DNA from: Candidatus Desulfofervidus auxilii
GTDB lineage: Bacteria; Desulfobacterota; Desulfofervidia; Desulfofervidales; Desulfofervidaceae
Reading direction: 5' to 3'
Assembly (NCBI RefSeq): GCF_001577525.1
Contig: NZ_CP013015.1
Coordinates: 973,107-1,037,106, forward strand
DNA length: 64,000 nucleotides
Numbering within the stretch: position 1 is the first letter of the stretch; every line of letters starts with the position of its first letter. The notes beneath the pieces were generated by a model that did no database searches, was not told the DNA's origin, and saw only the letters and a list, made by a program, of their open reading frames with translations. Shown one piece after another: positions 1 to 64,000 of this stretch. The position numbers and the translations under genes were made by a program.

Positions 1-49
1 TTTCAAAAAGAAGTTTATATTTCATTAATTCTTTAACTTCCTCATCCAT
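1..49 (-). CDS. Partial gene at left edge, unknown
   Basis: A reading frame enters from the left edge on the minus strand. It starts at the ATG complementary to 47-49, seven bases after an AAAGGAG ribosome site (57-63); an ATG at 53-55 is too close to that site. Only about 16 residues (MDEEVKELMK...) are visible, so no family can be named. It diverges from the transfer operon. Confidence 0.35.
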   Translation of the reverse strand, partial: MDEEVKELMKYKLLFE

Positions 50-353
50 GGCCATTCTCCTTTAAACAAAACTTCATTTCAAATTAGGTTTTTTAAAAAA
101 GGAACGGAGTCGTGATTTGAGACTTACAACAAGCCCCGGTGGGTTTTGTTTTTGGTAATAGGTAACAGGAGTTTCACCTATTCCCCCAATTTTTTGTTTT
201 TTTATCTCCAAGAAACATACCTGTCAAGTTTTTTATAGATTGACAGAGAGAAGCTTACAAAACATCCATGTTCCCCATTTCCCACAGTATTAAGAATGGG
301 CAAAAATTTTTAGTATTTTGTTATTACTTTATAAAAATTTTAAGGAGGAAAAA
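50..353. other. Intergenic region upstream of the transfer operon
   Basis: About 300 bases without a gene between the leftward fragment and the first transfer gene. It should hold the operon promoter. A TTGACA hexamer at 240-245 is the best -35 candidate, but I see no convincing -10 at the right distance. A hairpin with a T-run lies at 157-203. Confidence 0.4.
157..203 (+). terminator. Possible terminator hairpin
   Basis: AATAGGT at 157-163 pairs with ACCTATT at 176-182, and a T-rich run follows at 190-203. The stem is short and AT-rich and no rightward gene upstream is visible, so this could equally be an operator or chance palindrome. Confidence 0.3.
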
Positions 354-1100
354 GTGAAAGTAATGAAATGTATGTTTATCCTGCTGTGTATGGTTACTTT
401 TACCTGTTCAACCAGCTTTTGCAAGACAGCCAGTGTATGTAAGGGTATTACCATTGAAACACTACGCAAACACGTCCCCATCCCGCCGGCAGAGATTATC
501 TCCATGCGTCCTGTACATGGACTGTGCGAGATTATCCTTGATATAAACGGTGAATATACCCCGGTCTATGCCACAAAGAACTTTGTTATTGCAGGTGAGG
601 TATTTGAAAATAGGACACAGGTAACCCAGAACAAAATAAGTGAGCTAAAAGCTAAACAGTTTGGCAAACTCAAAAGCCAGGTAGAAAACCTGGTGGCCAT
701 GAGTTACAGACCATCTAAAAATGCTCAGCATACCATATATATGTTTACCGACCCTGTATGTCCATTCTGCGGCCGTGCCGAAAGTCAGATCAAACAGGTC
801 GCTGATAAATTCAATGCGGAACTGAAGGTAATTTTTTTCCCGGTTCATATTCCCGTGGGCCGTGATAAGGCTATAGAGGCAATCTGCAGAAAGCTTACCC
901 TGGAGCAATACCTGAAAAAGGACTGGGAGAGGGAGAATAAAACAGATGACTACCAGTGTGAGAGAGGCAAGAAAATTGTTAATGAATCTTCCACTCTGGC
1001 CAGAAAACTGGGAATCCGGGGAGTCCCTACATTTTTCACCGGGAATGGAAAGAGAATAGTCGGGGCAAACATGCGCCAGCTTGAAAGTGTCCTGAAGTAA
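354..1100 (+). CDS. dsbC: DsbC-like periplasmic thiol:disulfide isomerase
   Basis: A 248-residue protein with an N-terminal signal peptide, a short N-terminal domain and a C-terminal thioredoxin fold. The active site reads CPFC (about residues 136-139) and the cis-proline loop is GVPT near residue 225, as in the DsbC/DsbG family. The start is taken as GTG 354, five bases after AAGGAGG at 342-348; a TTG at 318 has no ribosome site. F-type transfer regions commonly carry a thioredoxin-fold protein (TrbB, DsbC-like). Here it leads the operon, consistent with a job isomerising disulfides in the very Cys-rich TraN, TraU and the 1862-residue protein downstream. The family is clear; substrates are inferred. 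Confidence 0.88.
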   Translation: MKVMKCMFILLCMVTFTCSTSFCKTASVCKGITIETLRKHVPIPPAEIISMRPVHGLCEIILDINGEYTPVYATKNFVIAGEVFENRTQVTQNKISELKAKQFGKLKSQVENLVAMSYRPSKNAQHTIYMFTDPVCPFCGRAESQIKQVADKFNAELKVIFFPVHIPVGRDKAIEAICRKLTLEQYLKKDWERENKTDDYQCERGKKIVNESSTLARKLGIRGVPTFFTGNGKRIVGANMRQLESVLK

Positions 1101-1153
1101 AATTTTACCCCTTCACTATTATAAGAATAAAAAGAGAAAAGGAGGTGAAAGGA

Positions 1154-1447
1154 ATGAAGAAACTTTTTGTAATCCTGAGCATTTTTATGCTGGTTGGAAG
1201 CATGCTTGTACCTGCCGCCATGGCTTTCGACACCTCTTCAGGAACAGAACTGCAGCCTGCCTACGACGCCATCAGCCAGGGGATCGGTGGTTACTGGGGT
1301 ATGACCTTTGCAATAGTAGCTGTAGCAGTGGGGTTGTTCCTGGCATGGCAGTTCAGGAATGTTTTGATTTTCCTCGGTGGTATAGTGGCAGCGGTGCTGG
1401 TACCCCACATTGTTACAATTATTAGCAATATGGGAGCATGTTTCTAG
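1154..1447 (+). CDS. traA: TraA-like F-type pilin
   Basis: A 97-residue precursor: a long signal sequence ending near an Ala-Met-Ala motif, then a mature part of about 70 residues with two hydrophobic segments separated by a short basic turn (WQFRN), the usual F-pilin topology. Start ATG 1154 is preceded by AAGGAGGTG at 1140-1148; an upstream in-frame GTG at 1145 overlaps that ribosome site and is unlikely. It sits directly before traL, as in F. The mature protein would be stored in the inner membrane and assembled into the conjugative pilus. A strong terminator follows at once. Primary sequence similarity among pilins is low, so the call rests on size, topology and position. Confidence 0.8.
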   Translation: MKKLFVILSIFMLVGSMLVPAAMAFDTSSGTELQPAYDAISQGIGGYWGMTFAIVAVAVGLFLAWQFRNVLIFLGGIVAAVLVPHIVTIISNMGACF

Positions 1448-1462
1448 TGTCCAATCATTGAG

Positions 1463-1500
1463 GCTACCGGGGTTTCCTCACCCCGGTAGCAATTTTTTTT
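1463..1500 (+). terminator. Rho-independent terminator between traA and traL
   Basis: GGCTACCGGGG pairs with CCCCGGTAGC around an eight-base loop and is followed by AATTTTTTTT: a textbook intrinsic terminator. It lies inside the transfer operon, between the pilin gene and traL, with no new promoter obvious before traL. Partial read-through would give far more pilin mRNA than mRNA for the assembly proteins. Confidence 0.9.
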
Positions 1501-1516
1501 AAAAAAGGAGCGTACC

Positions 1517-1801
1517 GTGGAGTTTGAGACCAGGTTCTGTCCCACACTGGATAAACCCCCACTCTTTCTGTGGTGGGAAATGGATGAAATAATCGTTTTT
1601 GTGACCTGTATCGGGCTTTCTTTTGTTTTCTTCAAGGAAGCACTGCCGGGAACGATAGCCGGAATCATTGGCATGTGGCTTTATATCAAGATATTCAAAA
1701 AGAGAGGAAGGGTAAACAAAGTACTGCATCATTTGTGGCGGCGTGGAGTATTTGACTACCCCACGATACCTCCTGGCTACTACAGGTACTTCTGGGAATA
1801 A
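1517..1801 (+). CDS. traL: TraL-like T4SS inner-membrane protein
   Basis: A 94-residue protein with two closely spaced hydrophobic segments (about residues 20-55), the length and topology of TraL/VirB3-type pilus assembly proteins, which sit in the inner membrane with the VirB4-type ATPase. The start is GTG 1517 behind an AAAGGAG ribosome site. It is followed five bases later by traE in the F order A-L-E-K-B. Nothing unusual is seen. Confidence 0.85.
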   Translation: MEFETRFCPTLDKPPLFLWWEMDEIIVFVTCIGLSFVFFKEALPGTIAGIIGMWLYIKIFKKRGRVNKVLHHLWRRGVFDYPTIPPGYYRYFWE

Positions 1802-1806
1802 AAATC

Positions 1807-2388
1807 ATGCTATTTAAAAAATATCTCAGCACTTACACCAGTACACTTTCAGAAAATAGATTCTTGAAGGTGATAATCTTTAGTCTGATGATAACCGTGA
1901 TGGTAGAGGGGGCAATGCTAATTTTTCTGGCAAAACAGGTAAGAGTGGTAATTGTGCCAAATTTTATTGATAAACAGTTTTCCATCCAGGGAAACAGAGC
2001 CAGCTACGAATATATCACGTTAATGACCGAATATGCTGTGGGACTACTTAATGATTACACCCCTAAAACTGTTAAACAGCGGAGACAGGAATTTTTGAGG
2101 TTTGTTGCGCCACAATATTATCACGAGATAGAAGCCCGGTTACTTGCTGAAGCAGATGAACTCATAAGATATGACACCTCATCATTTTTCATCAAGCAGG
2201 AAACCAGGGTAATGCCCGACAGGGTTATTGTTATTGGAATACGCAAAAAATTTCTTGGCAAGGAACCTGTGCCCCAGGCACAGATTGTATGTGTAGCTTT
2301 TTACAAAATAAAGGATGGAAGATTCAGGATTGTGAAATATGAAGAAATGGATCTTGATACTTATCGCAAAACTTATGGTAACATCTAA
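1807..2388 (+). CDS. traE: TraE-like T4SS protein (VirB5/TraE family)
   Basis: A 193-residue protein with one N-terminal transmembrane helix (about residues 23-45) followed by a periplasmic domain, the layout of TraE (VirB8-like fold) of F-type systems. TraE is part of the pilus assembly machinery in the inner membrane and periplasm. Its 3' end overlaps the traK start by 50 bases, implying coupled translation. Family assignment rests on length, topology and gene order. Confidence 0.83.
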   Translation: MLFKKYLSTYTSTLSENRFLKVIIFSLMITVMVEGAMLIFLAKQVRVVIVPNFIDKQFSIQGNRASYEYITLMTEYAVGLLNDYTPKTVKQRRQEFLRFVAPQYYHEIEARLLAEADELIRYDTSSFFIKQETRVMPDRVIVIGIRKKFLGKEPVPQAQIVCVAFYKIKDGRFRIVKYEEMDLDTYRKTYGNI

Positions 2389-3061
2389 CCTTTTTGCCTT
2401 TCAGGTTGTCCAGGGAGAGGGTTATCAGTTTGTAGACATTTCTCTTAAAGACACAAACAGAATTATCTGTCCTGTCAGTATAGGACAGGCCATCTTTTCA
2501 AAAGAAAAAAACATCCAGGTGAAAATTGCCGGCCAGAATGCCTTTGTAAAAATTATTCCGCATCAGGAATTCAACCCTGAGACAGGCCAACAGAAGCTGG
2601 TTTATCCATCCTACCCCAGGGAACTCTACCTTGAATGTGGAGGAAAAATTTTCTCTCTTGTTCTGACTCCAAAGGATATTCCTGCTGAAACCATTGCCCT
2701 GAGATTGCCGGCTTACGAAAAAGAAAAAGCTACTGAATACGAAAAGAGCGGTCCCTATCGTAAAACCCTCCTGGAACTTATCAGGTCTGCCTATCTGGAG
2801 CAGCCTCCGGAGGGTTACCAGGTAGAAGAAACAAATCAGCCTCTCAAGAACTTTGACAAAATCGAGGTGTTCCTCCGGCGCAAGATGAAAGGAGCACACT
2901 ACGTGGTATATGAATATGTTATCACGGCAAAACAGAAAGTGAACCTTGATGAGATTCACTTTCTTCACATAACAAGAAATCCACTGGCAATATCACTCTC
3001 AAAACTCATACTTACTGAGGGAGAAACGGCAAGGCTCTTTATTGTCTCCAGGAAAAGCTGA
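2339..3061 (+). CDS. traK: TraK-like secretin-type outer core protein
   Basis: A 240-residue secreted protein with an N-terminal signal sequence ending around Ala-Phe-Gln. TraK (VirB9-like) forms the periplasmic/outer-membrane core complex with TraV and TraB. The start chosen at 2339 includes the whole signal peptide; an internal ATG at codon 13 would remove most of it. The stop overlaps the ATG of traB (TGATG at 3059-3063), so the two are translationally coupled. The central part resembles the TraK beta-domain only by general character; order and size carry the call. Confidence 0.82.
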   Translation: MKKWILILIAKLMVTSNLFAFQVVQGEGYQFVDISLKDTNRIICPVSIGQAIFSKEKNIQVKIAGQNAFVKIIPHQEFNPETGQQKLVYPSYPRELYLECGGKIFSLVLTPKDIPAETIALRLPAYEKEKATEYEKSGPYRKTLLELIRSAYLEQPPEGYQVEETNQPLKNFDKIEVFLRRKMKGAHYVVYEYVITAKQKVNLDEIHFLHITRNPLAISLSKLILTEGETARLFIVSRKS

Positions 3062-4245
3062 TGGAAAAATTCTGGGAAAATATACAGCAGGGAAACAAAA
3101 AGAAACTTTTCTACCAGGCAATAACAGGTATTGTGCTGATTATACTGGCTATCGGTGTTTATTTCATGATTAAACCCAGGGGACACAGAGCACACCCCAG
3201 GCCGGAGATTACCACCCATAAAGAAGACCTCACCAGGGAATCCTGGCTGGCCACGGCCACAAAACGTCTGGAAGAACAGCAGAGACGGTTGAAGCAGATG
3301 GAGAAGAAGCTGAAGGAAATTCAGAATATGACAAAGAGTCAGAAAGGAACTCCACTATCACCACCTCCACCGCCACCACCATCAGAAAATAAACAAAAAC
3401 AGGCCAGTCCATTCATCCCACCCCCTCCACCACCTCCTGCAAAAGCACCTACCGGAACGACTCCTCCCGTTCCTCCAGCACAGGTAAAGCAGCAGGCATC
3501 ACAGGGAATAACCGTGGAATCAATTGACCTTATAGCAGTTGTGAAGGGAAGCGGAGAGAAAAAAGTAAATTCTCCGGTAAAGACCACAATTAGGCAGAAA
3601 AAAAAGGCAAAAGAGAATATAGAAAATACTATTCCTGCAGGTTCATTCACATCCGGCATTTTGTTGTCCGGTCTTGATGCCCCCACAGGGGGGAAGGCCA
3701 GCAGTTCACCACATCCTGTTCTGATCAGACTTACTGATCTGACCGTCCTGCCCAACAAGTTTTACTCTGACATAAAAAGTTGCTTTGTAATAGGAGAGGG
3801 ATACGGAGACCTATCCTCCGAAAGGGCATATATAAGGCTAAATACTCTGTCATGTGTAAAGGAAGACACCAGCATTCTGGAAAGAAAGATAGAGGGATAT
3901 ATCTCCGGTGAGGACGGGAAAATCGGCCTGAAGGGCAGAGTGGTAAGCAAACAGGGAGCACTCCTGGCCCGCACGCTGGTAGCAGGCTTCCTTGAGGGGG
4001 CAAGCAAAATCCTTCAGCAGCAAGGCACATACGTAAGTATTTCACCACTGGGGGCCACCGAAACCGTAAAACCCGGAGAGGTTACAAGACTTTCCATGTA
4101 TTCCGGTGCGGCGGAAGCAGCGAAGAAACTGTCAGATTTTTACATGAAGCTGGTTAATGAAACTTTTCCAGTTGTTGAAATTACTGCCGGAAGAAAGGTG
4201 GAAATAGTATTTCTAAAAAAAGTAAATCTGGAGAAAAGCTCGTGA
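3061..4245 (+). CDS. traB: TraB-like T4SS scaffold protein
   Basis: A 394-residue protein with an N-terminal transmembrane helix (about 18-36), a charged coiled coil (about 60-95), two polyproline runs (about 102-140) and a C-terminal beta-rich domain (about 190-394). This is the standard order of TraB/VirB10 proteins, which span from inner to outer membrane through the proline-rich linker. It overlaps traK upstream by one base and the lipoprotein gene downstream by four bases. The proline runs are made of near-pure CCN codons, which explains a spurious glycine-rich frame on the other strand. Confidence 0.88.
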   Translation: MEKFWENIQQGNKKKLFYQAITGIVLIILAIGVYFMIKPRGHRAHPRPEITTHKEDLTRESWLATATKRLEEQQRRLKQMEKKLKEIQNMTKSQKGTPLSPPPPPPPSENKQKQASPFIPPPPPPPAKAPTGTTPPVPPAQVKQQASQGITVESIDLIAVVKGSGEKKVNSPVKTTIRQKKKAKENIENTIPAGSFTSGILLSGLDAPTGGKASSSPHPVLIRLTDLTVLPNKFYSDIKSCFVIGEGYGDLSSERAYIRLNTLSCVKEDTSILERKIEGYISGEDGKIGLKGRVVSKQGALLARTLVAGFLEGASKILQQQGTYVSISPLGATETVKPGEVTRLSMYSGAAEAAKKLSDFYMKLVNETFPVVEITAGRKVEIVFLKKVNLEKSS

Positions 4246-4454
4246 AAAAGATAACTATCTTATTCCTGATCCTTATTCTGTCTACAGGTTGCTCAAGGCT
4301 CCTGCTACCCTACCACGAGCACTACGCCTGTGAAAAAGAATATGAGGGGGGATACTGCGGCAGTATCAAGCAGGTATATGAAGAATCACTTAAGCAGGAC
4401 AAAAAAGAAAAAAAAGAAAAGGAGCAGTGCCCATGTCAATGTCCTCTTCAGTAA
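4242..4454 (+). CDS. traV: TraV-like lipoprotein, N-terminal half
   Basis: A 70-residue lipoprotein: signal peptide with lipobox ending LSTGC (Cys about 17), then a segment containing a GGYCGSI...VYEES pattern that resembles the N-terminal Cys region of TraV, and a Lys/Glu-rich tail ending CPCQCP. TraV anchors the TraK ring in the outer membrane. Family TraV proteins usually continue into a C-terminal domain; here that domain seems to be on the next gene. It overlaps both neighbours. The split is an inference from two partial resemblances. Confidence 0.6.
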   Translation: MKKITILFLILILSTGCSRLLLPYHEHYACEKEYEGGYCGSIKQVYEESLKQDKKEKKEKEQCPCQCPLQ

Positions 4455-4975
4455 AAAACTTCTTTCTAATATTTACGAGCTTAATACTGATATGTGGATG
4501 TGCAGGCAGGAAACCAGCCATAAGGCATCTGGGTGAACCTCCCACTTCAGCCGTGGATGTGGACCTCTCAGCCATTACGAAAAATAAAAAGAAACAGCAA
4601 CAGCTTAAAAGACTGATTGAAAAAACAGCAGCGAAAATTGCAGAAAAAAAAGTCAATGAGATTGCCAGCAAGAAATCACTCAGAGAGACAGAACTTGAAA
4701 GAGAAAAACAGGAGATATTCAAAAATATAGTTAAGTCTCCTCCGGTTCCAATTAAAGCCCCTGATACTATTTTGCGTGTACTCATCATGCCTCATGTGGA
4801 TGCCTCAGGTGTGTTTCACTCCTATGAATATTCCTATGTCAAGGTCAGTGAGGGTAAATGGATACTGGGCGATTACCTCCTGTCTCCTGCCAGGGAGGGA
4901 ATAAAGAAAGAGAAACCAGTCGCAAGACCATTAAAAACAGACAATAGCCAATCCAAAGAAAAAGAGAAAAAGTAA
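4433..4975 (+). CDS. Second lipoprotein with TraV C-terminal-like domain
   Basis: A 180-residue protein with its own lipobox (ICGC), a charged helical stretch (about 45-105) and a C-terminal segment of the form PxxAPDTxLRVxIMPxxDxxGxFH followed by a Trp-Ile-Leu-Gly turn, which resembles the last domain of TraV. The start is placed at ATG 4433, eight bases after AAGGAG; a GTG at 4427 touches the ribosome site. Its first 22 bases overlap the preceding lipoprotein gene. Together the two genes may do the work of one TraV, with each half separately lipidated. Alternatively the second is an unrelated transfer lipoprotein. Confidence 0.6.
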   Translation: MSMSSSVKNFFLIFTSLILICGCAGRKPAIRHLGEPPTSAVDVDLSAITKNKKKQQQLKRLIEKTAAKIAEKKVNEIASKKSLRETELEREKQEIFKNIVKSPPVPIKAPDTILRVLIMPHVDASGVFHSYEYSYVKVSEGKWILGDYLLSPAREGIKKEKPVARPLKTDNSQSKEKEKK

Positions 4976-4977
4976 CC

Positions 4978-7629
4978 GTGAAAGGAAATTACTTCACGAG
5001 AATAAAAATTTTTTTCAGAAACTTCATTGAATCGTTTCTCCCGGAAGTGGACGGGCTGGAAGTAGAAGCCCTTGAGAGACTCCATGTCAAGAACCCACTG
5101 TCCAATTTTATCCTACCTCAATCGTTTGATCCTGATCTGGGATTTTTTTTCTGTGCGGATAACACAGTTGGTCTCATGTATGAGCTTCCTCCACTTACCG
5201 CTGCAGGAGAAAAAACCGTTCAGGCCCTGCGTGATGGTATCTATAAGGCAGACCTGCCGGAAGATACACTGATCCAGTTCATACTATGGGGGTCGGAATA
5301 TATAGAACCATTCCTGCAGTCCTACGTGAGCATGCGTCCGGAGGAAAAACGCTGGTTTGTGGAAAGATATGCAGATTTTTACAGAAAACACATCTGGAAC
5401 GGACCCTTTCCGGAATGGCTCTGTCCCCTGAGAAACTTCAGGCTGTTTTTCGTCCTGAAGCTGCCCTATTCACTGAACCAGTATCAGAAGAAAAAGGAAG
5501 AACTCTACCATCTGAGAGAAAGAATTTTCTCCACCCTGAAGGCCGCTGGTTTTACTCCATACAGGGTAAAACCCCGGCAGCTGATTCAGATTTACTATCT
5601 GATATTCAATCCCAACCATGACAAAAACCGCTCAGAAAGTCTCCATTATGACCCCGCGCAAGAAATAAGAAAACAGTGCATCATGGGAGATACAGTTATT
5701 GAGCAGGATGATGATTATATAAGGGTGGATGGAGTTTACGGTAAGGCTCTCACGGTACAGGCCTATCCAAAAGAAATTGATATTGGCAGGGCAAGAAACC
5801 TGGTTGGCAATATAATGGGAAACGATGCCGAGCAAATCAACACTCCTTTTTTTCTGGTACTATGTGCAAGAAGAGCAACCGAGATGGAAAAGAGGAGAAT
5901 ATACGCCAAGGAGGCAGCCACACCAAAAGCAAAGAAGATTTCTTCTTTTTCAAAAAAACACGAAGAGAGAGTGGATGAACTCCTTTACGCAACTAACAGA
6001 TTAACCCAGGATGGAGTATTCTGGAAATGCTCCCTCATCTGGTACCTCTACCATCCGGATTACCAGTTCCTCACCCGTGCAGTAAACACACTTACTCACT
6101 TTGCCCAGGGTTCACACTTTACCCTCCAGGAAGAAATTGCCAACCTACCTCTCTTTCTGGCCTGCACCCCCTTCAACCTCACCCATCCCCTGCTTGACGG
6201 TGACGTAAGGGCGACACCCGGGAAAAAACTTGCAAGAAAGAAAAGGACCCTTTCGTTTGGCAGGGCTGCATCGTATCTGGTACACAACTGTACCCATCTT
6301 TCACCTGTCCAGGGAGACTGGAGTGGAACACCCACTCCCACACTCCCATTTGTGGGAAGAATGGGGCAGGTGGCATCCATAAGCCTGTGGGATACAAACG
6401 CAAGTAAAAACACGGTAATAGTCGCCCCTAGCGGGCTAGGAAAGTCATTTCTTGCCAACCACATTGCCACTCATTACTGGTCACTGAACAGTCTGGTAAG
6501 GATTGTAGATGTGGGCTATTCCTATGAGCCTATCTGCCGGCTTTTTAACGGCCAGTTCGTAGAAATTGACCCCGCCAATCCCATTACCATGAATCCATTT
6601 TCCGAGGTGAAAGATCTGGATGCAAACATGAGCTTCCTGGTTTCCATCGTCAGCAAGATGATGAAACCAAAAGACCCTGTTTCTGACAGAGAAAGGGGAA
6701 TCATAGAAAGGGCCATCAGGATGACCTTTGAGAAGTACGGGAAAGAAACCAACATAACAAAAATAAGAGATACCCTGCTTGAAATGCACGAGAGTGAACA
6801 TGACAAACTCCTGCGGCAGATAGCTGTTGACCATCTGGCACCATGGGTAGAAGGTGGTCAGTACGGCAGGCTGGTCAATGGTAAAAACCAGGTGGATTTC
6901 CATAATCCCTTTGTGGTAGTTGAACTCAGCAAATGTGAGACACACGAAACCCTGAAAAGTGTGGTGTTGCTGATGGTCTTTTACCACCTGAGCAGAGAGA
7001 TATACCACGGTAGTGAACACTTCAAGAAAATCATTATCTGGGATGAAGCCTGGAGATATCTTCATGATGAGGTTGCAGTGGAACAGATAGAAAAGGCAGC
7101 CAGGGAGTATCGTAAATTCAATGCTGCGCTGATTATTATCATGCAGTCAATCTCAGACCTTGCCCGCAATGAAAGCACTAAAGTAATTGAGGAAAATAGC
7201 GATTTTCTGTTCATCCTTCCGCAGAAGTCAGGAGTGGTAAAGGAAATGGAAAAGACACAGAAATTCGGACTCTATCCTTTTGAATATAAACTTATCAATA
7301 CCCTGACAACACAGAAGGGAAGGTACTCTGAATTTTTTGCCATAACCTGCAAAAACGGTAACTGGGTGCTGCGGCTTCTGGTTCCTGAAGACATTTACTG
7401 GATTTATACCACCGACCCTGACGACAAAGTGCTGAGAAGCATCTTTATGGAAGCAGGCTGGCCGATAGAAAAAATTATGGATAAGTGCGTCCAGATAAAG
7501 AAAATCCCCGGACTGCGGGATTTCTGGCAGGAAGTGGCGACGGCAAAGAAAACGGAAGGAAAAGAAGTAGATCTGAACCAACTCCTGAAATACGAGGAGG
7601 AAATTCTGCGTAAAAAGGCCCATGGATAG
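4978..7629 (+). CDS. traC: TraC/VirB4-family T4SS ATPase
   Basis: An 883-residue ATPase that powers pilus assembly at the cytoplasmic face. Visible motifs: an N-terminal TraC domain, Walker A APSGLGKS (about residue 483), Walker B KIIIWDEAW (about residue 683) and a following region with conserved Arg and Gln. Length matches F TraC (about 875). The start is GTG 4978, two bases after the preceding stop; the end overlaps the next gene by eight bases. It is full length with no lesions. Confidence 0.95.
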   Translation: MKGNYFTRIKIFFRNFIESFLPEVDGLEVEALERLHVKNPLSNFILPQSFDPDLGFFFCADNTVGLMYELPPLTAAGEKTVQALRDGIYKADLPEDTLIQFILWGSEYIEPFLQSYVSMRPEEKRWFVERYADFYRKHIWNGPFPEWLCPLRNFRLFFVLKLPYSLNQYQKKKEELYHLRERIFSTLKAAGFTPYRVKPRQLIQIYYLIFNPNHDKNRSESLHYDPAQEIRKQCIMGDTVIEQDDDYIRVDGVYGKALTVQAYPKEIDIGRARNLVGNIMGNDAEQINTPFFLVLCARRATEMEKRRIYAKEAATPKAKKISSFSKKHEERVDELLYATNRLTQDGVFWKCSLIWYLYHPDYQFLTRAVNTLTHFAQGSHFTLQEEIANLPLFLACTPFNLTHPLLDGDVRATPGKKLARKKRTLSFGRAASYLVHNCTHLSPVQGDWSGTPTPTLPFVGRMGQVASISLWDTNASKNTVIVAPSGLGKSFLANHIATHYWSLNSLVRIVDVGYSYEPICRLFNGQFVEIDPANPITMNPFSEVKDLDANMSFLVSIVSKMMKPKDPVSDRERGIIERAIRMTFEKYGKETNITKIRDTLLEMHESEHDKLLRQIAVDHLAPWVEGGQYGRLVNGKNQVDFHNPFVVVELSKCETHETLKSVVLLMVFYHLSREIYHGSEHFKKIIIWDEAWRYLHDEVAVEQIEKAAREYRKFNAALIIIMQSISDLARNESTKVIEENSDFLFILPQKSGVVKEMEKTQKFGLYPFEYKLINTLTTQKGRYSEFFAITCKNGNWVLRLLVPEDIYWIYTTDPDDKVLRSIFMEAGWPIEKIMDKCVQIKKIPGLRDFWQEVATAKKTEGKEVDLNQLLKYEEEILRKKAHG

Positions 7630-7963
7630 AGACATTATTTCCGTTCTGTTCCACATAGTTATCACCCTTCTTATCAGTTTCCTGGTATCAGTTGCCGTGG
7701 TGAAATACCATCAGAATTCCCGAATATGCTATGTATTTGACCTTCAGAAAGCAGTTACCAGAATAAAAAAACTTCCAGATTTTGAAAGAAAACTCCTGGC
7801 AATTGAGCAACAGCTGAATACATACAGTCAGCCTGTATTTATCAGAGGAGCAATTCTCAACATGAAAAACCAACGTGTGGAGGATATTACAGATGAGGTG
7901 CTGGCAGAAATTATGGTCATCAGCAAGCCAATGTCTGAAAACAGACAGCAAAGGCCTTATTAA
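7622..7963 (+). CDS. trbI: TrbI-like small inner-membrane transfer protein
   Basis: A 113-residue protein with one N-terminal membrane helix (about 8-28) and a cytoplasmic or periplasmic helical tail with a terminal DEVLAEIM segment. In F, trbI (128 residues, one membrane helix) lies between traC and traW, and this gene has the same place, size and topology. F TrbI affects pilus retraction. It overlaps traC upstream and the peptidase gene downstream. The name rests mainly on position. Confidence 0.6.
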   Translation: MDRDIISVLFHIVITLLISFLVSVAVVKYHQNSRICYVFDLQKAVTRIKKLPDFERKLLAIEQQLNTYSQPVFIRGAILNMKNQRVEDITDEVLAEIMVISKPMSENRQQRPY

Positions 7964-8417
7964 GAATATTACAGGAATCATTATTTTTGTAATTTTCTAT
8001 ATAGTCTTCATTCACACTGTGGGATACCCATCCATAAACCTGGATGAATCTCTGCCAGGAAAGCTCTACTGGACATTTCCCCACCCTGACAGCCTCAAGC
8101 AGGGAGATACTGTGGTATTCAGATTTAAAGGATCAAAGTACTTCCCCCATGGGGCCATTTTTATCAAAAAGGTTGCATGTATTCCCAAACAGAAACTTGT
8201 AGAAAAAAACAGGTGTTTTACCTGTAATGGTAAACCTATCGGCTGTGCAAAAGAAAGGGACAGGAAGGGAAATCCGGCACCACTCTTTAAGTGGAATGGT
8301 ATTATACCACCGGGAAAGTATTTTGTTGTGGGTATAAGCAGGGATAGCTACGACTCAAAATACTGGGGATTTGTTGATAAAACCGCCATTATAGGAAAGG
8401 CTTATAGAATTTTTTAG
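7875..8417 (+). CDS. S26-family signal peptidase (TraF of RP4 type)
   Basis: A membrane-bound serine protease with one N-terminal helix (IIIFVIFYIVFIHTVG), a catalytic Ser in the DESLPGKLYW box and the general-base Lys in FIKKVACIP, the Ser-Lys dyad of the TraF/Lep family. Such enzymes trim or cyclise pilins and are encoded in many transfer operons next to traW. The open frame begins at ATG 7875, deep in the previous gene; the true start probably lies near 7935-7950 at a non-ATG codon, giving about 160 residues. A second Cys pair (CFTCNGKPIGC) is typical of conjugative members. Confidence 0.85.
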   Translation: MWRILQMRCWQKLWSSASQCLKTDSKGLIKNITGIIIFVIFYIVFIHTVGYPSINLDESLPGKLYWTFPHPDSLKQGDTVVFRFKGSKYFPHGAIFIKKVACIPKQKLVEKNRCFTCNGKPIGCAKERDRKGNPAPLFKWNGIIPPGKYFVVGISRDSYDSKYWGFVDKTAIIGKAYRIF

Positions 8418-8453
8418 AAAAAGGAAACCTCTAACTGTCCAAAGATAAATACC

Positions 8454-9146
8454 GTGAATGGTGCAAGAAATATATTAAAGCAATTCACAACAGCATTTCT
8501 TTTCATCATCCTGATGGCTATCTTTGCCTCTGCCGTTTCTGCTGCCACCTATCCCATAGCCGAACCAGACCTGCTTGAAGAGATTAAAAACCGCACTCCC
8601 GCAGCAGTAGAAGAACTCAAAAAGAAGATACCTGAACTCAAAGAGAAAGTAAAAAACTACAGACCCCGCGATATTGTCAATCTTCCTCCTGCAGATAAGG
8701 ATTATTCATACACGGTTGCCCTTACCTATACCCTGCCATTTGATATTCCCAGGGTGGACAGAAACGGAAAAGTAACAGGAATTCTCTATCCAAAAGGCTA
8801 TACCTTTAATCCCCTGGATTATGTTATTTCTGACCCTCCTACACTGGTAGTCTTCAACGGAGAGAGAAAGGAAGAGGTGGAATGGGTAAAGAAAAACTGG
8901 CTTAATAAATCCAATACCATGCTCATTATTACCAACGGAAGCTGGTTTGACCTTGATAACGAACTGGAAAAACCTGTGTTTTATCTTCCTCGCCTGATGA
9001 AAGAAAGGCTGAAACTCAAACACACTATTTCAGTAGTCTATAGAGATAAAGAAAAAAGAAGCCTCATGCGGGTGGATGTCCATGCAATTAAGAAAGTCAA
9101 CTACCCCGCCCTGAAGGGCGGAGCTTGTAGCTCTGTGGTTGACTAG
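8454..9146 (+). CDS. traW: TraW-like protein, 3' end altered by an inserted RNA element
   Basis: A secreted protein (signal peptide ending AVSA near residue 31) with a TraW N-terminal helical region and a C-terminal thioredoxin-like part. TraW works with TraU and TrbC in pilus assembly in the periplasm. The family-like sequence runs to about residue 214 (VDVHAIKKV, nt 9095); the last 16 residues are encoded by the start of the structured element at 9096-9276 and have low-complexity character. The protein is therefore near full length (F TraW is about 210) with a replaced tail. The start is GTG 8454. The next gene, traU, follows only after the insertion. Confidence 0.82.
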   Translation: MNGARNILKQFTTAFLFIILMAIFASAVSAATYPIAEPDLLEEIKNRTPAAVEELKKKIPELKEKVKNYRPRDIVNLPPADKDYSYTVALTYTLPFDIPRVDRNGKVTGILYPKGYTFNPLDYVISDPPTLVVFNGERKEEVEWVKKNWLNKSNTMLIITNGSWFDLDNELEKPVFYLPRLMKERLKLKHTISVVYRDKEKRSLMRVDVHAIKKVNYPALKGGACSSVVD

Positions 9147-9280
9147 GGAGCTTACAATGCTAAGCAGCCGTTATCTTGGTCACCATACCCTGGGGTGTTC
9201 CGCAAGCTCCAGGCTCTATCGCTGGTGGTTAAACAGTCCTGTCGGGGTAGGGACAGTGCTGCCAGCACAACAAAATTTAA
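9096..9280 (+). ncRNA. Structured RNA element resembling HEARO / IscB-IsrB omega RNA
   Basis: Three nested or successive stems are visible. GTCAAC (9096-9101) pairs with GTTGAC (9138-9143) around a CCGCCCTGAAGGGCGG hairpin; GGAGCTT (9147-9153) pairs with AAGCTCC (9204-9210); and a third hairpin contains CCTGTCGGGGTAGGGACAG (9238-9256) followed by TGCTGCC. This arrangement at an insertion edge, with a short ORF directly downstream, is what HEARO/omega RNAs of IscB/IsrB-type elements look like. In those elements the guide is the sequence just 5' of the RNA, which here would be the traW coding sequence. No IscB or IsrB nuclease follows. Recognition is from memory of the motif, not a covariance search. 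Confidence 0.5.
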
Positions 9281-9293
9281 AAGGAGTGTTTAA

Positions 9294-9509
9294 ATGAACA
9301 AAGCTCAAAGATATTATAAAAACCATAGAGAGAAAATTTTATGTAAGCAAAAACAAAGGCGAAGAACAATTAAAGGTCGTTTGATTAGGATGTATCAAGA
9401 GATGGTAAGAAGGCCAAAAGATTCAACAAAACCTTATATTAAAGTTAATGACAGAATCCCTGCCCTAAGGCACTCCATAACCTCTCTACTTTTTCCTGCA
9501 TACCCATAA
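9294..9509 (+). CDS. Small basic ORF of the inserted element, probably a truncated HNH-type protein
   Basis: A 71-residue Lys/Arg-rich protein (MNKAQRYYKNHREKI...) with a clear AAAAGGAG ribosome site and ATG. The first 40 residues look like the basic N-terminus of small phage or homing HNH proteins (repeated Tyr-Tyr-Lys-x-His-Arg-Glu, then KGRLIRMYQEM), but no HNH residues follow and the last 20 residues look random, so it is probably cut short. It lies between the RNA element and traU. It does not show the PLMP motif or RuvC of IscB/IsrB. Confidence 0.4.
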   Translation: MNKAQRYYKNHREKILCKQKQRRRTIKGRLIRMYQEMVRRPKDSTKPYIKVNDRIPALRHSITSLLFPAYP

Positions 9510-9561
9510 ACTCACTCATAAAGATTTTAACTCTTTCTTATTACCTATACAGGGGACAAAG

Positions 9562-10623
9562 GTGCGCAGAGTGATCATAGTAATATCACTGATTACCTTT
9601 CTTATTGCCAGTACACCCACACCGGGCCATGCTCTCTTCAGCATGGGATGTCCAGCAAATCCCGCGACCATGTTGATGGTGCTCACAAACTCCATAGCCA
9701 CACTCTACAACGTACTCCCTATAAAAATCGGCGCCATTCCCATTGCCCCATTTCCGGGTGCCTATGAAACAAAATCAAGCTGGCCGCTCCCCATATGTTT
9801 TTGTCTTAGGCCACCTTTATTCATTCCGTTTCCTGGCATGGCCATAAGTCACTGGGAACCTATTGAAGGGTATGAGGTAGTCAAGATACCATTCTGTTTT
9901 CCTGCGCTTGGATTCGATATACCCATCACTCAGGCAGTTTCAAGAGGACTTCTGGCAGGAAAGGAAGCTGATAGTTTATCAAATGGAAAACATCAGGCAG
10001 CCTTTGCCCAGGTTCACCAGCTTACCTATGAAGTCTGGCGGGTTATCAGGTTGTTCATGGACTTTGTCTGTCTCACCCCAATGGGTGAAATAGATGTTAG
10101 CTATATCACAGAAGTTGATCCTTTCTGGCAGAACGACCTTTTAAACGCCATACTCAATGATCCAGCCACGCTCCTGTTTGCAAATCCCATTGCCCAGCTG
10201 GCATGTATGGTGGATGCGGCAAGAGCAGCACTGCCAAAGGTGGGAAAGCCCATTGATATACTTTTCTGGTGTATGGGCAGCTGGGGATCTGTCTATCCCG
10301 CTACCGGCCACACCGCCGATGAGCAGGGATATACCTGTGGTAACCTGGCAATCGCTAATAAGCAACTCTACCGCTCACTTACCGGAAAAATCATCACCAC
10401 GGGAAAGCCCACTGTAACGGGTATGTGTCAGCCCTATATCAAACCTTTCTGGAAGAAATCCCAGTACTCATGGCTTCAGCTATTTCCTGTGGTTATGGGA
10501 AAAAGGATGCCCATCGGGCGTGCATCAATAACCTGGAGCTATCTCAAGAATCCTCCGGTTCCTGGCAAATGCGACCATTTTGTCTGGATGCTTTACAGAA
10601 AAAGAGAATGCTGTGCCTTTTAG
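9562..10623 (+). CDS. traU: TraU-like pilus assembly protein
   Basis: A 353-residue secreted, Cys-containing protein. After the signal peptide come the features expected of TraU: a CPANP segment, an ICFC Cys pair, repeated Pro-Phe-Pro-Gly motifs and a Trp/Tyr/Cys-rich C-terminus ending near CCAF. TraU acts with TraW and TrbC in the periplasm and is needed for DNA transfer. The start is GTG 9562, about 50 bases after the inserted element's ORF, so the insertion separates traW from traU without breaking traU. Confidence 0.92.
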   Translation: MRRVIIVISLITFLIASTPTPGHALFSMGCPANPATMLMVLTNSIATLYNVLPIKIGAIPIAPFPGAYETKSSWPLPICFCLRPPLFIPFPGMAISHWEPIEGYEVVKIPFCFPALGFDIPITQAVSRGLLAGKEADSLSNGKHQAAFAQVHQLTYEVWRVIRLFMDFVCLTPMGEIDVSYITEVDPFWQNDLLNAILNDPATLLFANPIAQLACMVDAARAALPKVGKPIDILFWCMGSWGSVYPATGHTADEQGYTCGNLAIANKQLYRSLTGKIITTGKPTVTGMCQPYIKPFWKKSQYSWLQLFPVVMGKRMPIGRASITWSYLKNPPVPGKCDHFVWMLYRKRECCAF

Positions 10624-10634
10624 GAGGGTTTCGT

Positions 10635-12770
10635 ATGAATAAAAAGATTCTAATTCCATTTCTTATATCTGCAATCCTGATTTTCACCCACCTCGGTGGT
10701 TTCTGCGATGAACTGGAGGATGCAAAAAGAGCAGGGGAAAACCTGGGCAATACAGTCAGAGACACACTGGGTAGCCCGGAGGGAATGAACGAGAGAGTGG
10801 TAAAGCCGATCATGTCCGGTGAGACACTGATGAAGACGGTGGAAACATCGTATGAGTGCTCAACCAACCACCGTCTCTATATATCTCTTACTGAATGTCA
10901 GGAGAAGTGCCCGGGCAATTGCCAGGAATACCAGGGATTCAACGCCCAGCTGGAGTGTCCCTCCGCAGTGGAATTCCTGAAAATTACAGTCATACCATCA
11001 GGCACAAACGACTTCAGCATGGTAATCTCTCAGGACACAGATTACGATGGCAATCCAAATTTTACATTCACACCCACCTTTAAGGATTTTGCAGGAAATG
11101 ACACTCAGTACGCCAGTGGTGTATGCACGCATGGTGTGGTGGTATGCAGTCCGGGAACATGGGACAGGTGTGCCTATTATGCCTGGGGCGTGGATGAAAA
11201 CAGTCACCTTACCCTATCTCCTGTCTCTGATATGTCAGGTGCAGGACAGTGCTACTGTGTGAACAACTCCTGCGGCGGAGTTCTGCCATCCATGTTTCAG
11301 GACGTACTTCAGGACCTGGGGGCAGGAGCCTCCATGGTGCTCGCCCAGGCAAAAAATATTGCGGTCTCAAAGGCAGAATTAAAGCTGGATGAATTATCCA
11401 TAAGATTCTATGGCCAATCCTCAGATAAATGTGTACACGTGGCTGATCCTACCTATGAACAGGGAAGTTCTGCCTCAAGAACCAATCCCCAGGCTCTGGA
11501 GGAAGGATACCAGACAGGCTTTCTACCCGTCGATGAAGAAATAGCAGCACAATCTACAGATCCAGACAGTTATTACAGCCAGCTCAGTGGTTCCACTGCC
11601 ATGAACGAAGGACACAGGGGATATTTCTGCACAATAACACACGATTTTACAACACAGGAGGTAACCAATGACCCCATTACCGGAACTATCGGCACACCTA
11701 TACCACCAGCAGGCAATAATTACTGGGGCAAAGGTCTGCATATCATTACAGGACAGGTGGACCTTGGAGATAAACGCATAATAAGTGCCCGTCTTCCTCT
11801 GATCGCATATGATGATGAAATCAGGGTGTATGTCAATGAACACCTGGTATATGAAGACTGGCCTATACCTCCACTCACTGACCGTGAGGGAGATGTTCGC
11901 TGGTTCGGCTATGATATACCCATTCTACAGTACCTTCATTCAGGCACAAATGAATTCAGGGCAACAGTATCGGTTGGTTCCGATGGTGGTGAGGGATGGT
12001 TTACCTATGAAATCATAACCGCAGAACAACAGCCGGTGGTTACTTCCAGTGGAGGGTGCAATCCTTCAGAAAACTGCACTCTCAAAGATGTCCAGATATG
12101 TGATTATGCAGGAAACTGTATTTATACCCTGAGAAACGGAGAATCAACAGGTAAAACCCCGGTACCATCCTGCAAGGCATATCAGGACTCCAACAATGGT
12201 CACCGCTACAGGATATGTGTTGATGGCACACAGATGACATCAACCGACCTTGATACAGATGAAACCACGGTACTTGCATCAGGAGTTGATATGTGGTGGA
12301 TGGTGAAAAAAAGATATGACTGCAATGAAAACTATACCTATGATGCAGACCTCAGTCGGGCTACAACAGCACTTCAGACAGCCAATTCCCAGACAGGCAC
12401 CTATGAAGATCCTGTAATAGGTACAGGCAATATTCCCCTGAATCAGTTTCCCACTGATTACCAGGAATGTGAGATGGTTTGTGCAGTAACCAGAATAGAA
12501 ACCGATACCACTGCCTATCCACAGCCTGATCCTCTGGATGAAAACAAGGCCACAGCCACCACCAGCGCAACCATGAAGGAATACATCATAAAAAAGTGCA
12601 CTCAGGATGCTGAAGGAACCTGGCACTGTCCCCTTGAAGAGGGAGAAACCCGTTACAAACCCGTGGATACTGAGTGCGGCTGTATAGATATGTTTTCAGA
12701 GGCGGCATCGGCCATGCAGGCCGTATATGAGGCAAGCAGGGATATGATTTGTTCCACTGATCAACCATAA
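10635..12770 (+). CDS. traN: TraN-like mating-pair stabilisation protein
   Basis: A 711-residue secreted Cys-rich protein (F TraN is about 600 residues). The start is ATG 10635 behind AGGAGG at 10623-10628, giving a normal signal peptide; the upstream open frame overlaps traU and is not coding. Conserved features are the early Cys cluster (about 75-110), a lectin-like beta region that binds a ligand in F-type TraN (about 360-480, with VYVNEHLVYEDW), and a Cys-rich C-terminus. TraN is an outer-membrane adhesin contacting the recipient. Disulfide formation would rely on the Dsb-type proteins of this cluster. Confidence 0.9.
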   Translation: MNKKILIPFLISAILIFTHLGGFCDELEDAKRAGENLGNTVRDTLGSPEGMNERVVKPIMSGETLMKTVETSYECSTNHRLYISLTECQEKCPGNCQEYQGFNAQLECPSAVEFLKITVIPSGTNDFSMVISQDTDYDGNPNFTFTPTFKDFAGNDTQYASGVCTHGVVVCSPGTWDRCAYYAWGVDENSHLTLSPVSDMSGAGQCYCVNNSCGGVLPSMFQDVLQDLGAGASMVLAQAKNIAVSKAELKLDELSIRFYGQSSDKCVHVADPTYEQGSSASRTNPQALEEGYQTGFLPVDEEIAAQSTDPDSYYSQLSGSTAMNEGHRGYFCTITHDFTTQEVTNDPITGTIGTPIPPAGNNYWGKGLHIITGQVDLGDKRIISARLPLIAYDDEIRVYVNEHLVYEDWPIPPLTDREGDVRWFGYDIPILQYLHSGTNEFRATVSVGSDGGEGWFTYEIITAEQQPVVTSSGGCNPSENCTLKDVQICDYAGNCIYTLRNGESTGKTPVPSCKAYQDSNNGHRYRICVDGTQMTSTDLDTDETTVLASGVDMWWMVKKRYDCNENYTYDADLSRATTALQTANSQTGTYEDPVIGTGNIPLNQFPTDYQECEMVCAVTRIETDTTAYPQPDPLDENKATATTSATMKEYIIKKCTQDAEGTWHCPLEEGETRYKPVDTECGCIDMFSEAASAMQAVYEASRDMICSTDQP

Positions 12771-12788
12771 ATAAAAGGGGGAAATACG

Positions 12789-13865
12789 ATGAAGAGAAAA
12801 GTAAGCACAGCAATTATAGTTGGTTTAGTACTGATTTTTTCAAATTTTTGCTTCAGTGAAAGTCAGCCCATTCAGCCATCTGCTGAAGCTACCTGGCTCA
12901 CCGTGGGCCAGGTCTACCGGGGTGAAATTACCACAGAAAACCCATCACCGTGGTTCAGATTCAGGGTTTTTGAGAACAGACGCTACTACCTCATGGTTTT
13001 CCCTGATTTTGAAAATGGAGCAAATCCGCACGGTATCGGAGATGTAAAAATATCCGCTACTTCAAACCCGGAAACCAACACATTTCAGCTGGATAACAAC
13101 GATGCACCTGACTGGACAGAAATGGGATTTGGGTCCTTTGTTATGGTTGAGGTAATACCCCACAAAGCAACATGCAGTTATGAAGGCCAGAGATGTGGGC
13201 TTAAAAACCAGTTCAGAATTTCACAGGGCGAAGCAGAACTTTATCTGAATGTGCAGTGGGGAGGAGAAACCTACCCGGCCACAGGAACATTCACCATACA
13301 GATACTTTCGGATGACATACCCACCATGGAAGTAGAAATCGAGGTGGAAAACCCGGAAACAGAAGAGACAGAAACAAAAACAATTACCGTATATCAATAC
13401 GGTGCAGATAGAACTACATGGCTTGTAAACGGTAAGGTCACCAAACCGGCCCAGACTCCTATTCTTATAGTTACTCCTGATGCCTTTACTATAACAATGA
13501 CTGTAAATAACGAACAGCCGGTGTTTGTTGAAACTGACGCCACACAAACCTTTATCATCAGAGTTAAAGCAAAAAAGGGAAGCAATGACCTGAACCTTGA
13601 GCAGTTTCTGGTAGTGTGCGAGAGTATAGATGGTAAGTGTTATTACCTTATAGAAGACAGATGGAAGGTCTTTAAAGAAATCAGCGAAATAAGACCTTTC
13701 AGGCTGGCTCCTCTTTCAGAAGAGCCGGAAGTCGTGGCTGTGTTCCCGGCCCTCATGCTCCTGCCAGGAGAGGTTACATTCTACTATGGTTATGACCCAA
13801 TAGCAGATGAGATGCCTGATATGGACATTGCTACATACACATGGGCACAGATTGTTAAAAGGTAA
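12789..13865 (+). CDS. Secreted beta-rich protein, paralogue of the next gene
   Basis: A 358-residue protein with a signal peptide (about 1-24). It and the following gene share a common plan: a RGEI/T start of domain, an xxYxLMVF strand, a PxWTxMGxGSFxxVEVxP motif, a WGxxxxPxTGTFxIxxxxDxxP block, and a closing IRPFxxA...LLxPGExxFYxxxD block. I do not recognise the family; the pattern is like pre-peptidase or jelly-roll domains of surface proteins. It lies between traN and the giant Cys-rich protein with 15-20 base gaps, so it is in the transfer operon and probably part of the cell surface contact apparatus. It contains one Glu/Thr-rich insert the paralogue lacks. Confidence 0.7.
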   Translation: MKRKVSTAIIVGLVLIFSNFCFSESQPIQPSAEATWLTVGQVYRGEITTENPSPWFRFRVFENRRYYLMVFPDFENGANPHGIGDVKISATSNPETNTFQLDNNDAPDWTEMGFGSFVMVEVIPHKATCSYEGQRCGLKNQFRISQGEAELYLNVQWGGETYPATGTFTIQILSDDIPTMEVEIEVENPETEETETKTITVYQYGADRTTWLVNGKVTKPAQTPILIVTPDAFTITMTVNNEQPVFVETDATQTFIIRVKAKKGSNDLNLEQFLVVCESIDGKCYYLIEDRWKVFKEISEIRPFRLAPLSEEPEVVAVFPALMLLPGEVTFYYGYDPIADEMPDMDIATYTWAQIVKR

Positions 13866-13880
13866 ATAAGGGAGGTAAAA

Positions 13881-14861
13881 ATGAAATACAGAGTTCTACT
13901 ACTGCTACTTACTCTTCTGGTGCTGCCAGGCAGCCAGGACTGTCATGGAAGTATCTTCCTGCCGTATCCAATTCCGCAGGATGCACCGGTAATCACTCCC
14001 GGTATGGCTCTGCGGGGAGAAATAACAGAAAATACACCACAGATATACTATCAGTTCAACATCGAACAGAACAAACGCTATTTTTTGCTGGTTTTCACAG
14101 AAACCATAGGAGATGTAGAAACATATCTGCTTACTCCCCAGGGTTCGACTCTTGCTGTCAGCAGTGATGCTCCGGAGTGGACACAGATGGGATATGGGTC
14201 ATTCATGGCAGTAGAAGTGCTACCTGAGGGTGTACCCTTTACGAATAACTCTCCCATCATGCAGATACATGCTGATTGGGATTCACTTTTTTTCACGGTT
14301 AAGTGGGGAAAAAATCATCTTCCCAACACAGGAACATTTATTATTGAAGTAGTGGAAGATGAGGTACCTTATGAAAATGGAAGTTATAAATACACAGGCG
14401 GAAGGGACACCTGGCCTTTCCAGGGAATAATCCTGCCTCCAGCTTATGTCTATAACGAAGGAGAAACAGGAGAAACCAGCTCAGAAATAACCATAAACGG
14501 CGAAAATTATTATTATATAAATCCCTCACTCGATGAAAGCCTGTCAAATATAGAGATAACACTCAACGGTTCTGCCAGCGCACCTGCAGAGTGGTACCTG
14601 GCCATCAGGACCTTCCGTGATGGAAAATTCACTCAGTATTACATGGATGAAAACTGGAAGTGGGTTTCATTTGAAACTATTGACCAGGTAAGACCGTTCC
14701 TCACTGCTGTTAAAGATATAAATCAGGTCGTAGTCAATATTCCTTCTGTACTGCTCTATCCTGGTGAGTATGAATTCTACTTTGCTGCTGATACCTGTTT
14801 AAATCGTGTACCTGACAGGCTCACAACTCTTGCTACGGCAGAACTTGTGAGGGAGAAATAG
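13881..14861 (+). CDS. Secreted beta-rich protein, paralogue of the previous gene
   Basis: A 326-residue secreted protein with GGGAGG ribosome site and ATG 13881. It has the same blocks as its upstream neighbour: a RGEITE segment, YFLLVF, PEWTQMGYGSF, VKWGKNHLPNTGTF, and the ending VRPFLTA...LLYPGEYEFYF. Few Cys are present, unlike the surrounding proteins. The pair most likely arose by tandem duplication within the transfer operon. The function is unknown; surface location is inferred from the signal peptide and the neighbours. Confidence 0.7.
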   Translation: MKYRVLLLLLTLLVLPGSQDCHGSIFLPYPIPQDAPVITPGMALRGEITENTPQIYYQFNIEQNKRYFLLVFTETIGDVETYLLTPQGSTLAVSSDAPEWTQMGYGSFMAVEVLPEGVPFTNNSPIMQIHADWDSLFFTVKWGKNHLPNTGTFIIEVVEDEVPYENGSYKYTGGRDTWPFQGIILPPAYVYNEGETGETSSEITINGENYYYINPSLDESLSNIEITLNGSASAPAEWYLAIRTFRDGKFTQYYMDENWKWVSFETIDQVRPFLTAVKDINQVVVNIPSVLLYPGEYEFYFAADTCLNRVPDRLTTLATAELVREK

Positions 14862-14862
14862 A

Positions 14863-17800
14863 GTGAAAAAGGCTGTTTTTCTGATAATCCTTCTTATTGT
14901 TACTGCAACCCTGCCACAAACAGGATATTCCGATGAAAATGTCATGAATCTGGTGGAGATTGCCACCGAGGATGCCATGATTACCTATGCCCTGACCGTA
15001 CAGGAATACAGTCATGATGAATTCATTGATGAATTCTCAGCACCCACTTATCAGTATCACCCGGCATCCATAGAGGATGCAGGAGTAATTACACAAAATT
15101 ATAGCACTTACCAATATCTCTGGGTTGAAGAGGGACTCTTAACCGTGGCCACCGGTGAACTGTGCACTGAAGAGGAAAATTCATATCTTTGTGCAGGAAT
15201 ACACGTTCCTCTAACCAGCCGTTTTAGAGGGGTGGTAAAGTACATAGAACCAAAAGATATTCCTCCCCCAGCCGAGGAACTGTGTAACAGTATCTGCTAT
15301 GACCCATCAACAGACACCAGAAATACTCCCTTTAACTCAAACTCCTCAGTTTCAGTGGACTTCTCACTTTCAAGAGGCATGGCAGCAGTGCTGTGGGGTT
15401 ACTTCACACAGGAAGGATGTGTCATAAAGGGCACTGATGATAACAACCAGGAGGTAATGAGTCTCTGTTACAGTGGTGGAAGCTGGACCTTCACGTTCAA
15501 ACATCCTGACGGGAATACCTACAGCGTCTCAGCTCCCGCACCGCTGAAAAAGTTTCAGCATGTGGGCTTCTCGGTAAATACAAACTTTATAGGAATAGTA
15601 ACCAAGGTCTGGGGAGAAGCACAGACACACACCCAGAGGCATGATTTTCCCTACAACCCGTTGAATATGGGTGTAGCAGGCCAGCTTTACACAATTCATG
15701 TCTCCACCGCAAGGGGCATATCGGATAGAACCATCGGTGCATACGAAGGATATTTTCTGCCGTCAACAAAATTTGAACCCTTCTGCAGTGATGCCATTGC
15801 TGAGTGTCCGTATAACATTGTCGTCAGCTGGGCAAGCCCCTACTGGATTGATTCCAACAGGATGAACTTTGGCGTATTTGTCCAGACCAGCGCAGGGCCT
15901 GATACAGTAAGGGGTATGTGTACATATACTGAGTTTTCCAATCCAGCACAGTATACCTGCAACAATAACAGGGGAGATTTGTTTACAAACTCAAGTGACA
16001 GGATTGAAGATGGCTCAATAGGTGTGTGGTTTACCCAGAATTACCTTGAGGGAATTGACCCCTATATATGTGATATAACTGGTGAGCAGTATGGTAATCT
16101 GCTCAGCTGTGAGGATAACTGTTATAAACCAGGTACCTGCTCCATTGATCCGGAGCATGCCACCTGTCCCTTTGGTTCGCAATATTCATGTAACCCAAGC
16201 GGGCAGTGTGAAAGAAGTGGCTACTGTCAGGAAACAACAAAGACAGAACTCAAATATATATGTCCGGCATATCAACACCCTGATAAATATGATGACAAAG
16301 AAGAATGCGACGATAACTGTTTTATCGAGACAGAGTGCCAGGAGCAGACTGCCTATCAATGCCCGCTTGACCCAACCCTACCCTGTGATGAGGAAACACA
16401 TACATGTATAAAAACAGGAACATGCACCTATACAAATCATCCCACTTATACCTATTACTGTCCGATAAACGGCCAGGAGTATGATAATCAGCAGGCCTGT
16501 AACGATGCCTGTATTGAACAGGGAGAGTGCCAGGACAGCGGATATTATACCTGTCCTTTTGGAGACCAGTACCCATGTAATAACCAGCACCAGTGCACAA
16601 AGACAGGAAGCTGCTCTGAAATAGAGGAGGGGTATAATGTATGGGTATGCTCACTTGATGACAGTGAATATGAAACTCAATCGGCCTGTGTGAGCGGATG
16701 TGTTCAAACGGGCACCTGCACTCCACAAACAGAACCTCAATGTAGTAGCTGGTGGTGCGAGGACTGTCCTAATTCCTGTCCAGTCATCGGGAGTGTGGGC
16801 GGACATACCTTTTTCATACATACTTATAACTCTTATCATGTGTGTATTGGCTATCTAGGTAATCCCGCTGGCGGCAATGGCTGCACTGGGCACTGTATAT
16901 CTTATAACCATGACCCACAGTACATCTGGAATTGGCAAGATTGGATGGGGAATAAATATCTTGCCTGGGCAACCTGTAACGCAGATAAAACTCACTGTAC
17001 CGTTTATGTAAAGTATACACCCAATGGAAGCACTGTCTCCAGGACATTTGCACCCTGTGTAAATGTCACAAAATATAAATGCTCACTTAACAACCAGCTT
17101 TATAACACACAGACACAGTGCCTGAATGCCTGCCAGACAACAGGCTCATGTACCCAGGAGACCAGGACCCGTACCCGTTATAAGTGTTCTTTAAATGGGC
17201 TAAAATACGACACCCTATCAGCCTGTGAGAGTGCCTGCCAGCAGAGTGCCCAGTGCACCTATCATGCCCAGTGGACATGTTCCCTAAATAACCAGAACTA
17301 TACAGATATCACCACCTGTAATCAGCAATGCAAGCAGGGAGAGGAGTGTGAGACACACCAGCATGATCATTACAGCTGGGACTGCTCACTTGATGGCCAG
17401 GGTTATAGCACTGAAGCAGATTGTGAAGAAAACTGCATACAGGAGGCAGATTGTAATTCATATCTTGAGTATTTCTGTCCAATTAATGAGCAGACCTATC
17501 CTGATAGTGAATCATGTGAAAACGCATGTAAACAGCCACAGGAATGTATAGCGGTAAACGTCCCTGTGACAGGTTTTGTTTGCAGTCTGGATGGAGAATT
17601 CTATTACACCGAAGGGGAGTGTTCACAGAACTGTAAGGCCATCGCTAACTGCGAGGGGGCATACAGGTGTGACATAAACAATGGGGTCTTTTTTGACGAG
17701 GATGAGTGTAAGGAAAACTGTCGTATAAACGGTAACTGCCTTTCAATCGATGAGCATATCAGGGGAGGTGTAATCCAGAACCACTCCCAGGGAGAATATT

Positions 17801-20451
17801 CTGAAGATTATGCCATGGAACTTAACTCGGTACCTCTTGAAATGACCTTTGAAAAAATTGGATTTTTTAGAGATATTCACTTTAAACTTGGCTATGAGAG
17901 CCATAGGCACCCTGACTGGCTTGAAGGAAATTATAACTGTATCTGGAAAGACACAGGTATTATTCCCAACTTCTGCACCGAAGGCCAGGTGGAAACAGAT
18001 GATGGCTGTTTCAGGCAGATTGCCCATCTCTGCCCTGATGATCACTATGAAATTCCCGATGCCGGCATTCAGGGCACATCTAACGATAAACAGTGGTGGT
18101 GCTACCGCTTTGTGGAAGACGCCTCATGCTGGGAGGATGATGAAACACAGTTTGGCAATGGATGTTATATCTTTGCCAGCCCGGCACATCCCACAATATG
18201 CCCATCAGGTTCAACCCTTATACCATGGCCGGAGCAAAACTATATGTGTCTCTTCCAGCAAAACCCCTTTACAGACCCTTACTGTCCTCCAGGCCAGCAG
18301 GCCTATGAAGGAAACTGTTACTATACAGCTACCCCTACCTGTCCTTCAGGCTGGACAAGAAATGGGGGAATCTGCGAAAAAACAGAAGATGCCTGTCCAC
18401 AGGGCTATGACTATATCCTGTTTAATGTAATATGTCGGTCTGGAAATACCTTTGCTGACCCATCTGACGGCACCTGTAACGGTTGTCCTGCCGGGTATAG
18501 CTGCCTCACAAATTATGAGGTCTGTTACCAGCAAACTGCCTCATCACCCCCATGTCCCTCTGGACAATATGAATATTACGACCTTTGCTTTTATACATCA
18601 GCTCCTTCCTGTAGTTCTGGCTGCAGCAGAGATGGAGGTACCTGTAACTGCACCCAGAGTGCGTGCCCCGCTGGTTATGACTACTTTGCAGATATGGATA
18701 TTTGTTATCAGTGGACACAGGTTGCCTGTCTGCCCGGTTACACCTGGAACGGTTCAAGTAGTCTCTGCGAAAAATACGAGGAGGCACAATGTACCAGCGG
18801 TGAAAGAAAGAACGACCCCGAAACCGGAGAGGCAGGATGCTATATCTTTAAGAGACATATTTATTGTCGAACCCAGAATCCTGATGACCCCTGCACGTAT
18901 GGAAATCTGGTATTCTACCAGGATGATTGTTACTGTAAGTCAGAGCCAAATTGTGATAATCTGAATGAAGACGTCATTATAGGCACCACACATAAAAATC
19001 CTGATACCTGCTGGGCACTGGACCATAAGGTATGCCCGGCTGATAACCAGTTTAAAGACAGAGGAGAATTGAAGAGTGAAGATAGATGCCTGGAAAAGGT
19101 GCTCTGTCCTGAAGAAGTCAACAAACCTGCTTCGGCAGGGGATACTACCTGGACACTGGCAAGGGTGGCTGCCTACCAGAACTTTGGCAGCACTGAGTCC
19201 ATTGGTCTAAGAGGGGAATATACAGATACTGAAACAGGCATTACCTACGGCATATCTCTGCCCACAGGACAGACTGTAGGAGAATCAGGATTTGCCTCAT
19301 GTCCCCTTGGAAATGGCAGTAAATGCCAGGAAATCATTCCTTTTTACTGGGCATGTGGGTCGGAACACCAGTGCGATGCCTGTTTTGCCCCACCACTCAA
19401 TCCCTATTATTCCATCACCAGGGTAAAGGCTGTTAATCCTACGGCAGGACCATATTATGGAATTACACTGGATACATACACTTACAATCAGGCACAGACC
19501 CTGGCCTCGGAATACAATGGATTCTTACCCGAAGACTCAGATGCTGCAAATCTTGCTTCACTCTTTAGTGGAGTTTCTTACTGGAAAGAAGGCCAGCCCT
19601 CAGAGGACGAAACAGAGCACAGGGCGGTGATTATAAAATGGAACAACCTGGGTACAGTGGGATTCTATGCCCGCTGTGTCTATGACGATAACAAAGACCC
19701 TCTCTGTCCGGGATTTCTGGTTGAATGCCAGAATGGAGAGTGCCCGTTCACTGATGACCAGGGAAATCCGCTTCCCTGTCAGCCTTATGAGGGAGGGCAG
19801 TACTGCAGTCCGTTTAAATGTAACAGTCTGGTTGACCCTGCCAATATACCCGAACCTGATGAAGGAGAAGAAAACGATAAAAAGGATGATGGCACCATTG
19901 ATGAGTATGGAAACTGTCTTGGCACCATCTATATATTCAACGGGCAGACCATATTCTGCCGTGATAACGGAATTAAAACCCTTGGTGTGGACTGCTGTGC
20001 AGACCCGGGTGGGAATTTTCTCTTTTTCAAGATGAAGTGCAACGAGCAGGAAGTACAGCTGGTTGAGGCCAGAAGGCATGGTATGGCCCATAAGGTGGGA
20101 GAGTTCTGTGCTCTGAAGATTTTTGGTATCTGCTTCCAGCCAAAACAGTCCTGGTGCGTATTTAAGTCCATGCTGGGAAGAATTATTGCAGAACAGGGAA
20201 GACCACAGATAGGTAACGGTTTGCATGGTGAGGGTTTCGGCCCATCGTGCAGCCCATCCAACCCGGATGCCTGCTGGGGAAGTGCGAAATCTCCTGACTG
20301 CCGTGGATTTACACCGGAGGAGTTCCAGAGACTGGACTTCTCAAAGATAGACCTCACAGAATTTTACGAGCATATCAAGACCAGGGCTGAATCTGACATT
20401 CAACAAAAAACACAAGAAAAAGCCATGGAACAGCTACAGCATTACTACTAG
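14863..20451 (+). CDS. Giant cysteine-repeat surface protein of the transfer operon
   Basis: An 1862-residue secreted protein starting at GTG 14863. Regions in order: signal peptide; a beta-rich domain (about 150-300) with a LamG-like ring (a WTFTF strand and KFQHVGFSV); eleven or so Cys modules (about 400-960) of the form C-(S/P)-(L/I)-(N/D)-x3-Y-x5-C-x3-C-x5-C separated by Thr/Tyr-rich linkers; a second Cys-rich zone (about 1045-1370) with CPxGY/CPSG repeats; a C-type-lectin-like segment (about 1520-1605, with a WKEGQPSE motif); an acidic linker and a Cys-rich TraN-like C-terminus (about 1650-1862). Position between traN and trbC suggests an extra, very long mating-pair adhesin. No frameshift is seen over 5.6 kb. 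I know no named family for the whole protein. Confidence 0.85.
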   Translation: MKKAVFLIILLIVTATLPQTGYSDENVMNLVEIATEDAMITYALTVQEYSHDEFIDEFSAPTYQYHPASIEDAGVITQNYSTYQYLWVEEGLLTVATGELCTEEENSYLCAGIHVPLTSRFRGVVKYIEPKDIPPPAEELCNSICYDPSTDTRNTPFNSNSSVSVDFSLSRGMAAVLWGYFTQEGCVIKGTDDNNQEVMSLCYSGGSWTFTFKHPDGNTYSVSAPAPLKKFQHVGFSVNTNFIGIVTKVWGEAQTHTQRHDFPYNPLNMGVAGQLYTIHVSTARGISDRTIGAYEGYFLPSTKFEPFCSDAIAECPYNIVVSWASPYWIDSNRMNFGVFVQTSAGPDTVRGMCTYTEFSNPAQYTCNNNRGDLFTNSSDRIEDGSIGVWFTQNYLEGIDPYICDITGEQYGNLLSCEDNCYKPGTCSIDPEHATCPFGSQYSCNPSGQCERSGYCQETTKTELKYICPAYQHPDKYDDKEECDDNCFIETECQEQTAYQCPLDPTLPCDEETHTCIKTGTCTYTNHPTYTYYCPINGQEYDNQQACNDACIEQGECQDSGYYTCPFGDQYPCNNQHQCTKTGSCSEIEEGYNVWVCSLDDSEYETQSACVSGCVQTGTCTPQTEPQCSSWWCEDCPNSCPVIGSVGGHTFFIHTYNSYHVCIGYLGNPAGGNGCTGHCISYNHDPQYIWNWQDWMGNKYLAWATCNADKTHCTVYVKYTPNGSTVSRTFAPCVNVTKYKCSLNNQLYNTQTQCLNACQTTGSCTQETRTRTRYKCSLNGLKYDTLSACESACQQSAQCTYHAQWTCSLNNQNYTDITTCNQQCKQGEECETHQHDHYSWDCSLDGQGYSTEADCEENCIQEADCNSYLEYFCPINEQTYPDSESCENACKQPQECIAVNVPVTGFVCSLDGEFYYTEGECSQNCKAIANCEGAYRCDINNGVFFDEDECKENCRINGNCLSIDEHIRGGVIQNHSQGEYSEDYAMELNSVPLEMTFEKIGFFRDIHFKLGYESHRHPDWLEGNYNCIWKDTGIIPNFCTEGQVETDDGCFRQIAHLCPDDHYEIPDAGIQGTSNDKQWWCYRFVEDASCWEDDETQFGNGCYIFASPAHPTICPSGSTLIPWPEQNYMCLFQQNPFTDPYCPPGQQAYEGNCYYTATPTCPSGWTRNGGICEKTEDACPQGYDYILFNVICRSGNTFADPSDGTCNGCPAGYSCLTNYEVCYQQTASSPPCPSGQYEYYDLCFYTSAPSCSSGCSRDGGTCNCTQSACPAGYDYFADMDICYQWTQVACLPGYTWNGSSSLCEKYEEAQCTSGERKNDPETGEAGCYIFKRHIYCRTQNPDDPCTYGNLVFYQDDCYCKSEPNCDNLNEDVIIGTTHKNPDTCWALDHKVCPADNQFKDRGELKSEDRCLEKVLCPEEVNKPASAGDTTWTLARVAAYQNFGSTESIGLRGEYTDTETGITYGISLPTGQTVGESGFASCPLGNGSKCQEIIPFYWACGSEHQCDACFAPPLNPYYSITRVKAVNPTAGPYYGITLDTYTYNQAQTLASEYNGFLPEDSDAANLASLFSGVSYWKEGQPSEDETEHRAVIIKWNNLGTVGFYARCVYDDNKDPLCPGFLVECQNGECPFTDDQGNPLPCQPYEGGQYCSPFKCNSLVDPANIPEPDEGEENDKKDDGTIDEYGNCLGTIYIFNGQTIFCRDNGIKTLGVDCCADPGGNFLFFKMKCNEQEVQLVEARRHGMAHKVGEFCALKIFGICFQPKQSWCVFKSMLGRIIAEQGRPQIGNGLHGEGFGPSCSPSNPDACWGSAKSPDCRGFTPEEFQRLDFSKIDLTEFYEHIKTRAESDIQQKTQEKAMEQLQHYY

Positions 20452-20462
20452 GGGAGGATATT

Positions 20463-20786
20463 ATGAAAAAGCTCACAATTACCATTCTGGTTATTGCTAT
20501 GTTCGCATCCACCGGATTTGCAGCCTGTATTACATGGGGCTACAGCGGCTACCGCCCAAACTGGACACCCCACGAGAGACTCAGGATGCGGGAGTGGGTG
20601 ATAAAGAAAAATATAACCATATCAACACTGAAAGAGCTGAAACAATCTGTAAAACAGGAATGGCCTGGCATTGGAAGATCCGGGAATCTGAATGCAGCCA
20701 CCATAATAGTTGGCAGTAACGGTAAAGTCCGGGTCCGCCTCAGGCATCCTGAGTTCAGACGCCACCCCGTGGGAGGAAAAAAGTGA
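20463..20786 (+). CDS. Small secreted protein, unknown
   Basis: A 107-residue protein with a signal peptide (about 1-20) and a basic, helical mature part ending RRHPVGGKK. It has GGGGAGG ribosome site and ATG 20463, 11 bases after the giant protein, and overlaps the trbC start by four bases. It is therefore co-translated with transfer genes. No family was recognised. Confidence 0.65.
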   Translation: MKKLTITILVIAMFASTGFAACITWGYSGYRPNWTPHERLRMREWVIKKNITISTLKELKQSVKQEWPGIGRSGNLNAATIIVGSNGKVRVRLRHPEFRRHPVGGKK

Positions 20787-21700
20787 AGAAATATCCATCT
20801 GTAGTGAAAACCCTGTTTATTCTGGCATTAACCATTATTATCGGCGTAATCCTCTTTATGGCCATTCCCTTCCTGGTTTATGGAGAAGGAAATACAGAGG
20901 CAGTAAAGAAGGCACAGAGACAGGTAGAGGAACTCCAGAAGCAGCTACAGGTCAATCCGGAACTGAACCGTTATTATCAACAGGCACAGAAGCAGGCACT
21001 TAAGCAGGTCAGGGAATTCCGCAAAAAAAGAGCACAGGAAATACAGGCTTATAACCGGCTGTTACAGAAACAATACGGTATAAACATGGAATTATCAGGG
21101 AAGGCTTCAGGTATTTCCACAGACATGAATCACTATCTCATGCCTGACGAGAGAATCTATATATTCATGAGCAGCAGTGTACCCATGGTTACCTGGAATA
21201 ACTATGCAGAAGATATTGATAAAATCAGGGACCCAAATATTGTCATGGTGCTCAGGGGTTGCATCGGTGGATGTGAACACATAAAGCCAACCCTTAAGTT
21301 CATCCAGAAAATCATAGTTCCCAAAGGGTTTTCTTCAGTGGATACCTCCCGGGAAGGATGGGAGGAAGAACTGAAGAAAAAGGCCAGAAGGGTTCAGATA
21401 TGGATAGACCCCCTGTTATTCAGGTATTACAGGATTACCGAGGTACCCTGTATTGTATACGCAAAAGACGTTCATCCCATGGACGAGCTCAGTGAGGGAC
21501 TTAAGGAAAACCTGGAGGGGAAACCGCATTACTGGAAGGTATATGGTGACTGGAAACTTTCCTATATGCTTGAAAAACTGTATGAACAGAGCAACGCCCG
21601 GAATGTAAAGAAAATCATTGAGGCACTTAACAGAAGCTGGTATTCCTCGGGAGGGGAACAGCAGGAAAAGACCAGAGGAAGCTCGCAATCAAAAAGGTAA
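20783..21700 (+). CDS. trbC: TrbC-like F-type pilus assembly protein
   Basis: A 305-residue protein with an N-terminal membrane helix, a Gln/Glu/Lys-rich coiled coil (about 35-95), and a thioredoxin-fold domain (about 125-240) with a Cys pair in RGCIGGC and the EVPCIVY cis-proline-like strand. This is the plan of TrbC of F-type systems, which interacts with TraW and TraU. The start is GTG 20783, overlapping the preceding small gene. It is the last transfer gene before the accessory island; in F traN/traF would follow nearby. Confidence 0.87.
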   Translation: MKKYPSVVKTLFILALTIIIGVILFMAIPFLVYGEGNTEAVKKAQRQVEELQKQLQVNPELNRYYQQAQKQALKQVREFRKKRAQEIQAYNRLLQKQYGINMELSGKASGISTDMNHYLMPDERIYIFMSSSVPMVTWNNYAEDIDKIRDPNIVMVLRGCIGGCEHIKPTLKFIQKIIVPKGFSSVDTSREGWEEELKKKARRVQIWIDPLLFRYYRITEVPCIVYAKDVHPMDELSEGLKENLEGKPHYWKVYGDWKLSYMLEKLYEQSNARNVKKIIEALNRSWYSSGGEQQEKTRGSSQSKR

Positions 21701-21750
21701 TTGAATTATTTTTAGGACAAAACGATAAGGATACATATTCTGTTCAGAAA

Positions 21751-22038
21751 CTACTTAATTTCCTGCTTACTGTGCCAGACGCGGAGGATGTGAATCTCTG
21801 AACTAACTACACGATAGACAACTCGATACGGAGGAACAATGACTTCTCTCAGGGCTGGACTTTGAAATTCTGGAACCACTCGTCCAGATGTGGGAAAATC
21901 TTTGAGGCGTTCTACCTTGTTTCTGATGGTCTTGATCATGTTTTCAGCGGCAGATGGATTATCCTCAGATATTGTTCTTTTGATATTGTTCATGTCCTCT
22001 ATGGCAAGGTGTGTCCATTTCAGCTTTTTCTTTGGCAC
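21751..22038 (-). CDS. ParE/RelE-family toxin
   Basis: A 95-residue basic protein with the ParE/RelE fold pattern: N-terminal helix pair (AIEDMNNIKRTI...), an NKVERLKDFPTSGRVVPE loop, then beta strands LREVIV, YRVVYRV and a final Arg-Val-Trp-His-Ser motif. Members poison gyrase or cleave mRNA; the residues do not decide which. It lies four bases downstream of a Phd-type antitoxin gene on the same strand, so this is a complete module. Confidence 0.9.
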   Translation of the reverse strand: MPKKKLKWTHLAIEDMNNIKRTISEDNPSAAENMIKTIRNKVERLKDFPTSGRVVPEFQSPALREVIVPPYRVVYRVVSSEIHILRVWHSKQEIK

Positions 22039-22042
22039 TGTA

Positions 22043-22312
22043 TCAAAGCCCCAGTTTTTTCATTGCTTCAGCGTGTGAAATCAATTCCCCTTTTTCAGCA
22101 GCTTCCATCCCTTTTACTATGGCTTCCATAAAGGCAATTTTTTCCTGTTGCTTCTCAAACTCGGATACCTCCAGAAGCACAGCCACACCACGGCCTCTTT
22201 GAGTAATCAGAATGGGTCTTTTAGTTGTCTTGACTTGATTGATAATCTCCGCCCCTTTTGCTCTTAGGTCAGATATGGGTTTTATATCTTCACTAAATTT
22301 TATTCTTTGCAT
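22043..22312 (-). CDS. Phd/YefM-family antitoxin
   Basis: An 89-residue antitoxin. The N-terminus (ISDLRAKGAEIINQVKTTKRP followed by ITQRGRGVAVLL) is the DNA-binding YefM/Phd fold, and the C-terminal helix would wrap the toxin. It is the first gene of the pair and would repress its own promoter, which should lie in the AT-rich bases 22313-22380. Confidence 0.9.
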   Translation of the reverse strand: MQRIKFSEDIKPISDLRAKGAEIINQVKTTKRPILITQRGRGVAVLLEVSEFEKQQEKIAFMEAIVKGMEAAEKGELISHAEAMKKLGL

Positions 22313-22736
22313 TTAAGCCTCCAACTAATTGTAGTTTTAATGGTATAGTTAAAATATCATTAGAGAATACCCTTTGTCAAGGCAAGTAAGCCGGATAAAA
22401 CTTCTGGTAGCCTTTATAGAACTGCCGTCCCAAACTTCCTTATTTTGACTTCTCCTACAGCTAAAGCCACAGAATTCTGAAGGTCGAGCTGCCTTCACAA
22501 CCTCGTCTTTAATATAGGCGAGGAATTCGGTGCGCAGCCTCTATTAAGTGTTTATTCCACTCATGAGAAACTCCCACCAGGCCAGTTGGGGGACAGTAGA
22601 TGGTTTTTAAGAGATGCTTTGAAAATAAAAGTTTTTAAATAAAAGGGTTTTTGTCATTCATCCCACGACTGAAGTAATGGGCTTTCTGGTGGAAGCTTTG
22701 GTAAATAGAGTGGGTTAGATAAAAAGTCACCATTTA
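22313..22736. other. Intergenic region with possible IS200/IS605-type end hairpin
   Basis: No gene. Between 22478 and 22536 on the minus strand the sequence GAATTCCTCGCC...GACGAGG forms a hairpin of the type found at right ends of IS200/IS605 elements, with AT-rich flanks on both sides. The resemblance is weak and no transposase remains. The promoter of the ParE/Phd module should also be here. Confidence 0.3.
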
Positions 22737-23090
22737 TTAGAGAGATGTTTCCAACCACTCAACGCTAACAATCTTTTCAATTTGTTTAAAGTCAGGGTCT
22801 CCAGTAATGATGGTTGCCTTTTCCTTAATCGCAGTAGCAACCGCAAAACAGTCCGCGTATGACATGGGATATCGAGCCTTGATTTTTGCTGCGTGGATTA
22901 CGTCTTGCAGGGTGTTTTTAACATTAGTTATGGGCAAGGCAGGCAAGATGACGGTTAAAAGGTATTCAACTTTTTCTAAACCTCACTTTTTGCAAGGATG
23001 TAAAATGTTTCACCAATGTTAATATCATTCATTAATAGAAGGGTTTTATCTGATGAAAGAAGATTTTTCGCTTTCTCCTAACCATCTTCC
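22737..23090 (-). pseudogene. vapC: Degenerate VapC (PIN) toxin gene
   Basis: The C-terminal half (22737-22946) reads as a PIN domain with MSYADCFAVATA and TGDPDF motifs. Upstream in shifted frames are the start (ILLNSFPLLAYLCQEDG) and middle of the same protein, interrupted by several stops (for example TAG after the EDG). The catalytic N-terminal Asp position is Asn in what is left. The gene is clearly dead. It follows a vapB gene that has lost its stop codon. An intact relative of the pair is at 60380-61007. Confidence 0.8.
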
Positions 23091-23368
23091 TGGCATAAAT
23101 ATGCCAGAAGGGGGAAAGAATTAAGCAATATTTTTTCTTCACGCCTTTTATCCTCATTTCGTTCTCTCAGTAATGCTCTTGTTAGTGAAGTCCCCTCTTT
23201 GAAAATACCGCAGAAATACTCAACAGGGCCCTCTGGAAGTGGTTCTATTACAATATGGCCTTTTACCACCTTTAAAAGTAACTTCTGTTTTGGCTTTATG
23301 CCAAGGGCATCTCTTACCTCTTTTGGTATTACTAACTGTCCTTTTGATGATAGAGTAGATATTGGCAT
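23078..23368 (-). CDS. vapB: VapB-type AbrB-fold antitoxin, read through into the dead toxin
   Basis: The N-terminal 45 residues are a SpoVT/AbrB swapped-hairpin domain (STLSSKGQLVIPKEVRDALGI). The middle is the usual VapB tail. The last 17 residues (KILLNSFPLLAYLCQEDG region) are not VapB at all: they are the beginning of VapC read in frame, so the vapB stop codon or the normal frame overlap has been lost. The protein may still bind DNA; the matching toxin cannot be made. Confidence 0.8.
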   Translation of the reverse strand: MPISTLSSKGQLVIPKEVRDALGIKPKQKLLLKVVKGHIVIEPLPEGPVEYFCGIFKEGTSLTRALLRERNEDKRREEKILLNSFPLLAYLCQEDG

Positions 23369-23444
23369 TTCTTACCTCTATTTATTAGTCTTACCTTATT
23401 ATTAAGTACAACTATTTTGCACTGTTTGTCAAACTCTCAAATCT

Positions 23445-23709
23445 TTTATTTCCTCCCAGTTTCCATAAAATACATAGACAGTTACAGTTATTATAGTATC
23501 ACCTTCCATGATATAAAATACTTCAATGCTTTTTGTTCATAGTACCTGCCATCTGGTTTCTGTCTAAAATCATATATCTTGGTCTTACCAGGACGCCCAC
23601 ATTTTGCTGGGATGGTAAAACCAGTTTGAATGACATCAATAATTTCTTTTTCATTAGTGCCTCTTTCTTCTGCTCACTCTAATGTATGAGGATCAACTTG
23701 AATCTTCAT
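23445..23709 (-). pseudogene. DUF4258-like relic with stop and frameshift
   Basis: On the minus strand from ATG 23709 the reading is MKIQVDPHTLE-stop-AEERGTNEKEII and continues through a Gly-Arg-Pro-Gly-Lys-Thr segment and KPDGRYYEQKALK, then shifts frame before TITVTVYVFYG. The pattern (N-terminal HTLERAEERG, C-terminal ITVTVYVFYG) matches DUF4258/toxin-like small proteins such as the intact one at 27353-27613. One in-frame stop and one frameshift mark it as dead. Confidence 0.55.
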
Positions 23710-24143
23710 ATTTTACTTTGGTAACAGCAGGCCCACCTTATTGATAAGATCCCACTGTCTCTTTTGTATAATCAACGAGCATGCCGCACAATTTATTTTT
23801 AACCGAAAAGAGAAGAAAAACGAGGGGAAGCAGATTTTTAATTATTAAACTGGCTCCTGTTTTTGGGATTACAAAATGATACGTTCTATCTGATATTGAG
23901 CATACAAGGAAGAATGGCGCGCAATATAATCATGTATATCTTCTAAATCCAATATGGCCTCTTCACTCCATATTATTTCTGCCATTTTTTTGATAGCCTT
24001 TGCACTGCATCTTTGTGTGAAAGAATTCGCTCTTCTTTAATTGCTGTCTCTTTTAAACGCCTCTACCAGCTTTTTTGCGTCTGTTTTCAGGTGTAACAAA
24101 TAACAATGAAGATGTGGCAAATGGGAAGGAATAACTTCAAAAT
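23710..24143. other. Gene-poor stretch with relics
   Basis: No intact gene. It contains the ParE-like fragment at 23869-23985 and, near 24045-24100 on the minus strand, a short piece (residues LKTDAKKLVEAF) like the tail of an Eco57I-type protein such as the one ending at 27613. The remainder shows nothing I can name. Confidence 0.4.
23869..23985 (-). pseudogene. ParE/RelE toxin N-terminal fragment
   Basis: A 38-residue frame starting at ATG 23985 reads MAEIIWSEEAILDLEDIHDY and goes on with an ARHSS...YQIERII segment, the classic first two helices of a ParE/RelE toxin, then stops at TAA 23869. The rest of the toxin is missing and no antitoxin lies alongside. Confidence 0.65.
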
Positions 24144-24380
24144 TTATCTTTTTAAAATTTCAATAAACTCCTCTCTGCTTAAACCAGCTTGTTCTAAAAT
24201 AGCCATTAATGTTCCTTTTGGGATGCTTTTCCTTTCAGGCACAATTACCAAACGTTTTTTACCTGATTCTTCTTTATAAAAAGCCTTATGACTTCCCCTT
24301 TCTCTTTTGGGTGCATACTTAAAACCTGTTTTCTTTAGAACTCTTTCTACATCCGCAGATGACACGACAGGCAGCTTCAT
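24144..24380 (-). CDS. hicA: HicA mRNA interferase toxin
   Basis: A 78-residue protein with the HicA double-stranded-RNA-binding-like fold: VERVLKKTGFKY, then RGSHKAFYK with the catalytic His, then VVPxRxxIPKGTLxxIL. It overlaps the end of hicB by four bases. HicA cleaves mRNA and is neutralised by HicB. The gene looks intact. The order hicB-hicA on this strand is one of the two common arrangements. Confidence 0.93.
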   Translation of the reverse strand: MKLPVVSSADVERVLKKTGFKYAPKRERGSHKAFYKEESGKKRLVIVPERKSIPKGTLMAILEQAGLSREEFIEILKR

Positions 24381-24613
24381 GCCACAGCTACCTCTAAAAG
24401 CGATGTAAATCTCTCAGCCGTCCCAATTTCATCAATTTCTTCAAGCATCCCCAACTCCTTTGCATTTTCTAAGTAAAGCTCCACAGCCTCCTTTAAATTT
24501 TTTAAAGCCTCTTCTACAGTATCACCAGCACTCGCTACGCCTAATTCAGGACATTTGGAGACATAGCCCTCTTTTTCTTTCCAAATGACACTAGTAAACT
24601 TATAAGTCTTCAT
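24377..24613 (-). CDS. hicB: HicB antitoxin
   Basis: A 78-residue protein with the partial RNase-H-like HicB fold: YKFTSVIWKEKEGYVSKCPELGVAS, then a DTVEEALKNLKEAVELYLE helix. This is the short HicB type without a separate C-terminal DNA-binding domain being obvious. It is translated just ahead of hicA with a four-base overlap. Confidence 0.93.
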   Translation of the reverse strand: MKTYKFTSVIWKEKEGYVSKCPELGVASAGDTVEEALKNLKEAVELYLENAKELGMLEEIDEIGTAERFTSLLEVAVA

Positions 24614-24979
24614 TTTTTAACCTCATTTTATTTCATTCACCCAATCATAATATATTTTTTAAAACTCCTCTACCAGTTTTTTGCTTTTGCTTAGTATATT
24701 TTTTTCTCTCAGTAACTGAGAATAATCAAGCTTAATAGAATGGGCATAATTTTATATACTGTTTGGGAAAGAGATAATCAATTTATCTTTAGTATTTTTC
24801 ATAAATATCTCTGAAAAATTCATAGCCTCTGGAGCCATAGATATTGCATATTCTGTCTGCAACAGCCTTTTGGCCTGAGTTATAGAGATATTCTGTAATT
24901 GAATAGGAAACATTTATTAAGTGCAGTAGCATTGTTTGTTGAAACTTTTTAATAAATATTTATAATTGCTTTGAATACA
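24614..24979. other. Intergenic region with a small broken frame
   Basis: No intact gene. A minus-strand frame from ATG 24913 (MFPIQLQNISITQAKRLLQ...) runs about 55 residues to a stop and continues in frame for another 30, ending with a LVEEF tail near 24660. It looks like a decayed gene of unknown family, possibly linked to the restriction genes further right. Confidence 0.35.
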
Positions 24980-25633
24980 ATGAGCAAAAAGAGGCGTCAA
25001 AAATTTTGCTATCTTTGTGGACAGTCAAATCCTGATACAAAAGAGCATATACCACCCCGTGGGATATTTCCTAAAAAGCCTAAAGGTCAGCTAATAACAG
25101 TTCCAGCACATAAAGACTGTAATAATCGATTCTCACGCGATGATGAGTTATTTAGAAATTTGATAATTGCAGCAAGTTGTAGGAACAGACAAGCTAGAAA
25201 AGCTTGGGATACACAAGTTGTTCCTTCGTTCAAGAAGAATCCTGGTGCTAAACAAGAACTGCGAAAACGACTGAGACCTCTTTGGCTTAAAGAGAAAATA
25301 ACCAATGCTTATGTTCGAGTTTACGGATTGTCTGTTGAGGTAGCGCTGTTTGAAAGGCAAGTTGACCGCTGGACTCGAGGTTTGTTTTATCATCGCTTCA
25401 AAGAACCTTTTCCACCGAATCATAAAATCAAAATTATAAAATGGAAACCTCCAGAAATAAGTATTCCACCCTTTAACAAATTGTTTGCAGAAGAAGGATT
25501 TATCCCTAAGTGGGTTCATGTTGAACCTAGGATTTTTTCCTATTTCTATGGGGTAGCGAAGGAAGACAAATATCAAGGAATCGCCGTTTATGTGTTCTTT
25601 GATACAGAGGTATTTGTAGGATTAACTTCATAA
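24980..25633 (+). CDS. HNH-endonuclease-like zinc protein
   Basis: About 217 residues. The N-terminus has a zinc knuckle CYLCG, then an EHIPP histidine block, and VPAHKDCNNRFSRDDE, the arrangement of HNH nucleases (Cys pair, first His, then His-x-x-Asn/Cys with Asn). The rest is unrecognised, rich in Trp and aromatic residues. Start ATG 24980 is preferred to TTG 24971; neither has a clear ribosome site. It is followed seven bases after its stop by a DUF5677-like gene, so the two are likely one unit. A nuclease paired with an alpha-helical protein of unknown function within a toxin/restriction island suggests defence, which is inference. Confidence 0.6.
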   Translation: MSKKRRQKFCYLCGQSNPDTKEHIPPRGIFPKKPKGQLITVPAHKDCNNRFSRDDELFRNLIIAASCRNRQARKAWDTQVVPSFKKNPGAKQELRKRLRPLWLKEKITNAYVRVYGLSVEVALFERQVDRWTRGLFYHRFKEPFPPNHKIKIIKWKPPEISIPPFNKLFAEEGFIPKWVHVEPRIFSYFYGVAKEDKYQGIAVYVFFDTEVFVGLTS

Positions 25634-25639
25634 AATATT

Positions 25640-26404
25640 ATGATCAAAAACAAATATGAAGATATTTTTAAATTTGCACAGGAAGTTTTAGATAATAATA
25701 TTAAACTTTTAAATGGTCAAAATGCCGATTCATTGCCCAAAAGTGTTGTTCTATATCATTATAGACGAGCTTTTAGTCTTTTATACGCAATCAAAATTCT
25801 ATGCGAACAAGGTTTTGCCACAGAAGGTATGGTACTTCTTCGTAGCCTCCTTAATCTTTATATCAATGTAATGTGGTTGACCACAGGTAATATTGATTCT
25901 AGAATGAAACGGTTTGTAGATTTTGAAATCATTATTAGGTATAGAAGAATTAAAACATTAAGAGAACTTGGTGAAGTATCCAAAGAAGAAGGGGATAAAG
26001 AATTAGAAAAAATGCGTGAAAGATATGAAAAAATAAAGAAAAAATATAATCTAAAAGGCAACCCAAGGTATTGGCGTTGGTCTGGAAAGTCTATTCGTCA
26101 GATGGCTAAAGAAGTATCCTTAATAAACGAATATGAGATTATTTATCCCTATCTTTCTGAAAGAGAACACACAAGTCCTGTAGCTGCGAGAGACTATTTG
26201 GATAATTCCAGAAGGGGATATACAATGGTAAGAGCAGGACCGAGCAATTCCAAAATAGATATGGTAATATTTCCAGCGCTTGGTTATTTTTTAAATGTCA
26301 AGGAAATCGCACTTGATACATTTGATATGGACTTAACTAGCTTAAAAATAGAAAGACAGGAGCTTTCCAAACTGGAAAATAAGTATTGGGGGCAAAAGGG
26401 GTAA
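25640..26404 (+). CDS. DUF5677-like alpha-helical protein
   Basis: A 254-residue, mostly helical protein. The segment YHYRRAFSLLYAIKILCEQG followed by ATEGMVLLRSLLNLYINVMWL is the signature of DUF5677-type proteins of unknown function, and a late SEREHTSP motif with His-Thr-Ser also fits. It is in an operon with the HNH-like gene. AT content is similar to its neighbour and clearly higher than that of the transfer genes, consistent with separate acquisition. Confidence 0.65.
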   Translation: MIKNKYEDIFKFAQEVLDNNIKLLNGQNADSLPKSVVLYHYRRAFSLLYAIKILCEQGFATEGMVLLRSLLNLYINVMWLTTGNIDSRMKRFVDFEIIIRYRRIKTLRELGEVSKEEGDKELEKMRERYEKIKKKYNLKGNPRYWRWSGKSIRQMAKEVSLINEYEIIYPYLSEREHTSPVAARDYLDNSRRGYTMVRAGPSNSKIDMVIFPALGYFLNVKEIALDTFDMDLTSLKIERQELSKLENKYWGQKG

Positions 26405-26456
26405 TGCTATCTCCAAGGAATGACTCTTTTATTTTTGAAAGCTCTACACACTCCCC

Positions 26457-26551
26457 CCCTTTTCCAGTCTATTTTTTACCAGTTCACACACGGCCCAATA
26501 GACTTCTCTTTTTTCATCTTCAGTAAGGCCAAGGATGCCAAAGATAATGTC
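26457..26551 (-). pseudogene. Relic of an Eco57I-type protein C-terminus
   Basis: On the minus strand the frame reads YDIIFGILGLTEDEKREVYW and goes on through a WAVCELVKNRLEKG segment to a stop. This Leu-Thr-Glu-Asp-Glu motif is the usual extreme C-terminus of Eco57I-like methyltransferase/restriction polypeptides. It has no start and lies just beyond the end of the restriction operon. Confidence 0.5.
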
Positions 26552-26557
26552 ATAATT

Positions 26558-27145
26558 TTACCTTTCTTTCACAATTTTTATTTCTTCCTCTGTCAACCCA
26601 TAAAGCTTATAGACAATCTGGTCTATGAGCCAGTCGGTCTTGCGGATCTTTTCTTTAAGAGGGAGAAGTTTGGAGAGGGATTTTTCGTATTCAGTTTTTA
26701 TGGTTTCAAAAAGCTCTCTAGATTTAAGATTTGCCCCAATTTTATTTTTGTTTTTCTCTAGAATTTGCCAGAGTTCATCAAAGATTAAATGTCCTTCATC
26801 TTTTTGATAATCCCCCAGGTAGTTTTTAAGCTTAATTTTGCCAGTGAGGGCTTCAATTCCAGTATTGCCCTTTTTATCTGGTTTGATTTTAAGTTGTGCC
26901 TCTAGCCAAGCAAGAAACCCCTTAATTTCCTTTTGTTTTTCCTTATTTAATTCAATCATCTGCTCTGCCAAAAAGGCCAAAATATCATGCACCACATCAG
27001 ATTGTTCCCAAAGGGCACCCTCAGGAATTTGCCAGTCTTTATTAAGTGGATCAGCATTATGTTTTTTGAGAAGTTCAGGGTCTGGCTTATGTTGCTTTTT
27101 AAGACGCTCATCAATAAAATTAAGGATGATTTGGACATTAGGCAT
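26558..27145 (-). CDS. Restriction-system accessory protein with Eco57I-type C-terminal motif
   Basis: A 195-residue protein. Its last 45 residues (LPLKEKIRKTDWLIDQIVYK followed by LYGLTEEEIKIV) match the C-terminal tail found in many Eco57I-family restriction-methylation proteins. The N-terminal 150 residues are helical with a conserved LWEQSDVVHDILAFLAEQM stretch; they could form a protein-interaction or specificity subunit. It is the last gene of the helicase-methyltransferase operon, nine bases after the DUF2283 gene. The role is inferred from motif and position. Confidence 0.6.
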   Translation of the reverse strand: MPNVQIILNFIDERLKKQHKPDPELLKKHNADPLNKDWQIPEGALWEQSDVVHDILAFLAEQMIELNKEKQKEIKGFLAWLEAQLKIKPDKKGNTGIEALTGKIKLKNYLGDYQKDEGHLIFDELWQILEKNKNKIGANLKSRELFETIKTEYEKSLSKLLPLKEKIRKTDWLIDQIVYKLYGLTEEEIKIVKER

Positions 27146-27153
27146 TTGTTACC

Positions 27154-27366
27154 TCACAAAGTTAAGGCAACTTCCTTCTCTTGAATGACACTGGCAATGG
27201 AGCTTAAGACAAATTCCTTTGCGTCTAAAATTTCTATAAGAACTGGCTCTCCATCCTTGCTAAAATGAATGATGATTCGCCCTTCTTCTTCGGCGTAATC
27301 AATCGGTTTGTCTGAGAGCTCTATGAGGAGGATATCCACATCCTTACTGTATTTAATCTTTCTCAT
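27154..27366 (-). CDS. DUF2283 family protein (putative antitoxin)
   Basis: A 70-residue protein with the DUF2283 pattern: KYSKDVDILLIELSD, then DYAEEEGRIIIHFSKDGEPVLIEILDA. DUF2283 genes are commonly next to DUF4258 genes in toxin-antitoxin-like pairs, as here (14-base overlap with the upstream gene). It is embedded in the restriction operon. Confidence 0.85.
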   Translation of the reverse strand: MRKIKYSKDVDILLIELSDKPIDYAEEEGRIIIHFSKDGEPVLIEILDAKEFVLSSIASVIQEKEVALTL

Positions 27367-27613
27367 ATCTTTTCTTCCTCCCTGGATATAAGGTAATTAT
27401 AATAAATTTATCAGCCTCTTCCTCATAAACTACTCTTAGCACATGACCTTCATCTAATTCTTTTTGAGCAATAAGCCTCCCCTTATAACCTTTTTCTATA
27501 TTATCTGGCTCAATCACCGTTTTTCTAATAAAATCTTCTTCTATTTCTACTCCATGCTTTTTAAACAAATCTATTTTAAGACGAGCATGATTGGTAAAAT
27601 CAACTTTTTTCAT
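27353..27613 (-). CDS. DUF4258 family protein (putative toxin)
   Basis: An 86-residue protein with FTNHARLKIDLFKKHGVEI at the N-terminus and a C-terminal KFIIITLYPGRKKRY, the DUF4258 layout with a fold thought to resemble RelE-type toxins. It starts in the stop codon of the methyltransferase gene and is followed by the DUF2283 gene. The pair may act as an addiction module that stabilises the restriction locus. A decayed relative lies at 23445-23709. Confidence 0.8.
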   Translation of the reverse strand: MKKVDFTNHARLKIDLFKKHGVEIEEDFIRKTVIEPDNIEKGYKGRLIAQKELDEGHVLRVVYEEEADKFIIITLYPGRKKRYEKD

Positions 27614-30600
27614 TAATTACCTTCTTTTAAAAAATTATAATACATTTTTTTAAATTCTTTCAGCAGCCTTTTGCGTTCATTTTCGGGTGTGACAAAGGAA
27701 ATACAGGGCATAGGCATACCATTTATTTCATAAGCATTTACATGATTATTCGTGCTAGTTAACCTGAATCTCCATTCCCATAGAGAAGAGTTTAAGAAGG
27801 CTAAAATAGCAAACAAGTTGAGTTGTTTGGGATTGACAATATAATTTACGGTGTCAGAGCAGAAATTACCTTTTTCTATAATGGTTGCTATAATCCGTCG
27901 CCAATTATCTATGGCAGCACCTCTTTGGTAGCCAATGCGAGTGTATTGGTAGTCATAAGCTTTAGTATTTTTGCTGTGGGCTTGGAGAAACTTTTCTATA
28001 TTGAGATATACAGGAGTACCCTGTTTGGGTTCCTCATTGAATTGATACCTGTCTATATGTGCACCTCTTAAAACAATTTGTCCATTTGGATTATATGATA
28101 AAAATTCGGCATGACTTGTTAAATTTACTTCTCCTTGTTGGGAAGGAGCAAGGTTTTTTAATACATTGCCTTTGCATACTTTTATAAGTTTTAAAGCAAG
28201 GTGGAAATCTTTTGTAGTCATACCTGGATAGCAAGGAATGCTCAAATTATCACTGTCAAATTCTTCTATTTGATCAGGATATATCTCTAAAGGAATGATA
28301 CCTTTCAAAATATCTTTTCCAGGATGAACCCTAATGAAAAACAAAGTTGGAGTTGATTTTTCAACGATATAAACACAAGTTGACAGTTTCGCTTCAAAAA
28401 ATACTCTATTGAAAGGATCATCCTTTTGAGGAAATGCCTCAATTTTTTCAATATGAGTTTTAGTAAGCAAAAATTTTCGTAAAGGTTTTGCTTGTTTATC
28501 TGCCAATAAAGCAAGAGGTACGATAAAACCATGCCTTCCGTTTTTCTTTAAAAGCTCAAGAGATAAGGTCGCAAAAAGCCGATAAAAATTTAGCTTGCTT
28601 CCTATTGCTGGTTTATAAAACGATAAAGAAGAGAAAAAATTTTTATCTTCTTTTACTTCCTTTTGCTGCTCTTTTTCAGAAATTACATCATACGGCGGAT
28701 TTCCTACTACCGCATCAAATCCTGGATTTTGTCTAATTCTACCGAACTCGTCGTAAAATACTTCCGGAAATTCGAGTTCCCAATGGAAAAATTGCTTTTT
28801 GTCTGTGATTTCTAATGCTGGATCTAAAAATTTCTTTTTGAAATATGTAGGAAGTTTATCTTCCAAGATTAATTTGCAAATTTTGCAATAAGGCTTACAT
28901 TCAAACCCGAAGTGTATGCTAGTCCAAAGATTTCCTATTCTTTTCCACTTATCAAGCCACATTTCATTAATATAATTCAATGTTTTTGCCTTATTTTTAA
29001 TATTCTCAACATTTTCAGCAGGCTCTTTTTGTATTATAAAGTAGGATTTTACAGCTTTAGCTAAATCTTGTGTCAAATTCGAAGTGTCAAAAAATTCTAA
29101 ACTATCTTTCTGTAAGGGTAGGCTTTGTATTTTATCTAATTTTGCACCAATAAGAGAGTTACCAACTTTTAGATGATGGTCCAAGAAATTAAGGGGTTTT
29201 CCTTTCGCCATTGTGCGAAGCCATAAAGCAAGCTTCGCTAGCTCAACAGCAAGAGGATTTAAATCTACACCAAATATACACCTTTCTACTATCTCACGCC
29301 TTGCCCAGCGGATCTCATCCTCACCTACTTCTTTTGGAGATGCACCCAATGCCTTAATTAAGGCCTTAGCCAGAAAATCAGTCGCTTCTACCAAAAAATG
29401 TCCACTGCCCATGGCTGGATCAAGGACTTTTAAGTCAAATATCATCTCAATTGGATCATATCCATGTTTTGGCTGGACCCCTATAGTTTTAGCCAATTTT
29501 GCCTTTTTGAATATGTTGTCTATTAGTGGGCCCAGAGTGTTTTCTATAATGTATTTTACAATATACCGTGGTGTGTAATAGGAGCCAGTTGCCTTGCGCT
29601 CACCTTTGTCTGTGACGAGATAAACTTCGCCTGTATAGACAACTTTATTTTTATCAATCTTTTTACCCTGCTTTTTTGCTTCTTTCAGTGAGACATATAC
29701 TTCTCTACCCTTTTGCTTTATCGGAACTAAATCTTCTTTAGCTATACGGAGTTTATATTCTAAAAGTCCTTCATAGATAGAACCTAAGTGTCTAATATCT
29801 AAGCTGCTATAATCAATAAAGGTCTTTTCTTTTGATCTTGAAAGGAGATCAATGACCTTTGCAACATAGGCATCACCTACTTTATAGTCCTCTAGAAAAT
29901 GATGGTTTTTTGGATCAAAGAGACCACCATTGTAAGGAGGGACGTCTAACTCTTTATTGCCATTATTTATAATCTCAAATAAGTACTTTAAGCAATTCCA
30001 GTAGCCATGAGTTGAGGTAGCAATGGGTCTCTTATTATCTAGCTTATCGGCTATTTCTTTTTTGATGGCATCCAAGCTATATGAATCAGTATAGATTTGG
30101 TTCTCTCCAAGCGGAAGTAATTGATTGTACTCTGCATAGAGTATAAATAGAAGGCGATAGAGAAAGATTAAGGAATTATCGTGAATTTCCTTTAGGTCAT
30201 TTTGAGAAAGGCTATTGTTGGGAAATTCCAGAAATCCATGCGCCAAAAGCCTTAATGATTCATAGATATTTTTTTTAAGTTCCTCACCAACTGCCTCGGC
30301 ATAGTCTTTGCTTCCCTGATATACCTTTTCAACAAAAGCGGGAAAGGCATCCTTTCGGAAAAAGAGGTAAAAATATCTAAAATTTTCTAATTTGCCATTT
30401 TCTAGCAAACTTTCTAAGTCTATTTCATAAAAGATATCAATTTTCTTTGAAGTCTCCCTTTCATAAAGTCTCCAATATCTACCATTGGTAAGGATTCCCC
30501 ATTTTACCTCAGTAAGCCATAGATAATGACTCATTTGTAAAGAAGGATTTTGGATGTCTTCTGGATCACTCTTAATTTTTTTATCTAAGTTTCTTTCCCA

Positions 30601-30963
30601 GCGTTTAGCCTCCGCCAAACAGGCAACATGTTTAAAATATTTTTCTTTTGGAGTTTTTTGAACAACTTTTAAGTCATTTTTAGAATAAAAAAGAGCGTAA
30701 TCAGGATGCTTTATTCCATCTCCTATAAGCGTTGGCGGTTCTACATCCACTGTCCAACCCAGGATTTCAAAGACTTTATCTAAAAAATGCTTTCGCAGTT
30801 GAGATTCATTAAGAGATGAAAATCTATCTTTATCCCATAATGCCCTGATTTTTTGGTAAACTTCTTTAAGCTCTGCCTCGTTTATTTCGAATTCTTTTTC
30901 TTCTGGCAGGAGTCTTTCTAGATAATGATTGGAAAACAGTTTTTGATTACGGTATGGAGTCAT
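27613..30963 (-). CDS. Eco57I-like restriction-methylation protein (nuclease + N6-adenine methyltransferase)
   Basis: An 1116-residue protein. The N-terminal part (about 45-135) carries a PD-(D/E)xK-like arrangement (HPDYALF and, 35 residues on, LAEAKRW). The methyltransferase core (about 430-870) has motif I LDPAMGSGHF and catalytic motif IV NPPYDV, typical of N6-adenine methylation. The C-terminus would be target recognition. Architecture fits type IIG enzymes and also the PglX/DrmMI-size methylases of BREX and DISARM; the visible nuclease motif favours type IIG. Its start overlaps the helicase stop by four bases, so helicase and methylase act together. No BREX or DISARM companion (PglZ, DrmA, DrmB) is in the window. 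Confidence 0.85.
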   Translation of the reverse strand: MTPYRNQKLFSNHYLERLLPEEKEFEINEAELKEVYQKIRALWDKDRFSSLNESQLRKHFLDKVFEILGWTVDVEPPTLIGDGIKHPDYALFYSKNDLKVVQKTPKEKYFKHVACLAEAKRWERNLDKKIKSDPEDIQNPSLQMSHYLWLTEVKWGILTNGRYWRLYERETSKKIDIFYEIDLESLLENGKLENFRYFYLFFRKDAFPAFVEKVYQGSKDYAEAVGEELKKNIYESLRLLAHGFLEFPNNSLSQNDLKEIHDNSLIFLYRLLFILYAEYNQLLPLGENQIYTDSYSLDAIKKEIADKLDNKRPIATSTHGYWNCLKYLFEIINNGNKELDVPPYNGGLFDPKNHHFLEDYKVGDAYVAKVIDLLSRSKEKTFIDYSSLDIRHLGSIYEGLLEYKLRIAKEDLVPIKQKGREVYVSLKEAKKQGKKIDKNKVVYTGEVYLVTDKGERKATGSYYTPRYIVKYIIENTLGPLIDNIFKKAKLAKTIGVQPKHGYDPIEMIFDLKVLDPAMGSGHFLVEATDFLAKALIKALGASPKEVGEDEIRWARREIVERCIFGVDLNPLAVELAKLALWLRTMAKGKPLNFLDHHLKVGNSLIGAKLDKIQSLPLQKDSLEFFDTSNLTQDLAKAVKSYFIIQKEPAENVENIKNKAKTLNYINEMWLDKWKRIGNLWTSIHFGFECKPYCKICKLILEDKLPTYFKKKFLDPALEITDKKQFFHWELEFPEVFYDEFGRIRQNPGFDAVVGNPPYDVISEKEQQKEVKEDKNFFSSLSFYKPAIGSKLNFYRLFATLSLELLKKNGRHGFIVPLALLADKQAKPLRKFLLTKTHIEKIEAFPQKDDPFNRVFFEAKLSTCVYIVEKSTPTLFFIRVHPGKDILKGIIPLEIYPDQIEEFDSDNLSIPCYPGMTTKDFHLALKLIKVCKGNVLKNLAPSQQGEVNLTSHAEFLSYNPNGQIVLRGAHIDRYQFNEEPKQGTPVYLNIEKFLQAHSKNTKAYDYQYTRIGYQRGAAIDNWRRIIATIIEKGNFCSDTVNYIVNPKQLNLFAILAFLNSSLWEWRFRLTSTNNHVNAYEINGMPMPCISFVTPENERKRLLKEFKKMYYNFLKEGN

Positions 30964-33869
30964 GAGCTGTTCCTTGGTATTATGATAGCGGTTGAAAAAA
31001 GATTTGGGTTCCTTTCAATAACTAATTCCTCTTCTTCAAGTCGTTCTAATGTTTTTTCAAATGTAGCTTTTAAATCATTTAGCCTTTTTTCCGAAGCCTT
31101 TATAGCTATAGCCATGTCTTCGCCCAAAAACAGTCGACTTTTAAAATCTTTAAGCCTTTTCTCTTCTTCTTTGATCTTTGTCCCAAAATATCTCTTTGCA
31201 TCTTCTTTTTTAATAGATATTTCACGGTCTTTTTTTCTTTGTGCCAAAGAGCAAAGCCTTTTTGCTTCCTCTAAGGCAATATTATATGCCTTTTCATAAA
31301 GATAGGGAATTCGGGGCTTTATATCATCAAAATTATTGGGAAATTTTTCTATTTGATCTCTACTGAATGAGGCAATTGACCTTGGGGATACGGGTTTGCA
31401 ATCTCCATTTAGTGTTACAAATACAGGAAAGACATCTTCATTTATGGTCTTACCAGTGGCATCATCAAAGGCAAGAAGAAAGTTGAACAAAATGCCAGGC
31501 TGTTCTGTTTTATCAGAGTATTTAACTGTGGCCCTACCACCAAATAGGTAATCCCTGTCCAGGCAGTAATCTATAATTTCCTCTAAAAGAGGATGACCAA
31601 AGGCGATAAACTCTACTTCATTTCCAAGTTTCTTTGCAATCTCCTTTGAAAAGACAACTGCATCATACCTCTTCTTTATGCCTTCCCGTAGCACCTCTTT
31701 TGGTGGAATGAGCCTATAGACAAATTTCTTTCTTGTTGGCTCAATCTTACCATTAAAAAGCTCAAAAAAGGCACGTACAAATCTCTCAATTTCCTTCTCA
31801 GTAGTAGCCTTTTTTCTGCTTTTTTCAATAACCTTTAGTGTCTCCTCAAGGTCAAACTTTTTTAAGTCCATTAGAAATGCCTTTTCAATAGTTTGATACG
31901 CCATCTTCCTTTCATTAATGGCCCTTTCCAAATCCTTAATTGTGGCCTCAACGGGCCTATTTTCTGCAAGTGACTTCATAATAAGCTCTTGTAAGTTAAA
32001 GTCTTCTAGGATAAGGCCGACAATTTCTGATACTTTACCACCCAAATCTTTTTCTATAATGGAGACCTTTTGCATGAGTCTGGCCAGTATTTGCCCCTCC
32101 CTTGTATCAGTAACAAAGAGGTTATGCACCTTCACATCCCTTTTTTGCCCATAGCGGTGAAGTCTTCCAATCCTTTGGTCAATGCGGTTGGGATTCCACG
32201 GGAGGTCATAATTTACCATAATATGGCAAAACTGAAGATTAATCCCCTCACCGGCTGCATCAGTAGCTGTCATGATGTTAAATGCTGGAGAGGAAAAATG
32301 TCTTTCTGCCTCTCTCCTTTCCTCCATGCTCATACCACCGTGGATGACCAGGGGATTATATCCATGTTCTTGTAAGATGTTTACAATATAATTCAGAGTA
32401 TCCCTATATTCAGTAAAAATAAGGATTTTTTCTCTTGGGTCTTTATTGATAATTCCATCCACAAAATCTATAAGTGACTTTCCTTTTGAGTCTATTGTAA
32501 TTTCTTCTGAAAGTTTGATCAGGGATTTTAGGAAGAAGATTTCCTTCTTTAGCCCCTCTGGTGTAGTGGGGAGTGTTAATATCTCAAGACGTCTTTCAAG
32601 CCTCTCTTTTTCAAAATCATCAAGTGAGTCTGGGTCTTCAAAGTAATCACGGAGCCTTATCTCCTCTTCCTTAGGCAGAGAGATAGCGCCTTTAACCAAT
32701 TTTGCAAGCCTGTTTTTTAAGGAAGAGCGTATGGCAGCAATAGATGAGACCATGCGCTTTTGTAGAAGTACCATAGCAAAGCCAACTGCCTTGTTATTTT
32801 GGGCATTGGCTAGGTTGTAGAATGTTTGCACATAGGCGGTAACTGCTTCATAAAGCCTCCTTTCCTCCTTAGTATATGAAATAGGAGTGGTAAAAACCTC
32901 CCTTAGACGGAAGACAGGCCTTCCATTCGCATCTATGATACCAGCTTTTCCCCTGCGTATCATAATGCTACTTAGCTTGGATGAAACAATCTTTGCCTCA
33001 TTTTCAAATATATATGGGTCTATGAGGGTAAGAAGGGCATAGAAGGAAAAACGGTCTCCCTTATGGGGGGTAGCACTGAGTAGAATAAGCCCTTCTGTCT
33101 TGTCATAAAGGGCCTGGGCAAGCCTATACCTTTGGGAACGCTCTATTTTATTTCCCGATCTTTTGGCGGAGAGCTTGTGGGCCTCATCAAAAATAATAAC
33201 ATCCCATGTAGTCCTTATAAGTTCTGCCAATACTTCTTCCTTTTTAACGTAATCAAGTGATGTAATAATCTTTGAGTGTGCCTCCCAGACATTAGCATCC
33301 TTAGGGAGGGAATTTTTTAATGCATTTACATAAGAAGAGTCATAGATAGCAAAGTTTTCATCAAACCTTTCCCTTAGCTCCCTTTGCCACTGGAATCGAA
33401 GGGGTGCAGGGACTATGATGAGGACCCTCTTTGCACGCCCCCTGAGGGAGATTTCCTTAAGGACCATACCTGTCTCAATGGTCTTACCAAGGCCAACGTC
33501 ATCGGCTAAAAGGATCCTGTGTTTATAGGCATTAAGGATCTTGTAAACTGCTCCTACTTGATAAGGCTCAAGGTTTGTGCGAGTAAAAGAAAGGGAAAGG
33601 AGATGGTCATAGGTATAAGCAAGAGACAGTCTAGTTGCCTCAAAGTGAAGATCAAAGTAGATAGGAAGTTCAAAGACAGCATTTTGCAGTTTTTCTAAAG
33701 GGGAAAATATTTTTTCTATTTTTGTAGGAGGGCTAACAAAGTCCTTTGCCGGTCCTTCTGCGAAGGCGACTTTAACCACTGTAAATTTCCCACGCTGGTC
33801 GAGCTTTATTATTTCCCCCATCTTGTTTCCAACTCTGACTTTATCACCGATTGTTAATTCAGCCACCAT
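30960..33869 (-). CDS. SNF2/DEAH-type helicase of the restriction operon (DrmD-like)
   Basis: About 969 residues from ATG 33869 (an upstream in-frame TTG at 33893 would add eight residues). Motifs: Walker A LADDVGLGKTIETG, DEAH box FDEAHKLSA, LLSATPHKGD, and the C-terminal helicase motifs TDAAGEGINLQ and RIDQRIGRLHRYGQ. An N-terminal SH3-like stretch (GDKVRVGNKMGEIIKL) precedes the helicase core; a long charged C-terminal coiled coil follows. Such helicases partner Eco57I-like methylases in class 1 DISARM (DrmD) and related two-gene systems, where they probably translocate DNA. The ATG overlaps the stop of a small upstream frame by translation coupling. Confidence 0.88.
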   Translation of the reverse strand: MVAELTIGDKVRVGNKMGEIIKLDQRGKFTVVKVAFAEGPAKDFVSPPTKIEKIFSPLEKLQNAVFELPIYFDLHFEATRLSLAYTYDHLLSLSFTRTNLEPYQVGAVYKILNAYKHRILLADDVGLGKTIETGMVLKEISLRGRAKRVLIIVPAPLRFQWQRELRERFDENFAIYDSSYVNALKNSLPKDANVWEAHSKIITSLDYVKKEEVLAELIRTTWDVIIFDEAHKLSAKRSGNKIERSQRYRLAQALYDKTEGLILLSATPHKGDRFSFYALLTLIDPYIFENEAKIVSSKLSSIMIRRGKAGIIDANGRPVFRLREVFTTPISYTKEERRLYEAVTAYVQTFYNLANAQNNKAVGFAMVLLQKRMVSSIAAIRSSLKNRLAKLVKGAISLPKEEEIRLRDYFEDPDSLDDFEKERLERRLEILTLPTTPEGLKKEIFFLKSLIKLSEEITIDSKGKSLIDFVDGIINKDPREKILIFTEYRDTLNYIVNILQEHGYNPLVIHGGMSMEERREAERHFSSPAFNIMTATDAAGEGINLQFCHIMVNYDLPWNPNRIDQRIGRLHRYGQKRDVKVHNLFVTDTREGQILARLMQKVSIIEKDLGGKVSEIVGLILEDFNLQELIMKSLAENRPVEATIKDLERAINERKMAYQTIEKAFLMDLKKFDLEETLKVIEKSRKKATTEKEIERFVRAFFELFNGKIEPTRKKFVYRLIPPKEVLREGIKKRYDAVVFSKEIAKKLGNEVEFIAFGHPLLEEIIDYCLDRDYLFGGRATVKYSDKTEQPGILFNFLLAFDDATGKTINEDVFPVFVTLNGDCKPVSPRSIASFSRDQIEKFPNNFDDIKPRIPYLYEKAYNIALEEAKRLCSLAQRKKDREISIKKEDAKRYFGTKIKEEEKRLKDFKSRLFLGEDMAIAIKASEKRLNDLKATFEKTLERLEEEELVIERNPNLFSTAIIIPRNSS

Positions 33870-33874
33870 TGCTT

Positions 33875-34018
33875 TTAATCTTTTACAAGCCAAAATCCTG
33901 CGATGTTGAAATAGGCACTGGCTATATCAATGGATTTTTGTCCTTTTAGGATATTATTTAATTCTTCAAAAAGCTTGAGGTTGTTATTATCAATAATTAA
34001 ATACTCAGGGCGGTACAT
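33875..34018 (-). CDS. Short PLD-like N-terminal fragment upstream of the helicase
   Basis: A 47-residue frame (MYRPEYLIIDNNNLKLFEEL...) whose KSIDIASAYFNIAGF segment matches the first strand-helix of phospholipase-D-like domains found at the N-terminus of many DNA helicases. It stops seven bases before the helicase ATG. Either the ancestral helicase had an N-terminal PLD domain that has been cut to this leader, or it is a coupling ORF for helicase translation. Confidence 0.5.
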   Translation of the reverse strand: MYRPEYLIIDNNNLKLFEELNNILKGQKSIDIASAYFNIAGFWLVKD

Positions 34019-34458
34019 GATTTAGTTTTATATCGTTTTTATGATGGATAATCAATATAAAAGTTGGGGGCTGGTTTTCGAAAAAAGATGCCGTCTTAGC
34101 CTTTGCGCACTCTTTCACTTGCTGGTACCCTCTTCATGGGTGGCCTCCTTTGTTTGGTTTTTGTCAAATTTATCTATTATAACCTAGGCCACCCTTTTTT
34201 ACAGGAATTATAAGACATGACCCTTAGAGAAAGTAAGGTTAACTTAGAAAATCATTTGCACTGCATATAATTTTAGGGAATTAGCGAGGTTAACATATAG
34301 ATAGAAAGTGAAAATTTAGAACTAATAAATGGTTAAAGCAACTGAGCTGCTGATTGCCTGGTAAAAAGGGATCATCCCTGCCTGTTGGCAGACAGGAGCG
34401 AGTTTAGCCCTGGTAAATTATTAAAAAACTACCTAAAATCAGACAAAGGAAGGCTGTG
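34019..34458. other. Gene-free region with insertion-sequence-like traces
   Basis: No intact gene. On the minus strand near 34100-34138 a frame begins MKRVPASERVRKG and stops, with AGGCCACC-type sequence upstream (34135-34195), which looks like the first codons of a transposase. At 34376-34397 is a CCTGCCTGTTGGCAGACAGG palindrome also found in variant form at 50940 and 60253. At 34445-34470 the minus strand reads GTTAACACAGCC, perhaps one arm of a broken attC site closing the cassette array. Confidence 0.35.
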
Positions 34459-35688
34459 TTAACGGATTTTTCGACAGGCTCCGCTGTCGTCGTTGAGGGG
34501 TTTAAGGAAATACCCATAACTTTGTGGCACAAATAATTCATTATATTGATGATTAAAAAAGTCATCAGTCATTCCAGCAATAAAATCAATTGCCATTCGC
34601 TTTTTATCAGTGTTTTTATGATAATTATCGTCCATATCCTTCAAGAAATAGCGATAAATCGGAGAGTCTGTATCTTTATTTTCTAAATCCTGATAATATT
34701 TCTTAAATAGTTGCTTAAACATATTTTCAATTTTATGAGTTTGAGTTTTAATTTGTGGATTGTGATAAATGTTTTCATCATTGAAATTCATAAGATCCTT
34801 TAGAGCTTTAAAAATATCTTCGCTGAATGCTAGATAATCCTTGTCATAACTATTCTTTATTAAATCTAATGCAAGAGTATTGATTATTTTATCATTTGAA
34901 TCTCCGATAGTTTGCCTGATTCCCTGGGGAATATCTTTTCTTTCTATTAGTCTTAATGTTATAGCGTCTTCAATGTCTCTTCCTATGTAAGCAATTACAT
35001 CAGAAATTCTTACAACGCATCCTTCAAGTGTCATTGGGAAAATTTTTTTACTGTAATTTTCTTCTGTAAAGCATTTCATATATTCCTCTTCAAATTTCTC
35101 CCAAGTTTTTCCATAATTTGGTTTATATTCTTTGCTTAACATTTCTCCATTATGGGCAAGAATACCATCAAGCACCTGTAAGGATAAATTCAATCCTTTT
35201 CCTCCTTTCTCTATTTCCATTAAAAATCTCACACTTTGGGCATTATGGCAAAAACATCCTATTTCATTATCTTTACATAGACTATCTAATACCTTTTCTC
35301 CATCATGGCCGTATGGCACATGTCCTAAATCATGCCCCAAAGAAATCGCCTCAATTAGATCTTCATTTAGTTTCAAACATCTTCCAATTACTCTTCCTAT
35401 TTTTGAAACAAATTGGACATGTAAAACCCTGTGCGTAATGTGATCATTCTCAAATAAATAAAATACTTGGGTTTTATCTATATACCTGGAATAGGCGAGC
35501 GAGTGGATTATTTTGTCTGTATCATGAAAAAAGATCGGTCGTATATTTTCCCTATCAGGTACTTTTTCCCTATCAGGATATTTTCTAATCCCCCTATTAT
35601 TTTTACAGGCATATTTTGAAAAAACCTTTCTTTCTCTTTGAAGATTATTTAAAATTATTTTTGAAAATACTTCGTCTTTTCGTTTCAT
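34459..35688 (-). CDS. HD-domain dNTP triphosphohydrolase (dGTPase-like)
   Basis: A 409-residue protein of the dGTPase/Dgt family. Visible motifs: SRYIDKTQVF near residue 70, HRVLHV, the metal-binding GHDLGHVPYGHDGE (about residue 118), and the later conserved Asp in RISDVIAYIGRD. These enzymes hydrolyse dNTPs to the nucleoside and triphosphate; several defend against phage by draining the dNTP pool. The ATG lies 20 bases after an attC-like site (35707-35767), so the gene looks like an integron cassette. The strongly AT-rich codon use differs from the tra genes. Confidence 0.88.
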   Translation of the reverse strand: MKRKDEVFSKIILNNLQRERKVFSKYACKNNRGIRKYPDREKVPDRENIRPIFFHDTDKIIHSLAYSRYIDKTQVFYLFENDHITHRVLHVQFVSKIGRVIGRCLKLNEDLIEAISLGHDLGHVPYGHDGEKVLDSLCKDNEIGCFCHNAQSVRFLMEIEKGGKGLNLSLQVLDGILAHNGEMLSKEYKPNYGKTWEKFEEEYMKCFTEENYSKKIFPMTLEGCVVRISDVIAYIGRDIEDAITLRLIERKDIPQGIRQTIGDSNDKIINTLALDLIKNSYDKDYLAFSEDIFKALKDLMNFNDENIYHNPQIKTQTHKIENMFKQLFKKYYQDLENKDTDSPIYRYFLKDMDDNYHKNTDKKRMAIDFIAGMTDDFFNHQYNELFVPQSYGYFLKPLNDDSGACRKIR

Positions 35689-35706
35689 CTTCCTTCAACC
35701 CTCAAT

Positions 35707-35767
35707 GGCATATAACGTTCCGAGCGTATCTGAAGCCCGCCGTAAACCAGATACACTCTATTATCTG
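35707..35767 (-). repeat. Integron attC-like site
   Basis: Read on the minus strand: CAGATAA, then GTGTATCTG...CAGATACGC arms (35748-35756 with 35724-35732) around a loop, then the G|TTATATGCC junction (35707-35716). It lies between the PIN-like gene and the dGTPase gene. The junction resembles that of the next site (GTTATTTGCC at 36379-36388). The arms carry one mismatch. Confidence 0.55.
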
Positions 35768-35797
35768 TAGTGCGGAATATCGTATTTCCCATTTCTA

Positions 35798-36361
35798 TCA
35801 CACCCATAATCCAGCATAGGGTTTAATTAAACTCCACCATTCTGATGGCGTAATTATCTTAATTGGCAGAGATTCTAGGTGGTCACGATATTTTAAAATT
35901 GTTTCCCAATCCCTTGTACAAAAACAATCGCATCTATAAACAACAGCGTCACATAAAAGAATACGATCTTCAATATCTGGTAATATATCTAAAATACCAG
36001 ATGATAATAGCTTAATTCTAGTATGTTCAGCTTCGATGAAGGATGGAAAATCATTATTCTCTTCCAGTATGCCAAGCCAATAATGCCAAACCTCCATAAA
36101 CCAATTTTCAAGGTAATACCTTTTTGTGATATCTCGAGTTCTTATCACTTCCTTATAAATAAAAGGAGATATTGCTAACTGCCATGACGCTCTATTTCCT
36201 ATAAGAAAAATGTTATGGAATGCATTAATGTCCTCTACGATTCGTTTACTTAATGTATTGGGTGAGGGCATACCTTCGAATATATGCTCGCCATATTCAA
36301 GAATAAAATTAAGAGATGATGTATCTAAAAATGCTCGTCCAGGAATTTTTTCAAGCTTCAT
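35798..36361 (-). CDS. PIN-like nuclease domain protein
   Basis: A 187-residue protein. The N-terminal AFLDTSSLNFIL has the first acidic residue of PIN domains; the C-terminal DRILLCDAVVYRCDCFCTRD followed by WETI matches the second PIN acidic cluster (Asp-Ala...Thr-Arg-Asp). The middle is longer than in VapC toxins and no antitoxin gene accompanies it. Target RNA is unknown. It is flanked on both sides by attC-like palindromes, so it is a one-gene cassette. Confidence 0.65.
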   Translation of the reverse strand: MKLEKIPGRAFLDTSSLNFILEYGEHIFEGMPSPNTLSKRIVEDINAFHNIFLIGNRASWQLAISPFIYKEVIRTRDITKRYYLENWFMEVWHYWLGILEENNDFPSFIEAEHTRIKLLSSGILDILPDIEDRILLCDAVVYRCDCFCTRDWETILKYRDHLESLPIKIITPSEWWSLIKPYAGLWV

Positions 36362-36378
36362 TTAAGACTCCTGTGTAT

Positions 36379-36485
36379 GGCAAATAACGGAATCGGGCTA
36401 TACGAAGTCGGCGATAGCCGATTTGGGCGAACAAAGTGAGCCGTATAGCCCGTGTTAAGTGAGGGCGTTAGCACTAAGCAATCCA
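36379..36485 (-). repeat. Integron attC-like site
   Basis: On the minus strand: CACTTAAC (36444-36451), arm CGGGCTATACG (36432-36442), a loop containing TTCGCCCAAA, arm CGTATAGCCCG (36394-36404), and junction G|TTATTTGCC (36379-36388). The two 11-base arms are perfect inverted complements. An outer GTGCTAACGCC (36463-36473) and the nearby CCACAACTC are shared with the site at 46807-46900. It sits between the nuclease gene and the PIN-like gene. Confidence 0.7.
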
Positions 36486-36525
36486 TAGAATTGCAAAGAG
36501 TTGTGGACGAAGGGGACATTTCTAT

Positions 36526-38034
36526 TCACCGTTTCAGTTTTCTCTCTGTATCTTTAGACGAATTTCTTTTTAGCCAATCTTTAACCAACATGGTTGCTCT
36601 GCAATCATCTTCATTATAGTCTATGACTTTCTGCATTTTATCTTTGTTTTTATCTGGATCCTCTACATACTGGAAATATAGTGCAATAGACTCTAAGGCA
36701 TTGACATCTGGGTGTCTCCACTTGTATCCCATATAACTCGCTACTTCTTTTAAACCATTACCATAGGTTGGAAAAGCAAAACAAGAAATAGCATCCCTAT
36801 AGAGATCTCTCATATTCCCAAATATTACCTTCCGTATTTTATCTGTTAATCCATATCGTTCAGCCAGCCTTTTAAGATGAGTCCTCTCATAATGATGCCA
36901 ATGATATATTATGAAATCATCCTGCTTTAGAAGCCATTCTACAAACTGGCGGAACATCTCCCCCTCTTTGTTCAACTCATAGGCAATAAAAGGCGTGTAC
37001 TCTGCCTTTTCGTCCTTCCTAGTGAGCACGCCAATGAGATAATCTATCGCTATTAATTCCTCATCTCCTACTTGTTCTCCTGTTCCTTCTAAATCCAAAA
37101 ATATCTCCGTTCGCTTTTCTGGAAACTCACACATACCTAGGCAGATGCACTCCCCGGAAACGAGCGCCTTTGAATTGAATGAAAACTTCTCTGCAGTTTT
37201 TCTCCCAATTCCTTTGATTTTAACTAAGTTCTCTATTTGTGTTTTCGCAAGATCATTAATAGTAGATATCCCCGCATTTATCAGCTTCTGCTTGAACGAC
37301 GGACCTATACCGCTAACCAAGGATATGTCTCGCCTCCTTATTGCTTCTTCGTTGTTGTAATTCTCCCAAGGCCATTCGCAAGCCCCATAGGTCGGACTCA
37401 CTTCCTTGTTTCCCTTCCATATCTCTCGAATGTCCTCTAATATTCCCAATAGCTCAGCTTCGTCATAACCCACCTCAGATTCCTCGTAGTCCCTATTAAT
37501 CACATAGAATACGGGCGGTGTGTATCCTTGAATTTTTCCTAATATATAGTTATAAAACGCCACCTGATAAATATGGTGTTTTTGAATATTCTTTGCAAGT
37601 TTGATTTCCTTAACAACATAATGATGGCTACCGAATATTGACGGCTTTGTGTCTCTTCTTTCCACAACATCAAATGTTCCCACAAGTCCTTCAGGTAAAT
37701 AAAATGCTGGTAAACCGCAGAGTACCCTTACTCCCTTCCGCATTCCTTCCAGAAGCATTCTGAAGCCTTCTTCTAGGGTTTCGTATTCCAGTTTTTCAGC
37801 TTCAGGGTATTTGATCTCTATTACTTGCGTCTCGTGCATCTTTCCCTGGTCAAATAGCATTTCCTGATATTGCGTCAAAGGATCTTTTTTATCTTCAGGC
37901 CCGAACTTTTCACAATGGACCATAAACGGTGAGATGCAGTAGTTATAAATGGTTCTAGCTGTAATTCTATCTTCTGTAGTAGGCAGTAAACATCTTTCAT
38001 ATATTTTGTCAATATCTGAAAGCGTCAACGCCAT
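36526..38034 (-). CDS. TM0106-family RecB-like nuclease
   Basis: A 502-residue protein. The N-terminal half is a RecB/Cas4-like PD-(D/E)xK nuclease (a LVGTFDVVE segment with Asp and an EIKLAK segment with Glu and Lys). The middle has helix-hairpin-helix DNA-binding (SGIGPSFKQKLINAGI; IKGIGRKTAEKF). The C-terminal half is an RNase-H-like 3'-5' exonuclease (EIFLDLEGTG; YHWHHYERTHL; YNEDDCRAT). This order defines the TM0106 family, whose role is unknown and often linked to mobile DNA. It is the first cassette after a broken integrase; GTTGAGC just before the ATG fits the GTTRRRY integron junction consensus. Confidence 0.88.
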   Translation of the reverse strand: MALTLSDIDKIYERCLLPTTEDRITARTIYNYCISPFMVHCEKFGPEDKKDPLTQYQEMLFDQGKMHETQVIEIKYPEAEKLEYETLEEGFRMLLEGMRKGVRVLCGLPAFYLPEGLVGTFDVVERRDTKPSIFGSHHYVVKEIKLAKNIQKHHIYQVAFYNYILGKIQGYTPPVFYVINRDYEESEVGYDEAELLGILEDIREIWKGNKEVSPTYGACEWPWENYNNEEAIRRRDISLVSGIGPSFKQKLINAGISTINDLAKTQIENLVKIKGIGRKTAEKFSFNSKALVSGECICLGMCEFPEKRTEIFLDLEGTGEQVGDEELIAIDYLIGVLTRKDEKAEYTPFIAYELNKEGEMFRQFVEWLLKQDDFIIYHWHHYERTHLKRLAERYGLTDKIRKVIFGNMRDLYRDAISCFAFPTYGNGLKEVASYMGYKWRHPDVNALESIALYFQYVEDPDKNKDKMQKVIDYNEDDCRATMLVKDWLKRNSSKDTERKLKR

Positions 38035-38279
38035 TGCTCAACACCTCCATTTTTGTTGTCCCCGAATCCACGATCTAACTTGAACTTGTTCATATCCGAG
38101 TAAGTTCGTATATCTTTCCAATTCTGGGATATAATGGATATAGACCTCAGCAGTTTTGCTGTTCTTATGCCTCAGGTTCTCCTGGATATATCTCAAGTCA
38201 ACACCACTTTCTAATAGATGTGTTACAAAAATTATACCTTAAAGAATAAACCGCCACTTTTTTCTAATCCCTGTCTTGT
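38035..38279 (-). pseudogene. Tyrosine recombinase C-terminal relic
   Basis: On the minus strand, with one frameshift after SLRYNF, the reading is VTHLLESGVDLRYIQENLRH, then KNSKTAEVYIHY, ending IPELERYTNLLGYE and a stop. The first part is the catalytic His-x-x-Arg...His...Tyr segment of XerD/IntI-like recombinases, nearly identical in pattern to the gene at 50221-50853. It directly precedes the first cassette and has the same orientation. Confidence 0.75.
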
Positions 38280-38491
38280 TTATTTCCTGCCAGGGTTTAT
38301 TATCTCTTTCGCCTAATATAGCAAAAAGGAAAATAGTAAGTCAAATTTATTCAGCCCTCTTTATTTGAAATAGGAGTCATATTAACTTCCTTCCTGCAAA
38401 ATGCCATATCTCCATAGATAAGACACATTTTATAACATGACACATCTTTTGGTTTTCTCTATCTTAAAAGTAAAAAATCAGGGGGAAAATA
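38280..38491. other. Intergenic boundary of the accessory island
   Basis: No gene. It separates the minus-strand cassette set from the resumed plus-strand transfer operon and should hold the promoter of the traF-traG block; no strong -35/-10 pair stands out. A ribosome site (CAGGGGG) precedes ATG 38492. Confidence 0.4.
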
Positions 38492-38857
38492 ATGCATCAG
38501 GCAGCAAGTAACCCTCATGAAACAATAAATTTTTTGTTTTACTGTGCGGTTTTCTTTCTGGCTATCATAGTAATTCAGAGTTTATGGAAGTGGTATAAGG
38601 AACGGATGCAGTTACACCGTGCTATGGCAGAGTTTAAGCAGACAAGCAAACAGGTAAGAACATCTCTTACATCTGCCGGTTGTGATCTAACAGCCTATGA
38701 TCTGGCAATAAATAACTTCCTGACATCTGCCAGAAATATCGAAGTGATAAAGGCAGGACAGCACGTCCTTTCAAGTTTTGGCCAGGCACTGGCAGCAGCA
38801 GGTCTGGTAGAAGAGAAAAAAGTGATTGGCTTCCAGAAGGAAAACGATGCGCACTAA
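38492..38857 (+). CDS. Small membrane protein of the traF operon
   Basis: A 121-residue protein with one N-terminal hydrophobic helix (about 13-30) and a helical C-terminus (AMAEFKQTSKQVRTSLTSAG). It overlaps the traF start. In F, small membrane proteins such as TrbE/TrbA lie near traF, but I see no specific match. Confidence 0.6.
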   Translation: MHQAASNPHETINFLFYCAVFFLAIIVIQSLWKWYKERMQLHRAMAEFKQTSKQVRTSLTSAGCDLTAYDLAINNFLTSARNIEVIKAGQHVLSSFGQALAAAGLVEEKKVIGFQKENDAH

Positions 38858-39887
38858 AATTGTCTCAATTTTTTTAGTCATGCTAGTAACACTTGTCAGC
38901 ACACCCCAGATTTTTGCCCTCCCCATCATTGATGAAAGGCAGGAACAAAATCCCGAACCACCTGTAAAGGAAGAAAAACCACGTGTCCAGAAGGACGACA
39001 TAATCATGCTGGACAACAAAAAATGGCTGGTAGTCAAAAAAGAAGATGATAGGTTTTTTATCTGTCCCTATCATGGAGATGAGAAATTCTATGGAAGCTC
39101 AGACTGGGGGTGGTTTTATGGAGAACAGTGCAGGTGGATGGAAGAGAAAACCCTTATCTCACGTATTAAGGAAAACCAGCCCGAAGAAATCAAAAAACAG
39201 AAAGAACAGGAAATTCCCTGGGATAAAGTCATAACAGACAATTATCTTTCACAGCTTGATGCTTCCCATTTCAGGAACCTCTACACAAAGGTCAGGGAAG
39301 TGGCCATCATGGAACCCACGGAAAAACATATTCACGGTTACATGCACATGACCGATTTTATGAGGAGGAAGTCTCTGGCCTTTGCACATGCCACCCAGGA
39401 TTTTGTCCTTGCCCATCCTGTGTATGACATACAGAAAAATACAGGCACTACCAGCTGGTCATATCCCCTGATAAACGAGATAAGAAGAAAGCAGAGGGAT
39501 GCACTCTTTAAAAGGGTAAGTAACAGGGCAGGTCTTTATTTCTTTGTCTCAGGTGCCTGTCCTTACTGTAAGGAGCAGGCAAAAATAGTTCACTGGTTCA
39601 GTGCTGACTATGGATGGAACGTAATAAGTGTGGCAAGAGACTTCTGCACACCGGAATACCCAAACTGTATGGTAAATCCTGATTTGTTCACAGTATTCAG
39701 GGCTACCTATACTCCATCGCTGTTTCTGATTTACAGACGCAGTGATAACAAACCGGCCATCTTCCCGGTAGGAAACGGCCTTACCGATTACCAGACCTTA
39801 AAGAGCCGGATTTTCTATTATCTCAAGCAGCTGGAGGAAGAAAAAAACCAATTGTTAAAAACAGAATTCAATCCAGAAAAATTTTAG
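38847..39887 (+). CDS. traF: TraF-like pilus assembly protein (thioredoxin fold)
   Basis: About 346 residues with signal peptide. The C-terminal half has a thioredoxin-like fold with the active-site-like CPYC in VSGACPYCKEQA and the TPSLFLI cis-proline strand, typical of conjugal TraF. Start ATG 38847 follows AAGG by seven bases; TTG 38826 is in frame but lies within the previous gene. TraF works with TraH, TraW, TraU and TrbC. Unlike F TraF, the two active-site cysteines are kept, so this one may be redox active. Confidence 0.9.
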   Translation: MRTKIVSIFLVMLVTLVSTPQIFALPIIDERQEQNPEPPVKEEKPRVQKDDIIMLDNKKWLVVKKEDDRFFICPYHGDEKFYGSSDWGWFYGEQCRWMEEKTLISRIKENQPEEIKKQKEQEIPWDKVITDNYLSQLDASHFRNLYTKVREVAIMEPTEKHIHGYMHMTDFMRRKSLAFAHATQDFVLAHPVYDIQKNTGTTSWSYPLINEIRRKQRDALFKRVSNRAGLYFFVSGACPYCKEQAKIVHWFSADYGWNVISVARDFCTPEYPNCMVNPDLFTVFRATYTPSLFLIYRRSDNKPAIFPVGNGLTDYQTLKSRIFYYLKQLEEEKNQLLKTEFNPEKF

Positions 39888-39928
39888 GGGGTTTCTTATA
39901 TATGTAGCAATAAATCAAGGAGGCAGCC

Positions 39929-41374
39929 ATGTTAAAGAGAATATGTTCCATACTGGTAATGCTCAGTATTATCACCGCTCCCATTGGTGTATATGCTGAT
40001 GAGATGAGTAACTACATGATAGATACCCTTAACAACCTATCAAATCTCACTCCTCATGCCTATGAAGGACAGCAGAGGGGCTATTTCATTGGCGGGTCGC
40101 TGTCCACACGCATCCCAAACGATGTGATTCAGCCGTTCAGCTATACCCCACCTCAATTCCACGTAGGATGTAACGGAATAGATGTTGTCATGGGTGGCTT
40201 CAGTTATCTTAACTTTGACTATATCGTCAAGAAACTGCAAAGTATTTTACAGGCTGCCCCGTTTCTGGCGTTTGACATAGCCATTCAGACGTTGTGCGAA
40301 CAGTGCAGGAGTGCCATGAACTCTGCCGAGCACTTTTCCCAGCTGATAAATAAACTGAACTTCAGCAGCTGTAAATCAGCCGAGGCACTGGTAGCTGCCC
40401 TCACACCAGAAAGAATAAGGAGAAAAATCATTGCCAAAACATCCGCCCAGAAACAGAAAGAAGGGCAGGAAGATGGCTGGTGGAGTGCACTGGATAATGC
40501 CATTCAGAATGTCAACAGTGCCATAGACTATTATACAGGCCAGTATGATGCCATGGTGAATGGGGTAAACGTAAATGCTATCCAGCCATATAACCCCAGC
40601 CTCATTCAGAACGCAGCCAGTGCTACGGGCCTGGGCGGCGTGGGTGTATATTTAGACTTCTTGAGAGCCGTTATAGGTGATGTGGTAGCCGGGGAGCCAA
40701 TTGGTGGAACCAATAACACACTGTTTCAGCCTCTTGATGTTGCTCCCTGCTACACCACTTTTGATGCAGATACCATAATATCGGACTTCCTGAATGGGCA
40801 TTACAAGAAAAGAAGCAGCAGCTCTGGCAGTCAGTGTGAGGAAGTAAACATGGATACCCCTGTGGTTGATGAAATACAGAATAGACTGAGTGATATATAT
40901 GATACAATCTCTTCCGATGGTCAGCTGACTCAGGAGCAAATAAACCTGATAAACGCATCTTCCATCCCGGTTTATTCCTTCTTGAAACTGGCATACATAT
41001 CAAATGAACCTGCCGTGGCACAGGCCACAATTGAGGAAATGGGTAATCTTGTGGCTACAGATGTAGTCTATACGGCCATTACCAGGCTGACCACCGGGCT
41101 ACACAAGGCACTCACCCAGTATAAGAACTTTGCCGGTAAGGAAGACCTGGTGGGAAAGAAAATTTCTGATGAGAAAATAGACCAGATGCTTACAAGAATT
41201 AAGGAACTGAGAAAAGCCATGTACTGGTACTGGCAGGATGCCCTGGATGAGTTCAGTGATAAATACAACAGTTTCCTGGACAAATACCGGCAGGAAGAGG
41301 CGAAAGTAATGAATGCACTGCAAAAAACTGACCTGGCACGCAGCTACCAGTTACAGGGAATTTTAACAAAATAA
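39929..41374 (+). CDS. traH: TraH-like pilus assembly protein
   Basis: A 481-residue secreted protein with GGAGG ribosome site and ATG. It has the TraH features: signal peptide, an aromatic and Gly-rich segment (QRGYFIGGSLSTRIPN), an IQTLCEQCRSAM Cys pair, and C-terminal coiled coil (about 400-470). TraH with TraF is needed for pilus assembly in the outer membrane region. Length matches F TraH (about 458). Confidence 0.92.
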   Translation: MLKRICSILVMLSIITAPIGVYADEMSNYMIDTLNNLSNLTPHAYEGQQRGYFIGGSLSTRIPNDVIQPFSYTPPQFHVGCNGIDVVMGGFSYLNFDYIVKKLQSILQAAPFLAFDIAIQTLCEQCRSAMNSAEHFSQLINKLNFSSCKSAEALVAALTPERIRRKIIAKTSAQKQKEGQEDGWWSALDNAIQNVNSAIDYYTGQYDAMVNGVNVNAIQPYNPSLIQNAASATGLGGVGVYLDFLRAVIGDVVAGEPIGGTNNTLFQPLDVAPCYTTFDADTIISDFLNGHYKKRSSSSGSQCEEVNMDTPVVDEIQNRLSDIYDTISSDGQLTQEQINLINASSIPVYSFLKLAYISNEPAVAQATIEEMGNLVATDVVYTAITRLTTGLHKALTQYKNFAGKEDLVGKKISDEKIDQMLTRIKELRKAMYWYWQDALDEFSDKYNSFLDKYRQEEAKVMNALQKTDLARSYQLQGILTK

Positions 41375-41387
41375 TTGAGATAAGAAA

Positions 41388-42098
41388 ATGGACAGCGAAG
41401 GACTTCAGCAGAGGCCATTTTTCACCTGCCTGAAAAAAGCAGATAGAAAGGAGCTATTCAAAGTCTCTCAATTTCACAAACCGTTTTTCTGTCTGGAGAA
41501 AATACAGGCGTTCAAACAGGAATGGAAACACATTATTGATTCCTTTATAGAAGAATATATCTGGGAATATAACGCCAGCATCAACATATTCAGGGTATCA
41601 GGCACCTGCCATCCTGATTATCAGGGCATGACCTGGAACGAATTTCTGGAAAAGGGCAAGAGGATGCAGATCAATCTGATGTTGTTTGAAGAAAACCCCG
41701 GTTATTACCTGAATACCGAACACAAAGAGCCAACCATGTCTTACATCCAAATTGATGGAGGAAACTATTTTGTTGATGCTGACGGAAATCACAGAACCTG
41801 CATAGCCAAATTTTACTTCTTTTTAAAGGAGCGTGTCTATCTTCACGGAGTTGAGCTGAAACATTATAGAATCAACCATTCTGCACTTGAACTTTATACC
41901 AGGCTGAAGACAAAATACCACATCACACCCATTCTCAAAAAACTATCAAGAGAGGACACTCCAGGCTGGATGCAGGAGCACTATCAGACAGAATTCAAAC
42001 TGGATAATGGAGATGTCATCGATATGGCCAGGGCAGAAAAACTTCTAAAAAGCAAAAACATTATAAAAAAGTTCTGGACTTTTATTGTGAGGAAGTAA
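41388..42098 (+). CDS. ParB/Srx-like protein between traH and traG, unknown
   Basis: A 236-residue cytosolic protein without signal or membrane helices. A central GGNYFVDADGNHRTCIAKFY stretch resembles the G-x-H-R motif of ParB/sulfiredoxin-fold proteins (ParB N-terminal-like NTPase/nuclease). In F nothing lies between traH and traG. A cytosolic ParB-like gene in the middle of envelope genes may serve DNA processing or regulation; this is inference from a single motif. Confidence 0.55.
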   Translation: MDSEGLQQRPFFTCLKKADRKELFKVSQFHKPFFCLEKIQAFKQEWKHIIDSFIEEYIWEYNASINIFRVSGTCHPDYQGMTWNEFLEKGKRMQINLMLFEENPGYYLNTEHKEPTMSYIQIDGGNYFVDADGNHRTCIAKFYFFLKERVYLHGVELKHYRINHSALELYTRLKTKYHITPILKKLSREDTPGWMQEHYQTEFKLDNGDVIDMARAEKLLKSKNIIKKFWTFIVRK

Positions 42099-42104
42099 GT
42101 GATC

Positions 42105-45100
42105 ATGCGCAGGAAATTTTTCTTATTCTTTTTATTTTGTATTTTCCTTCCGGCACAGGCCGGGGCTGAGGAAGTATTCACCTTCGGCAATGGGGATTTC
42201 ATTCATGAAATCATCCAGGCAGTGGCCACCTACTGCGGAGGCGGTGAATTCGGAACACTGCTGAAATTGATGGCCGTGCTGGCCCTGTTTGCCGGTCTTA
42301 TAAAGGGACTGATTGTTCAGACCCAGGGAAGAGGCGACATGCTCTCTGAAGCCTTCAAGACCTTTCTTATGGTGCTCCTTCTTTACTATATCTGCTTTGT
42401 GCCAAAGACCAGCGTAATTATCCGGGATGAACTATTCAATACACAGACCCAGGTGGATGATGTCCCATGGGGACTGGCGTTCATGGCCTCGCTCACCACC
42501 TCCATTGAGAAATCCATTGCAAAGGCGTTTGATACTGTTTATAGCATCCCGGATGACCTGAAGTTTACCGAATCAGGATATAATTTCGGTCTGCTTGCAC
42601 TTGAAGGTACACTGCATCAGGGTGTGATCAATCCCTACATTCAGCATAACTGGTCTTGCTATATAGCTGACTGTGTGGTACCGGCTGTCCTTACCGGAAA
42701 TATCAATGAGGCACAACTGTCCTGGGAAAATGATATACTCGGAAGTAACGTGCTCCAGACCCATTATGCCAATTTCTTTACAACACATTACGACCCAAAT
42801 GACGGGTCGGTAACACACCCCAGCTGCCGTGATGACTACGCCACCATCAAGCAGGAAACTATAAACCACATAAACAGCGAGATTGCCCCCTATTTTGCCA
42901 GAAGAGTAGCGGGCATAGGGGGTGCAGCCAGTCAGTGGGTACAGGCCGATGTAATGAACAGGCTCGGTGCTGCCGGAAGTTACTTCCTTACCCTTGCAGG
43001 CAGCGGTCAACAGATACTCCAGCAGGCAGTCATGATGAATGTGATTAACGAGGCAAGAACATCGGTCATGGCCCAGTATGCCACCGACCCCACAGCACTT
43101 CAGGTGGCACAGGCCATCGCAAACCTGCAGGCAAGATACTCACTCTCCACCGGTGCAGAAATGGCCAAGACATATGTGCCTGCACTCAGGAGAATACTTG
43201 AGGGAATAATCTATGGCATATTCCCCATTATTATCGCCATAGCCTTCGTTCCCTTCTTCAGGAATGCTCTGTTGAAATCTTACTTCTATCTGTTTTTCTG
43301 GCTGATATGGTGGTCACCCATATTCAGTGTAATCAATCTCATCGTTACCACCAGGGGAAGGAGTATTCTCAGCGCCTATGATGGATTCTTCTGTCTGGGA
43401 AACATCAACCCACTGGCAAATGGTTTTATTGACCTGGTGGGTGTGGCCGGGAATCTGCTCTGGGCTGTACCCATACTATCATTTTTTATTGCCACAGGCA
43501 GTGTTTACGCTGCTGTGGCCGGGTTTCGCAGCCTTGGAGCTCACGTGCAGGCACTATCTCACAGTGCCGGTGTCTCAACTTCTCCAACTCCAGCAGGCAC
43601 AAGCACCATGACCCGCACGGGCAGCGAGCTTACAACAAGAGAGACAGGAGGGCTTATGGGTCTGTCCTGGAGGGAGATGGGTCAGGCAACGGCCAGGGTA
43701 AGTCCCATGACCATGCAGGGGGCCTTCCAGAGAATGTATGGAATGGGTACTGACTGGAGTGGAAAGGTGGGAAACTATGCGCACAGTGCAGGCATGGGCC
43801 AGAGCCTGGGAATGGGAACAGGGGAAATTGCCGGAGAGACAACCAGGGGGAAATTGTTTGGAACGCTGGGAGCTTACCACGAAGCTTACACCAATGGTTT
43901 CAGAGGCAGCTTCACAGAGTTTAATAAAGAAATGAGTAATATAGCCACTCAAACCAACTTTGCCAGTGCCAGGTCTGTTCAGAATGCGGCAAATAACTCC
44001 CCGTTCTATCAGGGCAACACCCAGCGCCTGCTGCAGGACCAGGCAAACTTTCAAATGCAACGGACAGCCACTATGCTGACCACCATGAGAGAACAGGGAT
44101 ACAGCCCCGAAACTGTTGGAACGGCTCTTGGAGGAATACGGGCACTGGAAAATATAGCCAGCACCGACTGGGCAAAACAGGCAGGACTCAGGAGTGTCTA
44201 CACCAAAAAGGCAGGTGAACTTTACAATGAACTTTCCAAGATGACCATTCGTCAGGCACTCACAGATATAGCGGAAAAAGGAAGTATTACTCCTGAAACA
44301 CAGCAGATATTACACAACATAGCAGCCAGTCCCATAGGACGTGCCCAGCTTGCCGCTCAGGGAATAGGAGATAGGATAATTAAACCAGAGGAAGCAAAAA
44401 ATGTGGCCATGTGGTTACAGAGCCAGGGAGTGGATGTCAGTGCAAAAGACCTTGAGGGTGCCACGGCTCAGATGAATGTCTGGACAGATAAAAGTGGAAA
44501 CATACATATGGGATTTCTGGCAACCAGGAAAGGTAAGACAGTGGCGGAGTATGATACTAAAACAACTGAAACCGGTGATGTGGCTAAAATTCATGATAGG
44601 GAAATTCAATACACTGGTGGTCTTCAAACAACTTACAGTCCTGCTCAGTCAGCAGCGTATAATCTCTTCACAGGAATGCTCAAAGGTATGGGCATGAACG
44701 AGGCTCAAGCAGAGAGATATGCTGCTAAAGCAGTGGCATCGGGATGGGGAAGTATAAGAGACGCAAGACAAATTGGAGCTCTTACAAATCCCGCAGTTGC
44801 TGTCGCTGCTACAGCATTACAGGGAATCGATATTGCCAACAAGGTCATAACCGACCCTGATTACAAAATGGTAGGAAATCCAATGACAGCCATAAAAAAT
44901 ATGGTGACCGGAAAAGTAGCTACAAAAATAAATGAAGTCTCAGATAAAGCTGCTGGTAAACTCATGAACGCCCCTGTAGTAAAAGAATACAGGGATATGG
45001 GCGAAAAACTTGGTGAGGCTGTTAGAAATAATGATGTTAAAACAGTAGCTCAAATGCACGGCTGGTCTGAAAAACAAGCTCAGGAGTATATTAACACTGT

Positions 45101-45263
45101 GCATCAACATTGGGATAACGCTCTCATCAAAGGAAAGGAAACACAAAGCTTTGATTTCAGTGATTCCATGAGGATTTTATTCCCTTCCAACTCACAGCTG
45201 CTGGACTTCAACAAAACCAAACTTCCAGGAACTATATCAAGGAGAAGACCCCACGGAGGTTAA
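42105..45263 (+). CDS. traG: TraG-like mating-pair stabilisation / entry exclusion protein
   Basis: About 1052 residues. The N-terminal half (about 1-480) has a signal-like segment and several membrane helices with the FGTLLKLMAVLALFAG and YLFFWLIWWSPIFSVINL stretches typical of TraG. The C-terminal half is a large helical, Gln/Thr/Ala-rich domain, as in F TraG, where it enters the recipient or sets entry exclusion. Start ATG 42105 is chosen over GTG 42099, which directly follows the previous stop. The gene is complete. Confidence 0.92.
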   Translation: MRRKFFLFFLFCIFLPAQAGAEEVFTFGNGDFIHEIIQAVATYCGGGEFGTLLKLMAVLALFAGLIKGLIVQTQGRGDMLSEAFKTFLMVLLLYYICFVPKTSVIIRDELFNTQTQVDDVPWGLAFMASLTTSIEKSIAKAFDTVYSIPDDLKFTESGYNFGLLALEGTLHQGVINPYIQHNWSCYIADCVVPAVLTGNINEAQLSWENDILGSNVLQTHYANFFTTHYDPNDGSVTHPSCRDDYATIKQETINHINSEIAPYFARRVAGIGGAASQWVQADVMNRLGAAGSYFLTLAGSGQQILQQAVMMNVINEARTSVMAQYATDPTALQVAQAIANLQARYSLSTGAEMAKTYVPALRRILEGIIYGIFPIIIAIAFVPFFRNALLKSYFYLFFWLIWWSPIFSVINLIVTTRGRSILSAYDGFFCLGNINPLANGFIDLVGVAGNLLWAVPILSFFIATGSVYAAVAGFRSLGAHVQALSHSAGVSTSPTPAGTSTMTRTGSELTTRETGGLMGLSWREMGQATARVSPMTMQGAFQRMYGMGTDWSGKVGNYAHSAGMGQSLGMGTGEIAGETTRGKLFGTLGAYHEAYTNGFRGSFTEFNKEMSNIATQTNFASARSVQNAANNSPFYQGNTQRLLQDQANFQMQRTATMLTTMREQGYSPETVGTALGGIRALENIASTDWAKQAGLRSVYTKKAGELYNELSKMTIRQALTDIAEKGSITPETQQILHNIAASPIGRAQLAAQGIGDRIIKPEEAKNVAMWLQSQGVDVSAKDLEGATAQMNVWTDKSGNIHMGFLATRKGKTVAEYDTKTTETGDVAKIHDREIQYTGGLQTTYSPAQSAAYNLFTGMLKGMGMNEAQAERYAAKAVASGWGSIRDARQIGALTNPAVAVAATALQGIDIANKVITDPDYKMVGNPMTAIKNMVTGKVATKINEVSDKAAGKLMNAPVVKEYRDMGEKLGEAVRNNDVKTVAQMHGWSEKQAQEYINTVHQHWDNALIKGKETQSFDFSDSMRILFPSNSQLLDFNKTKLPGTISRRRPHGG

Positions 45264-45266
45264 ACT

Positions 45267-45653
45267 TTGGAAAAAAAAGAAGCTAAAAACATGGCATATC
45301 AGGCACTGTTTCTGGCAGATGGAGTGGTGTTTCTTTTCAAAAAGACATCAGGTTTCACACCTGATGAAGTAACTGCAACTATTGATAATGATAAGGGAGA
45401 AGTTTTTATTGAACTCGGTAGAAATGTAATAAAAATAACAGAAAAAATAATAAAAAACTTAAAGAAACATAAAACTATATTTCTCTATGAAACACCTGAA
45501 AAAGAGTATGACCCCGACAGTATACCTATTGCGTTTGAAATGAAGACAGATGCAATGGACAAACTGGAAGCATTATGGAGGGAGAAAAACAATGCCAGAC
45601 AGGGTAAACCTGCCCATCGAACCCAGGGGGCAGCAGGAAACAATCAGCATTAA
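45267..45653 (+). CDS. Small protein downstream of traG, paralogue of next
   Basis: A 128-residue protein starting at TTG 45267, seven bases after GGAGG. The core has a beta-rich pattern (ADGVVFLFKKTSGF...EVFIELGRNVIKIT...TIFLYET). The next gene shows the same spacing of strands, so the two look like diverged duplicates. In F traS (surface exclusion) lies after traG, but no membrane helix is seen here. The C-terminus is basic and Gln-rich and overlaps the next gene. Confidence 0.55.
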   Translation: MEKKEAKNMAYQALFLADGVVFLFKKTSGFTPDEVTATIDNDKGEVFIELGRNVIKITEKIIKNLKKHKTIFLYETPEKEYDPDSIPIAFEMKTDAMDKLEALWREKNNARQGKPAHRTQGAAGNNQH

Positions 45654-45972
45654 TATGGTAGCATATAAGTATATGCTTACTGACACAGGAGTAATTTTTG
45701 TTATCAACACTGACTCACTGCCTGAGACTGAAGAGACATTGAATATTGCAAAGGCGAATAATTCAGTGTTTCTCCAATCAGGAAAAGTTTATGCCTTGTT
45801 AACAGATAGTATTATTGAGCACGTAAAAAAAGTTATGAGCGAAGGCAAAAAGGTCTCAATTTCTTTTGCCTCAAGCCTGCCTGAGGAGTATCAGATAAAA
45901 ACAAATTACAGTGTGGTCCTTGATATTGTAAATTGTGCTACCCTTGTGAGTTTATATAAAATTGCAAAATGA
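45592..45972 (+). CDS. Small protein, paralogue of the preceding gene
   Basis: A 126-residue protein; ATG 45592 follows GGAGGGAG by seven bases and lies inside the upstream gene's 3' end. The pattern DTGVIFVINTDSLPE, SVFLQSGKVYALLTDSIIEH and KVSISFASSLPEEY parallels the upstream protein. The function is unknown; position suggests a role linked to TraG or to exclusion. Confidence 0.55.
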   Translation: MPDRVNLPIEPRGQQETISINMVAYKYMLTDTGVIFVINTDSLPETEETLNIAKANNSVFLQSGKVYALLTDSIIEHVKKVMSEGKKVSISFASSLPEEYQIKTNYSVVLDIVNCATLVSLYKIAK

Positions 45973-45980
45973 AATCCTGA

Positions 45981-46343
45981 TTATCTTTCATCTTCTGGCC
46001 AGATTGGGTTTCCATGAGAATCGTTATCGTCGTATGGATAATCTTTGAGATAGTAACCACTATTGTCCAAGTAATCATCCAAGTAAAAAAGATTATAATA
46101 GATATGGGTGTCTTTATTTTTGATTCCTTCCACACCTTTTCTAAGTTCCGCCCATATATCCACACCTGCTTTCTTTGCCTTCCACATTTCTAAAGTGTAG
46201 ACAAAAGACTTAACCACCAAAAATGTAAAGAATGCAGACACTGCTACTATTACAAACTTATCTCCTGCGGGACAGCATATACGCAGGGAAATAAACGTAA
46301 GATAAAATACACCACCCATGGCAACCAGTTGTTTCCAGCTCAT
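45981..46343 (-). CDS. Small membrane protein, unknown
   Basis: A 120-residue protein with two hydrophobic helices near the N-terminus (about 8-25 and 30-50) and an acidic, Tyr-rich tail (YYLKDYPYDDNDSHGN). It is convergent with the traG operon, ending nine bases from it, and begins the second accessory region. No family is recognised. Confidence 0.5.
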   Translation of the reverse strand: MSWKQLVAMGGVFYLTFISLRICCPAGDKFVIVAVSAFFTFLVVKSFVYTLEMWKAKKAGVDIWAELRKGVEGIKNKDTHIYYNLFYLDDYLDNSGYYLKDYPYDDNDSHGNPIWPEDER

Positions 46344-46806
46344 TTCTTCCCTCTGTTATACTTCTTCTTTCCATCACACTAACACAGCCTGAATAAAAAA
46401 GTCAAGTATTTTTGTGCCATAGGGAAGCCAAGGTGGCACTATTTCTGTCTACCATGTGGAGTATAAAGTAGAAGTAAGACGAGATGGATGGGTATTCTGG
46501 AATGCAATCAGCAGTTCTAATCTAAAGCGGGCGAATAGTTATCACCAGGGAATTTTGTTTTATCCTGCGGGGGCTAGCATGTAGAAATCTATGCCTTCCT
46601 ACAGCGTGGATAGGTCGTCACCGGGTAGCCCCGCAACCCCGGCTTTGGACGACACGTCAGATTGTGTGAAAACTAACTTTGAATTTTTATTTTCCCACTA
46701 TTCCACATTATTTGATTACAAATTGGGTTTACTAAACCACTTTCTATCAGTATTTGCGACCCTTAATTAGACTTTTTAACTTTTTACACAGTCTGACGTC
46801 GTCCAG
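46344..46806. other. Gene-free region with IS605-like end and inverted-repeat element
   Basis: No complete gene. A plus-strand frame without a start (46428-46581, containing VEVRRDGWVFWNAISSSNLK) is a gene fragment of unknown family. At 46566-46650, GCGGGGGCTA pairs with TAGCCCCGC, and a CCCCGGCTTT tail follows, resembling the right-end RNA of IS200/IS605 TnpB elements. A small inverted-repeat element follows at 46648-46804. Confidence 0.4.
46648..46804. mobile_element. MITE-like element with 25-base terminal inverted repeats
   Basis: The left end GGACGACACGTCAGATTGTG and the reverse complement of the right end, GGACGACGTCAGACTGTG, match except for a two-base gap and one transition, and both continue as TGTxxAAAA. 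The 105 bases between are AT-rich with no frame. The AGACTGTGTAAAAA core resembles ends of IS256-family elements. It abuts an attC-like site. Confidence 0.5.
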
Positions 46807-46900
46807 CGGGTATGCGAAGCCCGTAAGGGTTTGGGTGAGCGAAGCGAACCGCATACCCGATTGTTGTCCGAGTGCGTAAGCACCGAAGCGAGCGGAGAGT
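46807..46900 (-). repeat. Integron attC-like site
   Basis: On the minus strand: CGGACAAC (46863-46870), arm CGGGTATGCG (46850-46859), loop with TCACCCAAA, arm CGCATACCCG (46807-46816). The arms are perfect complements over ten bases. The CGGACAAC box is complementary to the GTTGTCCG junction at the other end of the same cassette (49324-49331), as integron logic requires. The far junction that should hold GTT is replaced by GGACGAC, the end of the MITE-like element. Confidence 0.68.
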
Positions 46901-46923
46901 TGTGGGCGACGGATAGCGTCGTA

Positions 46924-47550
46924 CTATGTAGGATAGGTAATGGAAAGCACAGATATAAGTATGGAGAATATACCTAAGATAATTGTAATAATAATATATT
47001 TAGAGGCTTTTTCCAGTTGCTTACGTTTATAATTGGAATAATATGCTAGAATAAAAATTTGTTTAATGTAGTCATTTAAAATATTATTCATATTGATTGC
47101 TGAATAGTACTCTTTAACAGGATTATTATTTTTGCCCAAACAACTTTCTATAAATTTTAATATTCCACGATGATAAATCAAGGAAGATTTAACCCATGGT
47201 TTACCTATTTTAGGAAGAAGATATTCATCAAATTCCTTTATTGCTTTTGAAGACAAAGGACGTATTGTTTGGATTACTAAGTAAAAAGTAATTAAGAAAG
47301 AAACAAAAAACAAGACTCCAGAAGTAAATAATAAGTACCAAACATATAAGCTTATGGAAGATCTCGAAATTAGCGAAAAAACTACAGATACAAGTCCTCC
47401 CGTAATCATTAACGATGTCAACATTTTTTCAGCCATAACTTCATGGCGGTCTATGAAATAGTGCTGTCTATCATATATCTGCTCTAGAATTTCTAACTTT
47501 ATCTTCAAATCATTAAATTTCTCTCTGTCATTTCTGTCTATATCTGACAT
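46924..47550 (-). CDS. Transmembrane effector-like protein (Pycsar effector / DUF5706 type)
   Basis: A 208-residue protein. After a helical N-terminus come two membrane helices (about 45-65 and 72-95), a RPLS turn, a cytosolic helical region with SSLIYHRGILKFIESC and a YIKQIFILAYYSNYKRKQLEKAS helix, and a last membrane helix (about 183-204). That order and spacing matches PycTM/DUF5706 membrane effectors, which break the membrane on cyclic-nucleotide signals. No cyclase is seen nearby. It is the last gene of a tight four-gene operon and its stop touches the attC-like site. Assignment is by pattern, not by search. Confidence 0.6.
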   Translation of the reverse strand: MSDIDRNDREKFNDLKIKLEILEQIYDRQHYFIDRHEVMAEKMLTSLMITGGLVSVVFSLISRSSISLYVWYLLFTSGVLFFVSFLITFYLVIQTIRPLSSKAIKEFDEYLLPKIGKPWVKSSLIYHRGILKFIESCLGKNNNPVKEYYSAINMNNILNDYIKQIFILAYYSNYKRKQLEKASKYIIITIILGIFSILISVLSITYPT

Positions 47551-48420
47551 TTATGTCCCTTCACATCCAAGAAATCTACACTTAAGTTCCTCATCACTCC
47601 TAAAAATACATCTATATGGTTTCGCGTATTCTTTATGATCAACATGTTCTTTCCAATTATTTACAACATCCTCAGGGCCATCCGTAAGAAGATTGCCAAC
47701 TATATATTCATCAGAAGGAGCTTTATTTAAAAATGGAAGAAAGACGTCACCATTTGGCTTTATTAGAAAATAGCTGCAGTGTCTTTTCTCAAGAGTGTCG
47801 AAAATTATCTTGTGTTTTGGGAAATATTCTCCTAAATTATGAATATAATTTAAATATATAGATTTTTCCACCGTTAGAGATTTACTCTGAGATTTTAAAG
47901 AATATATAATATATTCATAGAGTTTCCAATATACTATCTTATCTTCAAATTTACTTAAAATTAGCTCTATATTTTTTAGATCAAAATAATTCTGGGTTGT
48001 GATTACTGTGCCTATCCTAAATCTTATATTACTATTCTCGTATATGTCTTTTAATGCATACATCACAGAGGCAAAATTTCCTTTTCCTTTTAGTAAATCG
48101 TGTATATTTTCACTTGAACCATCTACAGGTATCCCAGCGGCATCTACAAATTCTAGAATCAATTTCCTATATTTTTTGTATAAATCACAATTCGTAGACA
48201 AGCACACTGCCATATTTTTGCTTTTAATATATTTTATAATATCTATAATATCAGTCCTCAACAAAGGTTCTCCACCCGTTATCCCAACAACTTTAACACC
48301 TATTTCTTCAAAAATATCAACAATTTTAAAAGCTTCTTTAGTAGATATCTCATACTCTATTTGTGGCCCATAACAATATTGGCATTTTCTATTACACCCA
48401 GAGGTTATCTGCCAATCCAC
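47551..48420 (-). CDS. Radical SAM protein, possibly viperin-like
   Basis: A 289-residue protein with the 4Fe-4S binding CxxxCxxC at residues 9-16 (SGCNRKCQYCYG), the SAM-binding GITGGEP near 46-52 and a partial TIM barrel. The start MDWQITSGCN with the iron-sulfur motif at the very N-terminus, a VITTQNYFDLKN strand, and VYWKLYEYIIY followed by YFLIKPNGDVF recall viperin-type (ddhNTP synthase) enzymes, but the C-terminus with extra Cys (RCIF...KCRFLGC) could be a SPASM-like or auxiliary cluster. The stop and the next ATG are adjacent, so it is co-translated with the membrane protein. Substrate unknown. Confidence 0.75.
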   Translation of the reverse strand: MDWQITSGCNRKCQYCYGPQIEYEISTKEAFKIVDIFEEIGVKVVGITGGEPLLRTDIIDIIKYIKSKNMAVCLSTNCDLYKKYRKLILEFVDAAGIPVDGSSENIHDLLKGKGNFASVMYALKDIYENSNIRFRIGTVITTQNYFDLKNIELILSKFEDKIVYWKLYEYIIYSLKSQSKSLTVEKSIYLNYIHNLGEYFPKHKIIFDTLEKRHCSYFLIKPNGDVFLPFLNKAPSDEYIVGNLLTDGPEDVVNNWKEHVDHKEYAKPYRCIFRSDEELKCRFLGCEGT

Positions 48421-48422
48421 GA

Positions 48423-49025
48423 CTAATGGTTTCGTTTTTCTTCCCCCTGCATCTGAAGTTTGATTAGAGCAAAAACAGCATAATTAATAATATCACTGAA
48501 TTGTGCTTCTAAACCTTCTGAAACCTCTAATTTGCCATTTTCTAAAATCTTTTTACATCTAAATAATTTCACAAAGATTTGATCTGTTATTGATGTGATT
48601 TCCATGTCTCGCCAAGCTTCTCCGTAATCATGATTCTTTTTTATTAAAAGATCTTCAACTTTATTTACAATATTATCATAGAATTTTGAGAGTTTTTCTT
48701 CATTAATTTCAACTATTTTACCTTTGTTTACAATTTCATTAGGGTTTGGTAGTTCATCTTTGTACCATAGTCTTATTAAAGCAATTATGGAATAATTTAT
48801 GACCCCTATATATTCTACATCCCTACCTTCAGGAATGAGCTTTTTGTCTGAAGTTTCCTCTAATCTTCTAATTCTTTTCATTTTAATCCATATCTGATCT
48901 ATTAGTGATTCCCATCTTAGCACTAACCATGATGATCCATAATCTTTATTTTTCTTTAGAAATAACTCTTTGCAAACTTTCATGATGTTATCAAAGTACT
49001 TTAGAGTTTCCATTTTTCCATTCAT
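48423..49025 (-). CDS. Duplicated DUF1599 protein (nucleotide-modification-associated domain)
   Basis: A 200-residue protein made of two copies of one domain: FLKKNKDYGSSWLVLRWESL (about 22-41) and LIKKNHDYGEAWRDMEITSI (about 126-145), each followed by DQIxxKxxRxRxLE and a final (G/D)xINYxxxALIxL. This is the DUF1599 / Nmad1 pattern, which has been linked to nucleotide or base modification in phages and mobile elements. It is three bases from the radical SAM gene and seven from the small upstream gene. The operon context suggests a nucleotide-derived product shared with the radical SAM enzyme. Confidence 0.78.
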   Translation of the reverse strand: MNGKMETLKYFDNIMKVCKELFLKKNKDYGSSWLVLRWESLIDQIWIKMKRIRRLEETSDKKLIPEGRDVEYIGVINYSIIALIRLWYKDELPNPNEIVNKGKIVEINEEKLSKFYDNIVNKVEDLLIKKNHDYGEAWRDMEITSITDQIFVKLFRCKKILENGKLEVSEGLEAQFSDIINYAVFALIKLQMQGEEKRNH

Positions 49026-49032
49026 ACCCTAT

Positions 49033-49278
49033 TCACCTCGATTCTATCTCTTTATTCAATTTTCTTAGGATTTTAATATATTCGCAGGAATCTGTAATAC
49101 GAAATACACAATATGCAGGCTCGCACTCATCTAAATAGTGTTTGGGGCATAGCAGTTTAAATAGCCTATGTTCTAGCCCTTTTACGACCTTTTCATCTTC
49201 ATTTCTGACTTTTAGTGCCTGCTTCAACTCATTTACAATTTCTTCTATTTCTTTTTTTGTTTTCTCATCCTCAACCAT
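49033..49278 (-). CDS. Small Cys-containing helical protein, first gene of the cassette operon
   Basis: An 81-residue protein with GGAGG ribosome site and ATG 49278. The N-terminal half is a charged helix, the C-terminal half carries four Cys (LLCPKHYLDECEPAYCVF...DSCEY), possibly a metal site. It starts about 46 bases after the attC junction at 49331, as first genes of integron cassettes do. No family was recognised. Confidence 0.55.
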   Translation of the reverse strand: MVEDEKTKKEIEEIVNELKQALKVRNEDEKVVKGLEHRLFKLLCPKHYLDECEPAYCVFRITDSCEYIKILRKLNKEIESR

Positions 49279-49323
49279 TTTTATACCTCCTTTCTATTTC
49301 CATTACTCTGTCGCCCGCAATTT

Positions 49324-49402
49324 CGGACAACGTTTCCGGGCTTTGCGAAGTGCGAAGCATTTGGGCGAAGTGAAACGGTGCCGCAAAGCCCGTGTTAGCC
49401 GC
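49324..49402 (-). repeat. Integron attC-like site
   Basis: On the minus strand: GCGGCTAAC (49394-49402), arm CGGGCTTTGCG (49382-49392), loop with TTCGCCCAAA, arm CGCAAAGCCCG (49337-49347), junction G|TTGTCCG (49324-49331). The arms are perfect complements. GCGGCTAAC is complementary to GTTAGCCGC at 50158-50167, the other end of its cassette. The stop codon of the upstream gene lies in this box. Confidence 0.75.
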
Positions 49403-50126
49403 TGTTTTGCTTAGCTTGATTCCATTTCTCCTGGAAGTGCTCTTCTAATATGGATAGAAAATCTTTTGCTCCTTCGACACATATGATCGCTTCGGGAAGC
49501 CCTTCATGCATTGCAACAGTTGGGTAAAAAATACAAAATGGTATTCCTTTTTTATATCCAGTAAAGAAAGTGTAGCCTGGTAATTGTGGACAGTTCTTAT
49601 AAAATCTAACGTTGACGTTTTCTTCGAATAGTCTGACAAGTCCGCTTCTCTTTCTGACTTCCTGAAAAAAACGCATTGCCCTTTCATAGCTAGCATCATC
49701 GAAGAAAAGGTATCGACTTTTTACACCACCTTCACGATACCGTCTTACATGTGTTGCGATGGCTTTTTCATATAGACGATCTCCAGATTCCTCTAACCTG
49801 AACGGTGGATTAAAAGCATAAAAATCACAATTTGTAAAACCATCAAAAAGCTCATTATACTCGTCTTCACTAGTTGGTTTAAGTTTAATACCTGCTTTAA
49901 CAGTTTGCTTAGCAGTTTGTATCATTTCCTCGAGTAGCCCTGCCTTACGTAGGATCAACCAAACAAAAACAAAACCAGCAAATGCTCCGCCAAATTCCCA
50001 TTGGTGGACGTTTATCTTTGCTTGATTGTCTTCAGGCAGAATAAGCCATAGTGTCAGAGCTACAAACAGTGCTATAAGAACATAAACTACTTGTATGAGA
50101 AGAATATTCCGGTATTCTTTTCTCAT
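49395..50126 (-). CDS. Membrane-anchored protein of unknown function (single-gene cassette)
   Basis: A 243-residue protein with two N-terminal membrane helices (about 8-29 and 45-62) and a cytosolic domain of about 170 residues. The domain has a FTNCDFYAFNPPFRLEESGD segment, a RYLFFDD strand and a YTFFTGYKKGIPFCIFYP core, suggestive of an alpha/beta sensor or phosphodiesterase-like fold, but I recognise no named family. It is bounded by a GTTAGCCGCC junction at 50158-50167 and the attC-like site at 49324-49402, so it is the first cassette after the recombinase gene. Two helices plus a soluble domain is common for defence effectors, which is inference. Confidence 0.65.
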   Translation of the reverse strand: MRKEYRNILLIQVVYVLIALFVALTLWLILPEDNQAKINVHQWEFGGAFAGFVFVWLILRKAGLLEEMIQTAKQTVKAGIKLKPTSEDEYNELFDGFTNCDFYAFNPPFRLEESGDRLYEKAIATHVRRYREGGVKSRYLFFDDASYERAMRFFQEVRKRSGLVRLFEENVNVRFYKNCPQLPGYTFFTGYKKGIPFCIFYPTVAMHEGLPEAIICVEGAKDFLSILEEHFQEKWNQAKQNSG

Positions 50127-50157
50127 TTCTTCTCCCCTTTAAAATTATCGGCAAAAT

Positions 50158-50220
50158 GGCGGCTAACTTGTTTATTTCTGAACTGGTTCAGATATACCTC
50201 CCATGGATGAGATTGAACTT
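50158..50220 (-). other. attI-like junction and palindrome between recombinase and first cassette
   Basis: The minus strand has G|TTAGCCGCC at 50158-50167, the complement of the GCGGCTAAC box of the cassette's own attC. Next to it is the palindrome CTGAAC-TG-GTTCAG (50178-50191), like the operators before the nuclease at 52394-52452. This 60-base gap is where attI would lie. Confidence 0.45.
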
Positions 50221-50853
50221 TCATGACTCATCACCTCTTTTTTTATCTAAGATGTTATCCAGAGGATTTCTGATATTTGAAAGGTTCTTAGTTGAGACAT
50301 GAGTATAAATCTCGGTTGTTTTATTGCTTTTGTGACCCAGAATTTCCTGGATATATCGGAGATCGACTCCGCTTTCCAATAGATGCGTAGCAAAGCTGTG
50401 TCTCAAAGAGTGAACCGAGACCTCCTTTGTTATCCCTGCTTTCTTGCAGGCATTGGTAAAAATCTTCTGGACACTTCTAGAATGAAGGTGTTGATTTGAC
50501 CTATTACCAGGAAATAACCACTTAGAGGAAGGTTCAAACTTTTTCCAATACTCTCTCAACATTTCCAGGGCGGCTAAGGTGAGTTTTCTCCTCAAGTCTT
50601 CAAAATTGATTTCTGTTTTCAGTCTCTTTTTGGTAACTTGCAGGGTAGGATCAAGCTCGGTTTTTTCGCCTTTAAAGATAGATAGAATTCTATCGATAAC
50701 CCCATCTGAATATGGGAAACTCCAGTATTTTTCTTTTAGATGCCATTTGTAACCCTCAATGGTTTTTACCTTTGCAACATGAGTGGGGTTATATGAAAAG
50801 GCCACAGTTATCCTGCCCGATGGATTCTTACTGATTTTTATTGACTGCTTCAT
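50221..50853 (-). CDS. Tyrosine recombinase (XerD/IntI-like) with an apparent internal deletion
   Basis: A 210-residue protein. The C-terminal 110 residues have the catalytic HSLRHSFATHLLESGVDLRY, LGHKSNKTTEIYTHV (nucleophile Tyr) and RNPLDNI. The N-terminal 90 residues are an extra domain (FSYNPTHVAKVKTIEGYKWH) found in a family of about 350-400-residue bacterial integrases. The core-binding domain and the first catalytic Arg region, expected between EDLRRKL and the C-terminal part, are missing, as if about 150 residues were deleted in frame. It is likely inactive. It lies at the head of the second cassette set in the same direction. Confidence 0.8.
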   Translation of the reverse strand: MKQSIKISKNPSGRITVAFSYNPTHVAKVKTIEGYKWHLKEKYWSFPYSDGVIDRILSIFKGEKTELDPTLQVTKKRLKTEINFEDLRRKLTLAALEMLREYWKKFEPSSKWLFPGNRSNQHLHSRSVQKIFTNACKKAGITKEVSVHSLRHSFATHLLESGVDLRYIQEILGHKSNKTTEIYTHVSTKNLSNIRNPLDNILDKKRGDES

Positions 50854-51009
50854 TATTTAAACAATTATCATGCTCATTAAGATTTGTAAATAATTTTCTT
50901 TATATTGCATTGCATTTTTGTAAGTGTTCACCACCCCGCCTGCCTGCCTGTCGGCAGACATGGCCGTCGGGCAGGGACAGACAGGTCTGTGAGCGGAGAT
51001 GTTAGAATA
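50854..51009. repeat. Intergenic region with CCTGCC/GGCAGG palindromic repeat
   Basis: No gene. At 50937-50984 the sequence CGCCTGCCTGCCTGTCGGCAG and GCCGTCGGGCAGGGACAGAC forms a GC-rich palindromic unit, very different in composition from its AT-rich surroundings. Shorter forms are at 34376-34397 and 60253-60272. Such units occur as dispersed REP-like repeats. Confidence 0.5.
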
Positions 51010-51636
51010 AAAAATCAATCGCGGATTTTGGGCTTTATTGCAAATCTTTCAAAGGGAAAGATTGGTGAGAATACATCAAGGCTTTTAGGCTCAATGCTTA
51101 TTACCCAGATTGAACTCTCTGCCCTCTCTAGGGTAGATAAGGGGGAAGAGGAAAGGAGGCCATTTTACCTCTATGTAGATGAGTTTCAAAACTTTTTGAC
51201 CCTTTCATTTACCAATATTCTTTCTGAGGCAAGAAAATATGGCCTTTGTCTAATTCTTTCCCATCAATACATTGATCAATTAGATGAGAATATAAGGGAG
51301 GCCATATTTGGAAACGTAGGCACTATTATCTCATTTAGGATAGGGGCAAAGGATGCTAAGTATCTGGCCAGGGAGTTTTATCCTACCTTTAGTGAGACTA
51401 ATTTTATCAACCTTCCAAATTATCACATCTATTTAAAACTTATGATAAATGGGGTTACATCTCAAGCATTCTCTGCCACTACCCTTCCCTTACCAGGAAA
51501 GAAGGCCCATTTTAAATGGGAGATTATTAAAAGATCAAGGGTTAGATATGGAAGGCCAAAAGAAGAGGTAGAAAGGGATATTTATTTAAGAAGGCATTCC
51601 AAACTAATTATAGGCCAAAAAGATTCATTTTCTTAA
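51010..51636 (+). pseudogene. TraD/HerA-like conjugative ATPase, C-terminal fragment
   Basis: The frame is open from 50905, but homology begins near 51030 (FIANLSKGKIGENTSRLLGS). Recognisable parts are Walker B YLYVDEFQNF, the SEARKYGLCLILSHQY helix and GNVGTIISFRIG, all from the second half of the VirD4/HerA-type ATPase family that drives DNA into type IV secretion channels. The Walker A half is absent; the 5' side is the GC-rich palindromic repeat, so the gene was probably cut by a rearrangement there. It is the only coupling-protein-like sequence in the window. Confidence 0.75.
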
Positions 51637-51644
51637 ACTCATCT

Positions 51645-52128
51645 ATGCCAGGGATTCCTTTACTAAAAGGTGAAAAGATTATCCTTAAGACAAGCCCTCA
51701 CTGGCTGCTTGCCTTTTTGCCTATATTAGTGCTTTTTCTTTTTTGGCTATTTTATTTCTTTATTATCTGCCCTTTGTTATTTGAAAGACAAATTGAGGGT
51801 ATCTGCTACCTATTTATCTCATTTACCTTTATCTGGATTATCTCTACTATTTACCTTGATTGGAGATTTAATCGGCTTTATCTGACAAATTTAAGGATAA
51901 TTAAGGAAAGGGGAAATTATTGGGAAGCTTTTTATGTCCATCTGGCTTAAAGATATTGAAGATATTACCTGCAAATATGGGATATTTGGAAGGATCTTTG
52001 GCTTTGGTGACCTTATTATTGAGTCAGCCGGGCCCTATGGAAGGATGGAGTCTAAGGGGATGCCAGGGCCAAAAAAGATTAAGTGGAAGATAGAAGAAAA
52101 AATTGCTCTACTAAAAAATAAACACTAG
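51645..52128 (+). pseudogene. PH-domain-like membrane protein with a frameshift
   Basis: The first frame (51645-51950) has two membrane helices and the NRLYLTNLRIIKERG strand of bacterial PH-like (YdbT/DUF304) domains. The protein then continues in another frame with KLFMSIWLKDIEDITCKYGI, an FGFGDLIIESAG strand and a helix, up to 52128. A one-base change in the homopolymer-rich stretch near 51910-51935 separates them. It follows the ATPase fragment by eight bases. Either a true frameshift mutation or a sequencing error in the GGGG/AAA runs. Confidence 0.65.
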
Positions 52129-52457
52129 CTGCTTTTTGATGCTGAGCCGGATAAGATTTCAAAAATTTAATTTACCAAACTTCTTCTGGTTGCCTAAAAT
52201 TTCATGGCCTTTTAAGTATTGGCCTTCTTAGTGGCTAATATGTACTAGAGTTAAATAAAAATGAGGGAATTTTCAATGACCAGTTTGTTTTTCATAAAAT
52301 TGAAATCAGATGACATAGGTGATAAAATAGCCCCTTAGTAGGGAATGAAACATAACTAAAATAATACAGCAGCGGTCATCCCCAGAAGGATGTATATGCG
52401 AACAGTTCGTATATTTCCTAAATCTGGTGGTATATCTGAACTGTTCAGATATGACCG
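52129..52457 (+). other. Intergenic region carrying two palindromic operators
   Basis: No gene is seen in 52129-52390. The last 65 bases hold two 21-base palindromes just before the nuclease gene (separate entry). The gene's promoter must lie here or overlap them. Confidence 0.5.
52394..52452. promoter_or_regulatory. Paired palindromic operator sites upstream of the nuclease
   Basis: ATATGCGAAC-A-GTTCGTATAT at 52394-52414 (one mismatch) and ATATCTGAAC-T-GTTCAGATAT at 52432-52452 (perfect) share the core GAACnGTTC. Centres are 38 bases apart, between three and four helical turns. They fit binding of two repressor dimers. The core resembles the CGAAC...GTTCG type of LexA box seen in some phyla, without its four-base spacer. 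Confidence 0.6.
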
Positions 52458-52466
52458 TTGTGCGAC

Positions 52467-53036
52467 ATGAACATGACATCCAGAAAAGTTAGCTTAATAG
52501 CACTACTTGTTTTCACAATTAGTCTGCTTCCTGCTTTTATCCATGCCCAGCAACGTCATGTCGCGACTATTCTTAAAATTTCAGACGGCGACACCATCTG
52601 GGTTTTAATGAACAGAGAAAAAGTCAAGTTACGTCTTATTGGAATAGACACCCCAGAAAAATTCAGCAGCAAAAAGCTTGAATGTGAAGCAGCAGAATGT
52701 CAGGTTAGTCTGGGCTACATGAAAAGCTTAGGCCAGATGGTCACGCACTATGCAAAGACTCTCTTGCACAGAGGCCAGAAGGTCAAATTGGTCATCTACG
52801 ATCGTGGATACTACGGTAGGGCCCTGACTTTGATATACCTCCCTGACGGCACCTGCTACAACGAGCGCATTGTGGCCGATGGTTATGCGTGCGTTTACAA
52901 ATACCGCGGCCACAAAAGCAGGGAGTTACCCTGGGATGAGTGGTTCAGGCTTAACCAGCTGCTTGAAGAGGTAAAGGAAAACAGGCGGGGGCTGTGGGAG
53001 GGGAACTATAAGGTGATGGAATGTTTATGCAGATAG
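52467..53036 (+). CDS. Secreted thermonuclease (SNase family)
   Basis: About 189 residues. A signal peptide (about 1-27, ending IHAQ) precedes a staphylococcal-nuclease fold with ILKISDGDTIWV, RLIGIDTPE (catalytic Arg and Asp, Glu) and DRGYYGRALTLIY (second catalytic Arg). The expected export places it in the periplasm or outside the cell, where it would cut DNA or RNA. Conjugative elements often carry such a nuclease (ParB-type/YokF). The start is set at ATG 52467; TTG 52458 is also in frame. Two palindromic operators lie directly upstream, so expression is probably repressed until induced. Confidence 0.88.
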   Translation: MNMTSRKVSLIALLVFTISLLPAFIHAQQRHVATILKISDGDTIWVLMNREKVKLRLIGIDTPEKFSSKKLECEAAECQVSLGYMKSLGQMVTHYAKTLLHRGQKVKLVIYDRGYYGRALTLIYLPDGTCYNERIVADGYACVYKYRGHKSRELPWDEWFRLNQLLEEVKENRRGLWEGNYKVMECLCR

Positions 53037-53186
53037 GGAAATTACTAATTGGGAACAAGATAAAAGCAATTCATACATACATAAAAAATTGACGCTCGGT
53101 TAACAAAACGCTATATTAAAGCATAAATAGAAGAAAATCAAAAAATTGAGGTATTGATAATTATAATACCCAGCTGTTAGAGGAAT

Positions 53187-53534
53187 ATGATCAAGGATAT
53201 TATCATTAAAATTGAAGACAATAAACTTTTGATTGTGCTAAAAAAAGAACTTTATGAAAAAGATGCAGTTTTTTCAGCTGCTTATAAGTTTACAGACAAG
53301 TGTGTAATATTAATCGAACCTATAGATCCATTTTCAATCGGTGTTTATTTTAAGCCTAAATCCGACCCAAAAGATGTTGATTTAGAAAAAATTGCCGAGG
53401 ATTACTGCAATGAAGTGCTAGACCAACAAATTCGTCTTGATCTAGAAAAAAGGTATGGCAACATAAGAGAACTAATAGTAAGACACGCATTTTTACCAAT
53501 TTCTAATCTGAAAGATAAAATCGAAATTGAATGA
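53187..53534 (+). CDS. hxsD: HxsD-like protein of the His-Xaa-Ser system
   Basis: A 115-residue protein with GAGGA ribosome site and ATG 53187. It overlaps hxsB by four bases. HxsD is a small protein of unknown exact role that accompanies the radical SAM pair HxsB/HxsC; here ILIEPIDPFSIGVYFKPK and a late DQQIRLDLEKRYGNIRELIV followed by an HAFLP segment fit that family and its place first in the operon. It may act as a peptide-binding (RRE-like) or carrier component; this is inference. Confidence 0.75.
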   Translation: MIKDIIIKIEDNKLLIVLKKELYEKDAVFSAAYKFTDKCVILIEPIDPFSIGVYFKPKSDPKDVDLEKIAEDYCNEVLDQQIRLDLEKRYGNIRELIVRHAFLPISNLKDKIEIE

Positions 53535-54331
53535 GTAACAAATATCCTTACCAAATCCTTCCTTTCAAGCATGTGAGATTTAATGACCATGAATTACTGC
53601 TTGTTAATGAAGCTGGGGATTTTTATTTTATAAGCATTGATGATTTTGACAAATTCATTGGATATGGACTCCCCAAAAAGAATGACGTTTTTCTAGACTT
53701 AAAATCAAATCATTTTTTAATTGACACAAATATTGCAGAAGTAATAGACCTTTTATCTACAAAATATAGGACAAGAAAAAGATTTTTAAACCAATTTACT
53801 TCTCTTCATATGATGGTAATTACGTATAGATGTAATCATAAATGTAGATATTGTCAGGTATCGAGCGAAGACTCTGGTTCGTACAGATGGGATATGTCAC
53901 CAGAAACAGCTAGAAGAATAGTCGATTATATATTTTGTTCTCCTTCAGATGAAATCAAAATTGAATTTCAAGGAGGAGAACCTTTATTAAATTGGGAAAC
54001 TGTAAAAGAAACTATTGAATATGCTGAACAAAAAAATAAGAAAAGTAGAAAAGCTCTCGAATTTGTTGTCTCTACTAATCTTACTCTGATTGATAGAAAT
54101 AAACTTGATTATTTGAAATTTCATAATGTCTATATATCCACATCTTTAGATGGGCCTAAAAGTATTCATGACAAAAATAGATTACTCAGGACAGGTGGTA
54201 GTAGTTATGATTTGTTTATTAAAAAATTAGAGCTTACCAGAAACATTTTAGGACCTGATAAAGTATCTGCTCTTATGACCACCACAAAAGATAATTTATA
54301 TAGAATAACTGATGTCGTTGATGAATGTTAA
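53531..54331 (+). pseudogene. hxsB: HxsB radical SAM/SPASM maturase, N-terminal part, cut by IS21
   Basis: 266 residues containing the HxsB N-terminus and the radical SAM core: CxxxCxxC in YRCNHKCRYC (Cys about 101-108), FQGGEPLLNW and a SLDGPKSIHDKNR strand. The frame stops at TAA 54329-54331, exactly at the left edge of an IS21 element. The remaining part, with the SPASM cluster domain, is at 56846-57541. The two pieces make one HxsB of about 495 residues. This half alone lacks the auxiliary Fe-S clusters. Confidence 0.85.
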
Positions 54332-54377
54332 TTCCCGTTGAAAATTGACCCCCTTTCCCACTTAATTTTGACCCCCC

Positions 54378-55127
54378 TTAGTTATTACTCGTAGCTCCCA
54401 TTTTCTCCTTTGTTCTATAACTAGGGCCATTAATGGCAATAATATGACTATGATGCAAAAGCCTGTCAAGTATCGCTGAGGCAATTACATCATCACAAAA
54501 TATTTCTCCCCATTCTTCAAAAGGTTTGTTTGAGCTGATTATAATAGACCCCTTTTCATACCTCTTACTAATAAGCTGAAAAAATAGATTAGCCCCTTCC
54601 TTGTTTATGGGTAAATAACCAAGTTCATCTATAATAAGCAGTTCAAGACGACCTAAAATTTGAAGCTTCTTCCCAAATGAACCATTTACTCTAGCAGCCA
54701 TAAGTTGCTCAATAAGTTCATTGGCGTAGGTAAAAAGTACTCTTTTCCTTTTCTCACAAGCCTTAAGACCCAAGGCAATAGATAGATGAGTCTTTCCTAC
54801 TCCAGGGGGACCAAGAAAAAGCACATTTTCTGCCTTTCCTATAAAACTTAATTCTGCCAATTCTTTAATGAAGGCCTCTGGAATAGAAGGTTGAAAGGAA
54901 AAGTCAAATCCCTCTATGGTCTTTATTTGTGGAAATTTTGCCTTAGCTATCCTTGCATTGATAGAACGATCTGTCTTTGCCAAAACTTCTTCTTCCACAA
55001 GCCGGGCCAAAAATCCAATATAACTTGTTTTTACCTTTGAAGCCTTTGCTGCTTCTTCTTCAAATATCTCTGCTATACGATAGAGTGAGAGTCTTTTAAG
55101 TTGTTCTTTTATTCTTTCTGTTTCCAT
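54378..55127 (-). CDS. istB: IstB, IS21 transposition ATPase
   Basis: A 249-residue AAA+ ATPase (DnaC-like). Walker A is GPPGVGKTHL (about 106-115), Walker B LLIIDELGYLP (about 165-175), and sensor SNKPFEEWG. IstB remodels target DNA and recruits the IstA transposase. Length is normal and no lesion is seen. It lies 160 bases after istA; that gap holds a large inverted repeat, whereas the two genes usually sit closer or overlap. Confidence 0.96.
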   Translation of the reverse strand: METERIKEQLKRLSLYRIAEIFEEEAAKASKVKTSYIGFLARLVEEEVLAKTDRSINARIAKAKFPQIKTIEGFDFSFQPSIPEAFIKELAELSFIGKAENVLFLGPPGVGKTHLSIALGLKACEKRKRVLFTYANELIEQLMAARVNGSFGKKLQILGRLELLIIDELGYLPINKEGANLFFQLISKRYEKGSIIISSNKPFEEWGEIFCDDVIASAILDRLLHHSHIIAINGPSYRTKEKMGATSNN

Positions 55128-55158
55128 TGTTTACCTCCTTCTAACTGATTTTTAGCCT

Positions 55159-55238
55159 AGCATCATGCTCCGTTTATGGTGTCAAGGCCAAGCCTTTCAG
55201 GTGGCTCCGCCAGCCTTGACACCACTCCGCATGATGCT
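55159..55238. promoter_or_regulatory. Nested inverted repeat between istA and istB
   Basis: AGCATCATGC (55159-55168) pairs with GCATGATGCT (55229-55238), and inside it TGGTGTCAAGGC (55177-55188) pairs with GCCTTGACACCA (55213-55224). Further out TTCTAACT (55139-55146) pairs with AGTTAGAA (55251-55258). In mRNA this forms a long hairpin between the two transposition genes that could end or attenuate istB transcription. Confidence 0.75.
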
Positions 55239-55286
55239 TTTAAATGTTAAAGTTAGAAAGCAAGGCAAAATCAATTTGCTCCTCCT

Positions 55287-56741
55287 TTAAAGAAATTGAT
55301 TATAAAAACCCAATTCCCTTTTTATCTTAAGTCTGGGTAGCGGCCTTAAAGTAAAGGTAGGTCTTTGTTCCTCTAGTTCTCCTTCTTTTTCTAAAATACC
55401 CCTTATGAAATTAACAGAGTATGTATTATAGCTTATGGCCAAGGAGAATGCCTTGTGCATGTCTTCTTTTTTATAAACCTCTGCCAGTTTTAAAATCTCT
55501 CTTAAATGATAGCTTGCATTAAATTTCTGTTGCACAACAAGTCCTTCTAAAAATGACCTTGCTTCAGAAAACTTTTCTAAAAATGCCTCTTCAAGTAGCT
55601 TCTTTGTCCTGGGGAGCCTCTTTCTTAAACCTTCATAATGTTTTTGATTGATAATACTCATCCCTTTGTTTTCACTTATAGTATGAGTAGCAATAAGCAC
55701 CCCTTTTTGAGAAAATACTTTAAGATATCTGCCCTGAGATACCCTTATCCACACATGCTTTCCTGCATAAGGCCAGGGAACACTATATCTATTGCCATCA
55801 TAAGAGATAAGACAATCAGAGGTTACCTTCCTAAATATCTCCTTTGTGCTTATAAAAGGAGTCTCTGGTAAGGGAATGAGAAATGAGCTTTCTTTTAAAA
55901 ATCTATCAATGGGTCTAAGGCTTATGGTAGAGTGAGTAACATAATCAAGCTCTCTTTCATACTCATGAAGCTTTTTAATAAATTCTTCAAAGCTTTCAAA
56001 TTCCCTTCCTTTTATAAAATGCTGCTCAAGAGGATAAAATGGCCTTTCTACTTTACCCTTTGTCTTAGGCCTTTTTACCTTACAAGCAACTGGCTTTATT
56101 CTATAATGACCGCAAAACTCAAGAAAACGAGGATTCCACTTTATTATATGCCCTACCCTTGAAATTACAAACTGAGCCGCATTATCTACTAGTATCTCTT
56201 TTGGTACACCACCAAAGTGGTGAAAACTATCTTCTAATGCCTCAAAACAAGAGAGCTGGTCTTCCCTTAAAGAAGCAAAAAAGTGTTTTCTTCGGCTATA
56301 GGAGAGAATAAAAGAAAATATAATCACTCTTTTTAACTTCCCTCCAATCATCACTGTATAAGCAGACCAATCAAACTGGGCCTGATGACCAGGAGGGGTC
56401 TCAAATCGCTCTACTGCCTTCCCATTGCCTTTTTCTGCCTTTAACTTTGAGAGAAATCTATAAAAAGCAGATTTAGAACCTGTGTAGCCTATTTGCTGTA
56501 TCTCTTTTAAAATTCTTGTGCCTATAAATTCCTTTTCAAAAAGCATCTCTTCAATTTGCTCCTTAAGTTTAATTAACTGAGGATTATCTCTTGGAGGTCT
56601 TTGATAGTGAGGTGGTTTATTTGCCTTTAAAGCCCTCCTTACAGTGTTTTTAGAAATACCTAACTCCCGAGCAATGCCCTTTATAGATCTTCCCTGAGCC
56701 CTTAAATACCTGATAGTTACCCACGCCTCCATAGAAATCAT
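55287..56741 (-). CDS. istA: IstA, IS21 DDE transposase
   Basis: A 484-residue transposase. An N-terminal HTH (SIKGIARELGISKNTVRRAL, about 18-37) is followed by an integrase core with FDWSAYTV (first Asp), ILVDNAAQFV (second Asp) and a downstream Glu region (KGKVERPFYPLEQHF), then a C-terminal beta-barrel. ATG 56741 has an AAAGGAG ribosome site upstream. The enzyme cuts and joins the element ends with IstB. Confidence 0.96.
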   Translation of the reverse strand: MISMEAWVTIRYLRAQGRSIKGIARELGISKNTVRRALKANKPPHYQRPPRDNPQLIKLKEQIEEMLFEKEFIGTRILKEIQQIGYTGSKSAFYRFLSKLKAEKGNGKAVERFETPPGHQAQFDWSAYTVMIGGKLKRVIIFSFILSYSRRKHFFASLREDQLSCFEALEDSFHHFGGVPKEILVDNAAQFVISRVGHIIKWNPRFLEFCGHYRIKPVACKVKRPKTKGKVERPFYPLEQHFIKGREFESFEEFIKKLHEYERELDYVTHSTISLRPIDRFLKESSFLIPLPETPFISTKEIFRKVTSDCLISYDGNRYSVPWPYAGKHVWIRVSQGRYLKVFSQKGVLIATHTISENKGMSIINQKHYEGLRKRLPRTKKLLEEAFLEKFSEARSFLEGLVVQQKFNASYHLREILKLAEVYKKEDMHKAFSLAISYNTYSVNFIRGILEKEGELEEQRPTFTLRPLPRLKIKRELGFYNQFL

Positions 56742-56845
56742 CTCCTTTCTCCTCCATCATAAAATCCATGTGGAGGACCTATATCTTTTCTTGGAGGGGG
56801 TCAATTTTAAGTGGGAAAAAGGGGTCAGTTTTAAGTGGGAATTAA

Positions 56846-57541
56846 TATGAATATATAAAGCTTGGTTTTGATGGAGTTTTCTTTAGAGCCTTAAACCCTT
56901 ATGGCTTAGCTGCTAAGAATGAAAGTCTTCATTATCCAATAGAAGAATTTGTCAAATCATTTAAGGAAGGTTTGAAATATATAATAAGACTGAACCTAAA
57001 AGGTATTAGGTTTGTAGAATATTACTCGACTTTATTATTATCTAGAATTTTGACTCATTTCCCAACTGGTTTTGTAGACTTACAGTCACCTTCTGGGGCT
57101 GGAATTTGTGGTGTAATATACGATTACAATGGAGATGTTTATCCTTCAGATGAAGCTCGCATGCTTGCAAAAATGGGAGATAAAAGATTTTTAATGGGAA
57201 ATGTTTTTAAGGATACCTATTATGAAATATTTCACGGTAAAGTTATGACTGAAATTGTTGAAAAATCGTGTGTTGAAACAATGCCTGGATGTGCCACTTG
57301 TGCTTTTCAAATTTATTGCGGGGCAGATCCAATTAGAAATTATTTGGAAACAAAAGATATAGTCGGACATAGACCAACAAGTGATTTTTGTGAGAAAAAT
57401 AAAGAAATAATCAAATTTCTTTTTGAGATTATAAAAGATAATGATGAAGATGTACAAGATGTTCTCTGGTCTTGGATAACTAAAAGAGATCTTAAGGAAA
57501 TTCGTGGTGAAAGTTTTTCAAGGTATTCCAATCAATATTAA
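56846..57541 (+). pseudogene. hxsB: HxsB, C-terminal SPASM part, displaced by IS21
   Basis: Continuous with the 53531-54331 frame after the insertion: YEYIKLGFDGVFFRALNPYG then the SPASM region with Cys motifs (SCVETMPGCATCAFQIYCGA). It lacks a start of its own for most of its length; the first in-frame ATG is at 56972, which would give 189 residues without the linking segment. Joining the two halves over the TTAA duplication leaves an in-frame TAA, so precise excision as read here would not restore the gene. It overlaps hxsC by 38 bases. Confidence 0.82.
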
Positions 57542-58661
57542 GCATCCGATTATTGGAAGGATAACAAAAGAAAAGAAATCGTTGTTGCAAAGAGTTAATA
57601 CCATTCTAGTAACTCATGAGTTTAGGGGACTAAATTTTGGCTATTCTGTTATAATAACTTCTCAAGAAAAATTTCATAGAAGTTTCTTTAATAAACTTCG
57701 GGTTATATGTGGCGTTTCTAATGAAGATATTTTGAAGCTAAATGAGGGCGATGTTGTTCTTATCGAACCCGATGGAAAAATAAATATTATTTGGGATGTA
57801 AAATCAAATCAAAATTGCATTCTTGCTACCGAAGAATGTAACTGTAGATGCCTGATGTGCCCCCAACCTCCTAAAAAAGATTTAGATAAAGATAAGAAGT
57901 ATAGACTAAATTTAAAATTATTAAAACTTTTAGATCCAAATAAAACATTTCACATTTGCATTACGGGCGGCGAACCAACACTGCTTGGAGATAGGTTTTT
58001 TCAACTTGTTGAATTATGTAAAAATAGATTTCCAAAAGCTAATTTAACCATTCTCACTAATGGAAGAAAATTTAGTGATTTTAAATTTGCTAAGAAATTA
58101 GTTGGAATAGCACACCCAAAATTGTTAATATGTATTTCACTTCATGCAGATACAGATACTGAGCATGATTATATTGCTGGAGCAAAAGGAGCATTTTCTG
58201 ATACTATTCGAGGTATACGTAACCTTGCTCTATTTCGTCAAAAACTAGAAATTAGGATAGTAATCCACAAACTAAATTACAAGAGACTTCCACAAATATC
58301 AAATTTTATATACCGAAATTTTCCTTTTGTTCTACATATAGCTTTCATGGGACTTGAAATAACAGGACTTGCTAGAAAGAATTTTAAAAAAATCTGGATT
58401 GATCCATACGAGTATAGAGAAGAACTCCAGAGTGCTGTGCTCTTCTTAAACAGAAGAGCTTTGAATGTCTCTATTTATAACCTACCCTTGTGTCTAATTC
58501 CTCAAAAAATTTGGCGTTTTACCTGTCGGTCAATTTCAAACTGGAAAAATGATTATCTCCCTAAATGTAATTATTGTGTGAAAAAAAATGAATGTTGTGG
58601 CATATTTACCACATCAGGAAAGTTTCAGAGCCCAAATATAAAACCAATTCAAAGTCGTTAA
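57504..58661 (+). CDS. hxsC: HxsC radical SAM maturase
   Basis: A 385-residue protein. An N-terminal domain (about 1-105) precedes a radical SAM core with CNCRCLMC (4Fe-4S Cys about 112, 116, 119), ICITGGEPTLLG and LLICISLHADTDTEHD. C-terminal Cys pairs (PKCNYCVKKNECCG) suggest a further metal site. The start is GTG 57504 within hxsB. HxsC acts with HxsB on His-Xaa-Ser repeat peptides. The gene is intact, though its partner hxsB is broken, and translation coupling to hxsB is now weakened. Confidence 0.88.
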   Translation: MVKVFQGIPINIKHPIIGRITKEKKSLLQRVNTILVTHEFRGLNFGYSVIITSQEKFHRSFFNKLRVICGVSNEDILKLNEGDVVLIEPDGKINIIWDVKSNQNCILATEECNCRCLMCPQPPKKDLDKDKKYRLNLKLLKLLDPNKTFHICITGGEPTLLGDRFFQLVELCKNRFPKANLTILTNGRKFSDFKFAKKLVGIAHPKLLICISLHADTDTEHDYIAGAKGAFSDTIRGIRNLALFRQKLEIRIVIHKLNYKRLPQISNFIYRNFPFVLHIAFMGLEITGLARKNFKKIWIDPYEYREELQSAVLFLNRRALNVSIYNLPLCLIPQKIWRFTCRSISNWKNDYLPKCNYCVKKNECCGIFTTSGKFQSPNIKPIQSR

Positions 58662-58734
58662 CTGCGAAAAGGAGCTTTTTGGCAGGTAAGTTTAAAACAA
58701 TAACACCTAATTCTTTTTTAATCACAAGTTTTTA

Positions 58735-58764
58735 TTGACAAGTTTTTAAACTTATGATATTGGG
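58735..58764 (+). promoter_or_regulatory. Possible promoter of hxsA
   Basis: TTGACA at 58735-58740 is followed after 15 bases by GATATT (58756-58761). The spacing is shorter than ideal. It lies 30 bases before the hxsA start in an AT-rich gap of 130 bases, so hxsA may be transcribed on its own. Confidence 0.35.
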
Positions 58765-58790
58765 TTAAAGTAGTAAGAGAGGAGAAAAAA

Positions 58791-59069
58791 ATGAAAAAGT
58801 TCCTAAAAAAAGTGAGTTTGTTTATTGGAGGTGTTGTTGCAATTTTAGGTATTTCTACTACAGGTGTTGATGCAAACATTTCTAAACAAAAAACTGAGTC
58901 AATACACCAAGTAACAGAAAACTCTCCTCTCTATCTTGAGCATGCAAGTGTATTTAACTCTCAACTTGGTAACAATGTCTACGCGTGGCATTATTCACAC
59001 TACTCGCATAGCTCACATTATTCACATTATTCACATCATTCGCACTATTCGCACTATTCCGGATATTAA
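58791..59069 (+). CDS. hxsA: HxsA-like precursor peptide with His-Xaa-Ser repeats
   Basis: A 92-residue peptide with AGAGGAG ribosome site and ATG 58791. The N-terminal part (about 1-29) is a signal-like hydrophobic segment ending VDA; a linker follows; the last 29 residues are nearly pure repeats of His-Tyr-Ser and His-Ser-Ser (about nine triplets) ending SGY. At the DNA level this is a tandem array of CAC/CAT-TAT-TCN units. It is the presumed substrate of HxsB/HxsC, modified on His and Ser (or Tyr) side chains and then exported. Repeat region 58983-59060. Confidence 0.88.
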   Translation: MKKFLKKVSLFIGGVVAILGISTTGVDANISKQKTESIHQVTENSPLYLEHASVFNSQLGNNVYAWHYSHYSHSSHYSHYSHHSHYSHYSGY

Positions 59070-59319
59070 ATGCTGTGAATTTTTCTTAAAAGTAGGCAAC
59101 AAATTTCTAAACTTAGATTTGCTTGCGTCCTAATTTGGTGATTTTTCGGAAGCGATAACCATGTTTCCAATCTCCCGGGTTGCCAACCGGCCGCGTTAAC
59201 AGTTCAAGTTTGAAGTTTTCCATTTTACGTACCTATAAAAGTAAAAGGCTGTTCTGCTTCAGTTGGAACTGGACAAACGAGCTATCTGAGTTAAGGTGGA
59301 AAAGAAAAGGAGGGAGAGA

Positions 59320-59465
59320 TGGCTAAACAAAGGAGACACTACAGTTCAGAGAAAAAGGTTGAAATTTTGAGGGAACACTAAAAGAATCAGGTGCCTGTGT
59401 CAGAATTATGCGAAAATACGGTATTCATCCCAACATGTTTTACAAATGGGAAAAGTAATTCTTTG
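59320..59465 (+). pseudogene. IS3-family OrfA relic
   Basis: From ATG 59320 the reading is MAKQRRHYSSEKKVEILREH, a stop, then NQVPVSELC; in the next frame KYGIHPNMFYKWEK. This is the helix-turn-helix OrfA of an IS3-type transposase with one stop and one frameshift. GGAGGGAG lies just upstream. Confidence 0.75.
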
Positions 59466-60057
59466 AAAGGCTATCAATACATTTGCTAACAGCTCACTGC
59501 CGATACCTCGAGGTCGAGTAAGAACTCTCTGGTATCTTTTATGTGCGGGTGGTGACCTTGTTGCTTCTTGGCGAACACAAACTTTTTCAGAAAGGGTGCC
59601 CGACTTTTTACGACCGAATGATAAATAAGGTTCAAGAGTCAATTTAGAAGGCCCTGTCAGAATTGGTATTTACCTGTAAAGCTTCAGATAAGAACGGGTC
59701 AGATACCGTAGTAAATGTCAAGCCTAAAATGTTCAGACATTCCCCAAAATTTAGAGGTTAATCTTTAAAAGAATTGATAAATTAAGAATCTCTGGATTTC
59801 AATAAGTGGAATACCTCTTTTTATCTAGCTTAAGAAGCACTGATAACTTAAAAAAGAGCAAAATATCTATCAAAAAATTATGATTTTCTGTCTGTAAAGT
59901 ATGTTTAAGATTGGCTTAGCAGTTTAGGTTTCCAAGTTTTTGATGAAAAGAAAAATAAAAATCAGCCTCAATGGAAACCGTTTCAAGTCAAAAACGTTAA
60001 CCGTAGTAAAAAACTTGATTTGTTAGTCTATGGCCATGAAGGCTTGAAAACATTTGG

Positions 60058-60250
60058 ACTTAAATTCAGGCCCATCATCACGTCTTATTATCTGGGGTGC
60101 CCCATATAGTCTAAAAAGCCTTTCAAGATGCTTAGATACAACTTTGCCACTAATACTAAAGCCAACTACAGGCTCAAATGCCTTTCTAGAATAAACATCT
60201 ATTACATTGCCTTTTGCTCTTAAAGAAAGTATATCTATTAAACCTCTCTT
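60058..60250 (-). pseudogene. IS3-type transposase integrase-core relic
   Basis: The minus strand reads NVIDVYSRKAFEPVVGFSIS, then VSKHLERLFRLYGAPQIIRR and DDGPEF without start or end. The DVYSR strand with the first-to-second Asp spacing and the D-x-G-P-E-F motif are the rve/DDE integrase core of IS3-like transposases. It breaks off at the GC-rich palindrome. Confidence 0.75.
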
Positions 60251-60379
60251 TCCCGCCTGCCGTCGGGCAGGTTTCCAAATCCGATAAACTTTCTTGTGAT
60301 TTGCTTTAAAAGATAACTTTTTTAGAAATTGACAACTTTCAGGATTAAAATTATACTTTTTTCAAAAAGGAGAATTTTA

Positions 60380-60628
60380 ATGATATTAGTTCGAGTTTCC
60401 CCAAAAGGTTATATTTTGATTCCCAAAAAACTTAGAAAGCGATATGGAGTAAAACCAGGAAGCAAAGTTCAGCTTATGGAAGATGCAGGAAAACTTATAG
60501 TCAAACCAGTTCCAGAGGATCCCATTGAAGCTGCCTGCGGTTTTTTAAAGGGGGAGTTTTCCCTTACGGAGGATCTTCTTAAAGAGCACCAGAAAGAGTT
60601 AAAGAATGAAAAAGCCGATCGTCTTTGA
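60380..60628 (+). CDS. vapB: VapB antitoxin (AbrB fold)
   Basis: An 82-residue antitoxin starting at ATG 60380 behind AAAGGAG. The N-terminus (VRVSPKGYILIPKKLRKRYG) is the SpoVT/AbrB DNA-binding domain and the C-terminal segment (DPIEAACGFLKGEFSLTEDL) is the toxin-binding tail. It overlaps vapC by 23 bases. It belongs to the same subtype as the damaged pair at 22737-23368. Confidence 0.92.
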   Translation: MILVRVSPKGYILIPKKLRKRYGVKPGSKVQLMEDAGKLIVKPVPEDPIEAACGFLKGEFSLTEDLLKEHQKELKNEKADRL

Positions 60629-61007
60629 TAGTTTTGCCCTTTTATCCTTCTTTCATAAAGAGGAAGGGTGGGAAAAAGTTAAAGATATTTTAAGAAGGCT
60701 AGTTTCTGAAGATAAAAAAGGTCTTTTATCCAGAATAAACTGGGGTGAATTTTATTACATAATCAGAAGGCGGGTTGGAAAAGTCAAGGCTGAAGAGGCT
60801 TTGGTCTTGCTTGAGCAGCTTCCTATTGAGATACTCCCAGTGGATGATCAGATAGTTAAGGAAGCAGCGGAGATTAAGGCTGAATACCCTGTAGCCTTTG
60901 CTGATGCTTTTTGTGTAGCTTTAGCCAGGAGAGTTGAGGGGTGTGTGATTACAGGAGATCCTGAATTTAAGTCTGTGGAAGGTCTTATTGCTATAGAGTG
61001 GTTGTGA
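60606..61007 (+). CDS. vapC: VapC PIN-domain toxin
   Basis: A 133-residue PIN ribonuclease with all expected acidic residues: IVFDSFALLSFF (first Asp), NWGEFYYI (Glu), FADAFCVALA (Asp) and TGDPEF (Asp). It cleaves structured RNA, often tRNA or rRNA. Complete and preceded by its antitoxin. Confidence 0.93.
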   Translation: MKKPIVFDSFALLSFFHKEEGWEKVKDILRRLVSEDKKGLLSRINWGEFYYIIRRRVGKVKAEEALVLLEQLPIEILPVDDQIVKEAAEIKAEYPVAFADAFCVALARRVEGCVITGDPEFKSVEGLIAIEWL

Positions 61008-61499
61008 TAGAGGAAATGCTGAAATTTTGGGAAAGTTGCTTTTATTTTCGCTCTATTTCTTATGACGGTGAGCAGACGGGCTTTTCTGAGGAAAGAATCC
61101 TAAATAAAAATCCGGTATTTTTTCACTCTCAGGACTTTTTCTCTCTGCCTGCACAATTTTTTTTCTCTCCTGATATCCTCTCCGTCCTAAAGGGCGAGGC
61201 TTTCTGCGTAGTGAAATGGTAAGAATTCTACAAAGGAGTTTCAATATATCAAAAGGCTCACTAGATACAAAAACCTGTTCTTTCCTTCTAGTGGGACAGG
61301 GCAAGAAATAGAAGAGGCATTTCGGAAATCCAATTGAATCAGCCGTCATGGTATCAAAACAATAGAGTCAACCCTGGTGGTTTGATTTCTTTATAGATTT
61401 TTCAATGAAAACTTTACTATGGACCTTCCTTTTAGCCATCCAAAGTAATCGAAGTGCAGAATTTTTTATTCTGCATTCTCCAGCCCTCATTCCCAAATT
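61008..61499. other. Gene-free region between vapBC and CRISPR
   Basis: No gene that I can support. A hairpin CCTCTCCGTCC-TAA-AGGGCGAGG at 61177-61199, read on the minus strand, looks like the right-end hairpin of an IS200/IS605 element. The rest shows no pattern. Frames of 70-100 codons on both strands overlap one another and look non-coding. Confidence 0.4.
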
Positions 61500-61694
61500 T
61501 CCGCAATCGCCCTCAAGCTCTTACCTGTTTTCACACGTACAGGGGGAATGTACAGAATGAAATGAATGTACTGATTCCGTCGCAATCGCCCTCAAGCTCT
61601 TACCTGTTTTCACACTTATAAAGTCGGAGAACTTGAGATTCATCTTCCTCCGATAGAGTCGCAATCGCCCTCAAGCTCTTACCTGTTTTCACAC
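61500..61694 (-). CRISPR. CRISPR array, three repeats and two spacers
   Basis: A 37-base repeat (minus strand begins GTGTGAAAACAGGTAAGAGC and ends GATTGCGAC) occurs at 61658-61694, 61579-61615 and 61500-61536. Spacers are 42 bases each (61616-61657 and 61537-61578). The copy at 61500 differs in its last two bases, marking the old, distal end; the leader is therefore on the cas2 side (61695-61880). Only adaptation genes are present nearby and cas1 is truncated. Confidence 0.95.
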
Positions 61695-61880
61695 AGTTCC
61701 TGTTTTTAATGCAGGAAACTTGTGCCTTTTTAAACTCCAAAATACTAACCTCTCTTTCTAACCCCTTCTGACTAGACCAGTGAAACCTGCTTGTCTCTAT
61801 TTTTCAACCTCTTTATCGGTACTTACAACCAATACTAACCTTCCCCATTCTGAGGCCTGCTTAAAAATTCTACTCCATTT
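61695..61880 (-). promoter_or_regulatory. Presumed CRISPR leader
   Basis: About 185 AT-rich bases without a gene between the leader-end repeat and cas2. Position and orientation fit a leader; no specific integration-host or promoter motif was identified. Confidence 0.5.
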
Positions 61881-62159
61881 TTAGATAACGTAAACATCTG
61901 GCTCTTGTGTAACCATTCCCTCTCCCAGGATGACAATGAACTTTTTACACTCACCACATATCCGATAAATACGAATACTGTCCTCAGCCTGGGAAATAAC
62001 CTTTTGCAGTCTCTCTTTTAAATTTTCCAAAGAGCTCCAGTCCAAATGTGCTTCAAACACAGAATACTGCACTCTGCGCCCAAAGTCAAGGAGAATTTTT
62101 GCTACCTTAAGTCTTCTTTCATCATCAGGAATATCATAAGAAATTACATATAACATCAT
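61881..62159 (-). CDS. cas2: Cas2 adaptation protein
   Basis: A 92-residue protein with the Cas2 signature: MLYVISYDIPDDERRLKVAK at the N-terminus (active-site Asp about 9), then RVQYSVFEAHL and IRIYRICGECKKF. It pairs with Cas1 to capture spacers. It overlaps the end of cas1 by four bases and lies next to the array. Complete. Confidence 0.96.
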   Translation of the reverse strand: MMLYVISYDIPDDERRLKVAKILLDFGRRVQYSVFEAHLDWSSLENLKERLQKVISQAEDSIRIYRICGECKKFIVILGEGMVTQEPDVYVI

Positions 62160-62523
62160 CTATCATAATGAAAGGGTATATATTGAGTGTTTTGTATAAT
62201 AGCTTGAGCTAATTTTTGGGCCTGAATGCGAAAAAGGCGGCGAAAAGCTATTTTTTCTCCAGTTTGAGGATGAGTGAATTCATTATTGACTGCCTTTTCA
62301 TATTCAGGAAAATAGCGTTTTAGCGATTCATGTTTTAAACGCATTGAACCAGAAGGTTGGTGGAGATAAAAATCATTATTGGTTAAGATGCGATTGTTAA
62401 TTAATCTTAGGGTAAGACGGTCAACCACTGGGCTGCGAAATTCTTCCACCAAATCAGCTGCCAGGGAAGAACGCCCATAGCGTGGTTTGTGGAAGAAGCC
62501 GATATAAGGAGCAGGCTGTGTGG
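62156..62523 (-). pseudogene. cas1: Cas1, C-terminal third only
   Basis: The frame contains FRSPVVDRLTLRLINNRIL and a closing IQAQKLAQAIIQ helix, the end of Cas1; upstream in the same frame is PAPYIGFFHKPRYGRSSLAA followed by DLVEEF, up to about 62523 where homology stops at insertion-sequence-like sequence. The internal start at 62452 gives 98 residues. The first two thirds, with catalytic Glu and His, are missing, so spacer acquisition by this locus is not possible without another Cas1. Confidence 0.9.
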
Positions 62524-62722
62524 AAAATCACTTGCAATTAAATTATTAGGGGCTTATCCTCCTAAATAACTAGCAAAAATAAATAAAGAAAGGAGGATAA
62601 GCCATGAAGATCTTAGAGAGCTTAGCACAGACAGTAGAGGATGTAAAGGCAGCGAATTGCCTCATCTAAAATCTATATGAAATTTTGGCTGTCTTCTATA
62701 AAAAAAGATAAGGAGGCAGCCT
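62524..62722. other. Insertion boundary region next to truncated cas1
   Basis: No intact gene. After the break in cas1 comes AT-rich sequence with a start-like AGGAGGATAAGCC-ATG at 62604 and a short frame (MKILESLAQTVEDVKAANCL) that stops after about 21 codons; probably the start of one transposase fused to another element. Confidence 0.4.
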
Positions 62723-63027
62723 ATGGGTTTAACCATGAAGGAGAAAAAGGCAGTTAGTAAAGAAATAGCAAAAAGATATAAGAAGACAAGGAAAAGGGAG
62801 AAAGGGATGATGCTTGTTATGGCTCATATGTATTAAGAAATTGGGCAATAGAGTTGACACCAGCTATAACAAAGAAGAGAAAAAGAAAGAGGATATATGA
62901 TTATAGGGTTTTCACTGCCCTTAAAGGCATATGGATAATCTGTGGCCGTATCTGTGGAAAGAGGCTTGCCCCTTATCTTAAGGAGTATAATTTCCCCCAA
63001 ATTTTGGACAATATGTTAAGCTTATAA
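62723..63027 (+). pseudogene. Transposase relic (integrase-type IS, N-terminal part)
   Basis: From ATG 62723: MGLTMKEKKAVSKEIAKRYK, then TRKREKGMML, then after a deletion/frameshift SYVLRNWAIELTPAITKKRK and YDYRVFTALKGIWIICGRIC followed by GKRLAPYL to TAA 63027. The start resembles the N-terminal HTH of a large integrase-type transposase. The rest of the gene is missing. Confidence 0.6.
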
Positions 63028-63039
63028 AGGGGGATAAAG

Positions 63040-63322
63040 ATGATCAATCAGAAAAGAAATTATGATCCAGCCTTTAAGGTAAAAATAGCCCTAGAATTGG
63101 TAAAAGGGCAAAAAAACGGTTAATGAAATCGCAACAGAATATGGGCTACACCCTAATATGATTACTAAGTGGAAGAGACAACTCTTAGATGAACCACCAA
63201 GTATCTTTTCCAATGGAAATAGTGTTAGGAAAAAAGAGAGGGAATATGAAAAACTCATTGCATCTTTGTATCAAAAAATAGGTCAACTGGAGATAGAGAT
63301 TGATTGGCTTAAAAAATTTTAG
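63040..63322 (+). pseudogene. IS3-family OrfA with frameshift
   Basis: From ATG 63040 (MINQKRNYDPAFKVKIALEL) through VKGQK, then a one-base slip in a run of A near 63110, then TVNEIATEYGLHPNMITKWK and a leucine-zipper-like ending (IASLYQKIGQLEIEIDWLKK) to TAG 63322. OrfA binds the ends of the element. The frameshift probably inactivates it, though programmed slippage at the A-run cannot be excluded. Confidence 0.8.
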
Positions 63323-64000
63323 AGTATCCCATAAGAGATAGACAATGTCTCATAGATGGAAAGGACTGTAAAATTAGCATCATAAGACAATGTGAACTTT
63401 TAGGTATACCCAGATCTAGTTATTACTATATGCCTACTCAAGAAAGCCTATATAACCTCCTCTTAATGAGGCTTATTGATGAGCAGTATACAAAGTGCCC
63501 CTTCTATGGAATCCCCAGTATGACAGTCTGGTTGTGCAAACAAAGCCACAAGATCAATCATAAGAGGGTAGAGAGATTAATGGCCAAGATGGAGATTCAT
63601 GCTATATATCCAAAACCACGCCTAAGTCACAATTTAGAAAAGTACACCAAATATCCGTATTTACTCCATGGTCTTAACGTCAGCCATCCCAACCAGGTCT
63701 GGTGTGCTGATATTACCTATATCCGTCTTCTAAGAGGATTTATATATCTAGTTGCCATTATGGATTGGTTTAGCCGTTATGTCCTGTCCTGGGAAGTCTC
63801 TAATATCCTTGATAACTATTTTGCAAGGTAGCCTTAAAACAGGCACTTTGCCAAGGAAAACCAGAGATATTCAATACAGATCAAGGGGTTCAGTTTACAA
63901 GCCAAGATTTCACATCTTTGCTTAAAATTGAGAGTATTAAAATTAGCATGGATGGTAGAGGTAGAACCTTTGATAACATTTTCATAGAGCGTCTTTGGCG
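63303..64000 (+). pseudogene. IS3-family OrfB transposase, frameshifted, runs off the right edge
   Basis: The frame overlaps the end of OrfA and reads EYPIRDRQCLIDGKDCKISI, then CPFYGIPSMTVWL and the DDE core: VWCADITYIRLL (first Asp), then after a frameshift near 63825 FNTDQGVQFTSQDF (second Asp) and SMDGRGRTFDNIFIERLWR (Glu). The window ends inside the last motif. The main open stretch is 63430-63831. One frameshift separates the catalytic residues. Confidence 0.85.

Follow-up and report, generated by a model that had tools for sequence, protein, structure and literature searches.

Introduction

What is the 1,862-residue, cysteine-rich protein encoded inside an F-type transfer operon of Candidatus Desulfofervidus auxilii: an additional adhesin, or a component that conjugative systems are already known to possess? 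We analysed a 64,000-nucleotide stretch of the chromosome of this organism (assembly GCF_001577525.1, contig NZ_CP013015.1, positions 973,107 to 1,037,106 of the forward strand), which we call the window and whose own numbering is used below. An initial annotation of the window had described the protein as an enlarged adhesin of the mating apparatus, possibly affecting recipient choice and encoded by an extra gene with no counterpart in F.

TraN, the surface protein by which F-type DNA-transfer systems take hold of a recipient cell, offers a point of comparison. Its tips decide the recipient species in IncF, IncA/C and IncH plasmids (PMC10516633, PMC13104618). Described TraNs fall into the classes TraN-S (550-660 aa), TraN-M (880-950 aa), TraN-L (1,050-1,070 aa) and TraN-V (891 aa, with two tips) (PMC13104618, PMC10516633). 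A TraN with a cysteine-stabilised base and a variable tip is known already, at lengths up to 1,070 aa and including a two-tip form. Among surveyed plasmids, 2.5% carry two to three TraN copies, and Xanthomonas plasmid TraNs of 1,882 aa are mentioned without being characterised (PMC13104618).

Results

A TraN base domain at the C-terminus

The gene in question (14863..20451, plus strand) is an intact open frame, with a GTG start codon that is preceded by GAGGGAG and a 5' end that abuts the preceding gene. It encodes a predicted secreted protein of 1,862 aa with 139 cysteines, whose probable signal peptide (MKKAVFLIILLIVTATLPQTGYSD; 14863..14934, plus strand) was assigned by inspection of the sequence. 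At this length the protein stands outside the described TraN classes (550-1,070 aa).

Residues 1626-1862 (19738..20451, plus strand) form a conserved TraN C-terminal, or base, domain. PF06986 (F_T4SS_TraN) matches residues 1689-1816 with 72.8 bits (E = 4.3e-20), exceeding its curated cut-off of 23 bits. TIGR02750 matches residues 1688-1851 with 107.5 bits (E = 9e-31), short of its equivalog cut-off of 422.45, and only positions 421-569 of the 572 in this profile align to the protein. In an alignment of 25 TraNs (this protein and 24 others), the domain keeps the invariant cysteine, glycine and tryptophan columns, and its structure model is confident: beyond about residue 1685 pLDDT mostly exceeds 80, with a dip near residues 1785-1795. 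Searches of the PDB by profile and by fold returned no significant relative of the domain.

The two profile matches uphold the TraN-like C-terminus that the initial annotation had recognised. Its further statements, that the gene lies next to traN and that no F-plasmid gene corresponds to it, do not stand: the TraN C-terminal domain is present, the protein contains the only PF06986 match in the genome, and the supposed traN nearby encodes the N-terminal half of a TraN divided in two, described below. Because the protein ends in a domain matched by PF06986 and TIGR02750, holds the sole PF06986 hit of the genome and is encoded at a tra operon position, we assign it as the predicted TraN of this genome, not as an extra gene beside traN. 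The large size and multi-domain build of the protein, and the resemblance of its neighbour to TraN, would fit an unrelated extra adhesin standing beside an ordinary traN; with the single PF06986 hit of the genome inside the giant protein, however, and with a neighbour that has no TraN C-terminal domain, we regard that explanation as extremely improbable.

The transfer operon and its surroundings

The TraN genes sit between traU and trbC inside an F-type transfer operon. The head of the operon encodes a DsbC/thioredoxin-like secreted protein (318..1100, plus strand; PF13098, PF01323), a plausible disulfide helper. There follow traL, traE, traK and traB (1517..4245, plus strand) and the gene for the TraC ATPase (4978..7629, plus strand; PF11130, TIGR02746). 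An S26 peptidase gene stands between traC and a probable traW (8454..9146, plus strand), which has no Pfam match and is named from its position and from relatives that occupy the same place in related loci. The TraN genes are bounded by traU (9562..10623, plus strand; PF06834, E = 4.7e-74) and by the pilin assembly gene trbC (20783..21700, plus strand; PF09673, E = 4e-23). The rest of the operon, comprising traF, traH, one further gene and traG (38826..45263, plus strand), lies 17 kb downstream behind inserted genes. The interval of about 17 kb between trbC and traF (21700-38300) holds a pair of genes for a methylase and an SNF2-type helicase (27613-33893), genes for an HD protein and an RNase H-like protein, and toxin-antitoxin-like debris; this block may be a later insertion.

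The transfer system is chromosomal, in a single-contig genome. Searches for relaxases of the MOBF (TrwC) and MOBH (TraI_2) families, the two that were covered, found none in the genome, and the coupling-protein (PF10412) match in the window falls in a short ORF of 243 aa (50905-51636). Because no such relaxase was found and the coupling-protein match is short, the system may have lost the ability to transfer DNA on its own. Together with the chromosomal location and the foreign genes between trbC and traF, these observations would fit an explanation in which conjugation has been lost and the pilus and giant TraN have been kept as a cell-cell contact organ, for aggregation or partner attachment, with the cysteine-module arm as its adhesin. 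We consider this somewhat unlikely, since the reading frames for the pilus and the mating pair are unbroken, and since a longer coupling-protein-like ORF, of 823 aa, is encoded elsewhere on the chromosome (C1:861552-862667, about 110 kb upstream of the window). Our preferred reading remains that of a TraN acting in mating-pair stabilisation.

The segment 53187-59069 of the window comprises a gene for a small protein (53187-53534), a radical SAM gene that an IS21-like element (54378-56741) divides into two pieces (53531-54331 and 56972-57541), a second radical SAM gene (57504-58661) and a gene for a precursor with HYSHYSHSSHYSHYS repeats (58791-59069), the radical SAM and transposase domains having been assigned from domain profile matches. 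We take this segment to be a His-Xaa-Ser-type peptide-maturation cluster. Two IstB-like proteins of 249 aa share the same start sequence (L153:1493-2242 and window 54378-55127), so the IS21-like element is present in at least two copies, the one at L153 some 18 kb upstream and the other within the window itself. By inspection, the minus strand at the window end (61881-62452, together with locus L154) carries a cas2-like gene and the end of a cas1-like gene, with Cmr-like genes downstream.

A TraN divided between two genes

The gene downstream of traU (10635..12770, plus strand), here called the N-part gene, encodes 711 aa from an MNKK start preceded by AGGAGGG; the first possible start in the ORF list is at 10425. 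Neither the TraN C-terminal domain nor any other family was found in this protein with Pfam and TIGRFAM-type profiles. Its sequence corresponds by homology to the base and tip at the N-terminus of one-piece TraNs, aligning with the N-terminal part of an 895-aa one-piece TraN (L070) at E = 2.5e-69 and, across its own full length, with an 838-aa one-piece TraN (L024) at E = 6e-43. Residues 304-441 of the latter match positions 235-379 of the IncA/C-type TraN model NF011458. This stretch overlaps the tips reported for TraN-M, at 230-360 and 205-354 (PMC13104618), and the alignment with the window N-part extends through it. The tip of the window N-part resembles those of a Sphingobium-type N-part (L114), of L033, and of N-parts from Citrobacter (L129) and E. 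coli (L133); other N-parts in our set have quite different tips.

Because the N-part is homologous to the N-terminus of one-piece TraNs and the C-terminal domain lies on a separate ORF, TraN is here, as judged from sequence, split over two genes, the N-part gene at 10635-12770 and the C-part gene at 14863-20451. Two genes stand between them (12789..13865 and 13881..14861, both on the plus strand). Their products are secreted proteins and paralogues of each other, with 29.6% identity, and no relative of the pair was found in any related locus.

We gathered 101 TraN-C ORFs by similarity to the C-terminus of the window protein. A separate N-part gene is present in the same locus for 71 of the 101, the N-part is fused in 10, and the remaining 20 have none, in part because of contig ends; the set is redundant and rich in near-identical sphingomonad loci, and these counts are not population frequencies. 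Most separate N-part genes are adjacent to or overlap their partner, and in a few cases they lie further off or in swapped order. The plasmids pLD91-1-76kb of E. coli and p51929 of Citrobacter carry the same adjacent pair of N-part and C-part genes, of which one or both are annotated as TraN.

Cysteine modules and further repeats

The eleven cysteine modules that the initial annotation had described are present. The pattern [YFW]-x-C-x12-C-x3-C-x5-C, our type A module, occurs exactly 11 times in the protein, at residues 401, 465, 531, 594, 738, 773, 804, 839, 870, 905 and 934; module 2, at residue 465, has a spacing of x14 instead of x12. The linkers between modules vary, also as described. 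Composition shuffles of the module region gave a mean of 0.05 modules and a maximum of 3 (20,000 shuffles), against 11 in the real sequence, and shuffles of the full protein gave a maximum of 2 (5,000 shuffles). A profile built from the eleven modules and run against the whole 2.54 Mb genome returned the same 11 copies and no others.

Three elements had gone unmentioned. Three shorter modules of the form C-x7-C-x5/6-C-x5-C, at residues 435, 500 and 564, alternate with the first three type A modules; an insert separates modules 4 and 5; and a second repeat type, CPxG...C, fills residues ~1026-1415. Along the protein, modules A1-A4 with the three shorter modules interspersed (residues 401-619; 16063..16719, plus strand) are followed by the insert between A4 and A5 (residues 627-737; 16741..17073, plus strand), by modules A5-A11 (residues 738-959; 17074..17739, plus strand) and by the CPxG-type repeats (residues 1026-1415; 17938..19107, plus strand), which also occur in the TraNs of L029, L038 and L040. 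Outside the base, the remaining ~1,600 residues are, by sequence, unique domains divided by strings of cysteine modules that recur in other TraNs.

Alternating linker lengths hint at a pairwise duplication of modules 5-11, an idea we dropped because odd- and even-numbered modules are not more alike among themselves. A possible origin of the type A module from an N-part motif was considered from a look-alike in the window N-part, YECSTNHRLYISLTECQEKC, which scores only 2.6 bits.

The N-terminal domain (residues 25-400; 14935..16062, plus strand) had been called LamG-like, and the segment at residues 1416-1625 (19108..19737, plus strand) C-type-lectin-like. Neither likeness could be confirmed. 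Both regions are without a meaningful Pfam match even at E = 10 and without a PDB match, the Laminin_G_3 and Lcl_C profiles had no hit in the ORF, and searches for homologues of the two regions in 395 genomes returned chance-level rows only. The model of the lectin-like segment, with pLDDT mostly 25-50, is too poor to use. Both profiles do match elsewhere on the chromosome, with two clear Lcl_C copies at C1:2093676-2094698, inside an ORF of 1,265 aa, and a clear Laminin_G_3 domain at C1:1639768-1640283, in another gene.

Modules and inserts in other TraNs

Short cysteine modules are beyond the reach of BLAST, and we therefore used profiles to search for them; when the module region was compared with 72,556 plasmids by tblastn, nothing matched at E = 0.01 and only chance rows appeared at E = 10. 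With a profile built from 26 type A modules, ten TraN-C ORFs of the set outside the window were found to carry one to three copies each: three in L080, L056 and L053, two in L038, L039, L035, L041 and L030, and one in L046 and L047. The same profile matches an RHS-repeat protein and, more weakly, two other ORFs, of which one is an N-part. The window-derived module profile matched four of 395 genomes of the phylum, in three TraNs and one RHS-repeat protein, so homologues of the module are not confined to places outside conjugation loci. Eleven type A modules are the maximum in the set, the next highest number being three. Relatives of the whole protein, sought by peptide pattern and tblastn in genome and viral contigs, were not found, nor was any TraN found in the viral contigs.

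Complete TraN-C ORFs of the set range from 186 to 1,917 aa, with a median of 473 aa. The longest among the relatives come from a Desulfurobacterium MAG (L038; 1,917 aa, 178 cysteines) and a Syntrophales MAG (L080; 1,594 aa). The size of the window TraN is extreme, not unique.

In a maximum-likelihood tree built from the C-terminal domain the module carriers are scattered, and well-supported branches force at least six label changes; the tree does not support the view that type A modules were gained once and never lost. The window protein forms a long isolated branch (0.95) of unsure exact placement.

In L038, L039, L080, L041 and L030, two type A modules flank a stretch of 70-140 residues that is dissimilar between proteins; the inserts of L041 and L030 end in a short module, which is conserved. 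Residues 627-737 of the window protein, between modules 4 and 5, are the positional counterpart of these inserts and a candidate recipient-sensing domain. The identity of L038 and L039 is 66% in the N-terminal region, rises to 81% in the module preceding the insert, and is 64% beyond the insert and 69% in the C-terminal region. The alignment score of the inserts themselves, in this one pair, is 32, a value that shuffled sequences also reach (mean 18, maximum 42).

These inserts bear on the role of the modules. The cysteine modules could act as a purely passive spacer, holding the N-terminal domain further out, with the choice of recipient made wholly by the N-part tip as in the TraNs of IncF and IncA/C. 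The window N-part does bear a TraN-M-type tip common to E. coli, Citrobacter and Sphingobium proteins, and tip swaps alone alter specificity in known TraNs (PMC13104618). A C-part insert that is wholly different in close relatives, between two conserved modules, would however be needless for a mere spacer, and we judge this explanation unlikely.

The RHS-repeat protein (L152:4815-11318, minus strand; genome G310) is of the RHS/SpvB type, 2,167 aa long, and carries a module-insert-module-CPAG cassette amid its RHS repeats. Because this cassette closely resembles the arrangement in L080, it suggests that module, insert and module can move as a unit. Tentatively, and with more doubt than confidence, we propose that two Cys modules and the variable insert between them form a recognition cassette open to exchange, which would have been swapped among TraN C-parts, amplified to eleven modules here and inserted in an RHS-repeat protein; split TraNs with recognition domains on both chains might then test several receptors at once.

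A model of the module fold

A two-module model of A5-A6, computed from a 15-row alignment, has a mean pLDDT of 77 and a pTM of 0.42, and a strand-helix-strand element is seen in it twice. A repeated fold, which the initial annotation had made a touchstone of its description, is thus predicted. A small fold repeated along the cysteine modules is plausible, their relative placement not being fixed by the model. Foldseek and a second fold search gave no significant relative of the module, the second returning other folds only, with Z at most 2.2. Kazal/follistatin-like small disulfide domains share the strand-helix-strand shape and the "CxxxGxxY...C...C" look but differ in cysteine spacing, a resemblance and not a match. 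In the Foldseek rows, follistatin and dipetalin were very weak (E 7 to 10), and neither search gave significant support for a Kazal-like fold of the module.

Discussion

In our view the giant protein is likely to be the C-terminal part of a TraN encoded by two genes in a chromosomal F-type (MPF_F) system, and to act as a multi-domain mating-pair stabilisation adhesin. The idea of an enlarged adhesin of the mating apparatus that may affect recipient choice was sound in that the protein is the predicted TraN and TraN tips decide the recipient species; the idea of an extra gene without F counterpart was wrong.

Like other F-type TraNs, the protein has a C-terminal base with invariant cysteines, a place in the tra operon, a secretion signal, a richness in cysteines and variable domains on a conserved base. 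Unlike them, it reaches 1,862 aa, has its N-terminal base and TraN-M-like tip encoded in a separate gene, and carries eleven cysteine modules, CPxG repeats, an extra N-terminal domain and an inter-module insert. The E. coli pLD91-1-76kb and Citrobacter p51929 systems share the separate N-part and C-part genes and the same homologies, whereas their C-parts measure 532-619 aa and the profile found no type A module in them. The TraN of L038, from an uncultured Desulfurobacterium MAG, is likewise split and has a giant cysteine-repeat C-part with type A modules flanking an insert, but it has two type A modules, and 39 CPxG repeats against 10 in the window TraN. The Xanthomonas TraNs of 1,882 aa are similar in total length, and were compared by reported length alone. 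Our literature searches brought up neither a two-gene TraN nor these cysteine modules, which is weak evidence of absence.

How might such a protein work? By analogy with known TraN biology (PMC10516633, PMC13104618), one may infer that the protein lies at the cell surface, that its cysteines form disulfide bonds, that the two TraN halves pair and that receptors are bound. Both TraN products would be exported, and their base halves would hold them together at the outer membrane, with the C-part anchored by its C-terminal domain. The cysteine modules would fold as small disulfide-closed strand-helix-strand units, a closure to which the DsbC-like protein (318-1100) may be linked, and would serve as a protease-resistant stalk and as platforms for the variable domains, namely residues 25-400 and the A4/A5 insert. 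Their position suggests these two regions, both without detectable relatives, as putative recipient sensors. The resulting arm could be stiff or semi-flexible and carry several recognition domains. Because the variable domains and the N-part tip would touch receptors on the recipient surface, mating pairs would be stabilised and the accepted cells partly determined, and the length of the protein may carry it past surface layers. Extended reach and multiple recipient sensors are the properties that this scheme would confer.

The recipients open to an F-type element are set by TraN, and published one-piece TraNs measure 550-1,070 aa and have one or two tips. To these the compiled loci, E. coli and Citrobacter plasmids among them, add a two-gene form whose modular C-parts reach up to 1,917 aa and whose inserts can differ even in close relatives. 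They also correct an annotation, for the N-part is often called a hypothetical protein or a second TraN. The matter touched is the reading of the host range of conjugative elements from sequence. If the cassette reading is true, recognition domains would lie both on the N-part tip and in the C-part inserts, and one mating apparatus would test several receptors.
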